This document shows, one piece after another, positions 1-64,000 of a stretch of DNA of 64,000 bases. Below the pieces are notes generated by a model, which was not told the DNA's origin, ran no database searches, and saw nothing but the letters and a program-made list of their open reading frames with translations. A program made the position numbers and the translations under genes. Each line of letters opens with the position of its first letter. Position 1 is the stretch's first letter. Source of the DNA: Clostridia bacterium (GTDB lineage: Bacteria; Bacillota; Clostridia; Oscillospirales; Acutalibacteraceae); the NCBI GenBank assembly GCA_017452785.1, contig JAFTLT010000051.1:26961-90960 (forward strand), in the 5' to 3' direction.

Positions 1-1004
1 GCGGCATAAACGGCAAAAAGCTGGAGCTTAAGGTTGTTGACAGCCTTGGCACTGCAGGCGGAGCGGCAACAGCAGCTCAGAAGCTGATAAATATGAATGT
101 GTGTGCTCTTACAGGTACGTATACAAGCGGCTCTGCACAGGTGGTTTCCCGTACAGCAGAAAAGTTTTCCGTACCCTTTGTTGTAACTGTTGCAGCAAGT
201 GAAACTCTGCTGACAAACGGCTATAAATATTCTTTCAGAATTCAGCCAAGCACAGTTACATTTTCACAGAACTTTATTGAATATATTCCTTCAATCAAAA
301 CAGACGATATGAAAACCGTAGCTATTATTTATGAGGACTCCAATTACGGTGCAGGTATTGCGGGATATATTGAAAAGAATATAGAAAAAACAGGTCTTGA
401 AATTATCGGGATGATTCCCTACAGTGCTTCGGCATCGACTCTCAGCTCAGAGGTAACAAAGCTGGTTGCACTGAGCCCAGATATTCTCATTCCCGTCGGT
501 TATTATTCAGACCAGAATCTGCTTGCAAAAGAGATTATAGACAGAGATGTTACCTTCCCAATGATTATGGGCGTTGCCAACGGTGCTTTTTCTGACGCAA
601 AGTTCACTGATACCTATGGTACTGCTGCAGACGGATTTTTTGATATAAACTATCGTTATAATCCTAACAGTGATGAGGCAGACTATTTGCTTAATAAATA
701 CCGTGAGCTTTACGGCGAGGAAATTCCCGTCTGTGCAATTTACGGCTATGAATCAATTATGGTTATTGCAGATGCTCTCAGGCGTGCAGGTACCGCAGAC
801 CATGAGGCATTAAGAGAAGCTCTGGCACAGATAAATATGACAGATCATCTGCTTCCTCAGAATGAAATTCTCTTTGATGAAGCAGGTGAAAATATCAATT
901 CTGCAGGCGTACTCATTCAGATTCAGAACGGTAAGCAGGTTATCGTTTATCCCAAGGAATATGCCGAAGGTGAAATCATAAGAAAAGGGGAGGGCAAAGA
1001 GTAA
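1..1004 (+). CDS. ABC importer substrate-binding protein, branched-chain amino acid type (5' end cut off)
   Basis: Extracellular solute-binding component (Peripla_BP_6, LivJ/UrtA class) of the importer encoded by the next four genes. The frame is already open at base 3, so the N-terminus and its presumed lipoprotein signal lie outside the window; 333 residues are visible. The open end reads GINGKKLELKVVDS, then AATAAQKL, which is the usual strand and helix of the first lobe in this family. The ligand cannot be fixed from sequence. The neighbouring hydantoinase and carbamoyl hydrolase make a ureido or hydantoin compound as plausible as leucine-type amino acids. The stop overlaps the next start (TAATG), so the two are translationally coupled. 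Confidence 0.9.
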   Translation, partial: GINGKKLELKVVDSLGTAGGAATAAQKLINMNVCALTGTYTSGSAQVVSRTAEKFSVPFVVTVAASETLLTNGYKYSFRIQPSTVTFSQNFIEYIPSIKTDDMKTVAIIYEDSNYGAGIAGYIEKNIEKTGLEIIGMIPYSASASTLSSEVTKLVALSPDILIPVGYYSDQNLLAKEIIDRDVTFPMIMGVANGAFSDAKFTDTYGTAADGFFDINYRYNPNSDEADYLLNKYRELYGEEIPVCAIYGYESIMVIADALRRAGTADHEALREALAQINMTDHLLPQNEILFDEAGENINSAGVLIQIQNGKQVIVYPKEYAEGEIIRKGEGKE

Positions 1005-1882
1005 TGAATATGCAGATTTTTCAGGCACTGCTTGACGGTGTGCTTATGGGCGGTGTTTATGCTCTTGCCGCTTTAGGTCTTTCTCTTATATTTGGTGTTA
1101 TGAAAATAACAAACTTTGCCCACGGCGCTATGATGACAGTCGGCATGTATACTGTTTATGTGGTGTCAACGGGTCTTGGCATAAGTCCTTATATTTCGCT
1201 GATATTCGCTGCAGTTACTCTTTTTGTGTTGGGATATGTTATTCAGCATTTTCTTATTGATAAAATCTCTCAGGCACCGACACACAATCAGCTGCTGCTG
1301 ACACTGGGTATTGCATATATTCTTGAAAACGGCTTGCTTGCAGTTTTCACACCTAACTATAAAACACTTGAGGTTGATGACTTTGAAGGCTCTATAAAGC
1401 TCGGTCAGATTACACTAAGCCCGGAAAAGTTAGTGGCTTTCGCAGTTGTGTTTGTTGTTACGGCTGTTATATATCTCATGCTTTACCGCACCCGTACCGG
1501 CAAGGCAATAAGAGCCTGCTCACAAAACAGAGAAGGCGCTCAGCTTATGGGCATTGTTATAAAAAAGACAAATGCAATCGCTTTCGGTATCGGTGCTCTT
1601 TGCACAGGTATTGCAGGTGCATTGCTCACACCTATACTCAGCATTTATCCCACCTTGGGTGAAACCTTTCAGCTCAAGTGCTTTGTTATAGCTATCTTAG
1701 GCGGTATGGGTAACCTTTGGGGTGCTCTCATATCAGGTCTTATTGTTGGTGTTGTTGAGTCTGTAACAGGTTATGTTGCAGGTGGCAGCTGGAGTGACCT
1801 TACGGTTTATGCTGCATTTATACTCATTCTTCTTGTTAAACCATCAGGACTTTTCGGAAGGAGTAATCGCCGTGAACACTAA
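1004..1882 (+). CDS. livH: ABC transporter permease LivH type
   Basis: Inner-membrane permease of the LivH family (BPD_transp_2), 292 residues, the normal family length. It is a multi-pass hydrophobic protein. The N-terminal GVYALAALGLSLIFGVMKITNFAHG stretch (split by helices, around residues 17-40) and the later ILGGMGNLWGALISG motif (around 228-243), which contacts the ATPases, are both diagnostic of LivH. It pairs with LivM to form the channel. The start overlaps the binding-protein stop by one base. Confidence 0.93.
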   Translation: MNMQIFQALLDGVLMGGVYALAALGLSLIFGVMKITNFAHGAMMTVGMYTVYVVSTGLGISPYISLIFAAVTLFVLGYVIQHFLIDKISQAPTHNQLLLTLGIAYILENGLLAVFTPNYKTLEVDDFEGSIKLGQITLSPEKLVAFAVVFVVTAVIYLMLYRTRTGKAIRACSQNREGAQLMGIVIKKTNAIAFGIGALCTGIAGALLTPILSIYPTLGETFQLKCFVIAILGGMGNLWGALISGLIVGVVESVTGYVAGGSWSDLTVYAAFILILLVKPSGLFGRSNRREH

Positions 1883-2837
1883 AAAAATTAATCGCATAAC
1901 CTTAACGGCACTGCTTGTTCTCGGCCTGATATTTCCCTTCTTTGCCGATTACTATGTGCTTTGCATAGGCATAAATGTGCTCATTGCAGCACTCTTGGGT
2001 CAGAGCTGGAATATAATGAGCGGATATGCAGGTCAGTTCTCTTTCGGCCATGCCGTTTTCTTTGGCATAGGTGCCTACACATCAACTGCACTTTACACAA
2101 TGTTTGGCGTCACTCCGTGGCTGGGCATGATTATCGGTGCAGGTGTGGCTGCGGCAGTCGGTGCAATAATAGGCTTTCTCTCGTTCAGATATAAGCTCAG
2201 AGATGACTATTTTGCACTTGCTACTCTTGCCTTTGCAGAAATTTTCCGCATACTTGTCAATAACACAAAAAGTCTCGGCGGTGCAACGGGCATACTTATT
2301 CCCTATTTGCAAAATCCCATGGAATATCAGTTCGCAAGTGATAAAACCTACTATTATGTAATTCTTATTTTTGTTGCTCTTGCAACTGTTTATATTGCAC
2401 TTATGTCAAAAAGCAAGCTCGGTCTCAACCTTGTTGCTATCAAGGGCAATCAGGAGGCAGCTGCAGCATTGGGTGTCAATGTGCTGAAATATAAGCTTAT
2501 TGCTATTTCCTCATCGGCAGCCTTTGCAGCACTTGCAGGCACATTCTATGCTCAGTATTACGGCTTTATTGACCCGTCTATTGTGTTTGCATCCTCAATT
2601 TCCGTTGAGGCTATTGTGCCTTGTATTATCGGCGGCAGCGGCACACTTTACGGACCGCTCCTCGGCGCACTGCTTATTATTCCTCTGCAGGAGATCTGTA
2701 ACTCTCTGTTCACATCAATCAGCGGTGTCAATATGATTGTGTACGGGGCAGTTATCGTTGCCTTTATACTTTTCTGCCCCGACGGAATTTTTGGAAGAAT
2801 TATGAAAATCAAGGGTAAGAAGGGGGCAAAGAAATGA
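1872..2837 (+). CDS. livM: ABC transporter permease LivM type
   Basis: Second membrane subunit of the importer (LivM family), 321 residues from the chosen start. The open frame extends upstream to 1773, but that lies deep inside livH with no ribosome site. The GTG at 1872 has AAGGAG about 8 bases upstream and gives a normal LivM N-terminus (MNTKKINR then a membrane helix), so it is preferred. Family motifs seen are SGYAGQFSFGHAVFFGIGAY near residue 50 and the GGSGTLYGPLLGA coupling motif near residue 257. It overlaps livH by 11 bases and livG by 4 (ATGA). Confidence 0.92.
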   Translation: MNTKKINRITLTALLVLGLIFPFFADYYVLCIGINVLIAALLGQSWNIMSGYAGQFSFGHAVFFGIGAYTSTALYTMFGVTPWLGMIIGAGVAAAVGAIIGFLSFRYKLRDDYFALATLAFAEIFRILVNNTKSLGGATGILIPYLQNPMEYQFASDKTYYYVILIFVALATVYIALMSKSKLGLNLVAIKGNQEAAAALGVNVLKYKLIAISSSAAFAALAGTFYAQYYGFIDPSIVFASSISVEAIVPCIIGGSGTLYGPLLGALLIIPLQEICNSLFTSISGVNMIVYGAVIVAFILFCPDGIFGRIMKIKGKKGAKK

Positions 2838-3556
2838 TTTTACTTGAAGCTAAGGATGTCTGCAAATATTTCCACGGCAATAAAGCAGTGGATATGGTAA
2901 ACATGACAATCAATGAGGGCGAAATAGTAGGTCTTATCGGCGCCAACGGTGCAGGAAAAACAACCTTTTTCAACTGCCTTACCGGTTACTATAAAGCCAC
3001 AAGCGGCACAATTGCCTTTATGGGCAAAAGCATTGAAAAGGCAAAGCCCCATGTCATATGTAAAATGGGTGTGGGCAGAACCTTTCAGATAGCAAAGCCC
3101 TTCCACGGCCTTTCAGTGCTTGAAAACACTGTGGTGGGCGCTTATAATAAATGCAAGACCAAGTCTGACGCGTACAAAAAAGCAAGAGAATGCATCGACT
3201 TCACCGGTCTCGGCGATAAAGAAGGTCTTGATGCTGCAAGCCTTAACACAGGCGAGCAGAGACGACTTGAGCTTGCCCGTGCTCTTGCAACTCAGCCTAA
3301 GCTGCTTTTACTTGACGAGGTTATGGCGGGGCTCACTCCCACAGAATCGGCAGAAATGGTTGAGCTTATCAGAAAAATCAGAGATTCGGGTGTAACAATA
3401 CTGATGATTGAGCACATAATGCCTGCTCTTATGTCACTTTCAGACACGGTTTATGTTCTCGATCAGGGCAGACTCATAAGCAAGGGTACCCCTGAGGAAG
3501 TGTCTGCCGATAAGCAGGTTATCGAGTCTTATCTCGGCAAAAGTGCGGAGGTGTAA
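2834..3556 (+). CDS. livG: ABC transporter ATPase LivG type
   Basis: Cytoplasmic ATP-binding subunit, 240 residues. Walker A is GANGAGKTT at residues 36-44. The signature is LNTGEQRRLELARAL, the LivG-style variant rather than a canonical LSGGQ. Walker B is LLLLDEVMAGL, again the LivG-specific form. It forms a heterodimer with LivF and powers LivHM. The ATGA overlap with livM indicates translational coupling. Confidence 0.94.
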   Translation: MILLEAKDVCKYFHGNKAVDMVNMTINEGEIVGLIGANGAGKTTFFNCLTGYYKATSGTIAFMGKSIEKAKPHVICKMGVGRTFQIAKPFHGLSVLENTVVGAYNKCKTKSDAYKKARECIDFTGLGDKEGLDAASLNTGEQRRLELARALATQPKLLLLDEVMAGLTPTESAEMVELIRKIRDSGVTILMIEHIMPALMSLSDTVYVLDQGRLISKGTPEEVSADKQVIESYLGKSAEV

Positions 3557-3560
3557 ATAA

Positions 3561-4265
3561 ATGCTCCAGATTAAAAATCTTTTTGTCGGCTACGGCAAAG
3601 TAACTATAATTCAGGATTTATCAATGAAAATAGACAGCGGCGAGGTTGTGGCTCTCATCGGTGCCAACGGTACGGGTAAGACTACTCTTGTAAGAGCAAT
3701 CTCAAAGCTCAATACAGTCAGCGGCGGCACAATCACCTTTGACGGTGAGAATATAACCGATCTTTCACCTGATAAAATCGTGGAAAAAGGCATTATTCAG
3801 GTGCCTGAGGGAAGAAAGCTTTTCGCTCAGATGAGCGTCAGAGAAAATCTTGAAATGGGTGCCTTTACCAAAAGAGCGAGAGTGAATGAAAAGGAAAATT
3901 TAGAGTATGTTTACTCTGTTTTCCCTGAGCTGAAAGCTATGGAAAAGCAGGCCTGCGGCAACCTCAGTGGCGGACAGCAGCAGATGGTTGCTATAGGCAG
4001 AAGCATTATGGCTGAGCCGAAGCTGCTCATTCTTGACGAGCCGTCAATAGGTCTGTCACCCATAACAACACAGCATATGTTTGAAGCCATAAGAACAATA
4101 AATAAAAAAGGTATTTCCATTCTCATCACAGAGCAGAATGTGCAGGATGTGCTTAAAATGGCAAACAGAGCCTATGTTATGCAGCAGGGCAAAATTGTGC
4201 TCAGTGGCAAGGCTCAGGAAATATCAAAAAGCGAAGAGCTTAAAAAAATATATTTAGGAATGTAA
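3561..4265 (+). CDS. livF: ABC transporter ATPase LivF type
   Basis: Partner ATPase of LivG, 234 residues. Walker A GANGTGKTT lies at about residues 33-41, the canonical signature LSGGQQQM at about 135-142, and Walker B LLILDEPSIGL follows. The IIQVPEGRKLFAQMSVRENL stretch is typical of LivF. The gap to livG is four bases, and GGAGGTG overlapping the livG end serves as its ribosome site. It completes a five-gene importer; no terminator is visible before the downstream hydrolase genes. Confidence 0.94.
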   Translation: MLQIKNLFVGYGKVTIIQDLSMKIDSGEVVALIGANGTGKTTLVRAISKLNTVSGGTITFDGENITDLSPDKIVEKGIIQVPEGRKLFAQMSVRENLEMGAFTKRARVNEKENLEYVYSVFPELKAMEKQACGNLSGGQQQMVAIGRSIMAEPKLLILDEPSIGLSPITTQHMFEAIRTINKKGISILITEQNVQDVLKMANRAYVMQQGKIVLSGKAQEISKSEELKKIYLGM

Positions 4266-4284
4266 AAGAAAGAAGGAAATCATT

Positions 4285-4977
4285 ATGCATGCATGGGAAG
4301 ATTGTTTAACTGATGTTGACAGAATTGTTATTGAAAAGGGTCACTACGGTCAGCCCCGTGGCTTCGGCAAAAAGCCTCTTTTGCTGATAATTGACCTTCA
4401 GCCAAACTATATCGGTGCTGATATGCCTATTGAAGACCAGCTTGACGAATGGCCTTCAGGCGGCGGTGAGGCTTGCTGGACAGGTGTGAGAAGAATTCTT
4501 TCACTGCGTGACGTGGCAAGAGAATGCGGTGTGCCCATTTTTTACACGAGAAATGTGCAGAATGCAACCAATGCCTTTGACAGCTTTGCCACAAAGACAA
4601 AGCGTGACCAGACAAAGTATATCGACGGTGCACCTGAGGCAGACCTGCTTGACTGTGTTAAGCCTCTGCCCAATGAAATGATTATCCCAAAAAGCTACGC
4701 AAGTGCATTTTACGGCACACCGCTTCAGAGCTATCTTGTTAAATTAGGCATTGACACTGTTATTATTGTCGGCGGCTCAACAAGCGGCTGCTGCAGAGCA
4801 ACTGCAGTTGATGCTGTTACAAGAAACTACAACCTCGGCTATGTTGAGGATTGTCTTTTCGACCGTATCACAATTTCACACAAGGCTGCACTTCTTGATG
4901 TGTGGATGAAGTACGGCGATGTTGTAGACAGCGATTATGTGAAGGAATACTTCTACAGCCTTAAAGAGGAGAAATAA
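4285..4977 (+). CDS. Isochorismatase-family amidohydrolase, N-carbamoylsarcosine amidase-like
   Basis: Cytoplasmic cysteine hydrolase of the isochorismatase fold, 230 residues. The catalytic triad can be read: Asp37 in LLIIDLQPNY, Lys136 in IPKSYASAFYGT and Cys169 in GGSTSGCCRATAVDA. The KxxASAFxGTxL block, the TSGC-x-RATAVDA loop and the late SHKAALLDVWMKYGDVV block resemble N-carbamoylsarcosine amidase and maleamate amidase more than isochorismatase proper. Those enzymes release ammonia and CO2, or ammonia, from a carbamoyl or amide substrate. It sits two bases before a hydantoinase-like gene, which would make exactly an N-carbamoyl compound. The real substrate is not known. Confidence 0.82.
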   Translation: MHAWEDCLTDVDRIVIEKGHYGQPRGFGKKPLLLIIDLQPNYIGADMPIEDQLDEWPSGGGEACWTGVRRILSLRDVARECGVPIFYTRNVQNATNAFDSFATKTKRDQTKYIDGAPEADLLDCVKPLPNEMIIPKSYASAFYGTPLQSYLVKLGIDTVIIVGGSTSGCCRATAVDAVTRNYNLGYVEDCLFDRITISHKAALLDVWMKYGDVVDSDYVKEYFYSLKEEK

Positions 4978-4979
4978 TT

Positions 4980-6362
4980 ATGAAAAAACTCATCAAAAAC
5001 GGTACCGTAGTATTTGAGCACGAAGAAAAAAAGGTTGATCTTCTCATTGACGGCGAAAAAATTTCAGCCATACTTGCTCCCGGCTCATATGAGGGCGAAG
5101 CTGAAATAATTGATGCCGAGGGACTTTATGTTATGCCCGGTACCATTGACCCCCATATGCACTTAGGTCTTTATAAGCCTCTTGGTGATGCCTTCAGATA
5201 TGACACACCCCGTCAGGCTATAGGCGGTCTGACAACTCTTATCAACTATCACAGGGGCAAGGGCAACTACTTTGAAACTGTCAAGGAAGCCATAGACGAT
5301 GGCGAAAACAACTCTCTTGTGGACTTTGCCATTTCCCTTGGTCTGTGCGCAAAGGTGCATCTTAAACAGATTGAAGGCTATATTGAAGAATTAGGTATCA
5401 CTTCTTTCAAGTTTTTCTTCGATAAGCAGGATATAGCACATCTTTTCTATGATATTCCCAAAGAAGAAGCCCTCACTCTTGATAAGGCTGACCTTTACTA
5501 TATTTTAAAGCAGCTTCGTGAGATTTCACCAAAACTTCTTCTTTGCGTTCACTGTGAAGACCCTGATGTTTTCCGTGCCCTTGAAAGAGAGCTCAAGGAA
5601 AAGGATATCAACAAATATTCCCTTGCAAATTTCGGTAAGACAAGACCCACCTTTGTTGAAACAGCCTGTGTTGCTGACTCAATGTGGATAAACAGTGTTG
5701 TTGACGGTAATATGTACGTGGTACACACAGCGGCAGGCAGCACCGTTGAAATGTATGAAACTCTCAAGGCGAAATTCGGTGGCAATGTAACTCTCGAAAC
5801 CTGTCCGCAGTATCTTACTCTCACAGACGAAGCCGAGGCAGGACTTCTTGCTAAGGTTAATCCGCCGCTTCATGCACAAAGTGACATCGAAGCCCTTTGG
5901 GAGGGTATAAGAAACGGCAGTGTCAAGACTATGGGCACAGATAATGTGCCTGTTGACAAGGCTAAGAAATATGAGCGTGGTGACGATATCTGGGGTGTTT
6001 ATGTCGGCTTTGGCGGCCCCGGCATGATATTGCCCGTGCTTCTTAGTGAAGGCTATCATAAGAGGAATATTCCTCTTCACACACTCTCTCAGGTTAACAG
6101 CATCAACACAGCAAGAATTTTCGGCCTTGAAGACAAGGGTGAAATTGCCATAGGCAAAGATGCTGACCTTGCAATTGTTGACTTAGACCTTGAACGCACA
6201 ATCACACCTGAGCTTTTCGGTTACAGTGATTTTTCAATTTATGAGGGCATGACCTTCAAGGGTTGGCCGAAATACACTCTTTCAAGAGGTGAGGTTATTC
6301 AGAAAGATGGAGTTATCACTGCTGAGTGCGGCAGAGGCAAATATATAAGAAGAAGCATTTAA
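4980..6362 (+). CDS. Hydantoinase/dihydropyrimidinase-family cyclic amidohydrolase
   Basis: Metal-dependent cyclic amidase (amidohydrolase superfamily, D-hydantoinase/dihydropyrimidinase/allantoinase group), 460 residues, the normal length. All expected metal ligands are visible: His59 and His61 in DPHMHLG, Lys144 in TSFKFF (the carbamylated lysine), His191 in CVHCED, His249 in VVHTAAGS and Asp321 in GTDNVP. It should open a ring such as hydantoin or dihydropyrimidine to an N-carbamoyl acid, which the preceding hydrolase could cleave. The exact ring is undetermined; dihydroorotase is unlikely because no pyrimidine synthesis genes are present. It is the last gene of the transporter operon, before a hairpin at 6381-6422. 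Confidence 0.85.
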   Translation: MKKLIKNGTVVFEHEEKKVDLLIDGEKISAILAPGSYEGEAEIIDAEGLYVMPGTIDPHMHLGLYKPLGDAFRYDTPRQAIGGLTTLINYHRGKGNYFETVKEAIDDGENNSLVDFAISLGLCAKVHLKQIEGYIEELGITSFKFFFDKQDIAHLFYDIPKEEALTLDKADLYYILKQLREISPKLLLCVHCEDPDVFRALERELKEKDINKYSLANFGKTRPTFVETACVADSMWINSVVDGNMYVVHTAAGSTVEMYETLKAKFGGNVTLETCPQYLTLTDEAEAGLLAKVNPPLHAQSDIEALWEGIRNGSVKTMGTDNVPVDKAKKYERGDDIWGVYVGFGGPGMILPVLLSEGYHKRNIPLHTLSQVNSINTARIFGLEDKGEIAIGKDADLAIVDLDLERTITPELFGYSDFSIYEGMTFKGWPKYTLSRGEVIQKDGVITAECGRGKYIRRSI

Positions 6363-6380
6363 CTTAATATTCTTAAATAA

Positions 6381-6422
6381 AACGGGTGTTTTTAAGCTGT
6401 AACGGCTTAGAGATGCCCGTTT
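6381..6422 (+). terminator. Hairpin after the hydantoinase gene
   Basis: The AAACGGG and CCCGTTT arms enclose a second AAGC/GCTT pairing, followed by TTGTAAATTATTG. It lies 19 bases after a stop codon and before a good promoter. It is probably a terminator separating the transporter operon from the PrpD operon, though the T-run is weak. Confidence 0.45.
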
Positions 6423-6460
6423 GTAAATTATTGCATTTTGTTAAAAATAGCTGAAAAATC

Positions 6461-6489
6461 TTGCTTTTAGGTTTTTGCTGTGTTAAAAT
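6461..6489 (+). promoter_or_regulatory. Sigma-A promoter for the PrpD/Dlt-like operon
   Basis: TTGCTT (6461-6466), a 17-base spacer, then TAAAAT (6484-6489) with an extended TG at 6481-6482. It stands 40 bases before the PrpD start, so that gene and the following acylation genes can be expressed independently of the upstream transporter. Confidence 0.6.
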
Positions 6490-6528
6490 TAGGATTGGTG
6501 TATTTTGCGATGAAAGGTAAAAGACGAA

Positions 6529-7884
6529 ATGATACACGCAACAAAGATATTAAGTGAATTTTCATATAATCTGAAATATGAAGATCTGCCTCCCGAAGTG
6601 GTGGAAACCACCAAGAAGTATATTGCAGACTATTATGCCGCCGCTTTCGCAGGCCTAAAGGTCAACACTGCATTTAACAATGCGGTTAATGAGGTTATTC
6701 TTGATATGGGCGGCAAGCAGGAGTGCGACTTCATATTTTCGCAAGAGCGACTTCCTGCACCTAATGCAGCATTTCTCAGTGCCTGCTATGCACACGGTGC
6801 TGATATGGATGACGGCAACCGTAAGGCTATGGGTCATGTGGGTGCTCATGTTATTTCTGCTGTGCTGACTCTCAGCCAGATTTTGCCGATAAACGGCAAG
6901 GATATTATCACTGCAATTAATGTTGGCTATGAGGTTTATAACAGAGTTGCTGCAGCAGTGCAGCCGGGACTCGTGCACAGAGGCTTTCATTCAACGGGTA
7001 CTGCGGGAGCAATTGCCTGCGGTGCAGCTGCGGCAAAGCTCATGGGTATGGATGAAGAGGGTATATATAACACAATGGCACTTTCGGCAATTCAGGCAAG
7101 CGGACTTATTATCATTGCCGAAAGCGGACAGTGCTGCAAGCCGATAAATCCTGCCAATGCGGCTAAAACAGGCATAATCTCCGCAAGAATTATTGCAAAG
7201 GGAATAAAAAGCTCGGAATTTCCGCTTGAAAGCAAAAAAGGCTTTTTTCACGCTATGAGTGATGAGCTTGACGAAAGAATGATAATCGACGATCTGGGCG
7301 AAACCTTCACAATCTGTGAAAGCTATATGAAGCCATATCCCTCATGCAGACACACTCACTGCGGCATAGAGTGCGCACTGAAAATAAGAGAAGAGCTTCC
7401 CGAAAACGCCGATATAAAAGAAGTCAGAGTTTATATTTATAAAAATGCAATTGATATAGCAGGGCAGATTGAAGTGCCCAAGATCAATGACGATGCCAAA
7501 TTTTCAGTGCATTATTCTTTGGCTGTGGCTCTTTTAAGGGGACACTTCGGTCTTGACGACCTTGATATATCAAAGGCTGATGATGAGCTTATCAGGCTGA
7601 TTTATTCAATTAAGCTTATAGAAGACCCGTCAATGGAAAAGCGTGACGAGGGAATAAGAGGCTGCAGAGTGGTTGTCATTCTCAGTGATGGCAGTGAATA
7701 TGAAAAGACAGTCCTCATCCCCTTAGGCGATGCTGCAAATCCTCTGTCGTGGGATGACATAAGAGAAAAGCTGAGTTTATGCAGTCAGGGGCTGATAAGT
7801 GAAGCTCAGCAAAGCACACTTATAAAAAATATCAATTCTTTAGAAAACTGTGACAGTATAAAAACAATCAACCTTTATAATTAA
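6529..7884 (+). CDS. MmgE/PrpD family protein
   Basis: Cytoplasmic enzyme of the MmgE/PrpD superfamily (2-methylcitrate dehydratase, cis-aconitate decarboxylase, iminodisuccinate epimerase), 451 residues, the usual length. Family signatures are AHGADMDDGNRKAMGHVGAHV around residue 87, GYEVYNRVAAAVQP around 127, HSTGTAGAIACGAAAAKLMG around 154, and YPSCRHTHCGIE around 268. The actual reaction cannot be told from sequence. No citrate synthase or methylisocitrate lyase is adjacent, so propionate catabolism is not supported. It is the first gene behind the 6461 promoter and is 16 bases before the AMP ligase, so it may make or modify the acid that the ligase activates. Confidence 0.85.
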   Translation: MIHATKILSEFSYNLKYEDLPPEVVETTKKYIADYYAAAFAGLKVNTAFNNAVNEVILDMGGKQECDFIFSQERLPAPNAAFLSACYAHGADMDDGNRKAMGHVGAHVISAVLTLSQILPINGKDIITAINVGYEVYNRVAAAVQPGLVHRGFHSTGTAGAIACGAAAAKLMGMDEEGIYNTMALSAIQASGLIIIAESGQCCKPINPANAAKTGIISARIIAKGIKSSEFPLESKKGFFHAMSDELDERMIIDDLGETFTICESYMKPYPSCRHTHCGIECALKIREELPENADIKEVRVYIYKNAIDIAGQIEVPKINDDAKFSVHYSLAVALLRGHFGLDDLDISKADDELIRLIYSIKLIEDPSMEKRDEGIRGCRVVVILSDGSEYEKTVLIPLGDAANPLSWDDIREKLSLCSQGLISEAQQSTLIKNINSLENCDSIKTINLYN

Positions 7885-7900
7885 AAAGGAGGACGGTTAA

Positions 7901-9361
7901 ATGACATCAATAGTTTCTGCATTGGCAAAGTACGCTGAGGAAAGACCTGACAGAGTAGCAGTCATTGCAAATGATAATAAAATCACCTACGGTGAGCTTT
8001 GGAAAGAGGTTCAGGGCTTTGCTGCATATATCGGCTCTTTCGGTTTTGAGAAAGGCTCAAGAATTATTGTAAAGTCCGACTCAGATATCTGGTTTGCTGT
8101 TTCATGCATGGCTATACATCTCAGCGGTAACACTCATGTACCCCTTGAAAAAACAATCGGTGTGGGCGGTCTTGAGGATGTTGCATCACAGCTGAGCGCT
8201 TCAATGGTCATTTCAAACATCGAAGCAAACGGCGAGTTTACATTAGTTGACTCTGCAAAGGTGCGTGAGCTCGGCAGAGAATATTACAAAGAAGGACTTG
8301 AGATTTCCTTCCCCACAAGCGATATGACCTGCGACATTATGTTCACCACAGGCACCACAGGCAAATCAAAGGGCGTTGCCGTGTCACACAGGGCTGTTGT
8401 TGCTGTTTCAGAAAATGTTCAGTACGGCGCGGGCATCATTGAGGATAATGTTTACCTCGTTCCCGCCCCCATAAATCATGCCTCAGCTATAAGAAAGCTT
8501 TATGTGAGCATTCTCACAGGCACAACAGTTGTGCTGCTTGACGGCTTTAAGGATATAAGAAAGTTTTATAAATGCATTGAGGATTACGGTGTAACATCAA
8601 TTCTTATGCCTCCTGCAGCAGTAAGAATGTTGCTTCTTCTTTCAAAGAAACAGCTTGCAAAATATTCCTCACAGCTTCATCACATTCACACAGGTTCTGC
8701 CGCATTCCCTGAGGCTGACAAAGAAACCCTATGCCAGATTTTGCCCGAAACAAAGCTCTATTTTGCTTACGGCTCGTCTGAGGCGGGCTGCGTGAGTATG
8801 TTTGACTATTCACAGCACAAGGGCCTTATCAGCTGTGTGGGCAAGCCAAACAAAAACGCTCATATTTTTATCGTTGACGACGACCGCAAGGAAATTAAGT
8901 CAAGCAAAACCAATCAGGGTCTCATTGCTATAAGCGGCGATATGACAATGCAGGGCTATTATAACGAGCCTGAGCTGACTAAAGAGGTGCTCGTTGACGG
9001 TGTGGTTTACACCAATGATATGGGCTATATCGACGATGATGGCTTTGTCTATATGCTTGGCAGACGTGGTGACGTTATCAGCATAGGCGGTCTTAAAATT
9101 GCCCCTACAGAGGTGGAAAACATTGTTCTTCGCTTTCCGGGAATTGCAGAGTGTGCATGCTTTGCAGTTGAGGACAGAATGGGCGGCTGTGTGCCGAAGC
9201 TCAATATTGTTGAGCAGAAGGGTGCAGATGTTGACATAACAGAGCTTAAAAAGTTTATGGCTCAGTATCTGGAGGCATTTAAGGTGCCAAAGCTCGTTGA
9301 AAAGACTGATGAAATTCCCAAAACTGCAAACGGTAAAATTAACCGTAAGGTTCTCAGGTGA
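7901..9361 (+). CDS. AMP-dependent acyl/amino-acid ligase (adenylation enzyme)
   Basis: ANL-superfamily adenylate-forming enzyme, 486 residues, close to the length of DltA or stand-alone ligases. The P-loop FTTGTTGKSKGVAVSH is at about residue 147. FAYGSSEAG is the A5 motif, GRRGDVISIGGLKIAPTEVE covers the A7/A8 hinge, and KTANGKINRKVL at the C-terminus carries the catalytic lysine. It should activate a carboxylic or amino acid with ATP and load it on the carrier protein encoded 77 bases downstream. Ribosome site AAAGGAGG. Substrate unknown; by gene order it fills the place of DltA, but residues fixing D-alanine cannot be confirmed by eye. Confidence 0.87.
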   Translation: MTSIVSALAKYAEERPDRVAVIANDNKITYGELWKEVQGFAAYIGSFGFEKGSRIIVKSDSDIWFAVSCMAIHLSGNTHVPLEKTIGVGGLEDVASQLSASMVISNIEANGEFTLVDSAKVRELGREYYKEGLEISFPTSDMTCDIMFTTGTTGKSKGVAVSHRAVVAVSENVQYGAGIIEDNVYLVPAPINHASAIRKLYVSILTGTTVVLLDGFKDIRKFYKCIEDYGVTSILMPPAAVRMLLLLSKKQLAKYSSQLHHIHTGSAAFPEADKETLCQILPETKLYFAYGSSEAGCVSMFDYSQHKGLISCVGKPNKNAHIFIVDDDRKEIKSSKTNQGLIAISGDMTMQGYYNEPELTKEVLVDGVVYTNDMGYIDDDGFVYMLGRRGDVISIGGLKIAPTEVENIVLRFPGIAECACFAVEDRMGGCVPKLNIVEQKGADVDITELKKFMAQYLEAFKVPKLVEKTDEIPKTANGKINRKVLR

Positions 9362-9371
9362 GCCCATGCTA

Positions 9372-9400
9372 TTGACAATATGGAAATAATAATATAAACT
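9372..9400 (+). promoter_or_regulatory. Possible internal promoter before the carrier-protein gene
   Basis: TTGACA (9372-9377), 17 bases, then TAAACT (9395-9400). It sits in the 77-base gap between ligase and carrier protein and could give the last three genes extra transcription. The -10 is only fair. Confidence 0.35.
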
Positions 9401-9438
9401 ATTAAGGTGAGATATAACAAAAATTTAAGAGGTGCAAA

Positions 9439-9669
9439 ATGGAAAAATTACTTGAAATTCTCGGACAGATAAGAAGCGACATCGATTTCACTAAAGAAAC
9501 AACACTCGTTGATGACGGTGTGCTTGATTCATTTGACATTGTTTCAATCGTAAGTGAGCTGACAATGGAATATGATATTGATATTTCTATTGATGATATG
9601 ACAGCTGAAAACTTCAACAGTGCTGAAGCTATGCACGAAATGATTCTCAGAATTCAGGACGAGGACTGA
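9439..9669 (+). CDS. Acyl carrier protein, DltC-like
   Basis: Small acidic carrier protein, 76 residues. The phosphopantetheine attachment site is Ser31 in the DSFDIVSIV motif, preceded by DDGVLD. This DxVLDSFD form is the one seen in DltC-type D-alanyl carriers and stand-alone PCPs rather than the DSL of fatty-acid ACP. It should carry the acid activated by the upstream ligase to the membrane acyltransferase encoded next. Ribosome site AAGAGGTG, 8 bases before the ATG. Confidence 0.87.
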   Translation: MEKLLEILGQIRSDIDFTKETTLVDDGVLDSFDIVSIVSELTMEYDIDISIDDMTAENFNSAEAMHEMILRIQDED

Positions 9670-9729
9670 TAAAATTTACCGTAAGCAGCTTGGAAAAACA
9701 GCTGCTTATGTGTGTTAAGGAGTAATAAT

Positions 9730-11340
9730 ATGGCTTATACGTCATTAGGATTTCTTGGCTTTTTAGGGCTTGTTATACTGGTTTACTACCTTGTGCCTAA
9801 AAAATATCAGTGGGCGGTGCTGCTCACGGCGAGCTATATCTTCTATCTTTTCAGCGGTGTGGCTCAGCTTGCTTTTATTCTCGGCACAACAGTGGTGACA
9901 TATGTTTCAGCCTTGCTTATGCAAAAAAAGCGTGATGCCTATAAAGCAGAATTGGCAGCAATAGGCCCGGACATAACAAGAGAAAAAAAGCAGGAGCTTA
10001 AAAAGACAGCAGGAAACAAAATCCGCAGAGTGCAGTTTGCATCTGTTATAGCAGTGCTTCTTGTGCTTGCAGTTGTGAAATATCTCAACTTTGCAATTGA
10101 GAGCACCAACACAATTTTTAATGTGTTTAACATTGATGCTTACTTGTCTCCCGTTGAAAAAATGATAGTTCCCTTGGGCATTTCATTCTATTCATTTCAG
10201 GCTATGGGTTATCTTATTGACATCGGCAGAGGCAGATATGCTGCAGAAAAGCATTTCGGCAGACTGGCACTCTTCCTGTCATTCTTCCCCACAATTGTGC
10301 AGGGACCTATCAACCGTTACGGCGATCTGGGTGCACAATTCAATAAAGAGCACAGCTTCGATTATGATAATCTGAAATTCGGTGCACAGCTTATGCTCTG
10401 GGGCTTCTTTAAAAAGATGGTTATTGCTGACCGTGCCGCACCGGCAGTGGCTGCGATTTTCGGCAGCAACTATGCAGACTATAACGGTTCGGTTTATTTC
10501 TTCGGCATGCTTATGTATGTTCTGCAGATTTACTGCGACTTCTCAGGCGGCATCGATATAGCAAGGGGTGCTGCACAGACTTTAGGCTTCAATCTGCCGC
10601 AGAACTTTGAAAGACCCTATTTCTCAACAAGTGTTGCAGATTATTGGCGCAGGTGGCACGCCACTCTTGGCGCATGGATGCGTGAATATGTGTTCTATCC
10701 CGTCATGCTCTCAAAGCCACTGACAAAAATAAGCAAGGCACTGAGAAAATCCGGTAAGGCAAAGCTGGCTAAGTTAGTACCCTCAGTAGTGACACCCTTT
10801 GTGGTTTTCTTCCTTATAGGTATATGGCACGGAGCTAACTGGAAATATGTTGCTTTCGGTTTATATAATGCCACAATAGTTGCAGGCAGTGTTGCTCTTG
10901 CGCCCGTTTTCAAAAAGGCAATAGAAAAGCTTCATATAAACACTGAGGCCTTTAGCTGGAAGCTTTTTACAATAGTGCGCACCTTCCTTGTGCTCGGCAT
11001 ATCAAAAATACTTGTCAAATCACCGGGTCTTAAGGCTGCACTTCACATAATAAAGAGCATTTTCACCGAGGTGGATTTAGACTTTGTCTTTGGCCTCGAC
11101 GGAAAGATTTTCTCTTTGGGTATTGATGAAAAGAATATGTTTGTGCTCTTTGTTGCAGTTCTTATCCTTTTAGGTGTCAGCGTTCTGCAGGAAAATGGCA
11201 TGAAGATGCGTGAAACCCTGTCAAAGCAGAATATAGTTTTCCGTTGGGCAGTGTATTTTATAGCTCTGATATTTGTGCTTGTTTTCGGCATTTACGGACC
11301 TGCCTATGATGCCGCAGACTTTATCTACGGGGCTTATTAA
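9730..11340 (+). CDS. MBOAT family membrane O-acyltransferase (DltB/AlgI-like)
   Basis: Multi-pass membrane acyltransferase, 536 residues. The frame extends to a GTG at 9712, but AAGGAG at 9717-9722 lies 7 bases before the ATG at 9730, which is therefore the start. The MBOAT hallmark IGIWHGANWKYVAFGLYNA holds the conserved His367. A second conserved histidine is His310 in YWRRWHATLGAWMREYVFYP. FPTIVQGPINRY and QIYCDFSGGIDIARG are further family blocks. It would move the acyl group from the carrier protein across the membrane toward a polymer or glycan outside. DltB and AlgI are the closest known roles. Confidence 0.9.
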   Translation: MAYTSLGFLGFLGLVILVYYLVPKKYQWAVLLTASYIFYLFSGVAQLAFILGTTVVTYVSALLMQKKRDAYKAELAAIGPDITREKKQELKKTAGNKIRRVQFASVIAVLLVLAVVKYLNFAIESTNTIFNVFNIDAYLSPVEKMIVPLGISFYSFQAMGYLIDIGRGRYAAEKHFGRLALFLSFFPTIVQGPINRYGDLGAQFNKEHSFDYDNLKFGAQLMLWGFFKKMVIADRAAPAVAAIFGSNYADYNGSVYFFGMLMYVLQIYCDFSGGIDIARGAAQTLGFNLPQNFERPYFSTSVADYWRRWHATLGAWMREYVFYPVMLSKPLTKISKALRKSGKAKLAKLVPSVVTPFVVFFLIGIWHGANWKYVAFGLYNATIVAGSVALAPVFKKAIEKLHINTEAFSWKLFTIVRTFLVLGISKILVKSPGLKAALHIIKSIFTEVDLDFVFGLDGKIFSLGIDEKNMFVLFVAVLILLGVSVLQENGMKMRETLSKQNIVFRWAVYFIALIFVLVFGIYGPAYDAADFIYGAY

Positions 11341-11355
11341 GGGAGGAATAAAACT

Positions 11356-12417
11356 ATGAAAAATAAAAAGTTAGTTCGCTCTCTTGTGTTTGCAGTGCTT
11401 GTGTTTGCACTTTTGCTCACTCTTTGTGATTTATTTGAATATAACAATGACCACTCTTCTCAGCGTCTTCAGACCTATCAGGATCTTGACAGAAACTCCG
11501 TCGATGCCCTCATTCTCGGCACAAGCGGCATGGATCGCTTCTGGATTGGTGCAAAGGCATATGAGGAGCACGGAATGACGGTGTACCCCATAACGGTTGA
11601 AGCTATGCCCTCGTGGGTTACAATCCCCATGCTCAAAGAGGCAACAAAAAGACAAAACCCCAAAGTGGTGGTTGTTGACCTTCGTTCATTTGTGGGTGAT
11701 TATCCCAGCAATTCAACTAAATTTGACATTCATTCAAGACGAGCAATTGATATACTGGACTTCTTTTCACTGACAAGATTTGAGGCTATAGCCAACACTC
11801 ACAAGACCATCCGTCTGGCGGAGGTTGAGGATGCACCTGTGATAGACCTGTCATATTTCCTGACATTTATCAGGTACCACGGAATGTGGGAAGAGGACGG
11901 CTTCTCATTTGATGAACTGAAAAATCCCAAGTCAAAATATATGGGCTTTTATATGCATCCCACATGGACAGTGAGTCCCATGGTCGATTACACACCTACG
12001 GTTGACACTGACGAGAGAATACCTCTTGAGCCTCTTTGTCAGTATTGGCTCGACGAATTCCTCAGCTACACCGAAAAGCAGGATTACGAGGTCATGTTTA
12101 TGCAGACACCGAGTACCCGCACAAGAAACGAAGCAGGCAGACTCAACACCCTCAAGGATTATCTCACCGAAAAGGGCTATGAATGTCTGGTGCTCGACAT
12201 TGACGAAAACATTTATGACCTTGAGACAGATTTTTACAATGACGGTCATGTCAACTATTACGGTGCTGAAAAATTCACTGAATGGTTTGCGAAATATCTC
12301 AAGGAAAATTATGAACTGCCCGACCGCAGAGGCGACGAGAAGTGCGAGGATTGGGAAGGCGTTTATGATGTGATTAAGGATCAGGTTAAGGTTTACGAGG
12401 AAAGCCTTGCAAAATAA
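11356..12417 (+). CDS. Membrane-anchored SGNH/AlgJ-DltD-like acyl transfer protein
   Basis: 353 residues with one N-terminal membrane helix (about residues 8-27) and an extracellular domain. The motif ALILGTSGMDRFW (around residue 50) fits block I of SGNH hydrolases with the nucleophilic serine, and FYNDGHVNYYGAEKF (around 293) fits the Asp-x-x-His block that ends the catalytic triad. Such proteins work next to MBOAT enzymes (DltB with DltD, AlgI with AlgJ/AlgX) and finish transfer of the acyl group outside the cell. It is 15 bases after the MBOAT gene and ends the operon. I cannot tell DltD from AlgJ type by sequence alone. Confidence 0.78.
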   Translation: MKNKKLVRSLVFAVLVFALLLTLCDLFEYNNDHSSQRLQTYQDLDRNSVDALILGTSGMDRFWIGAKAYEEHGMTVYPITVEAMPSWVTIPMLKEATKRQNPKVVVVDLRSFVGDYPSNSTKFDIHSRRAIDILDFFSLTRFEAIANTHKTIRLAEVEDAPVIDLSYFLTFIRYHGMWEEDGFSFDELKNPKSKYMGFYMHPTWTVSPMVDYTPTVDTDERIPLEPLCQYWLDEFLSYTEKQDYEVMFMQTPSTRTRNEAGRLNTLKDYLTEKGYECLVLDIDENIYDLETDFYNDGHVNYYGAEKFTEWFAKYLKENYELPDRRGDEKCEDWEGVYDVIKDQVKVYEESLAK

Positions 12418-12435
12418 TTTTATATGTACTTTTTT

Positions 12436-12558
12436 GCCTTCCCCTATGGTAGGGGAAGGTGTCACAAAGTGACGGATGAGGTGAGTTTAGATGAACTTAT
12501 AGCAACCTCATCCGACTGCCTGACGGCAGCCACCTTCCCCTTCAAAAAAGGGGAAGGC
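12436..12558 (+). repeat. Palindromic interspersed repeat, copy A
   Basis: 123-base element with nested inverted repeats. The outer arms are GCCTTCCCC and GGGGAAGGC. Inner AGGTG/CACCT and GATGAGGT/ACCTCATC arms flank a central TTTAGATGAACTTA and a small TGCC-TGAC-GGCA hairpin. It is nearly identical to copy B on the far side of the DUF559 gene; differences are confined to the first loop and two point changes. A partial third copy is at 45311-45358. Confidence 0.9.
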
Positions 12559-12599
12559 TTTTTGTGTGCGTGACGATATGTAATAAAGGTTGTGTGAAT

Positions 12600-12962
12600 A
12601 TGGATAAAATGCATAACAAAAACCTAATACCAAATGCAAAAGAACTCAGAAAAAATATGACACCGCAAGAAAGACATTTATGGTATGATTTCTTAAAGAG
12701 TTTGCCTGTAACAGTAAAGCGTCAGCAAGTAATAGGCAAATACATAGTTGATTTTTACATTGCAAAAGCAAATTTAGTTATTGAAATTGACGGTTCGCAG
12801 CATTATGAAGAGAAAAGCCAAAAAAACGATGCAGTTAGGGATGAATATCTGGGCGGTTTTGGGTTGAAGGTAATGAGATTTTCAAACTATGATATAAACA
12901 CTAATTTTGATGGCGTTTGTCAGATGATATGGCATTATGTTTTTGATATTTGCAAAGTGTAA
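12600..12962 (+). CDS. DUF559 (Vsr-like) endonuclease-fold protein
   Basis: 120 residues, full length for the family. Visible family blocks are LRKNMTPQERHLWYDFL (around residue 20), RQQVIGKYIVDFY with the catalytic-type Asp, LVIEIDGSQHYE with the Glu-x-Asp pair and His, and GLKVMRFSN at the C-terminal side. DUF559 shares the very-short-patch-repair/PD-(D/E)XK-like endonuclease fold; its biological role is not established. The ATG at 12600 follows AAAGG at a normal distance; the upstream GTG at 12564 lies against the repeat and has no ribosome site. The gene is framed by two copies of one palindromic repeat, unlike any other gene here. Confidence 0.88.
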   Translation: MDKMHNKNLIPNAKELRKNMTPQERHLWYDFLKSLPVTVKRQQVIGKYIVDFYIAKANLVIEIDGSQHYEEKSQKNDAVRDEYLGGFGLKVMRFSNYDINTNFDGVCQMIWHYVFDICKV

Positions 12963-12977
12963 GTAGTAACCGACTTA

Positions 12978-13098
12978 GCCTTCCCCTCTCAGGGGAAGGT
13001 GTCACGAAGTGACGGATGAGGTGAGTTTAGATGAACTTACAGCAACCTCATCCGACTGCCTGACGGCAGCCACCTTCCCCTTCAAAAAAGGGGAAGGC
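12978..13098 (+). repeat. Palindromic interspersed repeat, copy B
   Basis: 121-base second copy in the same orientation as copy A, beginning 16 bases after the DUF559 stop. The right 90 bases differ from copy A at only two positions. The first loop is CTCTCAG instead of CTATGGTAG, both of which preserve pairing of the CCCC/GGGG arms. Confidence 0.9.
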
Positions 13099-13154
13099 TA
13101 TTTATTTTTTTACACAAATCCCCTAAATATATTCAAAAAATATTCACATAAATA

Positions 13155-13183
13155 TTGACGAAAAATGCACTTAGTGGTATTAT
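13155..13183 (+). promoter_or_regulatory. Sigma-A promoter of the giant secreted protein
   Basis: TTGACG (13155-13160), 17 bases, then TATTAT (13178-13183). A second TATAAT lies at 13191-13196 without a clear -35. It implies a leader of roughly 150 bases before the ATG at 13342. Confidence 0.65.
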
Positions 13184-13189
13184 TATTAT

Positions 13190-13341
13190 GTATAATTGGA
13201 GTCGTATACTCGACTTTAGAAACAATAGGTTTGAGGCGATTTTTCTTCATCGGCAAAAAGCGCAGGGAGGTCAGTTGCGCTCGGTGAAAAAGGACTGCTG
13301 AAAGCCAAAAAACTACATCTTATTAAGGAGATGATATTTTT
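13190..13341 (+). promoter_or_regulatory. Long structured 5' leader, unassigned
   Basis: The leader holds a perfect 6-bp hairpin AGCGCA/TGCGCT (13259-13264 with 13276-13281). This is nested inside a 7-bp stem formed by TTCATCG at 13246-13252 and CGGTGAA at 13282-13288, with a purine-rich internal side CAAAA. The ribosome site AAGGAG at 13325-13330 lies 40 bases beyond. It resembles a regulatory RNA in layout but matches no riboswitch consensus I know. Confidence 0.4.
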
Positions 13342-16300
13342 ATGAAAAAAACATATTTCAAAAAAGCTTTATCACTCATCATGGCAGTAATGATGATTAT
13401 GTCATGTTGGGTTTGGGTCGCACCGCAGAAGGCTGAGGCAGCTACTGCTGGTAATTATTATTGCAAGTTGGATATTAATACCACAGATACATGTAAAGGT
13501 TGGGACGTTTGTAAAATTGTGATCTACTATAAAAGTGAAAACGGTACCGGCACAGAAACACCCTATACAATTTCGGATGATGCTAGAGCATATTTTAATG
13601 GAGATAGTTCGGGTACGATTGCCGCTGGAGAATTAGGCGGGTTCCCGACAAAAATTACTTTTGAATACAGTTTCGGCGGTGGAGCTACTTGGCGTGGATT
13701 AACTACAAATTTTAAATTATATGTTGGTAGTTCATCAAGCAGTTTGACGGAAGTTATGAGCTATGATTTTACGGCTAGTTCATCAGCTTTTTCTGCTGCA
13801 AAAGGTACTGAGACAATGAGTGTTTCTAATGATAAGTATCCTTACGCCTATACTATTACTTGGTCTGACACTCCAGAAGCAATGACTTGTCCAAAAACAG
13901 GCACAGCTACTCAAAGTGTATCTGTGTCAGCAAAAGACCAATACGGTGTTCAGATGTTTGATCCCACATGGAATGTTAAGGGTAGTGTTTGTGAAACAAC
14001 TGGTATATCAGTTACAAGTACAACGGCAAAATCTGAAAGTACGACAATCACCCTGACAAACGCTGCTAATAATACAACCACTACTGATACACAGACAGGT
14101 ACTGTGTATGCAACATGGGATGGTGGTGGAACTGATGTTACCGATGAAGAAACTTTCACTATAACCGATTCATATTACACAGCAACATTTAACTATAAAA
14201 GTGCTGTCGGTGCAGATACCTCTGCAACAAGAAACGGTTATCACGGTGACACAATAACAGCACCTACCGCTCCGGAGTGGGATCTTGATGATTATCACTA
14301 TACATTCAGCGCATGGTCTCCTGCATTTGCTTCAACCATAACAAAGGATGTTACATATAATGCAACATACACATCAGCTTTTGTTGAAGCTGATTACACC
14401 GGTGTTAATGATGCTATCGCAGATGCTGATGCAATAAAGGCACAGTACAGCACAGAATATGAGCTTAAATATACTCTTGCAAGCCGTGTTGCTCTTGATA
14501 ATGCTATAGATGCAGTTGTAACAGGTCTCGGCAGAACACAGCAGGATGTTGTTGACGGTTATGCCAAGGCTATCAATGATGCTATAGCTGCTCTTGAGCC
14601 TAATAAATTCAATGTTATTTTCCTCGATGAGAATGACAGTATTCTTCTTTTCGAAACAGATGTTGAATATAAGGCGAGTGTTACTCCTCCTGCTGATGAA
14701 GACGGATACTATGACTCAACTAATCACTATACATTTGCCGGTTGGAGCACAGATGAATACCAATCAGTAGTATCAGATCTTTTTGTTTACCCCGTTTACA
14801 CAGCTCAGGCTCATACCTTCGAGACCTCAACAGTTACTTCAAACTGTGTCACCAAGGGTGCAACAAAACACACCTGTACTGTTTGCGGTTACAGCTATGT
14901 TGACGGTGAAACAGATTACGGCGACCATGTATGGGCAAGTGATTACACAATAGACCTTTATCCCACTTGCACAGTTGCAGGTTCAAAGTCAATCCACTGT
15001 ACTCTTTGCGATGCACAGACAAGCATCACAGCAATTGATCCTCTCGGTCACCAGTGGGGTGCTCAGAATATTGCTGTTGAAGCTACTTGCGGCAAAATTG
15101 GTATTATGACAAGAGTTTGTGACGATTGTCTTGTTTGTGAGCATACTATTATAGATGCTCTTGAGCATTACTATGCAGTGACAACAGTTGCCCCCACTTG
15201 CACAGCAAAGGGTTATGATGAATATGTTTGTCAGAGAGACGGCTGCGGTCACTCATACAGAGACAACTACACAAATGTTAAAGCTCACGCTTTCGGTGCT
15301 TGGGAAACAGTTTATGCGGCTGTTTGTGAGGTTGCAGGCTTAGAAAAGAGAGTCTGCGCTGATTGCGGCTTTATGGAGCTGCAGACAACAGCGGCTCTCA
15401 GCCACATCACACCCGACAACTGGACAGTAATCACCAATGCAACCTGCGAAGGTAAAGGCTATCAGGTTAAGTATTGTACACAGCCCGGCTGCGGTAAGCT
15501 TATGGAAAGTGAAGTAATTGCTGCACTCGGTCATAACTATGTTACAGTTACAACTGCTGCTACCTGTACATGGTCAGGTTCAACAGTTAAAACATGTGAA
15601 ACTTGCGGTGATGTAGACACTACAGTAATTGAGGCTCTCGGTCACAACTACGGTGAAGCTGTTGTAAGCGATGCTGACTGCACACACGGTGGCTTTAAGG
15701 TTTACACCTGTCAGGTTACAACTTGCGGACATCAGAAGTATGAACTTATAGATGAAGCATTAGCTGACGGTCACGATTTCACAGGCGGTGAGGAAGAAGT
15801 GGTTATCGCCGCAACTTGCGAAAATCCCGGTGAAAAGACAATCAAGTGTAATAACTGTGATTATAAGATTACAGAAGTCATCTCCAAGCTCGGCCACGAT
15901 ATGAAGGCAGGCACAGCAGTTGATGCAACCTGCACCACAAGCGGCTACATACCCTACACTTGTGGAAATGACGGTTGCACATACACATATAATGTTTATG
16001 ACGAAAATGCAGAAGCACTCGGTCACGATTATAAAAGTGAGGTTACAGCATCTGCTACCTGCACAGCTGACGGTGAAATGACATACACCTGCTCACGTTG
16101 CCAAGACAGCTACAAAGAAGTTATCCCTGCAACAGGTCACAATTATGTTAAGGGTACTGTAAGCGATGCAACCTGCACCACTCCCGCAACTGAGGTTTAC
16201 ACTTGCGAAAACTGCAGTGATACATACACAAAATATGTTGCAGCTTCAAACGGCCACTCATGGGGCAATTGGACTAAGGTTCAGGATGCAACAGAAGATA

Positions 16301-19300
16301 AATACGGCATCGAAAAGAGAGTCTGCTCAGTTTGTCAGGCAGAGGAGCTCAGGATGACTCAGCCTATTGGCAATCACTCATTCACTGAGACTGTAACTGT
16401 TGAACCTGACTGCACAACAGAAGGCGAAAAGACATATACCTGTTCAGTTCATACAGACTGCTCAGCAAACTACACTGAAACAATTCCTGCACTTGGTCAC
16501 ACAGAAAAGCTGGTTTATGTTGCAGCTACATGCACTTCCGAAGGTTCAGCAGTAATCGTCTGCGAAACCTGCGATGATGAGCTTTCAGACAAGCATACAA
16601 TTCCCATGCTCGCTCACTCATACGGCACGGGTACCGAAACAACAAAACCCACCTGCACTCAGGACGGTGTAATGACATTCACATGTACTGAATGTAATGA
16701 TGCACAGAGAACAGAGGTTATTGCTAAAACAGGCCACACACTTTCATCAGTATATAATCCTGCTTCATGTGAAGGCACAGGCTCAGTTGTAACAAGCTGT
16801 AGCAAGTGTGATTATGTGCTCACTCAGGAAATTCCTGCTGTGGGACATAAGCTCGAAGTGACAGTTAATGATGCAACCTGCACCGCAGAGGGCACAGTAA
16901 CAGAGAAGTGTACTGTTTGCGGTGACACAAAAACAACAACTCTTGCAGTTAAAAACCATAAATTCGGTGGCACTGCTATCAGTGAGACTGCTGCAACCTG
17001 CACCACCGACGGCGAAAGAACCTTCAAGTGTGAAAGCTGCGATGAAGTGGTAACAGTTGCTATTCCCAAGCTCGGTCACTCATATCCCGATGAATGGACA
17101 ACTGAAAGTGAAGCCGATTGCACAACAGACGGAAAGAAAACAAAGACTTGCGCAACTTGCTCAGATGTCATTACTGAAGTTCTTCCCAAGACAGGCCACA
17201 ATTGGGGTGCATGGGTCAAGGTTGATGCAACCAACGATACAGACGGCTCATGGACACGCACTTGTCAGAGCTGCAGCGAAACAGAAACAGTAGTTATTCC
17301 CAAAGGCGGTCACGCATTTGAAAATGCTCCTGAAATCACAAAAAAAGCAACTTGTACAGAAACAGGCACAGCAGTTTACAAGTGCTCAGCTCACACAGAT
17401 TGCGGTGTAACAGTTGAGGTTACTCTCGCAGTTACACAGCACACAATAATAACTCAGAAGCAGGATGCAACCTGCGAAGAAAAGGGTTATGTCAAGACAG
17501 TCTGCTCAGTTTGCGACAAAATTTTCACAAACGAAGACAGAGAAATTGTTCCTCACACTTATGATGAAGAAGAGTTCGTAGAGCCTACCTGCACAACAAG
17601 CGGTCACACAATTGTTAAGTGCACAGCTTGCAATGATGAAATCAAGATTTATGATGAAGACAAGCCGGCAACAGGTCACAGCCTCGTTGAAGGTGCATCA
17701 ACAGCTACCTGCACAGGCGAAGGTCTTATGACTCTCACTTGCGAAAACTGCACATACAGCACAGAAGTTGAGGTTGCTTCTCTCGGTCACAATTATGTTG
17801 AGGACACTGCCGCCGCAACAGAGGCAACCTGCGCAGCAGCTGCAACAAAGACCTATAAGTGTTCACGCTGCAGTGACAGCTACACAGTTTCAGTAGGCGA
17901 AAAGACAGAAGCACACACATGGGACGATGCAAAATGGCAGGTTATAGAGAGCGCAACAGAAAGCTCAATCGGCTACAGGACAAACGCTTGTACTGTCTGC
18001 GGTCAGCTCAAGGTTGAAAAAATCGAAGCAACAGGCGAGCACAGCTTTATCGGCGGTGAAGTTATTGATTCTGAGGCTGCAACCTGCACAGAAAACGGCT
18101 ATGAAACTGTTAAGTGCACAACACATACAGATTGTGGCATGACTACAACAATTACACTTTATGCAACCGGCCACACAGAAATTCTGGAGTACACTGCCGC
18201 AACCTGCGACGCAGCAGGCTCAACAAAGATTATTTGCGAAACCTGCAAAGAGGTTCTTGAAGAAAAAGAAATTCCTGCTCTTGATCACTTATACGGTGAG
18301 GGAATAGTTACACCTGCAACCTGCAAGGATACAGGCAGCATTGTTTATGAATGTGCACGTGATAACTGCAATAATCAAAAGACAACAGTAATTGAAACTA
18401 ACGCTAACGCACATCAGTATGCAACTACAGTTATAGCACCCACTTGCACAGCTACAGGCTCAGTTATAACTAAATGTACACTTTGCGATAATGAAACTAC
18501 AAACAAAACACTCGAAAAAATCGAGCACAGCTGGGGCACTCCCGAAGTGACAGATGCAACCTGCGAAAAGGACGGCGCCAAGGTTTACACATGTACCGCA
18601 GCAAACTGTGGTGCAACAAAGACTGAGATTATTGCAAAAACAGGTCACTCATGGGGTGGTTGGGAAGTAACAACCGAGTCAACTAACACCACAGAGGGTG
18701 TTCTCACCCGTGAGTGTGCAAAGGGCTGCACCGAAGAGGTAACAATCCCTGCAGGCGGTCACAACCTCGTTGAAAGCTCAAGAGAAGCTGCAACCTGTAC
18801 TAAGGAAGGCAAGGTTATCTATGACTGTGATGTTCACACAGACGATAAAGACTGCGGCATTTCAGTTGAGGTTACACTTGATAAGATACAGCACACATTC
18901 ACAACAACCAAGGCAGATGCAACCTGTGAAGGCAAAGGCGAAGTTGTAACAAAGTGTGATAATTGCGATACAGCAACAATCAAGACAGAAATTCCTGCAA
19001 CAGGTCACACCTATGATGACGGCGTTGTAACAGATGCAACCTGCACAGCAGAGGGCAAGATAGTTTACACCTGTACTGCAGATAAATGCGGCAAAACAAA
19101 GGAAGTAACACTTACAAAGCTTCAGCATAACTATGTCGCCGGCACTCCCGTAGCTGCAACATGCACAGCAAGCGGTTACACACCTTATAAGTGCGCAACA
19201 TGTGATTCAAATTATGTTATTGTAACTTCATCTGCAAACGGTCACAATTATGATACATTTGTTTCCTCAACAGCAACTTGTCTGACAGCAGGTGCAATGA

Positions 19301-22300
19301 CACTCAAGTGTGCTTGTGGTGCTCAGATGGTTACAGATGTTCCTGCACTCGGCCATGATTATGAGCTCACTGCAACCACAGCAGCAACCTGCGCTGACGA
19401 AGCAACAGAAACATATAAATGTTCACGCTGCGATGATTCCTACACTGTATCAGTTGGCTCAAAATCAGCTACTCACAGCTATCCTGACACTTGGACAGTA
19501 GAAAAAGCTGCAACAGACAGCTCAATCGGTTATGAAACAAGAGAATGTACCGTTTGCGGTCAGCTTGAAGTAAGAGCAATTGATGCAACAGGCGAGCATT
19601 CATTCACTAATGGCGCTGTTGTTGATTCAAAGGCAGCAACCTGCACAGAGGACGGCTATGAAGTTCGTGAGTGTACAACACATACAGATTGCGGCAAGAC
19701 GGCAACAATCACTCTCACAAAGCTCGGTCATACAGAAGAGCTTAAGTACATTGCAGCAACATGTACAACAGCAGGCTCGGCAAAAATGACCTGCAAAACT
19801 TGCTTAGAGGTTCTCAGTGAAGAAGCAATTCCTGCACTTGAGCATGCATGGGGCAATGCTGAAACAACACTTTCAGATTGCAAGACTAACGGTAAGGTAG
19901 AATTCACCTGCACAAGAAGCGGCTGCACAGAAACTCACACAGTAACACTTCCTCTCAATGCAGATGCACACACAACCAAGACAACAGTAACAGCAGCAAC
20001 CTGCACACAGGCAGGCAGCGCAGTAACAGTCTGCACAAAGTGCAATAAAGAGCTTGTTAACACAGAGCTTCCCATTATTCCTCACTCATGGGCTAATTGG
20101 GTAGTGACTAAAGCATCCACCAACACTGCTACAGGCTTAATGACTCGCACCTGTGCAAAGGGTTGCACCGAAGAGGTTATAATTCCTGCAGGCGGACACA
20201 ACCTCGTTGAAAGCTCAAGAGTAGATGCAACCTGTACTAAGGAAGGCAAGGTAATCTACGACTGCAGCGTTCACACAGGCGAAAATGACTGTGGCATTTC
20301 AGTTGAGGTTACACTTGATGAAATTCAGCACACATTCACAACTGAAAAAGAGGATGCAACCTGTACTAAGGAAGGCTTTGTAAAGACATATTGTACTGCT
20401 GACGGCTGTGATGAGACACTTGTAGATATAACAACAGGTATGCTTGCACACATCTTTGAAGTTACTCAGACTGTTGCTCCCGACTGTGACACCAGCGGTT
20501 ACAAGGTTTATAAGTGTAAGAACTGTGATGAAAGCTATAAGCAGATTGATGCAGATGCTCTTGCTCACGATTATAAGGAAGTTGAGGGCTCATCAACTGC
20601 AGACTGTGTAAACGGCGGCACCAAGACACTCAAGTGTGATAAGTGCGGCAAGGAAATTACAGTAACCGTTCCTGCACTCGGTCACGATTGGGAAGAAGGC
20701 ACTGTAACTAAGGCTCCCACATGTAAAGATGAGGGCGTAATCAGCTTTGAATGTTCAAGATGTGACGAAACAAGAACCGAAGCTCTTCCCACAATCAGCC
20801 ACGAACTCACAACTGTTACAACAGATGCAACCTGCACAGCAGACGGTTCAGTGGTAACAACATGTAAGTACTGTGATTATAAGGAAGAAAAGACAATTGC
20901 TAAGAAGGGCCACACATGGGCAGACACAGCTACATCCACTGTACCTGCAAAGTGTGAAGAAGCCGGCAGCGCAACATATAACTGCCTTAACTGCTCAGAA
21001 ACCAAGACAGAAACAATCCCTGCTCTCGGTCATGTTTATCAGGCAGGCGATAAAGTCGCTTCCACATGTACCACAAGTGGTTACACAGTTTATGTTTGTA
21101 AGAATGACAGCACTCACACCTATAAGGTTTACAGCGCTGATGATGCTGCAGACGGCCATAAATTCGGTGAATGGTCAGTTGTAACAAATGCAACTCAGGA
21201 TACAGACGGTCTTAAGAGAAGAGAATGTACTGTCTGCGGTGAAACCGAAGATGAAAAGATTCCCGCAACAAAGCATGAAATGCAGGTTAAGTCAACAACC
21301 GATGCAACATGTACCGAAGAAGGCGAAATCGTTTATGAGTGCGTTTCATCCCATAACGGCATCGATTGCGATTACACACTTACAGTTGTAACCTCAAAGA
21401 TTGCTCATACTCTTAAAACTGTTGTTACGAATGCAACCTGCGAAGAAGCAGGTAAGGTAGTAACCACCTGCACAAACTGTGACACAGTAAACATTGAAAC
21501 TCCTATTCCTGCTATGGGTCACGCATGGAATGAAGGCGAAATAACCAAGGCTGCTACCTGCACAGCAGAAGGCGAAATGACCTTTACATGTAAGCATGAC
21601 GCAAGCCATACCTACAAGAAGCCCATCGAAATGAAACAGCATAATTTTGTTGCAGGTACTAAGGTAGATGCAACCTGCACAGAAAGTGCATACACACCTT
21701 ATAAGTGCTCAGACTGTGATGAAAGCTATGAAATCATCGAGGGCGATGCACTCGGCCACGATTATATTATCGGTGAGTCAACAGCAACCTGTGAAGTTGC
21801 AGGCACAATCACAATCACTTGCAGCAGATGCACGGAGGTTATCACAGTTGATGTTGCAGCTCTCGGTCACGCTTGGGGTACCGGTAAGGTTACCAAGCAG
21901 CCCACCTGCTCAGCAGAGGGTGAAATAGAGTACACCTGTACAAGAGATAACTGCGGTGCAACAAAGACAGATAAGCTTCCCACAGTTGACCATGATCTTG
22001 TAACAGTTACAACAGATGCAACCTGCACAGCAGATGGCTCAGTGGTTACAACATGTAATAACTGTGATTATAAGAAAACAGAAGTTGTTAAGGCAAAGGG
22101 TCACACATGGGCAGATACAGCTACATCAGTTGTTCCTGCAAAGTGTGAAGCTGAAGGCAGTGCAGTTTATGACTGCGTAAACTGCGATGAAACAAAGACA
22201 GTTGTAATTCCTGCACTCGGTCATGTTTATGAGGCAAAGGAAACAGTTGCTTCAACATGTCTTACAAGCGGATACACAGTTTATGTCTGTCAGAATGACA

Positions 22301-24834
22301 ACACTCATACCTATAAGGTTTACAGCACAGATGATACTGCAGACGGCCATAACTTCGGTGAATGGTCAGTTGTAACAAATGCAACTCAGGATGATGACGG
22401 TCTTAAGAGAAGAGAATGTACTGTCTGCGGTGAAATCGAAGAAGAAAAGATTCCTGCAACAAAGCATGAAATGCAGGTTAAGTCAACAACCGCTGCAACA
22501 TGTACTGCAGAAGGCGAAATCGTTTATGAGTGCGTTTCAACTCACGACGGCATCGATTGCAACTACACACTGACAGTTGTAACCTCAAAGATTGCTCATA
22601 CACTTAAAACTGTTGTTACAGATGCAAAGTGCGAAACTGCAGGCTCAGTAGCAACGAGCTGTGAAAAGTGCGATACAGTTGACGAAACAACTGTGCTTCC
22701 TGCAATCGGTCATAAGTATGTGGGCACAGTTACAAAGGATGCTACATGCGAAGAAGACGGTATAAAGACCTATACTTGTCAGAACGATGCAGCACACGCA
22801 TACACAGAAATTATTCCTGCAACAGGTCATAGCTATACTCCCGTGCTTACTGCTCCCACTTGCGAAGCAGAAGGCTACACAACATACACTTGTGACTGCG
22901 GTGACAGCTATGTTACTGATAAGGTAACTGCACTCGGCCACAACTTCGGAAGCTGGACAGACACAGGCAGTGACGATGTTCATACACGCTACTGCTCAAG
23001 ATGCTCTGAAACCGAAACAGAAGCACACAGATGGGATGACGGTAAGGTAACAGTAGAGCCTTCATATGATAATCCCGGTCAGACCCTTTACACTTGCGGC
23101 ATCTGCGGTGCAACCAAGACAGAAGGCATTGATGCAGATGTTGACGAGAATGCACCCACAGGCGAAATCAAGTGGAATGCAACTCTCTGGAATGATTTCC
23201 TCAGCGTTATCACATTCGGCACATATGTAAATTATGATGTCACACTTGAAATTACTGCCCAGGATAATGAAACAGGTGTAAACAGCATTGAATATTATGT
23301 TGCTGACAAGGCACTCACTCTTGATGAGGTTAAGGCACTTGCAAGCTGGATAGCATATGACAGTGCAAATAAGCTCACAGTTCCGGTGGTTGATGCTTCC
23401 AAGTTTGTAGTTTATGCTAAGATTACAGATAACTCAGGCAATGAGACATATCTCAGCACAGAGGGTATCGTATTTGATACAACTGCACCTGTACTCAGCA
23501 TTCAGGCTGATAAGGGCAATGCTATGACAAACATTTACTGCTCACCTGTAACAGTTATAATTGACGATGCTAATATCAGCCACGCAATTTATGACGGCAA
23601 GACAGTTGCTCTTACAACCGATAAGTTCTATTGCAATGAAATCGGTGCTCACACCCTTGAAGTCTTTGATAAGGCAGGCAACAGCGCTGAAATAAGCTTC
23701 ACTGTTAACGACGGTCACACTTGGGCTGAAGCTCCTCTCAGTGACAATTCTAACCTTAAGAGCGCAGCAACCTGCGAAAATATGGCAGTTTACTATGTAG
23801 CTTGTCCCGTCTGCGGTGAAATTGGCGATGATACTTTCGAATACGGCAGTGTACTAGGTCATAATTATAAGGGTACTGTTACAGTTCCTGCTTCTTGCGA
23901 AGAGAGCGGTGTTATGACATACATCTGTCAGAACGATAACAGCCACACCTACACAGAGGCTATTCCTGCAACAGGTCACACAGCACTTCCTGCAGTTATG
24001 GAAAACCTTAAGGAAGCAACCTGCGAAGCAAGCGGCTCATATGATATGGTTGTTTACTGTGATGCTTGCAATAAGGTGCTTGAGAAGACAAGTCACGTAA
24101 TTAAAGCAACAGGTCACAACTATGTTGGTGTTGTTACAGTTGCTCCCACCTGCACTCAGGAAGGTGTAATGACCTATACCTGCGCAAATGACTGGAAGCA
24201 TGCTTACTCAGAAGAAATTCCTGCTCTTGGTCATACAGATGAAAACAATGACTGTACTTGTGAAGTCTGCGGCGAAAAGTGCTGCCTTGAGTCAAATCTC
24301 TATGTAAGAGTAATTGAGCCCAGCTGCACAAAGAAGGGCTACTCGGTTCTTACCTGTAAAAACTGTAAGAGCGAAACTAAGACAGAAATTCCTGCTCTCG
24401 GACATAAGGAAGTTGTAACTTATGTTGAGGCAACCTGCAGCAAGTACGCTCATAAGATTATCACCTGTTCAGCTTGTGATGAGTTTTATGAGGAGATTTA
24501 CACAGACAATGCTTATGCAGCTCACTCAGTTGTTGTTATTCCCGGAAAGGATGCTACATGCGTATCCGACGGCTACACAGCATATGAGAGATGTGTAAAC
24601 TGCGGCATGGTAACTGAGGCTCAGACCCTTTATAAAGAGGATGTTCCTCATGTTGATGCAGACGGCAACGGCAAGTGTGATGTTTGCGACGGTAAGTTCT
24701 TCACTGACACAAAGACATGTAATTGTCTGTGCCACGGAACAGGCATAAAGGGCTTCCTTTACAGAATTGCTCTGTTCTTCTGGAAGATCTTTAAGTCAAA
24801 CAAGTCCTGCGCTTGCGGTAACGTGCACTATTAA
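13342..24834 (+). CDS. Giant secreted protein with about 77 Cys/His modules
   Basis: 3830 residues. A signal peptide (residues 1-33, ending QKAEA) is followed by a beta-rich region to about 270. Next come an InlB-B/Flg_new-like repeat (about 280-350), a FIVAR-like helical segment (about 350-415) and a second InlB-B-like unit (about 420-490). From about residue 491 to 3267 there are about 70 modules of 37-44 residues with the pattern aromatic..atC-x2-G...C-x2-C....ipalGH. An Ig-like region (about 3270-3457) interrupts them, then seven more modules follow. The C-terminus (3791-3830) is CNCLCHG, an aromatic amphipathic stretch, then SCACGNVHY. There is no LPXTG. By my count nine modules have W..W and lack the first Cys, and eight of these are each followed by a C-x4-C 'HTDC' variant. 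Function unknown; likely a surface stalk or adhesin. Confidence 0.9.
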   Translation: MKKTYFKKALSLIMAVMMIMSCWVWVAPQKAEAATAGNYYCKLDINTTDTCKGWDVCKIVIYYKSENGTGTETPYTISDDARAYFNGDSSGTIAAGELGGFPTKITFEYSFGGGATWRGLTTNFKLYVGSSSSSLTEVMSYDFTASSSAFSAAKGTETMSVSNDKYPYAYTITWSDTPEAMTCPKTGTATQSVSVSAKDQYGVQMFDPTWNVKGSVCETTGISVTSTTAKSESTTITLTNAANNTTTTDTQTGTVYATWDGGGTDVTDEETFTITDSYYTATFNYKSAVGADTSATRNGYHGDTITAPTAPEWDLDDYHYTFSAWSPAFASTITKDVTYNATYTSAFVEADYTGVNDAIADADAIKAQYSTEYELKYTLASRVALDNAIDAVVTGLGRTQQDVVDGYAKAINDAIAALEPNKFNVIFLDENDSILLFETDVEYKASVTPPADEDGYYDSTNHYTFAGWSTDEYQSVVSDLFVYPVYTAQAHTFETSTVTSNCVTKGATKHTCTVCGYSYVDGETDYGDHVWASDYTIDLYPTCTVAGSKSIHCTLCDAQTSITAIDPLGHQWGAQNIAVEATCGKIGIMTRVCDDCLVCEHTIIDALEHYYAVTTVAPTCTAKGYDEYVCQRDGCGHSYRDNYTNVKAHAFGAWETVYAAVCEVAGLEKRVCADCGFMELQTTAALSHITPDNWTVITNATCEGKGYQVKYCTQPGCGKLMESEVIAALGHNYVTVTTAATCTWSGSTVKTCETCGDVDTTVIEALGHNYGEAVVSDADCTHGGFKVYTCQVTTCGHQKYELIDEALADGHDFTGGEEEVVIAATCENPGEKTIKCNNCDYKITEVISKLGHDMKAGTAVDATCTTSGYIPYTCGNDGCTYTYNVYDENAEALGHDYKSEVTASATCTADGEMTYTCSRCQDSYKEVIPATGHNYVKGTVSDATCTTPATEVYTCENCSDTYTKYVAASNGHSWGNWTKVQDATEDKYGIEKRVCSVCQAEELRMTQPIGNHSFTETVTVEPDCTTEGEKTYTCSVHTDCSANYTETIPALGHTEKLVYVAATCTSEGSAVIVCETCDDELSDKHTIPMLAHSYGTGTETTKPTCTQDGVMTFTCTECNDAQRTEVIAKTGHTLSSVYNPASCEGTGSVVTSCSKCDYVLTQEIPAVGHKLEVTVNDATCTAEGTVTEKCTVCGDTKTTTLAVKNHKFGGTAISETAATCTTDGERTFKCESCDEVVTVAIPKLGHSYPDEWTTESEADCTTDGKKTKTCATCSDVITEVLPKTGHNWGAWVKVDATNDTDGSWTRTCQSCSETETVVIPKGGHAFENAPEITKKATCTETGTAVYKCSAHTDCGVTVEVTLAVTQHTIITQKQDATCEEKGYVKTVCSVCDKIFTNEDREIVPHTYDEEEFVEPTCTTSGHTIVKCTACNDEIKIYDEDKPATGHSLVEGASTATCTGEGLMTLTCENCTYSTEVEVASLGHNYVEDTAAATEATCAAAATKTYKCSRCSDSYTVSVGEKTEAHTWDDAKWQVIESATESSIGYRTNACTVCGQLKVEKIEATGEHSFIGGEVIDSEAATCTENGYETVKCTTHTDCGMTTTITLYATGHTEILEYTAATCDAAGSTKIICETCKEVLEEKEIPALDHLYGEGIVTPATCKDTGSIVYECARDNCNNQKTTVIETNANAHQYATTVIAPTCTATGSVITKCTLCDNETTNKTLEKIEHSWGTPEVTDATCEKDGAKVYTCTAANCGATKTEIIAKTGHSWGGWEVTTESTNTTEGVLTRECAKGCTEEVTIPAGGHNLVESSREAATCTKEGKVIYDCDVHTDDKDCGISVEVTLDKIQHTFTTTKADATCEGKGEVVTKCDNCDTATIKTEIPATGHTYDDGVVTDATCTAEGKIVYTCTADKCGKTKEVTLTKLQHNYVAGTPVAATCTASGYTPYKCATCDSNYVIVTSSANGHNYDTFVSSTATCLTAGAMTLKCACGAQMVTDVPALGHDYELTATTAATCADEATETYKCSRCDDSYTVSVGSKSATHSYPDTWTVEKAATDSSIGYETRECTVCGQLEVRAIDATGEHSFTNGAVVDSKAATCTEDGYEVRECTTHTDCGKTATITLTKLGHTEELKYIAATCTTAGSAKMTCKTCLEVLSEEAIPALEHAWGNAETTLSDCKTNGKVEFTCTRSGCTETHTVTLPLNADAHTTKTTVTAATCTQAGSAVTVCTKCNKELVNTELPIIPHSWANWVVTKASTNTATGLMTRTCAKGCTEEVIIPAGGHNLVESSRVDATCTKEGKVIYDCSVHTGENDCGISVEVTLDEIQHTFTTEKEDATCTKEGFVKTYCTADGCDETLVDITTGMLAHIFEVTQTVAPDCDTSGYKVYKCKNCDESYKQIDADALAHDYKEVEGSSTADCVNGGTKTLKCDKCGKEITVTVPALGHDWEEGTVTKAPTCKDEGVISFECSRCDETRTEALPTISHELTTVTTDATCTADGSVVTTCKYCDYKEEKTIAKKGHTWADTATSTVPAKCEEAGSATYNCLNCSETKTETIPALGHVYQAGDKVASTCTTSGYTVYVCKNDSTHTYKVYSADDAADGHKFGEWSVVTNATQDTDGLKRRECTVCGETEDEKIPATKHEMQVKSTTDATCTEEGEIVYECVSSHNGIDCDYTLTVVTSKIAHTLKTVVTNATCEEAGKVVTTCTNCDTVNIETPIPAMGHAWNEGEITKAATCTAEGEMTFTCKHDASHTYKKPIEMKQHNFVAGTKVDATCTESAYTPYKCSDCDESYEIIEGDALGHDYIIGESTATCEVAGTITITCSRCTEVITVDVAALGHAWGTGKVTKQPTCSAEGEIEYTCTRDNCGATKTDKLPTVDHDLVTVTTDATCTADGSVVTTCNNCDYKKTEVVKAKGHTWADTATSVVPAKCEAEGSAVYDCVNCDETKTVVIPALGHVYEAKETVASTCLTSGYTVYVCQNDNTHTYKVYSTDDTADGHNFGEWSVVTNATQDDDGLKRRECTVCGEIEEEKIPATKHEMQVKSTTAATCTAEGEIVYECVSTHDGIDCNYTLTVVTSKIAHTLKTVVTDAKCETAGSVATSCEKCDTVDETTVLPAIGHKYVGTVTKDATCEEDGIKTYTCQNDAAHAYTEIIPATGHSYTPVLTAPTCEAEGYTTYTCDCGDSYVTDKVTALGHNFGSWTDTGSDDVHTRYCSRCSETETEAHRWDDGKVTVEPSYDNPGQTLYTCGICGATKTEGIDADVDENAPTGEIKWNATLWNDFLSVITFGTYVNYDVTLEITAQDNETGVNSIEYYVADKALTLDEVKALASWIAYDSANKLTVPVVDASKFVVYAKITDNSGNETYLSTEGIVFDTTAPVLSIQADKGNAMTNIYCSPVTVIIDDANISHAIYDGKTVALTTDKFYCNEIGAHTLEVFDKAGNSAEISFTVNDGHTWAEAPLSDNSNLKSAATCENMAVYYVACPVCGEIGDDTFEYGSVLGHNYKGTVTVPASCEESGVMTYICQNDNSHTYTEAIPATGHTALPAVMENLKEATCEASGSYDMVVYCDACNKVLEKTSHVIKATGHNYVGVVTVAPTCTQEGVMTYTCANDWKHAYSEEIPALGHTDENNDCTCEVCGEKCCLESNLYVRVIEPSCTKKGYSVLTCKNCKSETKTEIPALGHKEVVTYVEATCSKYAHKIITCSACDEFYEEIYTDNAYAAHSVVVIPGKDATCVSDGYTAYERCVNCGMVTEAQTLYKEDVPHVDADGNGKCDVCDGKFFTDTKTCNCLCHGTGIKGFLYRIALFFWKIFKSNKSCACGNVHY
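20815..21428 (+). repeat. Long internal DNA repeat of the giant gene, copy 1
   Basis: About 614 bases nearly identical to 22006-22619, offset by exactly 1191 bases (397 codons). It covers six modules from the TVTTDATCTADGSVVTTC block to TLKTVVT. Most differences are third-position or single changes, so the duplication looks recent compared with other module pairs. Confidence 0.85.
22006..22619 (+). repeat. Long internal DNA repeat of the giant gene, copy 2
   Basis: Second copy of the segment at 20815-21428, same frame and orientation. Recombination between the two would remove or add ten modules in frame without damaging the reading frame. Confidence 0.85.
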
Positions 24835-24842
24835 TAAAAGTC

Positions 24843-24869
24843 AAGAACCTCCCGTTTTGGGAGGTTCTT
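24843..24869 (+). terminator. Terminator after the giant gene
   Basis: Perfect 11-bp stem AAGAACCTCCC/GGGAGGTTCTT with a GTTTT loop, eight bases after the stop codon. The downstream T content is low, but position and stem strength support termination. Confidence 0.7.
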
Positions 24870-24979
24870 ATGATTATTAAGACAAAACACAGATTTTTGT
24901 GTGCCACTGAACATAAAATTAACAACTGATTACATTAACAACACGAAGTTATTATGATGTATCATTTGTCTGAAACCTA

Positions 24980-25008
24980 TTGACAACGCCGCTATTCCGT
25001 GTTAACAT
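24980..25008 (+). promoter_or_regulatory. Promoter of the 31-residue peptide gene with a direct-repeat box
   Basis: TTGACA (24980-24985), 17 bases, TAACAT (25003-25008). The -10 lies inside two direct copies of GTGTTAACA (25000-25008 and 25011-25019), each containing the palindrome GTTAAC. This could be an operator. Confidence 0.55.
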
Positions 25009-25041
25009 TGTGTTAACAAATAAAGAAAGGAGAAAAAGTTT

Positions 25042-25137
25042 ATGATGGTAATTATTGCAGCTCTTTCCGATGTAGTTTATTTCGTTAAGAAGTTTTTTGA
25101 AGATATAATCGCTAAACTTACAGGCGGTGAAGAATAA
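25042..25137 (+). CDS. 31-residue amphipathic peptide
   Basis: A short gene with all signals of expression: its own promoter at 24980, a strong GAAAGGAG ribosome site 9 bases before ATG, and a hairpin terminator directly after the stop. The peptide begins MMVIIAALSDVV, continues YFVKKFFEDIIAKL and ends TGGEE. Hydrophobic residues at i, i+3/4 make one amphipathic helix with two lysines and two acidic residues on the polar face. There is no signal peptide or Cys. Function not recognised. The helix is similar in style to the aromatic amphipathic stretch at the C-terminus of the giant protein just upstream. A second ATG directly follows the first. Confidence 0.6.
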   Translation: MMVIIAALSDVVYFVKKFFEDIIAKLTGGEE

Positions 25138-25143
25138 AACATA

Positions 25144-25169
25144 AAAAGGACCGGTGAAAATCGGTCCTT
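25144..25169 (+). terminator. Terminator after the peptide gene
   Basis: AAAGGACCG and CGGTCCTTT form a perfect 9-bp stem around GTGAAAAT, preceded by an A-rich run and followed by AATATTT. It can act in both directions and so may also end the minus-strand phosphatase gene. Confidence 0.75.
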
Positions 25170-25175
25170 TAATAT

Positions 25176-25895
25176 TTAATGTCTCGTATCATCAGAATAT
25201 TTTTCACAGTACCTTGCCATAAAAGAGGGCTCTTCATTTCCTGCATAAAGGTGGCTTAAGTCGCCGTATTGGAGGCAGGTGAATATTGCTTTACCTTTTT
25301 CTCTTTCTTGGGTTACAAGGCGGGTAACAGAGGTTGGCAGAGCAACAAAGTTATGCCACATTATCATTGGCGAAACGCTGAAAATATGCGAGAGTATAAC
25401 AGATTCAACACCGAAGTGACAAAACAGCACAATAACATCGGAATTTTCTTCTTTTACCTCAAACATTCTGCCTTTATGCACATATCCGTGTTTTTCTAAC
25501 AGCTTGTCAACACCGTCACACACCTGCTTATAGTGGTGCATAACATCGCCCTTTTTCATCAGCTTGACTTTGTGCCAGTCTTCATAGGAGTAGTATTCTT
25601 TATATGCAGTCCAATAAGAGGGGAGTCTATCCCAACAGGCAGTTTTGCCGAAAAGCCCTTTTTTGACAGTGCCTCTAAATTCGTGAAGCCAGTCGAGGGT
25701 TTCAGCATCTCTGCCGAGCCTTGTCAGTGTGTATGAGGCAGTTTTTTGTGCTCTGCCCATAGGCGAACAGTAAAAGGCTTTTATATTGAGCTTACACAGC
25801 CTGTCTGCTAACAGACGGGCTTCTCTTATGCCCTTGTCGGTTATGCTGTCGTGTGCATAGTCAGGGTCAGCGTGGCGAACAATTAAAATTTCCAT
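25176..25895 (-). CDS. Histidine phosphatase superfamily protein
   Basis: 239 residues, phosphoglycerate-mutase-like fold. The catalytic RHADP motif (Arg7, His8) is at the N-terminus and the second catalytic His is in LFCHFGVESV near residue 180. YCSPMGRAQKTA provides the second phosphate-binding arginine. Members remove phosphate from sugars, cofactors or proteins; the substrate here is not known. Ribosome site AAAGGAGG ahead of the ATG at 25895. Single-gene unit with its own promoter. Confidence 0.85.
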   Translation of the reverse strand: MEILIVRHADPDYAHDSITDKGIREARLLADRLCKLNIKAFYCSPMGRAQKTASYTLTRLGRDAETLDWLHEFRGTVKKGLFGKTACWDRLPSYWTAYKEYYSYEDWHKVKLMKKGDVMHHYKQVCDGVDKLLEKHGYVHKGRMFEVKEENSDVIVLFCHFGVESVILSHIFSVSPMIMWHNFVALPTSVTRLVTQEREKGKAIFTCLQYGDLSHLYAGNEEPSFMARYCEKYSDDTRH

Positions 25896-25916
25896 AAATC
25901 TGCCTCCTTTAAGAGA

Positions 25917-25945
25917 ATTATATCACTGCATAAAAAGAAAATCAA
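25917..25945 (-). promoter_or_regulatory. Promoter of the histidine phosphatase gene
   Basis: On the minus strand TTGATT (25945-25940), 17 bases, TATAAT (25922-25917). The -35 lies inside the hairpin that terminates the upstream gene. Confidence 0.65.
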
Positions 25946-25973
25946 CCTTGACAAATATTATCAAGGTTGATTT
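25939..25973 (-). terminator. Terminator after the YerB-like gene
   Basis: AAATCAACCTTGA and TCAAGGTTGATTT form a 13-bp perfect stem with a 9-base AT loop, 16 bases after the stop of the minus-strand gene ending at 25989. The following minus-strand sequence is T-rich. Confidence 0.7.
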
Positions 25974-25988
25974 GGAATATCAATGATT

Positions 25989-27065
25989 TTATGATGCACT
26001 CTTTTGTGAAATGGAGGTTGAGCCGGGAGCGATAACGCCTATGTAGCTGTTACCTGCATTGACCTGAAGCTCGTTTCCTGCCTCATCAAAGACCACGATG
26101 CTTGCATCCTCGGTGGATTTCATCCATGTGATTTTCTGAGCTTTACCTCTTGAAATATAGAAGCCGGTGCCGCCTTTCCAATCGAGCTCAATAAGCTGAC
26201 CGCCCTTGTAATTATGAACATCCGTTTCAAGCACAAACACATTAGTGAAGTTAAGCTGCTTATCCTTTTGGCTGTCCATATGAGCTTTGCCGCAATGGTC
26301 TTTATAATAGGTTTTGGTTTTGCTGTTATAGGTGAATGTGCTGTCATAATAAATTGAGTAGTCCAGCTGCACGGTGTCTGCACCGATTGTGCCTGCTGCT
26401 GCCGGTGCATCCTCACTTCTGAAGTTAAATGCATTTACATCCTTGCTGTCAAGATAGTCGGTGCGTACCTCATATTTTTTCAGCAGCTCAGGAATGTTTT
26501 TGCCGTTTACATAGGCGGTGTGTTCGCTGCTGTATTTCTTGAGTCTGTCCGCGTCCCTGCCAAAAACAAGTGAATCAGGGTTCTGGTTGCCGTCGAAGTA
26601 GTCAATGCCTATTCTCTTGAGAGTGGGTGTTGCAAGGCTTTCGTTGCTGCCGAAGCAGAAATAAACTGCATCAAAGCTGTGAGCAAAAATAGGGTAGTAA
26701 TAGCGGCAACTGCGCACAGAGCAAACCTTGGGTACCTTGGTCTGGTCGCCATAAAGAGCCATCAGTCTTGTGATGCCGCCTTCGACGAGAATTTCAAAAA
26801 TAATGTCAGCGTCATATATGCCGTACTGGGGCAGTGAAGCCTTGATGTTGTTGACCATAACGGCAACGGGTCTTTTGCCCACAGCAGCTTCACTCAGACC
26901 GCTTTCGCCGGTGAGACGGTTATAATAAACAGGCTTGACCTTTTCAGTGGTGGTCACTTCGGTTGTACTAGTGGTAGTTTCCTCTTCGACTTTACCGCCG
27001 CAGCCGCCAAAGGTCATTGCAATAATAAGTATAAGGCTGATGATTGAAAATAAACGCTTCTTCAT
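25989..27065 (-). CDS. DUF3048 (YerB-like) lipoprotein
   Basis: 358 residues. A lipoprotein signal ends at Cys22 (MTFGGC) and is followed by a Thr/Glu-rich linker (about 25-45). The DUF3048 N-terminal domain starts at NRLTGESGL, with RPVAVMVNNIKASLPQYGI, GGITRLMALYGD and VRSCRYYYPIFAHSFDAV. The C-terminal half (from about residue 225) with the WMKSTEDAS block matches the second half of YerB proteins. Function unknown in the family; it is placed outside the membrane. It has its own promoter and terminator. Confidence 0.88.
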   Translation of the reverse strand: MKKRLFSIISLILIIAMTFGGCGGKVEEETTTSTTEVTTTEKVKPVYYNRLTGESGLSEAAVGKRPVAVMVNNIKASLPQYGIYDADIIFEILVEGGITRLMALYGDQTKVPKVCSVRSCRYYYPIFAHSFDAVYFCFGSNESLATPTLKRIGIDYFDGNQNPDSLVFGRDADRLKKYSSEHTAYVNGKNIPELLKKYEVRTDYLDSKDVNAFNFRSEDAPAAAGTIGADTVQLDYSIYYDSTFTYNSKTKTYYKDHCGKAHMDSQKDKQLNFTNVFVLETDVHNYKGGQLIELDWKGGTGFYISRGKAQKITWMKSTEDASIVVFDEAGNELQVNAGNSYIGVIAPGSTSISQKSAS

Positions 27066-27107
27066 GTCTTTTTTCCTTTCATAGGGGAGAGAGTTTTAAC
27101 TATCATA

Positions 27108-27136
27108 AGTATAACACTAAAAAGGCTGTTTTTCAA
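27108..27136 (-). promoter_or_regulatory. Promoter of the YerB-like lipoprotein gene
   Basis: Minus strand TTGAAA (27136-27131), 17 bases, TATACT (27113-27108), 43 bases before the start codon at 27065. Confidence 0.6.
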
Positions 27137-27188
27137 CAAAATTTGCATAATTAGGTAAAAAAATAAAAGAACAGAAATTCCTAAAATG

Positions 27189-27428
27189 TTATCTATTCTT
27201 TGTCTTTCCGATTTCTCTTTTTTTATCTTTTTTTAGATCTAACAAAAAATCTGCCGAAACATTATATAATTCGCAAAGGGCACGAAGATGTCTTACAGGC
27301 AGTTCGTTTGCTTCTCTTTCATAGCGTGCATACATAGTTTGTGAGGTGCCGAGATATTTTGCAACATCTTCCTGAGTCAGGTCATTGTCTTCACGAAGGT
27401 CACGGAGCTTTTCAATCATGCTTTTCAT
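27189..27428 (-). CDS. XRE-family DNA-binding repressor
   Basis: 79 residues from the chosen ATG at 27428, which has an AAGGGA ribosome site. Further upstream ATGs at 27446 and 27470 lack one. A Cro/CI helix-turn-helix spans about residues 4-57: LRDLREDNDLTQEDVAKYLG, TSQTMYARYEREANELP, LRALCELYNVSADFLL. The tail is lysine-rich. It is divergent from the lipoprotein operon across a region with three copies of an operator-like palindrome, the usual arrangement of an autoregulated local repressor. No protease or sensor domain is present. Confidence 0.85.
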   Translation of the reverse strand: MKSMIEKLRDLREDNDLTQEDVAKYLGTSQTMYARYEREANELPVRHLRALCELYNVSADFLLDLKKDKKREIGKTKNR

Positions 27429-27470
27429 AGTTGTTTCCCTTTTCATATTATTCTGATACTTAGTGTACAC

Positions 27471-27486
27471 AGTAAATATGTTTACT
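27471..27486. promoter_or_regulatory. Operator-like palindrome O1
   Basis: AGTAAA-TATG-TTTACT, directly 5' of the repressor gene and beside a GTGTACAC palindrome. It shares arms and 4-base spacing with O2 and O3. Confidence 0.55.
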
Positions 27487-27495
27487 ATGAAATGC

Positions 27496-27513
27496 TAATA
27501 AATATTTTTACTA
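27496..27513. promoter_or_regulatory. Operator-like palindrome O2
   Basis: TAATAAATATTTTTACTA, one mismatch from the O3 palindrome. Centre 26 bases from O1 and 32 from O3. Confidence 0.5.
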
Positions 27514-27520
27514 AAAATTA

Positions 27521-27549
27521 TTGACTTTAGTAAATATTTTTACTATAAT
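27521..27549 (+). promoter_or_regulatory. Promoter of the lipoprotein/zinc-ribbon operon containing operator O3
   Basis: TTGACT (27521-27526), 17 bases, perfect TATAAT (27544-27549). The perfect palindrome TAGTAAA-TATT-TTTACTA (27528-27545) fills the spacer, so a bound repressor would block RNA polymerase. Confidence 0.75.
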
Positions 27550-27583
27550 CATAATATCATATTATATTTTGGAGGATGTAAAA

Positions 27584-28066
27584 ATGAAAAAATCTATTAT
27601 TCTATTGTTGACGGTCATCTTATGTTTAACACTTTGTGCTTGCGGAACAACACAGAATTTTAGTGTAGCAGATTTAGAAAAAAGTCTTGAGGGTAAAAAT
27701 GGTGTTTTGAATGTTGAAACTTCTGGTAAAACTATAAAAGAATTTACCTATGTTGTTGAAGACATTAATGCAGAAAAATTATCCGATAAAAGTTTTTGTG
27801 AAAATGCTTTTTATGAAGTTTTAAATGGCAATACAATGAATCTTACTTATAACGAACTTAAATCTATGGGTGCTTTTATTCCATTAATGTCCATTGTTAA
27901 CCTTTTAAAAAATAGCGACGATGCAGAATTTGATTATAGACAATACACAGAAGAATTATTAGGCATTGTTTGTGATGGTAATACACAGAAATATAATGAA
28001 TGGTCTGTTTCGGCAGATATAGATGTGGTTAATGATAGTATTACAATATTGGCTACTTACGAATAA
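27584..28066 (+). CDS. Small lipoprotein of unknown function
   Basis: 160 residues from the ATG at 27584, which has GGAGG 8 bases upstream; the longer frame from 27521 would begin inside the promoter. A lipoprotein signal peptide ends at Cys20 (LTLCAC). The mature part is acidic and soluble, with no family I recognise. The NGVLNVETSGKTIKEFTY block suggests a beta-strand-rich start. The gene is AT-rich, with codons such as AAA, TTA and GAT favoured over those of its neighbours, which suggests a different origin. It leads an operon with two zinc-ribbon membrane proteins. Confidence 0.7.
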   Translation: MKKSIILLLTVILCLTLCACGTTQNFSVADLEKSLEGKNGVLNVETSGKTIKEFTYVVEDINAEKLSDKSFCENAFYEVLNGNTMNLTYNELKSMGAFIPLMSIVNLLKNSDDAEFDYRQYTEELLGIVCDGNTQKYNEWSVSADIDVVNDSITILATYE

Positions 28067-28081
28067 ACTAGGAGGGAAAAA

Positions 28082-28513
28082 ATGGAATGTAAATTTTGTT
28101 CAGCTCAATTACATGAAGGCTCAAAGTTTTGTGTTAATTGTGGCAAATCACTTGTAGAAGATGAAAAAATCAAATCTTCAGCAGATGTTCCTATGAATGT
28201 TGAACCTACAAAAGAGGAAAAAACTGCAAATGTGCAGCCTACGAGCTCATCGAAAAAGAAGAAAATCCGTGTGGCTCATTTTGAAATGCTGGCAGGCATA
28301 GTTATTATAATCATTGGTGTATTAAGACTTTTAGATTCAGGTGTTTCAATAAGCAGCACTTCTTTTGGCGGAGACTTCTATACATATTCATACAGAGGCA
28401 TTGTCAATTGCGTTAATCTTCTGTCACAGGTAAACGGTACGGCATCATGGATTATAATTGCACTTGGAATTATGATTGTTTTTGACGGACTGAAAGGTCT
28501 GAGAATAAGATAA
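28082..28513 (+). CDS. Zinc-ribbon membrane protein
   Basis: 143 residues. An N-terminal zinc ribbon has Cys3, Cys6, Cys17 and Cys20 (the zinc_ribbon_2 pattern C-x2-C...FCxNCGK). A charged, disordered linker (about 25-60) leads to a membrane helix at about 61-80, a short extracellular or loop segment and a second helix at about 119-139. Function unknown. It lies 15 bases after the lipoprotein gene behind AGGAGGG, and 2 bases before another zinc-ribbon membrane gene, so the three are one unit under the XRE-controlled promoter. Confidence 0.7.
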   Translation: MECKFCSAQLHEGSKFCVNCGKSLVEDEKIKSSADVPMNVEPTKEEKTANVQPTSSSKKKKIRVAHFEMLAGIVIIIIGVLRLLDSGVSISSTSFGGDFYTYSYRGIVNCVNLLSQVNGTASWIIIALGIMIVFDGLKGLRIR

Positions 28514-28515
28514 AT

Positions 28516-29175
28516 ATGGATATGAAAAAGTGTGAAAACTGCGGTGCGGATAACGATATAACAGATAATTTTTGTAATCAGTGTGGCAGCAAGCTTAAAG
28601 AGGATATTGCAAAAGAAAAAGTAGCAGCTATATTGAAAAGCGTGCTCTCAGCATTGAAGAAACACAAAATGATAGTTGCGCTGATTATAGTTATTGCTGT
28701 TTTGACTGTGGGTATTTATTGTGTATATGATCGGACTCATTGCGAGTGGTGCAGCAATGCAGTTGCTGATGGCTCGGACTATTGTTATGAACATAAATGC
28801 TATTTATGTGATGACCCAATAACATATAGTTCAGACAAATACTGCTATTTCCATCATCTCACCAATGATGAAGACTCCCCTCTGAATACTTATTCGGCAG
28901 CTAATGATTTGAAATTCAGTAATTTGTACCTGACAAGTAATACTTCTTATACTCAGGTTAAAGGTACAATAACGAATAACGGCACACGTACATATACATA
29001 TGTTAAAGTAAAAGGTGCATTTGAAGACTATTCAGGAAATGTGCTTGACACGGACTGGACTTACGCTGTTGGCAGTGAAGGTCTTTCACCGGGCGAATCA
29101 AAAACATTTTCTATGTCTGTAACAAAAGATTATCGTATAAAGGATTGCACCGTTTCCATAATTGACTATGACTAA
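28516..29175 (+). CDS. Zinc-ribbon membrane protein with FxLYD-like domain
   Basis: 219 residues. A zinc ribbon has Cys6, Cys9, Cys20 and Cys23, followed by a membrane helix at about 52-72. A second Cys/His cluster (about 76-116: HCEWC, YCYEHKCYLC, YCYFHH) lies just outside the membrane. The C-terminal FxLYD-like beta domain (about 133-219) contains TQVKGTITNNGTRTYTYVKV. No ribosome site is visible; the start is 2 bases after the previous stop, so translation is probably coupled. An alternative ATG is at 28522. The arrangement suggests a membrane sensor or envelope-stress protein, but function is unknown. Confidence 0.68.
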   Translation: MDMKKCENCGADNDITDNFCNQCGSKLKEDIAKEKVAAILKSVLSALKKHKMIVALIIVIAVLTVGIYCVYDRTHCEWCSNAVADGSDYCYEHKCYLCDDPITYSSDKYCYFHHLTNDEDSPLNTYSAANDLKFSNLYLTSNTSYTQVKGTITNNGTRTYTYVKVKGAFEDYSGNVLDTDWTYAVGSEGLSPGESKTFSMSVTKDYRIKDCTVSIIDYD

Positions 29176-29182
29176 ACATAAC

Positions 29183-29209
29183 AAGACCGCCGAAAACTCC
29201 GGCGGTCTT
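29183..29209. terminator. Bidirectional terminator between zinc-ribbon operon and his operon
   Basis: AAGACCGCCG and CGGCGGTCTT form a 10-bp stem around AAAACTC. It stands 8 bases after the plus-strand stop and 7 bases beyond the hisIE stop on the minus strand, so it can end both convergent transcripts. Confidence 0.8.
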
Positions 29210-29215
29210 AATGTA

Positions 29216-29872
29216 TTATGATGTCATTTTTTCCTGCTTGACCTTGTGGTCGATAATGTGTCTTGAAGCAAGCTCACGGTGAACTTCTTCGAGTGAAATG
29301 CCCATTTCATTCATAAGCACCATTACATGATAAGCAAGGTCGGCAATTTCATAAATTGTCTCTTTTTTATCGTCAGCCTTAGCTGCAATTATAACCTCAG
29401 TGCATTCTTCGCCAACCTTTTTGAGTATCTTGTCAACACCCTTCTGGAAAAGATAAGTGGTATATGAGCCTTCGGGAAGAGTTTCCTTTCTGTCTTTAAG
29501 CAGTGCGTCAAGACCTTCCAGTGAAAATTCGCTGAGCTCATCACTGTGCCATACTTCCTTAGTGAAGCATGAGTCTGTTCCCGTGTGGCAGGCAGGGCCG
29601 TCTTTTTCAACCACAACTGTCAGTGCGTCCTTATCACAGTCAGCGGTGATGGAAACAATGTGCTGATAGTTGCCGCTTGTTTCACCCTTGAGCCAGAGCT
29701 CCTGACGTGAGCGTGAATAAAAGCAGGTAAGACCCTTTTCCATTGAGATTTCAAGGCTCTTACGGTTCATATAAGCAAGAGTGAGCACCTTTTTAGTTAT
29801 TGCATCAACAACGATTGCAGGGATAAGTCCCTTATCGTCAAATTTAAGCTCGTTAATATCAAAATTAGTCAT
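29216..29872 (-). CDS. hisI: HisIE, phosphoribosyl-AMP cyclohydrolase / phosphoribosyl-ATP pyrophosphatase
   Basis: Bifunctional enzyme for steps 2 and 3 of histidine synthesis, 218 residues. The N-terminal HisI domain (1-110) has [18 protein letters not shown] and the zinc cysteines in DCDKD and CHTGTDSCF. The C-terminal HisE domain (about 125-218) has [21 protein letters not shown] and [13 protein letters not shown]. It is the last gene of the his operon, three bases after hisF. Confidence 0.95.
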
Positions 29873-29874
29873 TA

Positions 29875-30633
29875 TTATAACCTCACATTTATGTTGTTTT
29901 CTTTAAGCAGCTTTTTAAGATCAGATATCTGCACCTCACCGAAGTGGAAAATCGAAGCTGCGAGACCTGCATCAATATCGGGAATTTCATTAAAGAGAGT
30001 TACGAAGTCCTCAGCTGAGCCTGCACCGCCTGAAGCGATAACGGGCACATTAACGGCTTCGCAGACTGCTTTAAGCATCTCTATGTCAAAGCCTTTCTTT
30101 ACACCGTCAGTGTCAATTGAGTTGACCACAACCTCGCCTGCACCCATATCAACACAGCGCTTTATCCATGAAATAGCTTCCATACCCGTGTCTTCTCTGC
30201 CGCCTTTGGCAAAAACATGGAAAACACCGTCAACACGCTTTATATCGCAGGAAATAACCACACACTGGTTGCCGTAAAGCCTTGCTGCCTGACTGATAAG
30301 GTCAGGGTTTCTTATTGCGCCTGAGTTTACGCTGACCTTGTCTGCGCCGCATTTCAGCACTCGGTCAAAGTCCTCCACAGTGTTTATGCCGCCACCAACA
30401 GTGAGAGGAATAAATATCTTTGAAGCAACTTCCTTTAATATATCGGTGAAAAGCTGTCTGCCCTCAGCACTTGCAGTTATGTCATAAAAAACAAGCTCGT
30501 CTGCACCGCAGCTGCTGTAAAACTCACCTAATTCAACAGGGGAGGAAACATCATTTAAATTCTGAAAATTAGTTCCCTTTACAACTCTGCCGTTTCTTAC
30601 ATCAAGGCAGGGGATAATTCTTTTTGTAATCAT
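29875..30633 (-). CDS. hisF: HisF, imidazole glycerol phosphate synthase cyclase subunit
   Basis: 252-residue (beta/alpha)8 barrel that makes IGP and AICAR with ammonia from HisH. The catalytic Asp is in [15 protein letters not shown] (Asp11) and the second in [15 protein letters not shown] (about Asp130). Phosphate loops are LTVGGGI and ASGGAGS. The start overlaps the hisA stop by four bases. Confidence 0.97.
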
Positions 30634-31343
30634 TTTGCTGCCTCCACTGCTTCTTTAAGATCAACTGCACCTATATAATATGCCTTGCCTAAAATTGCTC
30701 CGTAAAGGTTCATTTCTCTCAGAGCTCTGATGTCGTCAATGCTTGACACACCGCCCGAAGCTACTATATCCATTGAGTATTTCTGTGACAGCTCTTTATA
30801 AAGCTCACGGTTTGTGCCTTGCATAGCACCGTCTTTTGAAATATCGGTGCAGATAACGGTCTTAACGCCGATGTCACTGAGATGGCTGAAAAACTCGTCT
30901 GCGGTGAGCTGACTTTTTTCTGTCCAACCCTTAATGGCAACATAGCCGTCCTTCAGGTCAACTCCAACAGCGATGGCACTTTTATATTTGCTGACCATTT
31001 TCTGAAGGAATTCATCATCTGTTACGGCAGCAGTACCGAGAATAACTCTTTCAACACCAAGGTCTATATATTTCTTAACTGTTTCCTCGTCACGGATACC
31101 TCCGCCGATTTCAACTTTGAGGTTTGTGTATTCAACAACCTTACGCACCTCGTCAATATTGGGGGTAGTGCCGTTTTTTGCACCCTCAAGGTCAACCATA
31201 TGAATGAAGGTAGCACCGCACTGCTCAAATTTGCGTGCAATTTCAATAGGGTTGTTGCTGTAAACTGTCATCTCATTATAGTCGCCCTTATAGAGCCTGA
31301 CAGCCTTTTTATCATATAAATCAATAGCAGGTAAAATAAGCAT
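30630..31343 (-). CDS. hisA: HisA, ProFAR isomerase
   Basis: 237-residue barrel enzyme, paralogue of HisF, that isomerises ProFAR to PRFAR. The N-terminus LILPAIDLYDKKAVRLYKGDY carries the catalytic Asp8, and VICTDISKDGAMQGTN carries the second Asp (about 129). Phosphate motifs are EIGGGIRDEE and ASGGVSS. Confidence 0.97.
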   Translation of the reverse strand: MLILPAIDLYDKKAVRLYKGDYNEMTVYSNNPIEIARKFEQCGATFIHMVDLEGAKNGTTPNIDEVRKVVEYTNLKVEIGGGIRDEETVKKYIDLGVERVILGTAAVTDDEFLQKMVSKYKSAIAVGVDLKDGYVAIKGWTEKSQLTADEFFSHLSDIGVKTVICTDISKDGAMQGTNRELYKELSQKYSMDIVASGGVSSIDDIRALREMNLYGAILGKAYYIGAVDLKEAVEAAK

Positions 31344-31347
31344 TTTG

Positions 31348-31965
31348 TTATTCTCCTATCTCGCAAAATCCACGAAGTATATTAAGACCCACACTGCCGC
31401 TTTTTTCCGGATGGAACTGACAGGCATAAATGTTGTCCTTCCACACGCAAGCGGTGAAGTCTATGCCGTACTCTGCCGAGGCAGCGCACTCTGCAATGTC
31501 CTTTTCGGCAAAGTATGAATGAACAAAATAAACATGGTCACCGTCATTTATATATTTAAACAAGGGACAATCTGTTTTGTTTATTTTAAGAGCGTTCCAG
31601 CCTATGTGGGGAATTTTAAGACTCTTGTCGAGCTTACCCTCAAATGGGAGTATATCAGCATCAATAAGACCGAGACCTTCGTGACAGCCGTATTCAAAGC
31701 TTCGGTTGAAAAGAAGCTGCATTCCAAGGCAGATGCCCATAAGAGGCTTGCCTTTTGCTGCTTTTTCAAGCACGGCCCTGTCAAGACCGCTTGCCTTGAG
31801 TTTTTTAGCCGCATCCTCAAAGGCACCCACACCGGGGAGTATTATTTTATCGGCCTTTCTTATGACAGCTTCGTCACTTGTTATCACTGCATCAGCACCA
31901 ATAGCTTTAAAGGATGAAACAAGTGAAAAAAGGTTGCCTACGCCGTAATCAATAATTGCAATCAT
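31348..31965 (-). CDS. hisH: HisH, imidazole glycerol phosphate synthase glutaminase subunit
   Basis: Class I glutamine amidotransferase, 205 residues, supplying ammonia to HisF. The nucleophile Cys is in MGICLGMQLLF (about residue 79) and the His-x-Glu pair in CQFHPEKSG (about 185-187). DYGVGNLFSL opens the protein as usual. It is adjacent to hisB (no gap). Confidence 0.96.
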   Translation of the reverse strand: MIAIIDYGVGNLFSLVSSFKAIGADAVITSDEAVIRKADKIILPGVGAFEDAAKKLKASGLDRAVLEKAAKGKPLMGICLGMQLLFNRSFEYGCHEGLGLIDADILPFEGKLDKSLKIPHIGWNALKINKTDCPLFKYINDGDHVYFVHSYFAEKDIAECAASAEYGIDFTACVWKDNIYACQFHPEKSGSVGLNILRGFCEIGE

Positions 31966-32553
31966 TTACAGCACTCCTTTGGTTGAGGGAATTTTATCTT
32001 TGTTTTTTTCATCAATTGCCACTGCTGCTTTCATAGTGCGGGCAAAGCTCTTGAAGGTGCCCTCAATAATGTGGTGTGAATTATAGCCTGAGAGCTGCTT
32101 GATGTGAAGAGTAACACCTGCGTGGCGAGTGAAAGCCTCAAAAAATTCTCTTGTGAGTTCAGTGTCAAAGCTGCCAACCTTTTCAGTGGGGATAGACAGG
32201 TCATAGCCGAGATAGCTTCTGCCTGAAATATCAACGGCAGTGAGAATAAGGCTTTCATCCATAGGCAGAATGAAGCTGCCGTAGCGTGTAATGCCTTTCA
32301 TATCACCGAGAGCTTCTTTAAAGGCATCTCCGAGGCAAATAGCAATGTCCTCAGCGGTGTGATGATAGTCAACCTGAGTGTCGCCAATGCACTTGACATT
32401 TAAGTCAAATGAGCCGTGGCGTGAAAAAAGAGTGAGCATATGGTCGAGGAAACCGCAGCCTGTGTCTATTTCACCTTTGCCGTCACCGTCTAAACATAAA
32501 GAGAGCTTAATATCTGTTTCGGCAGTTTTTCTGATAATTTCTGACTGTCTCAT
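31966..32553 (-). CDS. hisB: HisB, imidazoleglycerol-phosphate dehydratase
   Basis: 195-residue monofunctional dehydratase with the two metal-binding repeats: GCGFLDHMLTLFSRHG and DYHHTAED in the first, FTRHAGVTLHI and YNSHHIIEGTFKSFARTM in the second. It lacks the N-terminal histidinol-phosphatase domain of the fused enterobacterial form, so that step must come from another gene. Confidence 0.97.
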   Translation of the reverse strand: MRQSEIIRKTAETDIKLSLCLDGDGKGEIDTGCGFLDHMLTLFSRHGSFDLNVKCIGDTQVDYHHTAEDIAICLGDAFKEALGDMKGITRYGSFILPMDESLILTAVDISGRSYLGYDLSIPTEKVGSFDTELTREFFEAFTRHAGVTLHIKQLSGYNSHHIIEGTFKSFARTMKAAVAIDEKNKDKIPSTKGVL

Positions 32554-32556
32554 ATT

Positions 32557-33618
32557 TTATGCTCCTTTCACAATCTCTTTTACTGCATTAACAAGGGCTT
32601 CCATTTCTTCTCTTGAGCCTATTGTGATACGGTTATAGTCTTTAATTCTTTCATCTGTAAAATGTCTGACAAGTATGCCTCTTTCACGAAGTAGGGTATA
32701 TATATCCATACCGCTGATGCATTCATGTTTTGCAAAAATGAAATTAGTTTTTGAGTCAAGAACCTCAAAGCCAAGGCTGCGAAGCTTAAGGGTGGTATAT
32801 TCTCTTGTGTCAGCAATTTTTTTGCAGTTAGCCATATAATAGTCATTCTCTGCCATTGCAGCTACACCTGCTGCCTGAGTCAGACGGTTGATGTTATATG
32901 GGTTAGTGGAATACTTTATCTTTTCAAGGTCTTTTATAAGCTCCTCATTTGCAAAACAGTAACCAAGTCTTGCCCCTGCAAGGCTGTATGCCTTTGAGAA
33001 GGTGCGGCAGACAATAAGGTTATCATATTTTCTTATCAGCTCATAGCATGATGTTCCGCCGAAATCAATATAGGCTTCGTCAATGAGAACAACATTATTT
33101 TTGTTTGAAGCAATGATTTCTTCAATATCCTCTTTGTTCATTTCAATGCCTGTGGGAGCATTGGGGTTGGCAATAACAGTAAACTTTCCTGTGGACATAT
33201 ATTTGCTCTTATTGATTGTGAAATCGTCTTCAAGGGGTACCATAGTTTTGTCTATGCCGTAAAGGTCGCAGAATACCTTGTAAAATCCGTAGGAAATTTC
33301 GGGGAAAAGAGCACCGCTGACATTGCCGTAAAGCATAAAGGCAAAATTCAATATTTCATCTGAGCCGTTGGAAACGAAAACGTTTTTGCTGTCAACGCCG
33401 TAAACCTCTGCTATAGCCTTTTTCAGCTTGCTGCTTTCAGGGTCAGAGTAAAGGCGAAGATCTGCCACCTCGGCAGAGTTCACAGCCTTTATAACTGAGG
33501 GCGATGGGGGATAGGGTGATTCATTTGTGTTGAGCTTGATGTACTTTTTATCTTTGGGCTGTTCTCCGGGCACATACTCCTTAAGGCAGGAGAATGCACT
33601 GTCTATATATTTACTCAT
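32557..33618 (-). CDS. hisC: HisC, histidinol-phosphate aminotransferase
   Basis: 353-residue PLP enzyme of fold type I. The PLP lysine is in CRTFSKAYSLAGARLGY (about residue 209), with upstream FVSNGSDEIL, NPNAPTGIEM and VLIDEAYIDFGG motifs. It converts imidazole acetol phosphate to histidinol phosphate. It lies between hisD and hisB with 2-3-base gaps. Confidence 0.95.
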   Translation of the reverse strand: MSKYIDSAFSCLKEYVPGEQPKDKKYIKLNTNESPYPPSPSVIKAVNSAEVADLRLYSDPESSKLKKAIAEVYGVDSKNVFVSNGSDEILNFAFMLYGNVSGALFPEISYGFYKVFCDLYGIDKTMVPLEDDFTINKSKYMSTGKFTVIANPNAPTGIEMNKEDIEEIIASNKNNVVLIDEAYIDFGGTSCYELIRKYDNLIVCRTFSKAYSLAGARLGYCFANEELIKDLEKIKYSTNPYNINRLTQAAGVAAMAENDYYMANCKKIADTREYTTLKLRSLGFEVLDSKTNFIFAKHECISGMDIYTLLRERGILVRHFTDERIKDYNRITIGSREEMEALVNAVKEIVKGA

Positions 33619-33620
33619 TT

Positions 33621-34895
33621 TTATTCCTCAAATCTTATTGTTGCACTCTTGCCGTGAGCAGTGAGTCCCTCTTTGTTTGCAAAGAAAGCAACATCTTTAT
33701 AAACTTCTTTAAGTGCGTTTTCGGTGTAATATGTAAACTGTGATTTCTTAACGAAATCGTCAACACCGAGAGCACTTGAAAATCTTGCAGTGCCGCTTGT
33801 GGGCAGAGTGTGGTTGGGGCCTGCATAATAGTCGCCGAGAGCCTCAGGACAATATCTGCCCATAAAGATTGAGCCTGCGTGCTTGACTGAGTCAAGATAG
33901 TCAAAGGGGTTATCAAGGCAAAGCTCAAGATGCTCCGGAGCAATTTCGTTTGCAATTTCAATGCCTGCCATTATATTTTCTGCAACTATAATTTTGCCGT
34001 TATTGTCTATGGATGCTCTTGCAATTTCCTGTCTTTCAAGCATGGGAATCTGTCTTTCAAGTGCATCTGAAACCTTATTTGCCAATTCCATGCTGTCTGT
34101 TACAAGCACAGCGGAAGCGTTTTTGTCATGCTCAGCCTGAGAGAGGAGGTCAGCGGCAACAAAATCGGGGTTTGACTTGCCGTCAGCCAAAACTAAAATC
34201 TCACTGGGGCCTGCAATCATATCAATTGACACCATGCCGAAAACCTGACGCTTAGCTTCTGCAACAAAGGCATTGCCGGGGCCCACAATCTTATCAACCT
34301 TGGGCACTGTCTCGGTGCCGTAAGCAAGAGCTGCAACAGCCTGAGCACCACCGACTTTGAATATGCGGTCAACGCCTGCAATTTTTGCTGCAGCAAGTAT
34401 AACGGGATTAACCTTGCCGTCTTTTGACGGGGGAGTAACAATGCAGATTTCCTTGCAGCCTGCAATTTTGGCGGGCACGCTGTCCATAAGCACTGTTGAG
34501 GGGTAAGCTGCAGTGCCGCCGGGCACATAAAGACCGACCTTTTCGATGGGAGTAATCTTCTGCCCTGTTACAACACCGTTCTTTTCGTTGATAATGAAGC
34601 TTGTTTTTACCTGCTTTTCATGGAAGTTTCTTATGTTCTCTTCTGCTGTGCGAAGTATTCTCAGAAACTCAGGCTCAACGGCAGTGAATGCCTCTTCGAT
34701 TTCTTCATCGCTGACTTCAAGTGAAGTGAGCACTGCTTTGTCAAGCTTTTCGCAGTATTCAAAAAGTGCCTTATCTCCGTTTGTTTTAACATTTTCAATT
34801 ATGCCTGTAACTATATCGCTGACATCAATAGTGTCTGCCATGCGTGAAAATATCTCGCTGTTTTCAACTTCACCGTATTTATATATCTTAATCAT
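33621..34895 (-). CDS. hisD: HisD, histidinol dehydrogenase
   Basis: 424-residue NAD- and zinc-dependent enzyme for the last two oxidations to histidine. Signatures are GLYVPGGTAAYPSTVLM, the NAD-binding VGPGNAFVAEAKRQVFG, DLLSQAEHDKNASAVLVT with the zinc ligands, and IAPEHLELC with the catalytic Glu-His pair. It overlaps the end of hisG by 8 bases. Confidence 0.97.
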   Translation of the reverse strand: MIKIYKYGEVENSEIFSRMADTIDVSDIVTGIIENVKTNGDKALFEYCEKLDKAVLTSLEVSDEEIEEAFTAVEPEFLRILRTAEENIRNFHEKQVKTSFIINEKNGVVTGQKITPIEKVGLYVPGGTAAYPSTVLMDSVPAKIAGCKEICIVTPPSKDGKVNPVILAAAKIAGVDRIFKVGGAQAVAALAYGTETVPKVDKIVGPGNAFVAEAKRQVFGMVSIDMIAGPSEILVLADGKSNPDFVAADLLSQAEHDKNASAVLVTDSMELANKVSDALERQIPMLERQEIARASIDNNGKIIVAENIMAGIEIANEIAPEHLELCLDNPFDYLDSVKHAGSIFMGRYCPEALGDYYAGPNHTLPTSGTARFSSALGVDDFVKKSQFTYYTENALKEVYKDVAFFANKEGLTAHGKSATIRFEE

Positions 34896-35526
34896 TGTTT
34901 TCCCTCACGAGCTTTCCGAGAGAAGCAGCAATTTCGCTGATTTTCTCCCCTTTGAATTTAAATGATGATTTATTTGCAATGAGCCTTGCTGAAATGGGAA
35001 CAATTGTCTCAATGGGCTCAAGGTCATTTTCATATAAGGTTTTGCCTGTTTCAACTATATCAACTATAACATCCGAAAGACCTAAGATAGGAGCAATTTC
35101 AATTGAACCGTTAAGATGAATAATATCAATGTCACGGCATTTTTCGTTATAGAATTTCTGAGCTATGTTTGAAAACTTTGTGGCAACCCTGAGAGTCTGT
35201 GAGGTGTTGTCACGGAAGTCTTTTTTTGCAGCCACTGCCATGCGGCATTTGCCTATCTTAAGGTCCAGAAGCTCATATACATCGGGAGAGTACTCAAGCA
35301 AAATATCTTTGCCTGCAACTCCGATGTCAGCGGCACCTCTTTCAACGTAAATGGCAACATCTGAGGGCTTGACCCAGAAATATCTGACACCAACCTCTTC
35401 ATTTTCAAAGATGAGCTTGCGGTTGGTTTCTTTTATAGACGGACATTCGTAGCCCGACTGTTCAAACATGGCATAAACCTTTTCGCCAAGTCTTCCCTTG
35501 GGAAGAGCAACATTAATATACTGCAT
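34888..35526 (-). CDS. hisG: HisG, ATP phosphoribosyltransferase (short form)
   Basis: 212-residue catalytic subunit of the short-form enzyme that starts histidine synthesis. VALPKGRLGEK opens the protein, GIAGKDILLEY-type sequence (GVAGKDIL) follows, and the PRPP loop is DIVETGKTL. It lacks the C-terminal regulatory domain, so it needs HisZ, encoded directly upstream with an ATGA overlap. Confidence 0.96.
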   Translation of the reverse strand: MQYINVALPKGRLGEKVYAMFEQSGYECPSIKETNRKLIFENEEVGVRYFWVKPSDVAIYVERGAADIGVAGKDILLEYSPDVYELLDLKIGKCRMAVAAKKDFRDNTSQTLRVATKFSNIAQKFYNEKCRDIDIIHLNGSIEIAPILGLSDVIVDIVETGKTLYENDLEPIETIVPISARLIANKSSFKFKGEKISEIAASLGKLVRENND

Positions 35527-36632
35527 CAGGCATCCTCCAATCCGTTTTTTGTGAGCTTAATCAGGCGTTTATATCTTATGCTGCTGTCAGGCTCGTTGAG
35601 CACCATAACACTCAGGCTGTCTTGTGAAAGCTCCTCAACTGCCTTTATAATCTCAGCTGAGGTGCAGCCTTCGTCTTTAATGAGGACTATGTCATAGTCA
35701 TATTCATCGCTTTCTTTGCCGTGACGCTCAAGGGCATCAAGATAAACCGCAAAGCCTATTGCACCTGAAGACTTGCCCATTTTTTTCATCAGCTTGTCGT
35801 ACTGACCGCCTGAGAGCACGCTGGTGGGTATGCCTGAAATATAACCCTTGAAAACAAGTCCGCTGTAATAGCTTGTATCATTGACAATAGAGAAATCTAT
35901 TCTCAGCTTATCAGAAAGACCTAACTGCTCAGCTGAGGCACATATTGCGGCAAATTCGCTCAATGCCTTCTCCACTCTTTCATCAGTACCCTCAAAGGCA
36001 CTGCAAAGCTCAGCACTGCTTTTATATGTAGCCATAAGCCTTGAGATTATATCATAAGCCTTCTGCGTGATGTTTCCTTTTTGGAAAATAGAAGTGATTT
36101 CATCAATGCTTTTATTCTGAATGCTTTCAAGAACTGTCTGTTTTACATTTTCACTGAGGTCACACTCTTTGATAAGAGCCGAAAGAAGACCTGCATGAGC
36201 AATGTCAACTATATAGTTTTCATCTATGCTTTCAAGGCTTTTAACAGCAAGATAGAGCACTTCGCAAATATCATAGATGCCGATGTCGCCTATACATTCA
36301 AGACCTGTCTGTGTGATTTCTTTAAATGAATGTGAGTCACTTGAGATGCGGTAGACATTTTCATTATAATAGAGCTTTTCAACGCTGCCCTTGACATCCT
36401 TTGCATTTTTTATAATTGAAAGTGTAACGTCGGGCTTGAGGGCAAGAAGTCTGCCGTTTGTGTCGGTGAAGGTGATAATGCCGTCACTTATGAGGAAGTC
36501 TTTGTTTCTGACATAGAGGTCATATTCCTCAAACTTGCTCATTTTAAAGCGGCTATAGCCGAATTTTCTGTAAAGTGAGCGAAGACTGTAAACAGCCTTT
36601 TCGTCATTTTTTAATATGTTTTCGTTAAGCAT
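35526..36632 (-). CDS. hisZ: HisZ, ATP phosphoribosyltransferase regulatory subunit
   Basis: 368-residue histidyl-tRNA-synthetase-like paralogue that completes the hetero-octameric HisGZ enzyme and senses histidine. Class II synthetase-like motifs are visible (FTDTNGRLLALKPDVTLSI near residue 58, YYNENVYR, GLECIGDI), but the tRNA-binding C-terminus is absent. Its place just before a short hisG supports HisZ rather than HisS. Confidence 0.92.
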   Translation of the reverse strand: MLNENILKNDEKAVYSLRSLYRKFGYSRFKMSKFEEYDLYVRNKDFLISDGIITFTDTNGRLLALKPDVTLSIIKNAKDVKGSVEKLYYNENVYRISSDSHSFKEITQTGLECIGDIGIYDICEVLYLAVKSLESIDENYIVDIAHAGLLSALIKECDLSENVKQTVLESIQNKSIDEITSIFQKGNITQKAYDIISRLMATYKSSAELCSAFEGTDERVEKALSEFAAICASAEQLGLSDKLRIDFSIVNDTSYYSGLVFKGYISGIPTSVLSGGQYDKLMKKMGKSSGAIGFAVYLDALERHGKESDEYDYDIVLIKDEGCTSAEIIKAVEELSQDSLSVMVLNEPDSSIRYKRLIKLTKNGLEDA

Positions 36633-36637
36633 AATGA

Positions 36638-36928
36638 TTATCCCTTCTTATCCAATTTGTTAATAGCTGTCTTATAGCCGCCGCTGCCGTAATTGACACA
36701 CTTGCCCACACGGCAGATAGTGGCGGTGCTTGCGCCTGTGAGCTTATTGATTTCGATGTAGCTTTTGCCTTCGCAGAGCAGCTTTGCAACCTCTAATCGC
36801 TGTGCTATTGAGGTGAGCTCCTGAATAGTGCAGACATCGTCAAAAAAGCAGGCGCACTCTTCTTTATTTTCAAGTGAAAGTATAGCCTCAAAAAGTCTGT
36901 CTATAGCTTTGTTATCAAGTTTATTCAT
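36638..36928 (-). CDS. YerC/YecD TrpR-like regulator, probable his repressor
   Basis: 96 residues of the TrpR-superfamily YerC/YecD family. A helix-turn-helix is formed by ELTSIAQRLEVAKLLCEGKS and YIEINKLTGASTATICRVGKC (about 37-78). It is the first gene of the his operon, 5 bases before hisZ. That placement makes it a good candidate for the operon's histidine-responsive repressor, acting on the promoter at 36963-36991. This is inference from position and family. Confidence 0.85.
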   Translation of the reverse strand: MNKLDNKAIDRLFEAILSLENKEECACFFDDVCTIQELTSIAQRLEVAKLLCEGKSYIEINKLTGASTATICRVGKCVNYGSGGYKTAINKLDKKG

Positions 36929-36962
36929 TGTTATTACGCTCCATTCGTTTTAACGTAGCAGT

Positions 36963-36991
36963 ATTCTAACACATCAGCGTGCTAAAGTCAA
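36963..36991 (-). promoter_or_regulatory. his operon promoter with possible operator
   Basis: Minus strand TTGACT (36991-36986), 17 bases, TAGAAT (36968-36963). Arms TAGCA and TGCTA (36955-36985 region) flank the -10 and spacer as an inverted repeat and could bind the TrpR-like regulator. No T-box or attenuator hairpin fits in the 35-base leader. Confidence 0.65.
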
Positions 36992-37172
36992 TGGCTTTTT
37001 CATATTATTTTAAGTTTTTTTGTACGCATTTGAGGGTGGCGAAAAGGTCAGTTTCTACCCGCCGCAAAAAAACATATTACAGTTTTGTAATAACCGGGGA
37101 TTTATCACACAGATTTCACACAAGGGTGTTATATTGCCAATGGTAAAAATTACCAAGAAAGGATTTGAGAAT

Positions 37173-38990
37173 ATGAAAAAGCTGTTTACTTTATTATCTG
37201 CAATGACATTAATGGTGTGTATTTCACTTTGTTTCAGTGTGAGTGCACAGGAAGACGACTGGTATCTCGGTAGTGATCACGGTTGCAAAGAAGCAATAAT
37301 TGATAATGTACGTTATCGTCTTATAAGTGATAAAAAATACGGCGAACATTATGTTGTTGTTGATTTTATTCATGATGAAAGCCTTGCTGAAACTACAACT
37401 AAAATCAATATTGTTGACGAAATAGAGGGGGTTGAGGTTTTGGGGATAAAAACCAACTATGATGACAGCCCTGATTTGCCGTCTCCTGCTTACACGAATA
37501 AATATCCGAGTGTAAAGAAAGTTGTTATTCCCGATAATGTTAAATATATCGGTTTTTATGCATTTAACTGTTTCCCGAGTATTGAAAAACTTTATCTCCC
37601 TGAAGATTTGATTAGTATGGGCGAGGGTGCTTTTATCGGTATGGAATCGCTTAAGAGCATTACCATTCCCTCGGGTATCCGTTCTATATACTGCAGAGCT
37701 TTTGAGGATTGCAAATCTTTGACCACGGTAGTTCTCGGTGAAAAAGTAGAATACATTTCCGAGAGAGCCTTTTGTCATTGTGAAAGCCTGACTACAATTA
37801 ATTTGCCCGACTCATTAAAGGGTATTTATGATAATGCTTTCAGCGGTACTGCGCTTACCAAGGTTGTTATTCCTGAAAAAGCAAAATTAATGGAAGGTTC
37901 TTTTTCAAATTGCAAAGCTATCAAAAAAATAGTCTTCGAAAATACAGGCAGTGCCAAGGATGATTATGTTTCAATTGACTATAATTTCTGGGGCAGCTCT
38001 GCTGTGGAAGGCGTTTATATCAAAACTATTCCTACTAAAGGAATACTGATAGAGTTTTCAACATTAGACACAATGCCTCTGCTTAAAGATATATATTTTG
38101 CAGGCTCGGAAGAATTGTGGGATAAACTGACCCATGAACTGGACAGAGCCGAACTCGATGAAAGGGGCATAACTGTTCATTTCTACTACAGACACAGCCA
38201 CAGCTTTAAGCAAAGCGGTAAGGTTACCTGCACAAAGGGCGGAACATATAAATACACTTGTGAGTGCGGTGATTCATATTCATATAAAGTTGCTAAAAAT
38301 ACTGATGGTCATAAGTTCGGTGCGTGGAAGGTAACGAGAAAGTCAACCTATACCGTAGCCGGTGAAAAGCAAAGAAAGTGCAGTCTCTGTGGCAAGGTTG
38401 AAAAGAAAGATATTGCAGTGATTAAATTACAGACTGTTCTTAATATCAGTTACGAAAGAACACTTAACAGCATAACTATTTCATGGAAACCGGTTGAAGG
38501 CGCAAACGGCTACAGAGTGTATTGGAAGGATTCACCTACGGGCAAATATCAAAAAATTGCTTCGTTGAAAAATAAGACAACATATACCTTCAAAGATCTT
38601 GACAAGTGTAGTAAGTACTATTTTAAAATTCAGCCCTATCACAAAGACAGCAAAGGAAATGTTGCTTTTGCCAATATAAGCCAGGTGTTCGGTGTGTTTA
38701 CTATTGCAACAGCCCCTGCTAATCTGAAAGCAGTGTCAACAGAACCGGGTACAGTAAAGCTTACCTGGGAGTCAAGCGGTGATGACAGTCACTACTTTGT
38801 ACATCACGGCACATCAAAACAAGAGGTTATAGAAGACGAGGAATTTCTGTTTATCCATGTCGGCAAAAAAGAAAGCTATACATTTAAAAAATTAGAAAGC
38901 GGTAAGACATATTACTTTAAAGTGAGCATTACTGATGAAACCGTTGACGGAGTGAAGGTAAGTAACATCGCAGAAGTAACAGTAAAATAA
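37173..38990 (+). CDS. Secreted BspA-like LRR protein with Cys modules and two FN3 domains
   Basis: 605 residues from the ATG at 37173 (AAGAAAGGA upstream; the open frame to 37020 has no ribosome site). The signal peptide ends near FSVSA-QED. Leucine-rich LRR_5/BspA repeats fill about residues 60-340 (IPSGIRSIYCRAFEDCKSLT, LPDSLKGIYDNAFSG and similar). Then come two of the same Cys/His modules that build the giant protein at 13342: VTCTKGGTYKYTCECG...DGH, followed by a W-type KFGAWKV...RKCSLCG. Two fibronectin III domains (about 420-605) end the protein. No anchor is visible. It is probably a secreted or loosely bound adhesin. Confidence 0.85.
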   Translation: MKKLFTLLSAMTLMVCISLCFSVSAQEDDWYLGSDHGCKEAIIDNVRYRLISDKKYGEHYVVVDFIHDESLAETTTKINIVDEIEGVEVLGIKTNYDDSPDLPSPAYTNKYPSVKKVVIPDNVKYIGFYAFNCFPSIEKLYLPEDLISMGEGAFIGMESLKSITIPSGIRSIYCRAFEDCKSLTTVVLGEKVEYISERAFCHCESLTTINLPDSLKGIYDNAFSGTALTKVVIPEKAKLMEGSFSNCKAIKKIVFENTGSAKDDYVSIDYNFWGSSAVEGVYIKTIPTKGILIEFSTLDTMPLLKDIYFAGSEELWDKLTHELDRAELDERGITVHFYYRHSHSFKQSGKVTCTKGGTYKYTCECGDSYSYKVAKNTDGHKFGAWKVTRKSTYTVAGEKQRKCSLCGKVEKKDIAVIKLQTVLNISYERTLNSITISWKPVEGANGYRVYWKDSPTGKYQKIASLKNKTTYTFKDLDKCSKYYFKIQPYHKDSKGNVAFANISQVFGVFTIATAPANLKAVSTEPGTVKLTWESSGDDSHYFVHHGTSKQEVIEDEEFLFIHVGKKESYTFKKLESGKTYYFKVSITDETVDGVKVSNIAEVTVK

Positions 38991-39002
38991 ACATTAAACT
39001 TC

Positions 39003-39028
39003 AAAAGGCGGGCTTCGGCTCGCTTTTT
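39003..39028 (+). terminator. Terminator after the LRR-FN3 gene
   Basis: AAAAGGCGGGC-TTCG-GCTCGCTTTTTT: an 11-bp stem with G-U pairs, a UUCG tetraloop and a T-run, 13 bases after the stop. Confidence 0.9.
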
Positions 39029-39070
39029 TGATTCCAGTTCTATGCGTACCGAAAACTTTGTAGAAAAAAG

Positions 39071-39099
39071 TTGACAAGCTCGATTTATAGTGTTATAGT
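39071..39099 (+). promoter_or_regulatory. Promoter of the folT riboswitch transcript
   Basis: TTGACA (39071-39076), 17 bases, TATAGT (39094-39099) with extended TG. It lies 16 bases before the riboswitch. Confidence 0.75.
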
Positions 39100-39114
39100 G
39101 TATCTACAATAAAT

Positions 39115-39217
39115 TTACAGAGTAGATTTGTGCGCGCCACAGTGCCTTAAAGACGGGGAGTTGCTTTAAGGACGAAAAGCCTCAGGCTTGCGGTGCATAA
39201 ATCGCATCCCGCTGTGA
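39115..39217 (+). promoter_or_regulatory. Tetrahydrofolate (THF, folT) riboswitch
   Basis: The core fits the THF aptamer: closing stem TTACAG/CTGTGA, then AGAGTAGAT, a TGCGCG segment, GGGGAGTTG before a TTAAAG/CTTTAA hairpin, GGACGAAAAGC, and the 3' GCGGTGCAT...GCATCCCGCT block. It stands 55 bases before the folate transporter gene, which agrees. The nearby start region (RBS GGAGG) suggests translational control. Confidence 0.85.
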
Positions 39218-39271
39218 TGAATAGTAATGTTACCTCTATTTTTCACCGTGTGGACAAATGGAGGTTTTATT

Positions 39272-39796
39272 ATGCAAAAGAAAAACGAAGAGAAGCTCTT
39301 CACCCTCACTTGTCTTGCACTTCTGACTGCTATGCAGATTGTTATTGCAAGATTTTTAGCCATTCCCGTCACAGAAAGCATAAGGTTTTCTTTCTCGTTT
39401 ATTCCCGTTGTTATTGCTGCAAGACGCTTCGGTGTTTTAGGCGGTGTGCTGGTCTACGGCTTGGGCGATTTCCTCGGTGCAATGATTTTCCCCACCACAG
39501 GTGCCTATTTTCCGGGCTTCACACTCACCTCGGCTATATCGGGTCTCATCTACGGCTTGTACCTTGCCAAAAAGGGCGGTGCAGTGCGCATAATTTTGAG
39601 CGTGCTCACTTCGCAGGTTTTGTGCACCCTTTTGATGAACAGCTATTGGGTGTCAACTCTTTACGGCAGTGATTTCGGTGCAGTGCTTCTTTCAAGGCTG
39701 CCTCAGAGTGCAGTTATGAGTGTGCTTCAGATTGTGTTTATGGTGCTGCTGCTTGAAAAAATATGCAATGTGATAAAATTTAATCGACAAAAATAA
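39272..39796 (+). CDS. folT: FolT, folate ECF transporter S component
   Basis: 174-residue membrane protein that binds folate and works with the shared EcfA-A'-T module, which is not in this window. The start at 39272 has GGAGG; the frame upstream to 39227 does not. Family features are FSFSFIPVVIAARRFG near residue 40, GLGDFLGAMIFPTTGAYFPGFTLT (read as two adjacent blocks) around 63-86, and SGLIYGLYLAKKGG. The THF riboswitch directly upstream confirms the substrate class. Confidence 0.93.
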   Translation: MQKKNEEKLFTLTCLALLTAMQIVIARFLAIPVTESIRFSFSFIPVVIAARRFGVLGGVLVYGLGDFLGAMIFPTTGAYFPGFTLTSAISGLIYGLYLAKKGGAVRIILSVLTSQVLCTLLMNSYWVSTLYGSDFGAVLLSRLPQSAVMSVLQIVFMVLLLEKICNVIKFNRQK

Positions 39797-39844
39797 CGGA
39801 ATTTCTTACTTTCTTAAGGTTTTCTTACAAAACAGTTACTTTCA

Positions 39845-39873
39845 TTGACAAGGCTTTTTTCCTCTTTTATACT
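39845..39873 (+). promoter_or_regulatory. Promoter of the 159-residue protein gene
   Basis: TTGACA (39845-39850), 17 bases, TATACT (39868-39873); 35 bases before the start codon. Confidence 0.8.
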
Positions 39874-39907
39874 GTCATTATGACAAGAGGAAAGGAGCTT
39901 TTTATTT

Positions 39908-40387
39908 ATGAAACACAAAATTGTTGTCAGTGTGCTGATTGTCTTTATTTTAGGCTTTGCGGTGTCTTCACTGTTCAGTCAGCACAGCGATTATTATACA
40001 AAATACGAAGATATGAAATACGGCTTTATCCCTTACTATTCAACCATTGACAAAAAGTGCAGCGATAAAGACAGACAGACTGCTCAGAGCTTTGTTGACC
40101 TTGCAGGTGAAATAATGACTGATGTCAGCGGCAATGAATTAAAAAACGCAGGTGAGCTCAGCTTATATTCAGTGAAAAAAGCCGAGGTAAGCCGAGCCGA
40201 AGCAAAAATAAATCTTATCACTGCAGATTTTACATTTTCCAACGGCTATATGTGGGTGGAGTACACAAAAAAAGACTATGACAACAGTGAAAATTTAATC
40301 GAAGAAAAAGAAGCCCTGGCTTATTGGAAACTGAAAAAGCAAGACGGTATATGGAGCGTTGTAAAAATCAAAGAGGTTGCCTGCTGA
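39908..40387 (+). CDS. Hypothetical membrane-anchored protein
   Basis: 159 residues. An N-terminal hydrophobic helix (about 4-24) serves as signal anchor, and the rest is a charged soluble domain rich in Lys, Glu and Tyr. The second half (LITADFTFSNGYMWVEYTKKDY, AYWKLKKQDGIWSVVKIKEV) looks like a cystatin/NTF2-type curved sheet as in many small extracytoplasmic proteins, but no family is recognised. It has a consensus promoter and GGAAAGGAG, so it is clearly expressed. The stop lies inside a terminator hairpin. Confidence 0.75.
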   Translation: MKHKIVVSVLIVFILGFAVSSLFSQHSDYYTKYEDMKYGFIPYYSTIDKKCSDKDRQTAQSFVDLAGEIMTDVSGNELKNAGELSLYSVKKAEVSRAEAKINLITADFTFSNGYMWVEYTKKDYDNSENLIEEKEALAYWKLKKQDGIWSVVKIKEVAC

Positions 40388-40405
40388 TGAAGCAGGCATT
40401 ATTAA
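40378..40405 (+). terminator. Terminator overlapping a stop codon
   Basis: TGCCTGC-TGATGAA-GCAGGCA: 7-bp stem with the TGA stop in the loop, followed by ATTATTAATTTTTT. Confidence 0.65.
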
Positions 40406-40439
40406 TTTTTTGTTTTTTCTTAATTTTAGTCTATTTGTC

Positions 40440-40468
40440 TTGAAATCGGTCTTGCCTTATGATAATAT
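40440..40468 (+). promoter_or_regulatory. Promoter of the zinc-ribbon/SH3 protein gene
   Basis: TTGAAA (40440-40445), 17 bases, TAATAT (40463-40468), giving a leader of about 75 bases. Confidence 0.5.
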
Positions 40469-40549
40469 ATTAATAACTATATACATCTATGTTAGGGATG
40501 TAATTTTGTGTAATATCAAATGAAGTAAATATATGGGAGTGAATGTTTT

Positions 40550-42301
40550 ATGAAATGCGGTTTTTGCGGTAATGAACTTGAACACGGTGCCGAAATCTGC
40601 CCGAATTGCGGTATGATTATTTCTCTCGGTGATGAAAACGACGGTGCAAACGACAAGGTTGTTGAGTCTGTTTATAATGTGTTCAAAAGCAAAGAGACAG
40701 CCGGTGGCGAAGAGCCCGAAAAGGCTCAGGAGCTGGAAGCTGACCCCACTGAAGAAAAGGTTGAGTTTATTGTTAGTCTGCCTGAGTTTGAGGAAACTGC
40801 CGAGCCTATCAAAGAGGAGAGCGCACCTGAGGTGAACGTGCCTGAGACAGTGCAGGACGAAGAAGCTGTTCCCACCGAGGAGCCTTCAGAGGAAATATCG
40901 GCAGAACCCGAAATTGACACATCTCTTCCTGAAATGGAAGAAGTGCCTTTGCCTGAAACACTTATGGGTGACAGAATTACAGGTGAAATTTACTCAAACA
41001 GTGCTGATGCTCCCACTCAGCAGGCAGACGAAGCTGAAGAGGCTGAGGAAGTAGCCGAAGTTACAGAAGCTGTAGAGGAAGAAGAAAAGCTTGAAATCAG
41101 AGTGCCTGAAAGTAACTATATCTATGCTGAATATGATGATTACGGCAAAACTGAAAGCGAAGAAATAAAGCAGGAAAAGTCAGAGAAAAACGAGCAGGCA
41201 AAAAAGAACCTCGATAAGATTGCTCCCACGGAGAAGAAAAAAACAAAAAAGAAAAAAAAGAAGGGCATTGACGGCATTAAAATTGAAGCTGTTCTCGGCG
41301 TGGCAATTGCTCTTATCGCTATACTTTTCGGCTGTGCTTATGCAGTTAAAAACGATATGATTCCCGTTTTGGGTGAGTTGTTTGACGATATCACCAAGAC
41401 CACCGCAGATCAGACTGAAAGCACTGCTGAGGGTGAAGAAACCACAGAAGGTGAAGAAACAACCACTGAGGAGCTCACAACAGAGCCAACAACTACCGAG
41501 GCTGAGGAAACCACAACTGAGCCCGGCACAACCGAAGAAGAAACAACAACCGAAAAAGAGACTACTACAAAAGAGACAACTACAAAGGCTACAACAACAA
41601 AGCCGACTACTACAAAGCCGACTACCACCAAACCGACTACCACCAAACCGACTACTACAAAACCGACTACTACCAAGCCTACCACTACCAAACCGACTAC
41701 AACTAAACCGACTACAACTAAACCGACTACTACAAGACCTACCACAAAGCCTTCAACAACAAAACCTGCCACAACCAAGCCTTCCACAACAAAGGATCTC
41801 TACGGTATTAACGATGTGACAGTTAAAAAGCCTGCAAGCTATCTTTCAAAGAGCTACACAGGTTATGTTACGGCAGAGGGCGTAATTCTCAGAAATGCTC
41901 CATCAGCAAAGGGCGAGAGAATACTCTTCCTTTCAAAGGGTGCCGATGTTAAGGTTCTTGCAAAAGAAAGCGGATTCTGCTATGTCAAGAGTAACCGTTA
42001 CGGTGTTTACGGTTGGGTCAGTGCAAGCTATATTGCTGACGAAAGACCTCAGGCAGATGCAGTTACCGTTAAGGGTACTGTGGCACCTGACAAGAAGTAT
42101 GACACAGTTGTGACAAAATACACTGTCAACGGTCTCAATATCAGAAAAGGCCCCGGCACAAATTATGACGTTATCGGACTTATTCCAATCAGCTATCCCG
42201 TAAAGGTTATCGGTTATAAGTCAGGTGTTTCAGGTTGGGTCTATGTTCAGGATACAACCTACGGCTACACAGGCTGGGTATCAAGCGCATATATTAAATA
42301 A
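40550..42301 (+). CDS. Zinc-ribbon, Thr-rich stalk and twin SH3 membrane protein
   Basis: 583 residues. A cytoplasmic zinc ribbon (Cys3, Cys6, Cys17, Cys20) is followed by a long acidic segment (about 50-225) and a Lys-rich stretch, then one membrane helix (about 244-266). A Thr/Glu stalk (about 285-345), ten or so TTKPT repeats (about 349-402) and two bacterial SH3 domains (about 434-494 and 521-583; GYVTAEGVILRNAPSAKGER and NGLNIRKGPGTNYDVIG) follow. The stalk should span the wall and the SH3 pair should bind peptidoglycan. The joining of a cytoplasmic zinc ribbon to a wall-binding domain suggests a sensor or tether; function unknown. Confidence 0.82.
   Translation: MKCGFCGNELEHGAEICPNCGMIISLGDENDGANDKVVESVYNVFKSKETAGGEEPEKAQELEADPTEEKVEFIVSLPEFEETAEPIKEESAPEVNVPETVQDEEAVPTEEPSEEISAEPEIDTSLPEMEEVPLPETLMGDRITGEIYSNSADAPTQQADEAEEAEEVAEVTEAVEEEEKLEIRVPESNYIYAEYDDYGKTESEEIKQEKSEKNEQAKKNLDKIAPTEKKKTKKKKKKGIDGIKIEAVLGVAIALIAILFGCAYAVKNDMIPVLGELFDDITKTTADQTESTAEGEETTEGEETTTEELTTEPTTTEAEETTTEPGTTEEETTTEKETTTKETTTKATTTKPTTTKPTTTKPTTTKPTTTKPTTTKPTTTKPTTTKPTTTKPTTTRPTTKPSTTKPATTKPSTTKDLYGINDVTVKKPASYLSKSYTGYVTAEGVILRNAPSAKGERILFLSKGADVKVLAKESGFCYVKSNRYGVYGWVSASYIADERPQADAVTVKGTVAPDKKYDTVVTKYTVNGLNIRKGPGTNYDVIGLIPISYPVKVIGYKSGVSGWVYVQDTTYGYTGWVSSAYIK
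41595..41755 (+). repeat. 15-bp tandem repeat encoding TTKPT
   Basis: About ten units of ACTAC(A/C)A(A/C)(A/C)AA(A/G)CCG encoding Thr-Thr-Lys-Pro-Thr. Neighbouring units differ mainly at third positions, and the length could change by slippage in steps of five residues. Confidence 0.85.
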
Positions 42302-42334
42302 AAATCAGCAGGGAAAAATAGGAGGAAATATATT

Positions 42335-44101
42335 ATGATGACATTAACCACCCGTTGGGCAGAGGAGGCTATGTGCGATATGCCCCTCAAAGAATATCCG
42401 AGACCTCAGATGGTCAGAGACAATTGGGTCTGCCTTAACGGTATTTATGATTTTGCAATAACAGATGACGATGTGAAATGGTGCGAAGAATATAAGGAAG
42501 AAATCCGTGTACCTTTTGCAGTTGAAAGCTGTCTTTCAGGTGTTTGCAAAAGAGTTGACGATGATGAGCTTCTGTGGTACAGAAAGAAGATAACTCTGCC
42601 CGAAAGCTTCAAGGGCAAGAGAACACTGCTTCACTTTGGCGCTGTTGACTGGGAATGCAAGGTGTTTATCAACAAAAAGGAAGTCGGCGGTCATTTAGGC
42701 GGATACTGTCCCTTCACTATCGATATAACAGATGCACTCACCGATGGCGAAAACGAGCTTGTTGTCAGAGTTTATGACCCCACTGATGAGGGCTGGCAAA
42801 ACAGAGGTAAGCAGGCAAGTGAGTCTCACGGCTTCTGGTATACCTCCACCTCAGGCATATGGCAGACAGTGTGGATGGAAGCAGTGAGCGAAAACTATAT
42901 TGCTTCATATAAAGCTACCCCCGATATTGATAAGGGCGTTATTGCAATTAAGACAGATGTCATCGGTGAAGGCTCACTTAAAATCAAGATTTATGACGGT
43001 GAGACCCTTGTAAACGAAAAAGCGATTTCCTGCGATGAGGCTGTTGCAGTACCCGATATGAAGCTGTGGAGCCCGGAAAATCCCTTCCTTTATGATTTTG
43101 TGCTTGAGATGACAAAAGACGGTGAAGTAACCGACAGCATCAAGGGCTATTTCGGCATGAGAAAATACAGTATTGGTGAGTATGAGGGCTATAACAGACT
43201 CTTCCTCAATAACGAGCCTTATTTCCAGAGAGGTCTGCTTGATCAGGGCTATTGGTCAGACGGTGGCATGACACCACCCACTGACGAAGCTATGATTTAT
43301 GATATTGAAAAGATGAAGGACTTAGGCTTCAATATGCTTCGCAAGCACATTAAGGTTGAGCCTGCCAGATGGTATTATCACTGCGACAGACTCGGTATGC
43401 TTGTATGGCAGGATATGGTCAGCGGCGGCAAGGCACTTAACCTTTTCCATGCAGGTGTTCTTCCTAATATTCACGGCGTACTTAACCCAATTGTCAACCT
43501 TTCAAAGAAAGACAATGCTTACAAAACTTTCAACAGAGATAAGATTGAATGGCGTCTTCAGTTTGAAGAAGAGCTCTTTGAAATGATCGATTGCCTTTAT
43601 AACTACACATCAATCTGCTGTTGGGTACCCTTCAACGAAGGCTGGGGACAGTTTGATGCAAAACGTATCGGTGATGCAATTAAAGAAAAAGATCCCTCAC
43701 GCTTTGTTGACCACGCAAGTGGTTGGTACGACCAGAAGGGCTGCGATTTCAGAAGTATGCACAAATATATCCTTCCCGTTATTCTTCCTAAATATGACGG
43801 CAGACCCCTTGTTCTCAGTGAATACGGCGGCTACAGCCAGAAGATAAAGGGTCATGTCTGGAACTGGGAAAAGAGCTTCGGCTATCAGATGTATTCAAGC
43901 AAGGAAGCACTGACCAAGGCATATAAAAATCTCCATGAAAAGCAGATTATCCCCAATATCAAAAAGGGTCTGAGCGCAACTGTTTACACTCAGGTCAGCG
44001 ATGTTGAGTTTGAAGTTAACGGCATACTTTCCTATGACCGTGAGCTTGTTAAAATCGACGAGGATACCCTCAGAGAGCTTAACGCAAAAATGGCATATTA
44101 A
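42335..44101 (+). CDS. Glycoside hydrolase family 2 (beta-galactosidase/glucuronidase-like)
   Basis: 588 residues, intracellular (no signal peptide). A sugar-binding jelly-roll (about 20-190, with WYRKKITLPESFKGKR and HFGAVDWECKVFINKKEVG) leads to an Ig-like domain (about 190-280) and a TIM barrel. The acid/base is Glu435 in VPFNEGWGQFD and the nucleophile is Glu496 in LSEYGGYSQ. Length and order match short GH2 enzymes; the glycon cannot be fixed by eye. It is 33 bases after the SH3-protein gene with AGGAGG, and 54 bases before a WYL regulator. Confidence 0.88.
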   Translation: MMTLTTRWAEEAMCDMPLKEYPRPQMVRDNWVCLNGIYDFAITDDDVKWCEEYKEEIRVPFAVESCLSGVCKRVDDDELLWYRKKITLPESFKGKRTLLHFGAVDWECKVFINKKEVGGHLGGYCPFTIDITDALTDGENELVVRVYDPTDEGWQNRGKQASESHGFWYTSTSGIWQTVWMEAVSENYIASYKATPDIDKGVIAIKTDVIGEGSLKIKIYDGETLVNEKAISCDEAVAVPDMKLWSPENPFLYDFVLEMTKDGEVTDSIKGYFGMRKYSIGEYEGYNRLFLNNEPYFQRGLLDQGYWSDGGMTPPTDEAMIYDIEKMKDLGFNMLRKHIKVEPARWYYHCDRLGMLVWQDMVSGGKALNLFHAGVLPNIHGVLNPIVNLSKKDNAYKTFNRDKIEWRLQFEEELFEMIDCLYNYTSICCWVPFNEGWGQFDAKRIGDAIKEKDPSRFVDHASGWYDQKGCDFRSMHKYILPVILPKYDGRPLVLSEYGGYSQKIKGHVWNWEKSFGYQMYSSKEALTKAYKNLHEKQIIPNIKKGLSATVYTQVSDVEFEVNGILSYDRELVKIDEDTLRELNAKMAY

Positions 44102-44106
44102 AAAAC

Positions 44107-44135
44107 AAAGGGTGTGGATAGCTTCTGCACCCTTT
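44107..44135 (+). terminator. Weak hairpin between GH2 and WYL genes
   Basis: AAAGGGTG and CACCCTTT with a 13-base loop; AAATTAAAA follows rather than T's, so termination may be partial. Confidence 0.35.
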
Positions 44136-44155
44136 AAATTAAAAGAGGTGGAAAT

Positions 44156-45160
44156 ATGGCAGACAAAGGCTATACAAAACTTAAGCTGCTTTATGTCAAA
44201 GATTTTCTTGAAAAAAACAGTGATGAGGAGCACCCTGTCAGTGTGGAGGAAATAAGTGAAATGCTGCTGTCAAAGGGCATTGAGTGCGAAAGAAAGTCCA
44301 TTTACTCCGATGTTAAAACCCTCAAGGAGTGCGGTATGGATATTCTTTCTGTCAGACAGCCTAAGTCAGGCTACTGCGTTTGCAGCAGAGATTTCGAGCT
44401 TCCTGAGCTGAGACTTTTAATAGATGCTGTTCAGGCAGCTAATTTTATCACACCCAAAAAGACAAAGGAGCTTATAAAAAAAATAGGTACCCTTTGCTCG
44501 GTTTCACAGGCAAAGATGCTTGAAAAGCAGGTGTATATCGAAAAACGCCACAAATGCTCAAATGAAGAAATATATTATAACATTGATATAATAAACAGAG
44601 CCATTCAGTCAGGCAAAAGAATAAGCTTTATTTATCAGAAAAGACAGCTTGACACTGCCGAAAACAAAGTGGTTACAGAGGAAAAGGAGTTTTCTGTCAG
44701 CCCCTATGCTATGATATGGAGCAATGACCACTATTATCTTATAGCAAACAATCAGAAGTATAACAACCTTATGCACACAAGAATTGACCGAATGAAGAAG
44801 GTTGAGATACTTGATGAAAGAGCCAGAAAATTCAGTGAGGTTTCACCATATAAGAGCTATTTTGACTCTGCCGATTACTCAGGCAAGATATTTAATATGT
44901 TCAGCGGTGACACACAGACTCTTGAAATGCTGTGTGACAACTCAATGCTTGAAGAAATGGTTGACCGTTTCGGCAGCACTGCACTGATAAGAACGGGCGA
45001 AGACGAAACTAAATTTCTGCTGACAACCAAGTGTGTTGTCAGTGAGGGACTTGTTTCATGGATAATGCAGTTCGGCGGCAGAATTGAAGTGCTTGAGCCG
45101 GCTTCCCTTCGTGAGCAGGTGAAGACGAGAGCCGAGGAAATAGCAGGAAAGTATAAATAA
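44156..45160 (+). CDS. WYL-domain transcriptional regulator
   Basis: 334 residues. An N-terminal winged HTH (about 5-80: VSVEEISEMLLSKGIECERK, SIYSDVKTLKECGMDI) is followed by the WYL domain (about 150-230: ISFIYQKRQLD, FSVSPYAMIWSNDHYYLIA, HTRIDRMKKVEIL) and a WCX-like C-terminal extension. Members bind small ligands or nucleic acids and control nearby genes. As the last gene after GH2 it may control sugar use or simply be cotranscribed. Confidence 0.88.
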   Translation: MADKGYTKLKLLYVKDFLEKNSDEEHPVSVEEISEMLLSKGIECERKSIYSDVKTLKECGMDILSVRQPKSGYCVCSRDFELPELRLLIDAVQAANFITPKKTKELIKKIGTLCSVSQAKMLEKQVYIEKRHKCSNEEIYYNIDIINRAIQSGKRISFIYQKRQLDTAENKVVTEEKEFSVSPYAMIWSNDHYYLIANNQKYNNLMHTRIDRMKKVEILDERARKFSEVSPYKSYFDSADYSGKIFNMFSGDTQTLEMLCDNSMLEEMVDRFGSTALIRTGEDETKFLLTTKCVVSEGLVSWIMQFGGRIEVLEPASLREQVKTRAEEIAGKYK

Positions 45161-45268
45161 ATGCAGAATGCAGAATTGCGGTCGCAGATCTACCGATGAC
45201 CAACAGACAGATTATTCCCGCAGAGCTGAAGCTCAGAAACTTATAGTTTTATCAATCTTAAATAAACG

Positions 45269-45301
45269 GCAGGTCACTACTTTTTTTCGGTAGTGACCTG
45301 C
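45269..45301. terminator. Strong hairpin in the inter-gene element
   Basis: GCAGGTCACTAC-TTTTTTTCG-GTAGTGACCTGC, a perfect 12-bp stem, followed by TGATATTTTG. It can terminate convergent transcripts from the WYL and MreB-type genes. Confidence 0.55.
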
Positions 45302-45310
45302 TGATATTTT

Positions 45311-45358
45311 GCCTTCCCCTTTCAAAGGGAAAGGTGGCACGCAGTGACGGATGAGGTT
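45311..45358 (+). repeat. Partial copy of the palindromic interspersed repeat
   Basis: Matches the first 48 bases of the repeats at 12436 and 12978 (GCCTTCCCCTTT...GGTGGCACGCAGTGACGGATGAGGT) and then ends, so only the left half is present. Confidence 0.8.
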
Positions 45359-45454
45359 AAAAATCAAGAGAGTCGGTAACAAAAAACCAACTCTCTCTGC
45401 GGATATAAACTTACTTATTTGTAGGCAGAAAACCTGCAACCACAATTCTGCATT

Positions 45455-46477
45455 TTATTCAACTTTCTCCTTCGACCGGAAGTTATACCCATGGTCTTCT
45501 AACTTTTTCATGTTACGAAGAATATATCCTGCACCCTTTGCAGCACAGTGCTCAGGGTCAGCGGCACGGATGACCTTTATGCCAAGACGCTCTGTCAGCT
45601 CAGTGTCAAGACCGGGCAGCTTTGCAACACCGCCTGTCAGCAGTATGCCTTCGGTGCAGATATCGGAATAAAGCTCAGGCGGCACTTCTTCGAGTACGGA
45701 AACAATGCCGTGAAATATCTCATTCACATGCTCCTTGAGTATATCATAAAGCTCAGCTGTGCTTATTTCAAAGGTTTTGGGCATGCCTGTTATGTGATCC
45801 TTACCTACGGCGAACATCTCGATTTCCTCTGCTCTTTTATGAGCACAGCCAACTGTGTGCTTTATCCGCCTTGCAGTCTGAGCGCCTATGTCGATTTCTT
45901 TTTCACGCTTGATATATTGGGTTATTGCCTCATCCATAGCGTTCCCGCCGGTGCGCAGCGAAACATTATATGCCACGGTACCCATGGTGATAACAGCAAT
46001 ATCGGCAGTGCCTGCACCAATGTCAATAACCATCACTCCGTGAGGGTAATCAATATCAAGACCTGCGCCAAGAGCTGAAATAACAGGCTCGTCTACAACG
46101 CAGACCTTACCTGCGCCGCTTGTGCACGCCGCCTCGGTGATTGCCTTCTTTTCAAGGGCAGTTACACCGCTTGGGGCACTTATGACTATATTGGGGCGGA
46201 AAACTCTGTTTTTGCATATCTTATCAATAAAGTGGGAGAGTATCTCGGCAGTAACGGTGAAATCCGAAATAACACCGTCAGTTATAGGTCTTTTCAGCGT
46301 AAGAGAGTCAGGTGTCTTGTCAAACATTTCACCTGCTGCATTGCCCACGGCAATAACCTCATCGTCATAGGCATCATAGCATATTGCCGTGCTCTCGCAT
46401 AAAACAATGCCCTTTCCTTCAACAAAGACGGTTATACTGTCGGTACCAAGGTCTATTCCTATGTTGATTCCGGGCAT
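45455..46477 (-). CDS. MreB/Mbl-family actin homologue
   Basis: 340 residues from the ATG at 46477, whose ribosome site AAAGGATG is correctly spaced; a GTG nine bases earlier is too close to it. Actin-fold motifs are GIDLGTDSITVFV (phosphate 1), VIDIGAGTADIAVI (phosphate 2) and GILLTGGVAKLPGLD (adenosine), with RTGGNAMDEAI as in MreB. It should polymerise under the membrane and guide wall synthesis. There is no mreC/mreD beside it, so it resembles a stand-alone Mbl/MreBH-type paralogue. The sequence is more divergent than a main MreB (several Cys residues). Confidence 0.88.
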   Translation of the reverse strand: MPGINIGIDLGTDSITVFVEGKGIVLCESTAICYDAYDDEVIAVGNAAGEMFDKTPDSLTLKRPITDGVISDFTVTAEILSHFIDKICKNRVFRPNIVISAPSGVTALEKKAITEAACTSGAGKVCVVDEPVISALGAGLDIDYPHGVMVIDIGAGTADIAVITMGTVAYNVSLRTGGNAMDEAITQYIKREKEIDIGAQTARRIKHTVGCAHKRAEEIEMFAVGKDHITGMPKTFEISTAELYDILKEHVNEIFHGIVSVLEEVPPELYSDICTEGILLTGGVAKLPGLDTELTERLGIKVIRAADPEHCAAKGAGYILRNMKKLEDHGYNFRSKEKVE

Positions 46478-46513
46478 TTCTTTCACATCCTTTTTCTTTA
46501 GTTACAACATTTA

Positions 46514-46542
46514 ATTTTACTTGTTTTTCTTTTCTTTGTCAA
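46514..46542 (-). promoter_or_regulatory. Promoter of the MreB-type gene
   Basis: Minus strand TTGACA (46542-46537), 17 bases, TAAAAT (46519-46514). Confidence 0.75.
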
Positions 46543-46705
46543 TAGTAAAAATGTGCCGTGAAATATGAGACAAAAACAGAAAATCAGTTGAAGACAAATT
46601 AACGGTTTTTTAACAAATATCAGACGATTGTATTGTATACTAAAAAAGTATGGTTCAATATAAATTGAATTTTGACAAAATTTTACACAGAGAGGTCGGA
46701 TTTTA

Positions 46706-48208
46706 ATGAAAAAGACAGTCTTTTTAACAGGTTCCACAGGAACAATGGGCTTTCAGGCTTTCAAGGAGCTCTATGCAAGAAGAAACAGCTATGACATCGT
46801 TCTTCTTAACCGTGACAGCAAGAAAGCAAGAGAAAAGTTCGCTCCCTACATGAACGACAAGAGCGTTAAAATTGTTTGGGGTGACCTTACAAACTATGAG
46901 GATGTTCTCGAAGCAGTAAACGGTGCTGACTATGTTCTCCACGTTGGCGGTATGGTTTCACCTGCAGCAGACTATTTCCCCAAGAAAACTCTTTACACAA
47001 ATGTTACAGCTATGGAAAACATTGTTAAGGCTGTTAAGGCTCAGAAAGATCCCGACGCAGTTAAAGTTGTTTACATAGGCACTGTTGCCCAGACAGGTGA
47101 CAGAAATGCTCCCACACACTGGGGCAGAACAGGTGACCCCATCCAGATCAGCGTTTATGACCACTATGCTATCAGCAAGACAAAGGCTGAGGCTGTTCTT
47201 GCTGACTCAGGTCTTAAGTATTGGGTATCACTTCGTCAGACAGGTATTCTTTATCCCGCAATTCTCAAGAACATGGAACCCATTATGTTCCACGTACCCA
47301 TCAACGGTGTGCTTGAATGGGCAACAGTTGAGGACTCAGGTCGTCTTTGCGCTAAGGTTTGTAATGAGCTTGTTCCTGAGGAATTCTGGAGAAGATTCTA
47401 TAACATCAGCTCAGGTCCTGAATACAGAATCACAAACTATGAGTTTGAAGTTCTTCTTCTCAATGCTATCGGCATGAAGGGTGACGACGTGCCCAAGAAG
47501 CTCTTCAACCCCAACTGGTTCACTCTTCAAAACTTCCACGGTCAGTGGTACACCGACGCTGATGATCTTGAAAACTATCTCCACTTCAGAGAGAACCTTC
47601 CCATCAAGGAATACTTCAAGAGAATGGCAAATCAGGTTGAATTCTTCTATAAGCTGTCAGGCCTTGCACCTCTTGGCATAGTTAAGAAGCTTATGATGGA
47701 GCCCATTGCTAACACTCCGATGTACGGCACACAGGCTTGGATCAAGAACGGTATGAAGGACAGAATCACAGCTTACTACGGCTCACTTGAGAAGTATAAT
47801 GCTATCCCCAAGACATGGGATGAGTTTGAAGTTATCGTTCCCGATAAGTATGAAATGAGCTATCTCGACCACGGTTATGATGAAACAAAGCCCTTCGACA
47901 GCCTCACAATTGCTGATATGAAGAAGGCTGCTGAATTCAGAGGCGGCGAATGTGTATCAAAGAAGCTCGGCAAGGATATGTACACACCCATTAAGTGGAA
48001 GTGTGCTTGCGGCCACGAATTCGAGATGTCACCCAACCTTGCTCTCAAGGGCGGTCACTGGTGCCCCGAATGTCTTCCCATGCCTTGGAAGTATGACGAA
48101 ATTGCTAAGGTTAATCCCTTCTTCGCACAGGTTTGGTATTCACACCACGACAAGGACGAAAACAACGTTTACACAGATGACATTTACTACGGCTTCACAA
48201 AGGAATAA
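46706..48208 (+). CDS. NAD-dependent epimerase/dehydratase with C-terminal zinc ribbon
   Basis: 500 residues. The extended-SDR Rossmann start TGSTGTMGFQAF (8-19) has the GxxGxxG loop, and DHYAISKTKAE (about 151) gives the catalytic YxxxK. The SDR part is about 330 residues, so the rest is extra. The tail has a Cys4-type ribbon, KWKCACGHEFEM (about 430) and HWCPECLP (about 451), followed by an aromatic-rich end. Codon use is strongly biased (AAG, CTT, TTC, CAC), like that of a highly expressed gene. AGAGAGG precedes the ATG and a TATACT -10 is near 46636. The sugar or other substrate is unknown. Confidence 0.82.
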   Translation: MKKTVFLTGSTGTMGFQAFKELYARRNSYDIVLLNRDSKKAREKFAPYMNDKSVKIVWGDLTNYEDVLEAVNGADYVLHVGGMVSPAADYFPKKTLYTNVTAMENIVKAVKAQKDPDAVKVVYIGTVAQTGDRNAPTHWGRTGDPIQISVYDHYAISKTKAEAVLADSGLKYWVSLRQTGILYPAILKNMEPIMFHVPINGVLEWATVEDSGRLCAKVCNELVPEEFWRRFYNISSGPEYRITNYEFEVLLLNAIGMKGDDVPKKLFNPNWFTLQNFHGQWYTDADDLENYLHFRENLPIKEYFKRMANQVEFFYKLSGLAPLGIVKKLMMEPIANTPMYGTQAWIKNGMKDRITAYYGSLEKYNAIPKTWDEFEVIVPDKYEMSYLDHGYDETKPFDSLTIADMKKAAEFRGGECVSKKLGKDMYTPIKWKCACGHEFEMSPNLALKGGHWCPECLPMPWKYDEIAKVNPFFAQVWYSHHDKDENNVYTDDIYYGFTKE

Positions 48209-48246
48209 TTCATATTAATTTGAATTATAAATTATGAATTTTTAAT

Positions 48247-48290
48247 GGTGGGGGAATGAGTCCCGTAAGACTCTTCTCCCATCTTTTTTA
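48247..48290 (+). terminator. Terminator after the epimerase gene
   Basis: TGGGGGAA-GAGTC pairs with GACTC-TTCTCCCA around CCGTAA, followed by TCTTTTTTA. An AT-rich AATTCAT/ATGAATT inverted repeat precedes it. Confidence 0.75.
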
Positions 48291-48368
48291 TGTTTATTTT
48301 TTCATATGCAACAATATTGTTCAGTTTTTTATCTTATAGAGTGAAAATGCTTTGAAAGGGTGAAAGAT

Positions 48369-49046
48369 ATGAAGAAAAAGAAAATTGTCATTTCTGTTTT
48401 ATGCACTGTTTTGGTGGTGGGTACTGTTTTCTTTGGCGGCAAGGCCTTAGCCGCATACTATAAAGAAAAAGCTGAGACAACTCTATATGAGCTCAAAGAC
48501 CCAATCAGTGTTATAAATGAGGAATATGTGCGTGCAGACATGATTATCGACTATGTTTATGATGTGTCTGACATAGAAAAAAACGCAGGCTTTTATGACT
48601 ATGTTTTTGTCGCTGAGGTCAACGAGGTCAGGGGAGTGAGATACAGTGATGTCTGGCTGAGTGAAAGACTTTGGCTTCACAGTGAGCCGAGAACGGAATA
48701 TGAAATCACCGTAAAACAAAATCTCAAGGGCAACCTTAAGACAGATGAGCCTATAACTCTTTTCAAGGGTGAGGGAGTTTATCTTCACCATAAGATGACC
48801 AATCTCTATCAGGGAGATATGCTTCCCGAAGAAGGTCACTGCTATTTGTTCCTTGCTGCTGCAAATGAGCAGGGCGAGCTTTATACTCACGGAAATTACG
48901 GCAATGAATATCTTTGTTCTATAGGTGAGCTCACGTCAAGTGAAAATGCGCTGGCAGTTATTGAAAGATATAACCGGGCAGTTGAAAATATGGATGAAAG
49001 TGTCCGTATAGGTGAGAGATATAAATGTAAATATGAGGCGCAGTAA
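48369..49046 (+). CDS. Hypothetical membrane-anchored extracytoplasmic protein
   Basis: 225 residues from the ATG at 48369 (GAAAGGG upstream). Positive residues and an N-terminal hydrophobic helix (about 6-27, ending KALAAYY) indicate a signal peptide or anchor. The exported domain has the pattern of a small beta protein: FYDYVFVAEVNEVRGVRY, YEITVKQNLKGNLKTDEP, then FKGEGVY and GHCYLFLAAANEQGELYT. This layout (value, fee-like 'ITLFKGEGVY', time-out) is seen in Bacillus/Clostridium hypothetical proteins, but I know no function. Confidence 0.72.
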   Translation: MKKKKIVISVLCTVLVVGTVFFGGKALAAYYKEKAETTLYELKDPISVINEEYVRADMIIDYVYDVSDIEKNAGFYDYVFVAEVNEVRGVRYSDVWLSERLWLHSEPRTEYEITVKQNLKGNLKTDEPITLFKGEGVYLHHKMTNLYQGDMLPEEGHCYLFLAAANEQGELYTHGNYGNEYLCSIGELTSSENALAVIERYNRAVENMDESVRIGERYKCKYEAQ

Positions 49047-49052
49047 AAAAAG

Positions 49053-49076
49053 AGGCAGAGACAAAAATCTCTGCCT
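49053..49076. terminator. Bidirectional terminator
   Basis: AGGCAGAGA/TCTCTGCCT around CAAAAA, with an A-run on its left (T-run on the minus strand), between convergent genes. Confidence 0.8.
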
Positions 49077-49085
49077 TAACTGTTC

Positions 49086-51278
49086 TTATTCTCTTGTGAG
49101 CAAATGCTTTAAAAAAGAATATCGTCTTGTTTTTTTATCGTTGTCAACCATTGCGTTTATCTGACTTTGAGTGCCCACTAAAATGAGTCTTGATTTGGCT
49201 CGTGTAACGGCGGTGTAGAGAAGATTGCGATAGCTCAACTGAGGGATAACACTGCACACAGGCATTATAACAGCCTCAAATTCGCTGCCCTGACTTTTGT
49301 GCACCGTTACAGCATAAGCAAGCTCTAATTCAGGCACATTCTCAAAGGGATAAAGGGCAATTCTGCCGTCAAAATCTATTTTCATAAATGAAGCGTTGTG
49401 GTTTATGGCAATTATTCTGCCTATGTCACCGTTGAAAATTCCGCTTGAAACCTCTTTACCCTTAGTCCAGATAATGTCATAGTTATTCTTTATCTGCATT
49501 ACCTTGTCGCCTTCTCTGAAAATCTTCACCTGACGCACAAGCTCCTCTTTATCCTTATCGGGAGGATTAAGTATTCTCTGCAGCTCTGCGTTAAGGCTGA
49601 CAGTGCCCGTAACGCCCTTTCTTGATGGGCAGATTATCTGTATATGTGTCATAGGGTCATAACCGTAGGCCTTGGGCAAACGCTTGCTGTAAAGCTCGCA
49701 GATCGTTTCTGCGGCAGAGTACACATCACCTCTGTGCATAAAGAAGAAATCTTTATCGTTACGGCTTAAATCGGGATAATCACCTTTGACGATGCTATGG
49801 GCATTAGTGACTATGAGACTTTCAAGAGCCTGACGGAAAACCTGAGTCAGGCACACAGTGGGCAGCAGCTCAGACTCAATAATATCGTGAAGCACGTTGC
49901 CTGCACCGACGGGCGGCAGCTGGTCAGAGTCGCCGACCATAACGAGTCTGCAGCCGAGAGGCAGTGCATTGAGCAAAGCGGCAAAAAGGTGAGTGTCAAC
50001 CATTGACAGCTCGTCAACTATAACTGCATCAGCCTCAAGGGGATTTTCAATATTCCTTGCAAAAATCTGTCTGTCGCCTTCGCCCCATTCGGATTCAAGC
50101 AGACGGTGTATTGTTTTAGCCTGTCTTCCCGTAACCTCACTCATTCTCATAGCGGCTCTGCCGGTGGGCGCAGCAAGCAGCACTCTCAGCTTTTTCTTTT
50201 CAAAGAGCTCAAGAATACCGTTAAGGGTTGTTGTTTTTCCCGTACCCGGACCGCCTGTGAGCACCAAAAGACCTTTTGTCACGGCAGTTTTAATTGCTTG
50301 CTTTTGTTTTTCTTCAAACTTTATGCCCTTTTGTTCTTCAATTTTTTCTATATCCTTGTCGAGAGTGCGACCCTCTGCAGGAGGAAAGCGAAGCATTACC
50401 TTTATTCTGTCTGCAATGCTTTTTTCGTCATAATATTCATAGGGTAAAAACAGATAGCTTTTGTCGTCAAGGAAGTCCTCTATAATTTCTTTATCTTCAA
50501 TAAGGTCATCAATAACTGTCTGCACATCATCGTGGTCTATGCCTAAAAGCTCCATTGCAGGCATAATGATTTTACCTCTGGGCAGGCAGGTGTGACCGTT
50601 TCTCAGGTTATGTCTGAGAATATGCAATATACCTGCTCTCTGACGGAAGATAGACTTCACTTCACCGGGGAAAGAGGCTGCAATTTCATCTGCACGCTCA
50701 AAGCGCATACCGATTTTATCTGTGCAGAGAATATATGGGTTTTCTGTTATCCTTTCAGGTGCTGCGGTGCCGTATGCCTTATATGCACTAAGGCACTCAC
50801 TTGAATTCATGCCCACACGCTCAAGGGCAATGATAACCTCTCTGACAGCAAACTGGCTGCGGAATTTTTCTGACATTTCCATAGCCTTATCCATTGAAAT
50901 GCCCTTAATTTCAGCAAGCTCGTGAGGATGATTTTCAAGCACATCAAAGGTGTTTTCACCGAAACGCTCAACTATCTTTTGTGCCATTTTGGGTCCTATG
51001 CCCTTAACGGTGCCGCTTGAGAGATAACGAAGCATATCGCCTGCACTTTTCGGCATAGAGCGTTCACAGGCTTCGGCTTTAAACTGAGTGCCGAAAGAAG
51101 GGTGCTTAGTCCACTGCCCCTTCACCTTCAGCTTTTCACCAACACAGCATGAGGGCATTATGCCCACAACGGTCACAAGGCTGCCTTCATAGCTCAGGTC
51201 AATAACACTGTAACCGTTTTCAGGGTTGGTGTAGACAATATTTTCTATTGTGCCTTCAATAAAAATTTCGCCGTTCAT
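49086..51278 (-). CDS. recD2: RecD2-type DNA helicase
   Basis: 730 residues, the RecB-independent long RecD (YrrC) type. An N-terminal OB-like domain (about 1-75) is followed by helix-hairpin-helix repeats (about 85-190, GIGPKMAQKIVERFG) and two RecA folds. Walker A is LTGGPGTGKTTTLNG (about 340), followed by LLAAPTGRAAMRMSE, the Walker B VDELSMVD, GDSDQLPPVGAG and, near the end, AYAVTVHKSQGSEFE and YTAVTRAK. It is a 5'-3' helicase linked to DNA repair and fork integrity. Confidence 0.94.
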   Translation of the reverse strand: MNGEIFIEGTIENIVYTNPENGYSVIDLSYEGSLVTVVGIMPSCCVGEKLKVKGQWTKHPSFGTQFKAEACERSMPKSAGDMLRYLSSGTVKGIGPKMAQKIVERFGENTFDVLENHPHELAEIKGISMDKAMEMSEKFRSQFAVREVIIALERVGMNSSECLSAYKAYGTAAPERITENPYILCTDKIGMRFERADEIAASFPGEVKSIFRQRAGILHILRHNLRNGHTCLPRGKIIMPAMELLGIDHDDVQTVIDDLIEDKEIIEDFLDDKSYLFLPYEYYDEKSIADRIKVMLRFPPAEGRTLDKDIEKIEEQKGIKFEEKQKQAIKTAVTKGLLVLTGGPGTGKTTTLNGILELFEKKKLRVLLAAPTGRAAMRMSEVTGRQAKTIHRLLESEWGEGDRQIFARNIENPLEADAVIVDELSMVDTHLFAALLNALPLGCRLVMVGDSDQLPPVGAGNVLHDIIESELLPTVCLTQVFRQALESLIVTNAHSIVKGDYPDLSRNDKDFFFMHRGDVYSAAETICELYSKRLPKAYGYDPMTHIQIICPSRKGVTGTVSLNAELQRILNPPDKDKEELVRQVKIFREGDKVMQIKNNYDIIWTKGKEVSSGIFNGDIGRIIAINHNASFMKIDFDGRIALYPFENVPELELAYAVTVHKSQGSEFEAVIMPVCSVIPQLSYRNLLYTAVTRAKSRLILVGTQSQINAMVDNDKKTRRYSFLKHLLTRE

Positions 51279-51307
51279 TGTTTCATCCTTTTAATTTGTT
51301 TCCTTTA

Positions 51308-51337
51308 ATTATACTACAAACACACAGTGGTTTTCAA
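51308..51337 (-). promoter_or_regulatory. Promoter of recD2
   Basis: Minus strand TTGAAA (51337-51332), 18 bases, TATAAT (51313-51308), just after the stop of the next upstream gene, so recD2 can be transcribed alone. Confidence 0.6.
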
Positions 51338-51684
51338 TCATTATTTTTATATATTTCATTTAAATGGGTCAGCTCATCTTCACTTATAAAATGTACCCTG
51401 CCGATGCCGCTGATTATTTCTCTGCAGTGCCTTTTGGTGTAAGGGGAAATCCCATTATCCGCAACATAAACATTTCTGCTGCCGTAAGCCATATATTTTG
51501 ATAAACAGCAGGCAGTGTAAACCTTGTCTGCAAGCAGTGCCTCATCTTCATCGCAGTATATAACTGTATAAACGCCCTTGCAGCTTTTTTTGCAAAGCAA
51601 AACAGTGTAAAGACAGCTGAGCACAGAAAAAATTCCGATAATGACAAAAATAAGACAAAATCCGTGAAAAAGAGACTGTATCAT
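51334..51684 (-). CDS. Hypothetical single-pass membrane protein
   Basis: 116 residues: one N-terminal membrane helix (about 7-30), then a Cys-rich soluble part (VYTVIYCDEDEALLADKVY, ACCLSKYMAYGSRNVYVADNG). The tail resembles a small receiver-like or glycosyltransferase-like alpha/beta piece (VYVADNGISPYTKRHC), but the protein is too short for a whole enzyme. No family recognised. It lies between the divergent SPOCS gene and recD2, so it may belong to a sporulation set. Confidence 0.6.
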   Translation of the reverse strand: MIQSLFHGFCLIFVIIGIFSVLSCLYTVLLCKKSCKGVYTVIYCDEDEALLADKVYTACCLSKYMAYGSRNVYVADNGISPYTKRHCREIISGIGRVHFISEDELTHLNEIYKNND

Positions 51685-51730
51685 AAATTCACCTCAATAT
51701 ATTTTACGCAAAACATAAAAAACAGTGACT

Positions 51731-51760
51731 CATATTAAATGCACTTCGGGAATATACATT
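51731..51760 (+). promoter_or_regulatory. Possible sigma-E type promoter of the SPOCS/LysM gene
   Basis: CATATT (51731-51736) and TATACATT (51753-51760), close to the mother-cell sigma-E boxes, but with a 16-base spacer, longer than usual. Fits a spore-coat gene; weak evidence alone. Confidence 0.3.
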
Positions 51761-51793
51761 TGATGTAAAACAGCAACAAGGAGATGTATATTA

Positions 51794-53326
51794 ATGGATT
51801 TTAAACCTGAAAAGAAAAAACTGACACTGTCACAGCTGTTTATGTCACTGACCTCTCAGCAAAATGTGACAGCTGAAATCAGCCTGCCTGACTATTGCAG
51901 TGATATAAAGCGCATACTCAAATGCATAATTACACCCTCAGTGACATCTGTCAGCTCCATGGGTGAAAACATCACAGCAAATGTTACGGCAGATATAAGG
52001 CTCATATATGTGGGGGAAAAGGATAAAATTGACTGCTATGAAACTCAGAAGGAATTAGCCTTTACCTCTAAATGCAAGGCACTGCCTGCAGAGGCCATAA
52101 TAAGTCCCAAGGCAAAAACAAATTATGTTAATTGCCGTGCAACAAGTCAGCGCAGAATAAGTGTAGAGGGCAATGTGGCAGTGAGCTTTGACATTTTCAC
52201 TGCTGCTGAAAAAGAAGTGCTCACCTCCTGCAGCGGTAAGGGAGTTGAAACAAAAAAAGAAATAATATCCTATGAAAGACTTATATGCCAGAGAGAAAAG
52301 GTTTTCGACATGGGCGAAACCCTTCAGGTACCCTCGGATAAAGGCGCTGTCGGAAAAATTATCAGAACAGGCGCATATGCGGTGCTTGATTCCAAAAAGG
52401 CAGTCAGTGATAAGCTGCTTATAAAGGGACAGCTTTGCACTCAGGTGCTTTATTGCGTTGAGGGTGAAGAGGGCAGAGTATCACTGCTTAATCACTCAAT
52501 GCCCATAAGTCAGATAATAGACCTGCCGGGCATTGACGAAAACACAAGCTGCAGTGTCCGGCTTAATGTCAGATGCCTCAGTGTGCAAAGAAAATCAGAC
52601 TCAGCCTCAAACGGCTCACTGCTTGAAATCGGTGCCAAGGTAGCCGCTTTTTGCAAATGCACGGCTAAAGAGCAGGTCTGCACTGTTGAGGATTGCTACA
52701 GTACCTCTCATGAAATTGAAACGGAGTATGCCTTAGAGGAGTTTTTGAGTCCCATAGAAAGCGTGAACCGACAAAAAACAGTCAAGCATACACTTGATTT
52801 TTCTTCTTTGGATATTGCAAATATAACCGATATATGGTGCAGTGATGCCCTTTGCTCTATGAAAGGCAGAGGCGACACGGCAAAGGGTGAGTGCTCTCTG
52901 ACTGTTTCTATGCTCTATCTTGACAGCAAGGGTGTTCCCGGTTACGGTGAAAAGAATGTGGACTTCAATTTTGAGACTAAGCTCCCTGAAAAAAGTGAGC
53001 AGCTGCTTTGCAATATGCACTGTCAGGTTAGAAGTGTTGACAGCACACTGACAGCCAAGGATAAGGTTGAAGTGAAAATTGAAAACGGCATTTTCGCCGA
53101 AATATATTCATGCCTCAATAAGAAAATACTCAGGTCTATTGAGGTTAAAGCTGAAAAAGAAAACAAGGACACAGCGCCCTTGACGGTTTATTTCCCATCA
53201 AAGGGTGAAAAGCTGTGGGATATAGCAAGGCGCTACAGTACCACTGCCGAAGAAATAAGAAAAGAAAACTCCATTGAGGGGGACACTGCCGAAAGTGAGG
53301 ATATGCTCCTTATTCCTGCAGGGTGA
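51794..53326 (+). CDS. SPOCS (DUF3794) and LysM domain protein, SipL-like
   Basis: 510 residues. SPOCS/DUF3794 units make up about residues 30-400 (ISLPDYCSDIKRILKC opens the first; ITANVTADIRLIYVGE follows), and a C-terminal LysM (about 465-510: VYFPSKGEKLWDIARRYSTT...EENSIEG-type) ends the protein. This order matches SipL, which ties SpoIVA to the forespore surface during coat assembly in Clostridia. It indicates that the organism forms spores. Ribosome site AAGGAG 8 bases before the ATG. Confidence 0.85.
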   Translation: MDFKPEKKKLTLSQLFMSLTSQQNVTAEISLPDYCSDIKRILKCIITPSVTSVSSMGENITANVTADIRLIYVGEKDKIDCYETQKELAFTSKCKALPAEAIISPKAKTNYVNCRATSQRRISVEGNVAVSFDIFTAAEKEVLTSCSGKGVETKKEIISYERLICQREKVFDMGETLQVPSDKGAVGKIIRTGAYAVLDSKKAVSDKLLIKGQLCTQVLYCVEGEEGRVSLLNHSMPISQIIDLPGIDENTSCSVRLNVRCLSVQRKSDSASNGSLLEIGAKVAAFCKCTAKEQVCTVEDCYSTSHEIETEYALEEFLSPIESVNRQKTVKHTLDFSSLDIANITDIWCSDALCSMKGRGDTAKGECSLTVSMLYLDSKGVPGYGEKNVDFNFETKLPEKSEQLLCNMHCQVRSVDSTLTAKDKVEVKIENGIFAEIYSCLNKKILRSIEVKAEKENKDTAPLTVYFPSKGEKLWDIARRYSTTAEEIRKENSIEGDTAESEDMLLIPAG

Positions 53327-53339
53327 TGAAATAAAAAAA

Positions 53340-53362
53340 CGGGCACGGTTTTTCCGTGTCCG
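53340..53362 (-). terminator. Terminator between convergent genes
   Basis: CGGGCACGG-TTTTT-CCGTGTCCG, 9-bp stem with one G-U pair. On the minus strand it is followed by TTTTTTATTT, so it mainly ends the DUF1294 transcript. Confidence 0.75.
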
Positions 53363-53367
53363 AAGGT

Positions 53368-53643
53368 TTAAAGATAAATAATAAGCAAAATCAGAGCTGT
53401 AAGCTGCAGCAATATAATTGCAGGCAGACCCAACATAAAGCGCTTATGCAGTGTTTTATGGCGTATAAGGCGCATGGTGATATATTCTGCTAAAGCACCG
53501 CCGAGAAAGGCTAAAATAAAAAGAGTAGCTTCGCTTATTCTGAAAGCACCTTTTTTCGCCTTTTTCTTATCCGCTGCGGTTACAGCTGCCGTAACAAGTG
53601 AAATGACAGCAAAGTAAATTATCGGCAAATATTGCAGCTTCAT
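53368..53643 (-). CDS. DUF1294 membrane protein
   Basis: 91 residues from the ATG overlapping the previous stop (TGATG). The DUF1294 pattern is clear: DKKKAKKGAFRISEATLFIL, AFLGGALAEYITMRLIRHKT, KRFMLGLPAIILLQ. It has three membrane helices and a conserved RHKT loop. Function unknown. Confidence 0.85.
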   Translation of the reverse strand: MKLQYLPIIYFAVISLVTAAVTAADKKKAKKGAFRISEATLFILAFLGGALAEYITMRLIRHKTLHKRFMLGLPAIILLQLTALILLIIYL

Positions 53644-53924
53644 CACTTTCGCTCTAAGGGCAAGAGGTCACTTTCTGTCATAATAACAGTTGTTCCCGCA
53701 GCTCTTTCACGGGCATAGTTTTTTGCCACGCTGAAAATTGAATTGCAATGAGGGCACACAGCTATGCTGACATCCTTGTCTTCTTTTGCAATTTTGGCAA
53801 CCATAGAGGTGTCAACCACTGTGAAAAGACGCATGCCTGCAGTTTTATCGCACTTGGGGCAGATAACAGGGTTTGAAATGCCGTCATCATTTGTATGAGC
53901 TTTATTTATTGTGCTTATAGCCAT
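53643..53924 (-). CDS. Small zinc-ribbon protein
   Basis: 93 residues with two C-x2-C knuckles, CPKCDKTAG (about 22) and CPHCNSIF (about 57), spaced like a treble-clef or rubredoxin-type zinc site. No membrane helix. Function unknown. It starts behind AAGGAG and its promoter overlaps the divergent GHL10 gene start. Cotranscribed with the DUF1294 gene. Confidence 0.7.
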   Translation of the reverse strand: MAISTINKAHTNDDGISNPVICPKCDKTAGMRLFTVVDTSMVAKIAKEDKDVSIAVCPHCNSIFSVAKNYARERAAGTTVIMTESDLLPLERK

Positions 53925-53954
53925 AACTTATTACTCCTTAAATATACTGATTAT

Positions 53955-53983
53955 ATTTTAGTGCCTTTTATCTTTTATGTCAA
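53955..53983 (-). promoter_or_regulatory. Promoter of the zinc-ribbon/DUF1294 pair
   Basis: Minus strand TTGACA (53983-53978), 17 bases, TAAAAT (53960-53955). The -35 covers the first codons of the divergent gene as annotated from 53977. Confidence 0.65.
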
Positions 53984-55197
53984 GAGTCAAAGGCAAAAAG
54001 GCGGTGGTTAAAATTAAACGGATTATTGCAGTGCTTTTATGCGCTTTTATATTATTCTGTTTCAGCGGCTGCCATGTGCTCACAAGTGACGACAGCGAAA
54101 ATCTTGAGTTTCACGAAAATGCCGCCTATGACAGTGAGATGATTGATGAAGATGATGACTCTTTTATTTTCACATGGCTGAGCTATATGGAAATAGCAGT
54201 GACAGACAGCCTTAAGTTGCAGCAAGACTATGCTTCATATATCGGCACAATCTTTGCCTCAATGTCAGAAATAGGTGTTACAGACTGCTTTGTTCAGGTC
54301 AGACCCTTTGCCGATGCACTTTATAAGTCAGAGATTTTTCCAGTCAGCACCTATGCAGAAAAAGCAGATTTCGATGTGCTCGGAACCGTTACGGCTAAGG
54401 CAAAGGAATATAATATAGCCGTTCACGCATGGATAAATCCCTATAGGCTGTCAGGGGACACCGCCTGCTTTTCAGCCTATGATATAGACGATGATGACCT
54501 TATTGTCACCCCCTCAGGCACATATTTCAGCCCTGCCTCACTTAAGGTGCAAAGGCTTATTCTCGACGGCGCAAGGGAGCTTATGGAAAACTATGATATA
54601 AAAGGCATACACATTGACGATTATTTTTATCCGCCCGATATGAACTCTGCCGACGAAAAGCAGTTTGAGCTTTATAAAGATGGTGGTGGAAGGCTCAGCC
54701 TTTCTCAGTGGAGGCGTGAGAATGTGAGCGCACTTCTTATGAGCCTTTATAACACAGTGAAGACCTTTGGTGAAGATAAGATTTTTTCCGTCAGCCCCTC
54801 AGGGGATAAAGACAAAAACACCAATCAGCTTTATGCCGATGTTAAGCTATGGTGCAGTGAAAAGGGATATTGCGATATAATATTGCCACAGCTTTATTTC
54901 GGCTTTGATAATGAAAGTCTGCCCTTTGAGGAAACTCTTTCTGTGTGGGCAGAAATGACAGACAGCGAAAAAGTGACGTTAGTACCCGCACTGGCACTTT
55001 ATAAAGTGGGCAAAGAGGATATATATGCAGGCACCGGAAAAAATGAATGGCAAAAAAGCTCTGACATGATAAAAAGACAGATTGAGGCACTGCAAAAGAA
55101 AAACATAAATTCATTCGGTCTTTACAGTGCATCATATATAAACTTTTCTGAAACTTTTTTATCTCAGGAGTTAAATAATATTAAAAGTGTGATATAA
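53977..55197 (+). CDS. GHL10-family lipoprotein (YngK-like)
   Basis: 406 residues from the ATG at 53977. That start has no ribosome site; a GTG at 54004 with AAAGG ten bases upstream gives a classic lipoprotein signal (VKIKRIIAVLLCAFILFCFSGC split at the lipobox Cys) and may be the true start. After an acidic linker comes the glycosyl-hydrolase-like TIM barrel: TDCFVQVRPFADALY, VHAWINPYRLSG, YDIKGIHIDDYFYPP and VSPSGDKDKNTNQLY. The family is attached outside the membrane and linked to wall or spore-cortex glycans, with activity mostly untested. It precedes a large amidase gene by 41 bases. Confidence 0.82.
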   Translation: MSRVKGKKAVVKIKRIIAVLLCAFILFCFSGCHVLTSDDSENLEFHENAAYDSEMIDEDDDSFIFTWLSYMEIAVTDSLKLQQDYASYIGTIFASMSEIGVTDCFVQVRPFADALYKSEIFPVSTYAEKADFDVLGTVTAKAKEYNIAVHAWINPYRLSGDTACFSAYDIDDDDLIVTPSGTYFSPASLKVQRLILDGARELMENYDIKGIHIDDYFYPPDMNSADEKQFELYKDGGGRLSLSQWRRENVSALLMSLYNTVKTFGEDKIFSVSPSGDKDKNTNQLYADVKLWCSEKGYCDIILPQLYFGFDNESLPFEETLSVWAEMTDSEKVTLVPALALYKVGKEDIYAGTGKNEWQKSSDMIKRQIEALQKKNINSFGLYSASYINFSETFLSQELNNIKSVI

Positions 55198-55238
55198 TAA
55201 TATTTAATTATGATTTTGCAAAAACAAAGGACTTTAAT

Positions 55239-58031
55239 ATGAACACGAAAACAAGAAATCTCATAATAGGAATAATGCTGTTTGTCCTGACCTGTGTTGC
55301 AGGACTTACTTTCATGCACTTTGCCATGAGACAGCAGATTGAGGATGTTTTTGAGGGCTCGGATATTACTCAGAGCGCCGATGAAGCACTGCTTGGCATG
55401 GGCAAGGAAAAAGCCCCCGATGCTAAAAATGCACTGTGGCTTTATGAAAAAAGCGATGTTTCATTTGATAATAAAGAAAAGCTCAGCGCCACCGCAGATA
55501 AAATTGACAAGGAAGTTTTTACATATGTCTTTTTATCTTTTGAAAAGCTCCTTGACCCCGAGGGGAAAATAACCGGCAGTGAAGAAGAAAAGCTCAGGGC
55601 AGCCTCCGCTGTTTTAAAAGAGAAAGGCTTTAAGGTTTACCTTAGTGTACCTGTGAGCTGTCACATAAGTGCAGTGAGTGAAATAATGAAATATACCGAC
55701 GGAATGCTCATAGATGCCGAAGGTCTCACGGTGGACAAGCTGAATAATGAGCTGCTTAAAATCAAAGCCATATGCACCACCGATATAAAATATAAGGTTT
55801 TTGCTAAAATCAGCATTGACACCGACACAGTGAAATTCAATAAAAAAAGCGTTGACGGTCTTTATTTTGACATCAGCCCAGAGACAGATACAGAAAAGCT
55901 CACATATTGGGATAAGGTTCTGGATGTAACAAAAACAAAGATGATCTGCAGCTTTGACCTTCAGGGCATAATGAATAAAAAAGAAAGTCCCGATGCAGCC
56001 GTTAAAAGCGTATATTCCATAAGAGGATTAAAGTCCGTTTTTATAAGAAGCTTTTCTTCTTATAAAGCTGTGACCAAAAACTATCAGGGCAGCTTTTCAG
56101 CTGTTTGTGAATATATAACCGATGGCATAGTGCCTGAGCTTGCTTTTCGTCAGGTGGGCATATCGGGCTATAACGGCGAAACTGTCTTTTCAGGTGATTT
56201 CACAAAAGAGATTGAAGTTTACGGCTCCAACCTTTTCCCGGTTTATATTGACGGTGAAAAGCTGTCTTTAGGTGAAACGGGCAGCAAAAAAATCACTCTT
56301 TCTCTTGATGAAGAAAAAAAGAGCTACTCTATAAAGCAGTGCAGTGAAGAAAGAGAATATAAGGTGGAATATCTTTTTACAGGGGAGCTTATTGACTCCG
56401 TGTCACCCTCTGTTTCGGTTTTTGCTTCACCGGGAGAAAAGCTGAGAGTTATTGCCGTTGCCTATTCCAAGGCAGAGGTAACTGTTAAAATGGGTGCCAA
56501 AAGATATACGGCAAAGCCTGCAACTAAAGATAAGGCTTGCTACACGGCATTTATTGCAAATATAAAAATGCCCTCCTCAGCTGAGGAAATAGAGTCATTG
56601 GGTCAGATGAAAATAATAGCCACCTATAACGGCACTACAGTTCAGGCTGACGGAGCCGTCATTATCCCTGCAGGCAGCGAAGCACAAGGTATCACGCAGC
56701 AAAGCACAACCCATGCCTTTATAGGCAACTATGTGCCTGATCTGCCTGAGGATGCCTTTGAGCTGACAACTGCTGCACCGACTCTGCCGCAGACTCAGAT
56801 TACCACATCACCGAATATCACTCAGCCCACATATAATTCCTACACGGGCAATCAGATGTGCGTTGTCACAGAGCCCTATGCAGACACATGGCCTTTAATT
56901 GACGGTGATGACACCTATGTTCCACACTATACACCGCTGCCCTATGGCACTGTGGACTATATAACGGGTGAAAGCGAAGCCTATAACGAGGATGACGGCG
57001 AGCAGGTTTATTTCTATGAGCTTGCCTCAGGCAGAAAGGTCAAACGAAGTGCAGTGGGGCTCATTGCAAAGCAGAATTACGGCTCTAACGCAATGAATGT
57101 GGTTTCCTGCACAGGCTCAGGCGGCACAATGACAATAAAGCTTAGCACTAACTGGCGTGTACCCTATGATTTTTACTATTCACCGCAGAACTACTATTCG
57201 GCTTATGGCAAGGTTTATAATGTAACATCATTTACTGCAAGCAGCATACAGTTTGTTTTTTATCATACTTCGGCAGTACAGGGCAGTATTGACGCATCAC
57301 TCAGCGATGTTGTGTCATCGGCAGTGTTCACGCAGTCTCAGGGCACAGTGACGCTGACTATGCCTCTTCGTGCCACGGGCAGATACTACGGCTGCAGTGT
57401 GGAATATGACCAAAACGGCTATCTTACCATTACAGTGCATAATAAGCCTCAGACTCTTTCGGGCTCGGTGATACTCCTTGACCCCGGCCACGGCGGAAAC
57501 GATCCGGGAGCCTTGGGCCTTTCAGGCGGAGTGCACGAGAGCAATGTGAACTATGCTCTCTCATATTACACTAAGCTTGCCCTTGAAAAAAGAGGTGCAA
57601 CGGTTTATCTCACAAGAGGCGGTGACACAAGTGTTTCACTTGAGGAAAGAAAGGCAATGGCACGCTCACTGAAGCCTGATTTCTTTTTGTCAATTCACTG
57701 CAACGGCTCCACAGATAAAAGCAAGATAGGCACAGCGGTTTATTATTACAAGCCCTTTTCCTTTTCGCTGGCTCAGAATGTTTACACTAATCTGCTGTCT
57801 GTTTTCAGAAATAACCTTTATGCAGGTCAGAGCAGCCTTTATAGCAGCCTTGCCGATGGCACTGCTTACTATCCCTTCAGTGTCACAAGGCTTGAGGATT
57901 GCCCAAGCGTGCTTATTGAAACAGGCTTCGTGACAAATGACAATGAATGTATGAAGCTCATTGACTCAAACAATCAGCAGCTTTTAGCTGAAGCAATTGC
58001 CAAGGGTGTTGAGTCCGCTGTCAATGCATAA
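55239..58031 (+). CDS. Large N-acetylmuramoyl-L-alanine amidase
   Basis: 930 residues. An N-terminal membrane helix (about 8-30) is followed by a GH18-like barrel (about 60-290, with VDGLYFDISPETD but no clear catalytic DxxDxDxE), Ig-like regions (about 295-470) and a Thr/Pro/Gln linker (about 480-560). A further beta domain (about 600-735) leads to an Amidase_3 domain (about 745-930). The zinc ligands are His751 (DPGHGG), Glu767 (HESN) and His820 (SIHCNG), and the catalytic Glu894 is in LIETGF. It cuts the stem peptide from muramic acid. The pairing with GHL10 and BofA suggests a role in sporulation or engulfment, not proven. Its end overlaps the convergent bofA by 11 bases. Confidence 0.88.
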   Translation: MNTKTRNLIIGIMLFVLTCVAGLTFMHFAMRQQIEDVFEGSDITQSADEALLGMGKEKAPDAKNALWLYEKSDVSFDNKEKLSATADKIDKEVFTYVFLSFEKLLDPEGKITGSEEEKLRAASAVLKEKGFKVYLSVPVSCHISAVSEIMKYTDGMLIDAEGLTVDKLNNELLKIKAICTTDIKYKVFAKISIDTDTVKFNKKSVDGLYFDISPETDTEKLTYWDKVLDVTKTKMICSFDLQGIMNKKESPDAAVKSVYSIRGLKSVFIRSFSSYKAVTKNYQGSFSAVCEYITDGIVPELAFRQVGISGYNGETVFSGDFTKEIEVYGSNLFPVYIDGEKLSLGETGSKKITLSLDEEKKSYSIKQCSEEREYKVEYLFTGELIDSVSPSVSVFASPGEKLRVIAVAYSKAEVTVKMGAKRYTAKPATKDKACYTAFIANIKMPSSAEEIESLGQMKIIATYNGTTVQADGAVIIPAGSEAQGITQQSTTHAFIGNYVPDLPEDAFELTTAAPTLPQTQITTSPNITQPTYNSYTGNQMCVVTEPYADTWPLIDGDDTYVPHYTPLPYGTVDYITGESEAYNEDDGEQVYFYELASGRKVKRSAVGLIAKQNYGSNAMNVVSCTGSGGTMTIKLSTNWRVPYDFYYSPQNYYSAYGKVYNVTSFTASSIQFVFYHTSAVQGSIDASLSDVVSSAVFTQSQGTVTLTMPLRATGRYYGCSVEYDQNGYLTITVHNKPQTLSGSVILLDPGHGGNDPGALGLSGGVHESNVNYALSYYTKLALEKRGATVYLTRGGDTSVSLEERKAMARSLKPDFFLSIHCNGSTDKSKIGTAVYYYKPFSFSLAQNVYTNLLSVFRNNLYAGQSSLYSSLADGTAYYPFSVTRLEDCPSVLIETGFVTNDNECMKLIDSNNQQLLAEAIAKGVESAVNA

Positions 58032-58272
58032 ACAAAAGAGCTATAACTCCCGGTATGCCGAAAATGCCGCCAAGGGCAAGACTTATGTAATTGACGGCAA
58101 TGGCAACACCGGTTATAGGTGTCAGTATATTCACGGCAAAAATTGCACCAATGCCTGAAAGGGCAGAGAGCAGAACACTTTTAATGAAATGCCCCGTTTT
58201 ATATGAGACTGCAAAAACAGCAAGAGCAAGAACTGCTGCCGCAATAAAACAAAATGAAAGTGTGCTTGACAT
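58021..58272 (-). CDS. bofA: BofA-family pro-sigma-K processing inhibitor
   Basis: 83 residues from the ATG at 58272 (AAGGTG upstream). Two to three membrane helices end in the BofA signature GVAIAVNYISLALGGIFGIPGVIALL. In Bacillus BofA holds the SpoIVFB protease inactive until the forespore signal arrives; Clostridia keep BofA even where the sigma-K route differs. It overlaps the end of the convergent amidase gene. Confidence 0.85.
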   Translation of the reverse strand: MSSTLSFCFIAAAVLALAVFAVSYKTGHFIKSVLLSALSGIGAIFAVNILTPITGVAIAVNYISLALGGIFGIPGVIALLFMH

Positions 58273-58294
58273 AAAAATCACCTTGGGATATAAT

Positions 58295-58324
58295 TTGACT
58301 TAAAAAGTCTCTGTTTAATAATAT
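58295..58324 (+). promoter_or_regulatory. Promoter of manA
   Basis: TTGACT (58295-58300), 18 bases, TAATAT (58319-58324), 38 bases before the start. Confidence 0.55.
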
Positions 58325-58362
58325 AAGCTCATATCACAGATTATGATAAGGAGAATGTATAA

Positions 58363-59325
58363 ATGAAAATTCTTAAACTCACACCGGCAATAAAGGATAA
58401 TATCTGGGGCGGCACACGCCTTTCAAGAGAATTTGAAATGGTCTCGTTTGCTGACAGACAGGCTGAGGCTTGGGTGCTCTCATGCCACGGTGACGGCGAA
58501 TGTATAATTGAAAACACTGAATTCAAGGGCAGAACCTTAAGTGATGTTTTAGCCAATGAGGGCAAAGGCTATCTTGGCACCAACTGCGAAAAATATGAGT
58601 TTTTCCCTTTGCTTATCAAGCTTATTGATGCCAACGATGACCTTTCAATTCAGGTGCACCCCGACGATGAATATGCAATGCGTGTCGAGGGTGAATACGG
58701 CAAGACAGAGGCATGGTACATAATAGACTGTGATGAAAACTCAGAGCTCATCTATGGCTTTAAAAAGGATATAACCAAAGAGGAATTCAGACGCAGCATT
58801 GAGGAAAACACTCTCTCGGAATATGTAAACAGAGTCAAGGTAAAAAAAGGCGATGTTTTCTTTATTGAGGCAGGTACCCTTCACGCTATCTGCAAGGGTA
58901 TACTTTTAGCTGAGGTGCAGCAGAATTCCAACACAACCTACCGTGTTTACGACTATGGCAGACTGCAAAACGGCAAGCCCCGTGAGCTTCACGTTGAAAA
59001 GGCTATTGATGTCACTTCACTTAAGGCGGCAGATGCAGACGGCAAACCTATGGGTGAAACCGTGGATTACGGCACACACAGCGAAACAATGCTCGTTGAC
59101 TGCAATCTTTTCACAATGAAGCGTCTTGATGTCAGAGAGAGCGCAAAAGTGATTGCAGACAGCACATCCTTTGTGTCACTTGTTGCTCTTGAGGGCAACG
59201 GAGTGGTAATGCATGACGACACCTGCATCACACTTTATAAGGGCGAGAGCCTTTTTGTACCGGCAGGCTTTGGCGAGGTGGAAATCCTCGGCAGTGTAAC
59301 GGTGCTTGAGTCCAGAGCAAAATAA
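58363..59325 (+). CDS. manA: Mannose-6-phosphate isomerase, class I
   Basis: 320 residues, the short Firmicutes type of the cupin enzyme that interconverts mannose-6-P and fructose-6-P. The N-terminus LTPAIKDNIWGGTRL is diagnostic. Zinc ligands lie in LSIQVHPDDEYA (Gln, His) and GTLHAICKG, and EVQQNSNTTYRVYDYGR is the catalytic region. It stands alone, with its own promoter and followed by the ribU riboswitch unit. GGAG precedes the ATG. Confidence 0.93.
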   Translation: MKILKLTPAIKDNIWGGTRLSREFEMVSFADRQAEAWVLSCHGDGECIIENTEFKGRTLSDVLANEGKGYLGTNCEKYEFFPLLIKLIDANDDLSIQVHPDDEYAMRVEGEYGKTEAWYIIDCDENSELIYGFKKDITKEEFRRSIEENTLSEYVNRVKVKKGDVFFIEAGTLHAICKGILLAEVQQNSNTTYRVYDYGRLQNGKPRELHVEKAIDVTSLKAADADGKPMGETVDYGTHSETMLVDCNLFTMKRLDVRESAKVIADSTSFVSLVALEGNGVVMHDDTCITLYKGESLFVPAGFGEVEILGSVTVLESRAK

Positions 59326-59330
59326 TCTTC

Positions 59331-59359
59331 TTGACAAACAGTGCATATAGTGTTAATAT
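59331..59359 (+). promoter_or_regulatory. Promoter of the FMN riboswitch transcript
   Basis: TTGACA (59331-59336), 17 bases, TAATAT (59354-59359) with extended TG, 12 bases before the aptamer. Confidence 0.8.
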
Positions 59360-59371
59360 AAAACTACAGAA

Positions 59372-59488
59372 TATCTTCAGGGCGAGGTGCAATTCCTCAC
59401 CGGCGGTTACAGCCCGCGAGCCAAGCGAAAGCTTAGTGCAGATTCGGTGAAATTCCGAAGCCGACGGTATAGTCCGGATGAAAGAAGA
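59372..59488 (+). promoter_or_regulatory. FMN riboswitch (RFN element)
   Basis: Near-consensus aptamer: TATCTTCAGGGCGAGGTG, CCTCACCGGCGGT, AGCCCGCGAGC, GATTCGGTGAAATTCCGA, AGCCGACGGTATAGTCCGG and ATGAAAGAAGA closing the first stem. With the terminator at 59513 it should stop transcription of ribU when FMN is plentiful. Confidence 0.97.
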
Positions 59489-59512
59489 CAAATGCTTTTA
59501 TTAAGTGTTTTT

Positions 59513-59539
59513 GCCCTTGGTTTTTACCGAGGGCTTTTT
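59513..59539 (+). terminator. Riboswitch expression-platform terminator
   Basis: GCCCTTGGT-TTTT-ACCGAGGGC followed by TTTTTC, 25 bases after the aptamer and before ribU. Confidence 0.9.
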
Positions 59540-59570
59540 CATTTCTCACCCTGAGAAAAGGAGAATTATT

Positions 59571-60158
59571 ATGGATCAGAAAATTTTGAAATACCTTGTT
59601 AGAGTCTGCGTAATATCAATGCTCAGCGCAATTGCCTTCGTGCTTATGCTTTTAGAGTTCCCTGTTGCTCCCATTCCTGCGGCGGCACATCTTAAAATGG
59701 ATCTGAGCGATATTCCTGCTCTTTTCGGTGCAATAGTTTACGGCCCTGTGGCAGGTGTAGTTATTGAGCTTATCAAAAACGCACTGGAGCTTCTTATCAA
59801 AGGCTTCGGCACACAGATGGGCTTTGGCAACCTGATGAATTTTATTGTAGGCTGTGCTTTCATCGTGCCCTTTTCACTTGTTTATCATTCATTTAAAAAG
59901 AAAGACAAGGAAACGAAGGGTATTGCCATAGGCAGTGTTGTGGGCTTTTTCAGCATTGTAATTATCGGTCTTGGTGCAAACTATGTTATAGCTCCGCTGT
60001 TTTTCAAGCACTTCCTTGGTGTGGTTATTGACGGTGCATCTCTCTGGGCAGCTGTGGGCACAGCAACAATTATAAATGCTGTCAAGGGCGTTATGCTCAG
60101 CATTGTCAGTGTGCCTATTATCAAGGGAATTGTTTCAAGACTTAAGATAAAAATCTGA
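59571..60158 (+). CDS. ribU: RibU, riboflavin ECF transporter S component
   Basis: 195-residue membrane protein from the ATG at 59571 (AAGGAG upstream; an earlier in-frame start would lie inside the terminator). Family blocks are LEFPVAPIPAAAHLKMDLSD (read together with IPALFGAIVYGPVAG), ELIKNALELLIKG and QMGFGNLMNFIVG. It binds riboflavin and needs the general ECF module encoded elsewhere. The FMN riboswitch in front confirms its role. Confidence 0.95.
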   Translation: MDQKILKYLVRVCVISMLSAIAFVLMLLEFPVAPIPAAAHLKMDLSDIPALFGAIVYGPVAGVVIELIKNALELLIKGFGTQMGFGNLMNFIVGCAFIVPFSLVYHSFKKKDKETKGIAIGSVVGFFSIVIIGLGANYVIAPLFFKHFLGVVIDGASLWAAVGTATIINAVKGVMLSIVSVPIIKGIVSRLKIKI

Positions 60159-60174
60159 TAAAAATAATATTCAG

Positions 60175-60202
60175 CCGGTAGTAATTTTACTGCCGGTTTT
60201 TT
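60175..60202 (+). terminator. Terminator after ribU
   Basis: CCGGTAG/CTGCCGG stem around TAATTTTA, followed by TTTTTTC. Confidence 0.88.
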
Positions 60203-60211
60203 CTTGGTCTG

Positions 60212-60240
60212 TTGACAATCTTTTTATAAAATGCTATCAT
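60212..60240 (+). promoter_or_regulatory. Promoter of the arabinose genes
   Basis: TTGACA (60212-60217), 17 bases, TATCAT (60235-60240) with extended TG. No clear AraR or catabolite operator is visible near it. Confidence 0.75.
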
Positions 60241-60272
60241 TAAAGAAATAAAATTCCCAAGGAGGATATATT

Positions 60273-61769
60273 ATGAAGGCATATAAATTCTGGTTCTGCA
60301 CAGGCTCACAGGATCTTTACGGTGACGAGTGCCTGAGCCACGTTGCAGACCATTCCAAAATTATTGTTGAGGAGCTTAACAAGAGTGGCATACTTCCCTT
60401 TGAAGTAGTGTGGAAGCCCACCCTTATCACAAACGAGCTTATCAGAAAGACCTTTAATGAGGCTAATGTTGATGAGGAATGTGCAGGCGTTATCACATGG
60501 ATGCACACCTTCTCACCTGCAAAGTCATGGATTTTAGGTCATCAGGAATATAAAAAGCCTCTGCTTCACCTTCACACACAGTTCAATGAAGAAATTCCCT
60601 ATGACACAATAGATATGGATTTTATGAACGAAAATCAGTCAGCTCACGGTGACAGAGAGTATGCTCACATTCTTGCACGCATGGGAATTGAAAGAGAAAC
60701 TGTTGTCGGCCACTGGTCAAACAATGCAGTGAAAGAAAGAATTGCTGCATGGATGAGAACTGCTGTTGGTATTGCAGAAAGCTCACATCTTCGTGTTATG
60801 CGTGTTGCCGACAATATGCGCAACGTTGCTGTAACAGAGGGTGACAAGGTTGAAGCTCAGCTCAAATTCGGCTGGGAAATCGATGCTTATCCCGTTAACG
60901 AAATTGCCGAGGCTGTTGAAGCTGTGTCACAGAGTGACATCAACGCTCTCACAGATGAATACTACGAGAAATACAATATCATCCTTGAGGGCAGGGACCC
61001 TGCCGAGTTCCGCAAGCATGTAGAAGTTCAGGCAGGTATCGAGCTTGGTTTCGAGCGTTTCCTCAAGGAAAAGAACTATCAGGCAATTGTAACTCACTTC
61101 GGTGACTTAGGTGCACTCAAACAGCTCCCCGGTCTTGCAATTCAGCGCCTTATGGAAAAGGGCTACGGTTTCGGTGCAGAGGGTGACTGGAAGGTTGCAG
61201 CTATGGTGCGCCTTATGAAGATTATGACCGAAGGCATGAAGGATGCCAAGGGTACCTCAATGCTCGAAGACTATACATATAATCTCGTTCCCGGAAAAGA
61301 GGGTATTTTGCAGGCTCATATGCTTGAAATCTGCCCCACAATTGCTGATGGTGCCATCGGCATCAAGTGCAAGCCTCTTTCAATGGGTGACAGAGAAGAC
61401 CCTGCAAGACTTGTTTTCACAAGCAAAGAGGGTGAAGGTATTGCCTGCTCACTTATCGATTTAGGTCACCGCTTCCGTCTTATCATCAATGAGGTTGATT
61501 GCATAAAGACTGAAAAGGAAATGCCCTCACTGCCCACAGCCACAAACTTCTGGGTACCCAAGCCTGACTTCTACACAGGCTGCGAAGCATGGCTCACTGC
61601 AGGCGGTGCACACCACACAGCATTCAGCTATGACCTTACTTCAAAGCAGATGTGCGACTGGGCAGACGCTATGGGCATTGAAGCTGTTGTTATCGGCAAA
61701 AACACAAATATTGCTGACTTCAAGCGTGAGCTCAAGCTCAATGAGGTTTACTACTCAATAATGAAATAA
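60273..61769 (+). CDS. araA: L-arabinose isomerase
   Basis: 498 residues, full length, converting L-arabinose to L-ribulose with manganese. The N-terminus FWFCTGSQDLYGDE is diagnostic, together with ITWMHTFSPAKSWI, LHTQFNEEIPYDTIDMDFMN (two adjacent blocks) and the metal region with His349 and Glu352 in AHMLEICP. AAGGAGG is perfectly spaced. It is followed after 9 bases by the kinase gene. Confidence 0.97.
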   Translation: MKAYKFWFCTGSQDLYGDECLSHVADHSKIIVEELNKSGILPFEVVWKPTLITNELIRKTFNEANVDEECAGVITWMHTFSPAKSWILGHQEYKKPLLHLHTQFNEEIPYDTIDMDFMNENQSAHGDREYAHILARMGIERETVVGHWSNNAVKERIAAWMRTAVGIAESSHLRVMRVADNMRNVAVTEGDKVEAQLKFGWEIDAYPVNEIAEAVEAVSQSDINALTDEYYEKYNIILEGRDPAEFRKHVEVQAGIELGFERFLKEKNYQAIVTHFGDLGALKQLPGLAIQRLMEKGYGFGAEGDWKVAAMVRLMKIMTEGMKDAKGTSMLEDYTYNLVPGKEGILQAHMLEICPTIADGAIGIKCKPLSMGDREDPARLVFTSKEGEGIACSLIDLGHRFRLIINEVDCIKTEKEMPSLPTATNFWVPKPDFYTGCEAWLTAGGAHHTAFSYDLTSKQMCDWADAMGIEAVVIGKNTNIADFKRELKLNEVYYSIMK

Positions 61770-61778
61770 GGTGGCAAA

Positions 61779-63365
61779 ATGAAAGATATAATCACTTCAG
61801 GCAAAACTGCCCTAGGCATCGAATTAGGCTCAACAAGAGTCAAGGCAGTGCTTATTGACGAAAACTGCAAGAGCATTGCAAGCGGTGCCCACGATTGGGA
61901 AAACAAGCTGGAAAACGGCTATTGGACTTATTCGCTTGAGGATGTGCAGTTGGCAATCCGTTCCTGCTTCAAGGCTCTTAAGGCTGATATAAAAGAAAAA
62001 TATGGCTGCGATTTCACCACAACAGGTGCTATCGGTGTGTCTGCAATGATGCACGGATATCTTGCTTTTGACAAAGACGGCAAGCTGCTGACACCTTTCA
62101 GAACATGGAGAAACACAACTACAGCCCGGGCGGCAGAGTACCTGACAGAGAAGCTCAGCTTCAATATTCCTCAGCGTTGGACCTGCGCTCACATTTATCA
62201 GGCTATTCTCGGCAAAGAAGATCACGTGAGTGAAATTGCCTATGTCACAACCCTTGCAGGCTATGTTCACTATATGCTCACAGGTGTCAATGCTGTTGGC
62301 GTGGGCGAGGCTTCGGGCATATTCCCCATTGACTCATCAACCAATGACTATGATGAAAAGATGTTAGCTGTTTATGACGGTCTGCTCAGAGAAAAAGGCT
62401 TTGACAAGAGCCTTCGCAGCATTGTGCCCAAGGTGCTGCTTGCAGGTGAAAACGCAGGCTGCCTCACTGAAAAGGGCATGAGATACCTTGACGAAGACGG
62501 TGAGTTTTCCGTTGGTGTACCCTTTGCACCTTGCGAAGGTGATGCAGGCACAGGCATGACAGCCACCAACAGCGTTAAAGAGAGAACGGGCAACATTTCA
62601 GCAGGCACATCAATTTTTGCCATGGTGGTGCTTGAAAAAAATCTCAGCAAGGTTTATCCCGAAATTGATATGGTAACAACTCCCACAGGCAAGCCCGTTG
62701 CCATGGTGCACTGCAACAACTGCACAAGCGACATAAACGCATGGGCAGGTCTTTTCGGTGAGTTTGCAAAGGTTTTGGGTGTTGAGGCAAGTAAGGGCAA
62801 AATTCTCGATATTATGTTTGAAAACGCAATGAAGGGTGACAGCGACTGCGGCGGTCTCATATCCTATAACTATTTTTCTGGTGAGCCGGTTACAGGCCTT
62901 TTTGAGGGCAGACCCCTCTTTGTCCGCACACCTGATGCCTCATTCACTCTGGGCAATTTTATGCGTACTCAGCTTTATTCAGCTCTTGCAGCACTTAAGG
63001 TTGGTCTTGACCTGCTGCTTAAAAACGAAAAGGCAGCTATTGACAAAATATACGGCCATGGCGGATTTTATATTTATCCCGGTGTTGGTCAGAAGATAAC
63101 TGCGGCAGCTATTGACGCACCTGTTTCTCTTATGAAAACAGCAGGTGAGGGTGGCCCCTACGGCATGGCACTGCTTTCACTTTACAGCATTAAGGGTCAG
63201 GGCATGACACTTGAAGAATTCCTTGAAAAGAAGGCTTTTGCTGATGCTGAAACAGTGACAGAGTCTCCGGACAAAAATGATGTTGATGGCTTCAATGTTT
63301 TCCTCAGCAGATATGTTAAGGGACTTGAATGCGAAAAGGCAGCAGTTGAGTCAATTATGAATTAA
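61779..63365 (+). CDS. araB: FGGY carbohydrate kinase, probable ribulokinase
   Basis: 528 residues, FGGY family. GIELGSTRVKAVLID opens the first actin-like domain, VSAMMHGYLAFD and TWRNTTTARAA form the sugar site, and GGFYIYPGVGQKITAAA is the second-domain nucleotide motif. Placement directly after araA makes L-ribulose the likely substrate, although it belongs to the shorter FGGY type, not the classic 560-residue AraB. The epimerase araD and a regulator are not in the window. Confidence 0.88.
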   Translation: MKDIITSGKTALGIELGSTRVKAVLIDENCKSIASGAHDWENKLENGYWTYSLEDVQLAIRSCFKALKADIKEKYGCDFTTTGAIGVSAMMHGYLAFDKDGKLLTPFRTWRNTTTARAAEYLTEKLSFNIPQRWTCAHIYQAILGKEDHVSEIAYVTTLAGYVHYMLTGVNAVGVGEASGIFPIDSSTNDYDEKMLAVYDGLLREKGFDKSLRSIVPKVLLAGENAGCLTEKGMRYLDEDGEFSVGVPFAPCEGDAGTGMTATNSVKERTGNISAGTSIFAMVVLEKNLSKVYPEIDMVTTPTGKPVAMVHCNNCTSDINAWAGLFGEFAKVLGVEASKGKILDIMFENAMKGDSDCGGLISYNYFSGEPVTGLFEGRPLFVRTPDASFTLGNFMRTQLYSALAALKVGLDLLLKNEKAAIDKIYGHGGFYIYPGVGQKITAAAIDAPVSLMKTAGEGGPYGMALLSLYSIKGQGMTLEEFLEKKAFADAETVTESPDKNDVDGFNVFLSRYVKGLECEKAAVESIMN

Positions 63366-63375
63366 TGAAGCCCTG

Positions 63376-63458
63376 ATTCATTTCATGACCCAACGGGTCA
63401 ATTCATGCACAATGTGCAATTCATGGCGTGAGCCAATTCATGCCGTCAGGCAATTCAT
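63376..63458 (+). repeat. Array of small hairpins joined by AATTCAT
   Basis: Four different palindromes follow one another: GACCC-AAC-GGGTC, GCAC-AAT-GTGC, GGC-GTGA-GCC and GCC-GTCA-GGC. Each is flanked by the constant word AATTCAT (63400, 63418, 63435, 63452; degenerate at 63380). The palindromes share no sequence, only symmetry. It lies between the kinase stop and its terminator. Confidence 0.85.
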
Positions 63459-63478
63459 TAAAAAAAGAAAAACAATTT

Positions 63479-63519
63479 CATCCGTCTTGACTGTAAAAGG
63501 AATAAGGCGGATGTTTTTT
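63479..63519 (+). terminator. Terminator of the araA-araB transcript
   Basis: CATCCGTCTT pairs with AAGGCGGATG (one G-U) around a 15-base loop, followed by TTTTTTC. Confidence 0.8.
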
Positions 63520-64000
63520 CATCCTCGTCCGTCACTTTCCGAAGGAGGTATTGATTTGGGAAGTCAGTGTAGCTCAGATTTCCTTTTTTGAGATGAATTA
63601 AGTTTCTACTGTCCTCGCCGGACGGGCGTTACTTTTCACAGTTAAGCGAAAAGTAACCAAAGCGCCCTCTTTAGTGCCTGTAAGCCGAAAGTACAAAAAA
63701 TTACCGCTTTGGATCGTAATAGTTTTTTATTCTTTACCATTTCTGCTCACCTTTTATAAAGAAACAAGTCAGTGCATATCGGTAATTTTTAGATTTCTGC
63801 TCTCTGCTTATTAAACGGGTCTTTTCCGAGCAGCTCTATTTAAAACGGGTTTTCTCAATGGATACCGCTACTTTCTGCTGTTTCCAAAGTCTGCTCTCTC
63901 TCTTTTTGTTGGTTCTTTTTCAAGCACTAGCTACTTCGACAGTCGTAGCCGCTATGAGATGTTTATTTTAGTGATTCGGGTGGGTTATTGATGACCTTCA
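63520..64000. other. Non-coding tail of the window
   Basis: About 480 bases with no credible gene on either strand. It holds an inverted repeat TTACTTTTC/GAAAAGTAA (63629-63656), extended by GGGCG at 63624 and CGCCC at 63663 with a CCAAAG bulge. It also has two AAACGGGT words and T/C-rich stretches. It begins with a short piece resembling the DGGATGAGG end of the interspersed repeat on the opposite strand. It looks like degraded repeat DNA. Confidence 0.5.

Follow-up and report, generated by a model that had tools for sequence, protein, structure and literature searches.

An MmgE/PrpD enzyme heads a Dlt-like, probable surface-acylation operon that may load an acid other than D-alanine in a Clostridia bacterium

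D-alanylation sets the surface charge of Gram-positive bacteria and influences their resistance to cationic peptides. In DltA of B. cereus the amino group is hydrogen-bonded by Asp197, as stated in the excerpted text of PMC8972799. MBOAT-SGNH acyltransferases of the PatA/PatB type are described in the excerpt of PMC12148441 as using an acyl-CoA donor and no carrier protein. Characterised members of the MmgE/PrpD family act on substrates with a 1,4-dicarboxylate backbone, and methylsuccinate isomerase takes the free acid rather than the CoA ester (excerpt of PMC12290011). Among the literature matches listed, the opening parts of the abstracts contained no description of PrpD with MBOAT or hydantoinase genes, or of the gene combination presented here.

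The DNA analysed was a 64,000-nt stretch of a Clostridia genome assembly (GCA_017452785.1), referred to below as the window. Five ORFs were confirmed at 6529-12417, encoding in that order PrpD, a ligase, a carrier, an MBOAT protein and an SGNH-like protein, with intergenic gaps of 16, 77, 60 (to the MBOAT ATG) and 15 bp as calculated from the coordinates. The source organism of the operon is a gut bacterium. The features of the region are as follows.

1 to 1004, + strand: solute-binding protein of a branched-chain-amino-acid-type ABC importer (PF13458, E 1.3e-28); the 5' end lies outside the window and the complete ORF is G000:C40:26762-27964
1004 to 4265, + strand: ABC permeases and ATPases resembling LivH, LivM, LivG and LivF (PF02653 twice, PF00005 twice)
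4285 to 4977, + strand: isochorismatase-fold amidohydrolase (PF00857, E 1.2e-29; best solved match N-carbamoylsarcosine amidohydrolase 26st, E 1.5e-27)
4980 to 6362, + strand: hydantoinase/dihydropyrimidinase/allantoinase-like amidohydrolase (PF01979; 3sfw, E 1.7e-51)
6380 to 6422, + strand: terminator-like hairpin downstream of the hydantoinase ORF (6374-6440 folds at -27.4 kcal/mol, z -6.57)
6461 to 6489, + strand: promoter-like site TTGCTT-N17-TAAAAT directly past the hairpin, kept in loci L038 and L039
6529 to 7884, + strand: MmgE/PrpD enzyme (PF03972, E 4.2e-52; PF19305, E 3.5e-35)
7901 to 9361, + strand: AMP-forming acyl ligase of acyl-CoA-synthetase type with the motif PINHASAIRK (PF00501, E 2.9e-57; PF13193)
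9372 to 9400, + strand: second promoter-like site TTGACA-17-TAAACT upstream of the carrier gene, from a simple promoter scan
9439 to 9669, + strand: DltC-like acyl carrier protein with Ser31 in DSF (PF00550, 21.4 bits against a cut-off of 20.8)
9712 to 11340, + strand: DltB-like MBOAT O-acyltransferase (PF03062; H316 and H373; C-terminal FIYGAY)
11356 to 12417, + strand: membrane-anchored SGNH-like protein with a hydrophobic N-terminus (Ser57, His298)

The five genes are as named in the earlier note, the ORFs being borne out by profile matches and the SGNH-like protein being recognised from conserved residues; the importer and hydantoinase upstream of PrpD had been overlooked there. L038 and L039 carry hairpins of differing sequence at this position (z -7.51 and -6.91), and the promoter-like site past the hairpin scores too low to be called by the simple promoter scan. 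These putative signals separate the five-gene operon from the upstream importer/amidase/hydantoinase set, and PrpD looks like the first gene of an apparently single transcription unit with the ligase in three genomes. The second promoter-like site recurs ahead of the carrier gene in each of these genomes (window, L038 and L039), so that the single promoter proposed earlier holds for the conserved site at 6461-6489 but is incomplete as a description. A scan of positions 1-14000 against Rfam gave no matches at gathering scores. Contig C69 of the same assembly was 99.98% identical to 6069-11125 over its whole 5057 bp; we rejected a real duplication, a redundant contig being the simpler, if not proven, explanation of such identity over the full length.

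PrpD scored 177 bits with PF03972 and 122 bits with PF19305, both above cut-offs of 32.1. Residues H89, D92, H103, H154, K204 and K268 were each present in 29/29 rows of the subfamily alignment. They were mapped through alignments onto the residue list of IDS epimerase in the excerpt of PMC12290011, and by this mapping PrpD retains the complete set of six with which members of its family bind the 1,4-dicarboxylate. The second-base Tyr of the epimerase is V149 in the window PrpD (alignment with bsIRG1), and Tyr stands at this place in 7 of the 29 subfamily rows. Assignment as 2-methylcitrate dehydratase was rejected at 33-47 bits against equivalog cut-offs of 458-950.

The best NCBIfam score of the ligase was 274 bits for the acyl-CoA ligase model PRK06187, with 162 for amino-acid adenylation and 157 for DltA. 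Six of the 37 Dlt-linked ligases of the order were checked and gave 295-352 bits for amino-acid adenylation and, in five of the six, 271-311 for DltA. No gene of the genome reached the DltA cut-off of 560 bits, which is no test here because the checked Dlt-linked ligases of the order miss it too. The ligase family, whose outlying member L035 has 30% identity, shares a P-x-N/S-H motif with His in 19/19 rows (one locus is included twice) and Arg five residues later in 18/19. The column after the motif His holds Asp in 30/37 Dlt-linked ligases, these "DltA-like" rows being defined by similarity above 150 bits to L103_10 and 6/37 being verified against NCBIfam, and in 0/19 family rows. We infer from the motif, in an alignment that contained no solved DltA, that this column corresponds to Asp197 of DltA. 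By this alignment the ligase is without the Asp that binds the amino group in D-alanine ligases. In the family alignment, the C-terminal GGxK region belongs to the acyl-CoA-synthetase type. An AlphaFold model of the ligase built from 4 sequences had a pLDDT of 42.5. Identity with DltA was rejected on the missing Asp and on scores favouring acyl-CoA ligases, and the cargo is very probably not D-alanine.

DltC was the best NCBIfam model for the carrier (32.5 bits, under its cut-off of 68). For MBOAT, an ATG start at 9730 is likelier than the GTG, and H316 and H373 counted from GTG become His310 and His367 counted from ATG; these numbers, and Ser31 of the carrier, had been given correctly before. 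MBOAT matched solved DltB (6bug, E 5.3e-24; 8jem, E 5.8e-24) and scored 146.5 bits on TIGR04091, under the cut-off of 375. A C-terminal F-x-Y-x-x-F/Y was found in 12/12 ligase-linked MBOATs and in 33/46 other MBOATs. The window hexapeptide FIYGAY closes with Tyr, not Phe, and is fused to MBOAT, with no separate microprotein; it is acyl-shuttle-like, resembling the motif in the excerpt of PMC12148441. In the SGNH-like protein, G55, S57, H298 and N300 were invariant in 7/7 aligned sequences, the window's included, and one of the seven gave a weak DltD match (E 0.11). The window protein had no Pfam (E <= 0.001), NCBIfam or PDB sequence match. Foldseek with its low-confidence model (pLDDT 54.1) placed TesA-type SGNH hydrolases at ranks 1-11, with a best E of 0.0086 and no match at 0.001 or better. 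The whole genome contained two matches to CDP-glycerol glycerophosphotransferase.

In the locus surveys, gene labels were assigned from tblastn matches to individual proteins, at more than 80 or 70 bits. Examples of the DASS, DctM, ATP-grasp, DegT, CN hydrolase, phosphonopyruvate decarboxylase, flippase, GT2 and CDP-glycerol polymerase labels were checked against Pfam or NCBIfam profiles; RmlA, RmlB, GT4 and priming transferases are what we take the genes so labelled to be from the appearance of their sequences. The order PrpD-ligase-carrier-MBOAT-SGNH was found in 2/31 loci from the PrpD scan, L038 and L039 (the SGNH gene of L039 was complete by tblastn), making three genomes with the window. 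The five-gene order of the earlier note therefore recurs, but PrpD is present in just 3/12 ligase+MBOAT loci and missing from nine, and on these gene counts it is an optional part of the ligase+MBOAT system. Among the PrpD loci, this ligase was missing in 26/30 and MBOAT in 27/30, surface-polymer genes were present in 15/30, and 15/30 encoded a ligase that activates carboxylates, either the present one or an ATP-grasp. PrpD was also present in locus L065. Polysaccharide loci with a PrpD of the same subfamily, ATP-grasp and DegT were L040, L041, L048, L049 and L055, four of the five with DASS.

Genes for DASS or TRAP DctM transporters occurred in 7/18 loci with the ligase type versus 0/57 other DltB-like MBOAT loci (p 1.6e-5), and in 4/12 ligase+MBOAT loci (missing from 8/12) versus 0/57 controls (p 5.7e-4), Fisher values that overstate independence because the loci are related. 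The controls came from the order sample only, and the ligase loci from family, order and class, L166-L169 being from the wider class. Of 75 MBOAT rows outside the own genome, 60 neighbourhoods were taken, comprising the 57 controls and ligase loci L099, L100 and L111. MBOAT was found by tblastn in 57/57 control loci and an amino-acid-type Dlt ligase in 37/57. Pfam upheld the DASS/DctM labels in L025 (one contig with L047), L031, L033, L099, L111 and L166. The transported anion is not fixed by these labels, since DASS proteins also hit models for citrate and sulfate transporters and the L030 transporter fragment (97 aa) falls below the Pfam cut-off. Together, the transporter genes at ligase-type loci and the dicarboxylate-binding residues of PrpD are two signs that point to a dicarboxylate.

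We read the operon as a Dlt-like surface-acylation system that would load, instead of D-alanine, a carboxylic acid that is not an amino acid; a substituted 1,4-dicarboxylic acid is the likeliest cargo, and the reading as a whole has a probability of roughly 0.55. The earlier proposal of an acyl group other than D-alanine is favoured in part, by a ligase without the amino-binding Asp and by PrpD standing first in three genomes. That PrpD makes or remodels the loaded acid agrees with its dicarboxylate-binding residues, but less well with its scarcity at ligase+MBOAT loci.

PrpD might instead complete the importer-amidase-hydantoinase set as its final enzyme and lie by chance ahead of an acylation operon that obtains its acid from elsewhere; we consider this unlikely, though it deserves weight. 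The LivHMGF importer has relatives in L038 and L039, and in five further loci (L042, L044, L046, L052 and L066) it adjoins PrpD relatives of 51-60% identity without acylation genes, so that PrpD may serve catabolism. Hydantoinase was found in four of these five, the contig of L066 stopping within the importer. The second promoter-like site could drive carrier, MBOAT and SGNH alone, and most ligase+MBOAT loci do without PrpD. Against such a chance arrangement, the hairpin and first promoter-like site group PrpD with the ligase and set it off from the hydantoinase gene in three genomes, where PrpD and ligase are 16, 29 and 32 bp apart. The PrpD tree places the window clade with L040/L041 (support 89/87, not starred), polysaccharide loci with DASS and ATP-grasp, and not with the importer/hydantoinase group. 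Genome G056 encodes relatives of both PrpD and the ligase on opposite strands, with roughly 6 kb between them. All 25 NCBIfam models listed for the hydantoinase-like protein were under cut-off, and the class-wide hydantoinase search, which found 0/390 other genomes at E <= 1e-140, is uninformative on its occurrence without PrpD.

The nature of the cargo bears on two further explanations. A drifted Dlt operon, performing ordinary D-alanylation, or loading some other amino acid, by means of a ligase that has diverged, would account for the Dlt-like MBOAT, carrier and SGNH proteins and for the amino-acid-type ligases of many control loci; moreover, the best solved match of the ligase is an amino-acid-activating NRPS adenylation domain (6mfy, E 6.3e-52), which counts against a non-amino-acid cargo. 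We nevertheless hold it very improbable, given the family-wide lack of the amino-binding Asp, the acyl-CoA-synthetase type of the GGxK region, the NCBIfam scores and the link of this ligase type to DASS/TRAP genes. A monocarboxylic cargo, such as a short-chain or aromatic acid, with the DASS/TRAP genes near some relatives serving other needs, appears rather improbable. The solved structures matched by the ligase do include feruloyl-CoA synthetase and 4-coumarate ligase, although MenE and oxalate-CoA ligase, which act on diacids, are among them as well, and 11/18 ligase loci had no DASS/TRAP gene within the stretch examined. What speaks against a monoacid is that no control locus had such transporters, that the known PrpD members in the excerpt of PMC12290011 use 1,4-dicarboxylates, and that an Arg is conserved after the ligase motif His.

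Under the preferred dicarboxylate reading, the importer would take up a cyclic ureide, imide or amide, which the hydantoinase-like and N-carbamoylsarcosine-amidase-like enzymes would convert to a free acid. This step is tentative and stands somewhat below even odds; the nearest solved relatives of both amidohydrolases are N-carbamoyl-amino-acid and hydantoin enzymes, so that their product would be an amino acid and not a diacid, which counts against a dicarboxylate. PrpD would probably then isomerise, dehydrate or decarboxylate the free dicarboxylate. The ligase, by its predicted enzyme class, would adenylate the acid and load it onto Ser31 of the carrier. By analogy with Dlt and PatA/PatB, the acyl group would cross the membrane on MBOAT through its C-terminal Tyr539, and the SGNH-like protein would hand it on to a hydroxyl group on a surface polymer. 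A half-ester keeps a free carboxylate and would thus make the surface more negative, the opposite of D-alanylation.

It is possible, though we would not put it at even odds, that a class of Dlt-like systems places dicarboxylic acids, imported by DASS/TRAP transporters or derived from imported cyclic amides, on surface polymers of gut Clostridia and so adds negative charge, with one PrpD subfamily preparing the acid both for carrier-MBOAT-SGNH esters and for ATP-grasp amides on amino sugars. If true, such a carrier-based diacid route would show that the Dlt architecture serves generally for acyl export, with the ligase deciding what is carried. It would also link the chemistry of the surface to organic acids that the cell imports, and supply a role for a PrpD subfamily as yet uncharacterised. 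The cargo of the ligase-carrier pair is directly testable in vitro.

The locus resembles the Dlt pathway that D-alanylates teichoic acids (DltA, DltB, DltC, DltD, DltX) in the adjacency of AMP ligase, carrier, MBOAT and SGNH-like protein and in an MBOAT that aligns to solved DltB. It differs in a ligase that lacks the amino-binding Asp and has lower DltA and amino-acid scores than the checked Dlt-linked ligases of the order, in a shuttle motif carried on the MBOAT C-terminus, and in PrpD heading the gene order. With PatA/PatB and related MBOAT-SGNH acyltransferases it shares the C-terminal F-x-Y-x-x-F/Y of MBOAT and an SGNH-like partner, whereas the window operon also encodes a carrier and a ligase. 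The window PrpD has the same two Pfam domains and six carboxylate/catalytic residues as methylsuccinate isomerase, IDS epimerase, cis-aconitate decarboxylase and 2-methylcitrate dehydratase, but lacks the second-base Tyr of the epimerase and of methylsuccinate isomerase and, unlike known MmgE/PrpD members, is partnered with surface-acylation genes. A PrpD of its own subfamily is found in the five polysaccharide loci with ATP-grasp and DegT, where attachment of the acid would presumably be through an amide bond to an amino sugar, without MBOAT and SGNH proteins to move it.

The operon consists of five genes on the plus strand, and the open reading frames agree with the description in the earlier note. 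The first four passed Pfam cut-offs.

Features of the operon and its upstream region
1-6362, ABC importer (branched-chain amino acid type), isochorismatase-fold amidohydrolase and hydantoinase-like enzyme, upstream of the operon
6529-7884, + strand, MmgE/PrpD, Pfam domains above cut-off
7901-9361, + strand, AMP ligase, Pfam domains above cut-off
9439-9669, + strand, carrier, Pfam domain above cut-off
9712-11340, + strand, MBOAT, Pfam domain above cut-off
11356-12417, + strand, SGNH-like protein, no family match

A LysR-like gene precedes the importer set, immediately before the window start. The G000 assembly comprises 2.44 Mb in 74 contigs (completeness 89.8%, contamination 3.6%). Its 5057-bp contig C69 (G000:C69:1-5057) duplicates window 6069-11125 at 99.98% identity and is probably a redundant contig. 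Downstream of the operon, a DUF559 gene (12564-12962) is bordered on both sides by a roughly 120-bp palindromic element (12438-12557 and 12977-13097), whose 28-base core had 17 matches in the genome at ≤2 mismatches and 0 for the reversed control. A predicted secreted protein of 3830 aa with many Cys-rich repeats (13342-24834) also lies downstream of the operon.

An alignment of two PrpD sequences was used to scan 84,980 species genomes, a collection from which very close kin of G000 may be absent. Of the 31 loci obtained, two (L038 and L039) hold the same order together with the upstream importer, amidohydrolase and hydantoinase set. The two are the nearest named kin in the collection, Clostridia MAGs of goat caecum and sheep rectum origin; PrpD of L038 is 85% and that of L039 75% identical to PrpD of the window. 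No MBOAT was seen in the remaining 29 PrpD loci (L040-L066, L067 and L068), one of which, L047, has a window-type ligase nearby. PrpD is an optional supplier and not a core part of the system.

A strong hairpin lies between the hydantoinase gene and PrpD in all three genomes (window, L038 and L039; z -6.57, -7.51 and -6.91), at a similar position with dissimilar sequence. A conserved TTGCTT-N17-TAAAAT site follows it, ahead of PrpD. Judging from the hairpin and this site, PrpD seems to head its own transcription unit together with the ligase. The earlier note, mostly right in what it observed, had overlooked the upstream gene set and assigned one promoter to the operon. The site before PrpD bears this out in part, but a second promoter-like site precedes the carrier gene in all three genomes (TTGACA-17-TAAACT, kept in L038; TTGACT-17-TAAAAT in L039).

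The proposal that the acyl group is other than D-alanine is fairly well supported by the ligase. Its best NCBIfam match was acyl-CoA ligase PRK06187 (274 bits, below cut-off), and it scored 162 bits on the amino-acid adenylation model and 157 bits on DltA. Six Dlt-linked ligases from control MBOAT loci of Oscillospirales scored 295-352 bits on amino-acid adenylation, five of them above cut-off, and five of the six reached 271-311 bits on DltA, all below its cut-off of 560. We aligned the window ligase and 18 relatives (19 rows, two from one locus) with 37 Dlt-linked ligases. The family has the motif P-[ILM]-[NS]-H, with Arg five residues past the His in 18 of 19 rows and Lys in one, and a GGxK-type C-terminal region. 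The column right after the motif His holds Asp in 30 of the Dlt-linked ligases, Ser in five and Ile in two. By its motif, this column would be the position of DltA Asp197, which binds the D-alanine amino group according to PMC8972799. The window ligase family lacks this Asp, which suggests a substrate without an amino group at that place, and the conserved Arg is a candidate for binding a second carboxylate. The ligase type is rare, occurring in 7 of 200 Acutalibacteraceae genomes (E ≤ 1e-60), 5 of 394 Oscillospirales genomes and 5 of 391 Clostridia genomes (both E ≤ 1e-75), G000 counted in each.

A DASS or TRAP DctM-type gene was found in 7 of 18 ligase-family loci, which are not all independent because L031 and L111 share one arrangement, versus 0 of 57 MBOAT loci without the window-type ligase, where not even one match reached E ≤ 1e-8 (Fisher p 1.6e-5; mean stretches compared, 14.4 kb and 17.1 kb). 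Pfam confirmed these labels, with DctM for L099 and L166, and domains of the citrate/sulfate-symporter type (DASS) for L025, L031, L033 and L111; the L030 transporter fragment was below cut-off. MBOAT is also present in 12 ligase loci, of which four have DASS/DctM (p 5.7e-4), three (window, L038, L039) combine PrpD, importer and hydantoinase, and five have neither. Three ligase loci (L165, L166, L167) sit among polysaccharide-like genes, and the L169 ligase adjoins a CDP-glycerol glycerophosphotransferase-type gene (Pfam); neither setting was seen in the stretch examined around L029. In L165 (7455-9944), an 829-aa ORF fuses a hexapeptide-repeat transferase region to a window-type ligase (Pfam).

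The best solved matches of PrpD were B. subtilis 'IRG1' (7e-31), IDS epimerase (2e-26) and cis-aconitate decarboxylase (1e-23). According to PMC12290011, the substrates of the known MmgE/PrpD members share a 1,4-dicarboxylate backbone, methylsuccinate isomerase takes its substrate as free acid rather than as CoA ester, and B. subtilis IRG1 probably serves a different function, as yet unknown. The six residues listed there for IDS epimerase are kept (H89, D92, H103, H154, K204, K268; 29/29 subfamily rows). Since the epimerases' second-base Tyr, present in 7 of 29 rows, is Val149 in the window, we name no reaction for PrpD.

Among 30 PrpD loci (window and L038-L066), 15 have surface-polymer genes, 15 a carboxylate-activating ligase (window-type AMP ligase or ATP-grasp), 16 a DASS, DctM or ABC importer (L065 adding one to this class), and 7 importer plus hydantoinase. 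The surface-polymer evidence was MBOAT only in the window, L038 and L039 and a glycosyltransferase match only in L042 and L044. In L040, L041, L048, L049 and L055, PrpD adjoins genes for a DegT-like aminotransferase and an ATP-grasp protein in a locus of polysaccharide type; these gene labels were checked with family models on examples. In the PrpD tree, the clade that holds the window (3 rows, 100/100) is partnered by L040/L041 (89/87, not starred), and the remaining importer loci fall into one group (99/97) whose six rows include one, L053, that shows no importer. The tree and neighbourhood counts therefore place PrpD beside an importer in two tree parts with differing gene orders, and beside acid-activating genes more widely. 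Eight PrpD loci (L050, L055, L056, L057, L058, L061, L062, L063) carry a phosphonopyruvate-decarboxylase-like gene, seven of them also ATP-grasp; the L056 decarboxylase is above its NCBIfam cut-off, with weakly CitE-like and TtdB-like genes next. They perhaps encode a pathway for an unusual acid.

The earlier note held that PrpD makes or remodels the loaded acid. Transporters, PrpD residues and PrpD neighbourhoods make a dicarboxylate handled by PrpD a candidate for that acid. However, some ligase loci have neither PrpD nor transporter, and some PrpD loci have no acylation genes. The amidohydrolases' nearest solved kin have N-carbamoyl-amino-acid character, and the ligase's best solved match was an NRPS adenylation domain (E 6.3e-52), ahead of feruloyl-CoA synthetase and MenE; all four points speak against this reading.

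The SGNH protein keeps invariant G-x-S and H-x-N, which, with a weak Foldseek ranking, is compatible with an SGNH fold. In the literature, judged largely at abstract level, the combination of PrpD with Dlt-like acylation was not found described. The MBOAT ends in FIYGAY, and F-x-Y-x-x-(F/Y/L/I/M/W) occurs within the last 40 residues of 12/12 ligase-linked MBOATs versus 33/46 other MBOAT rows. PMC12148441 describes FxYxxF as an acyl shuttle, which in Dlt sits on the microprotein DltX and in carrier-less pathways on the MBOAT itself. The operon differs from Dlt in having the motif fused to MBOAT, and resembles the carrier-less pathways in this respect but additionally encodes a carrier. Many of the order's Dlt-like loci likewise combine a carrier with an MBOAT-fused motif.
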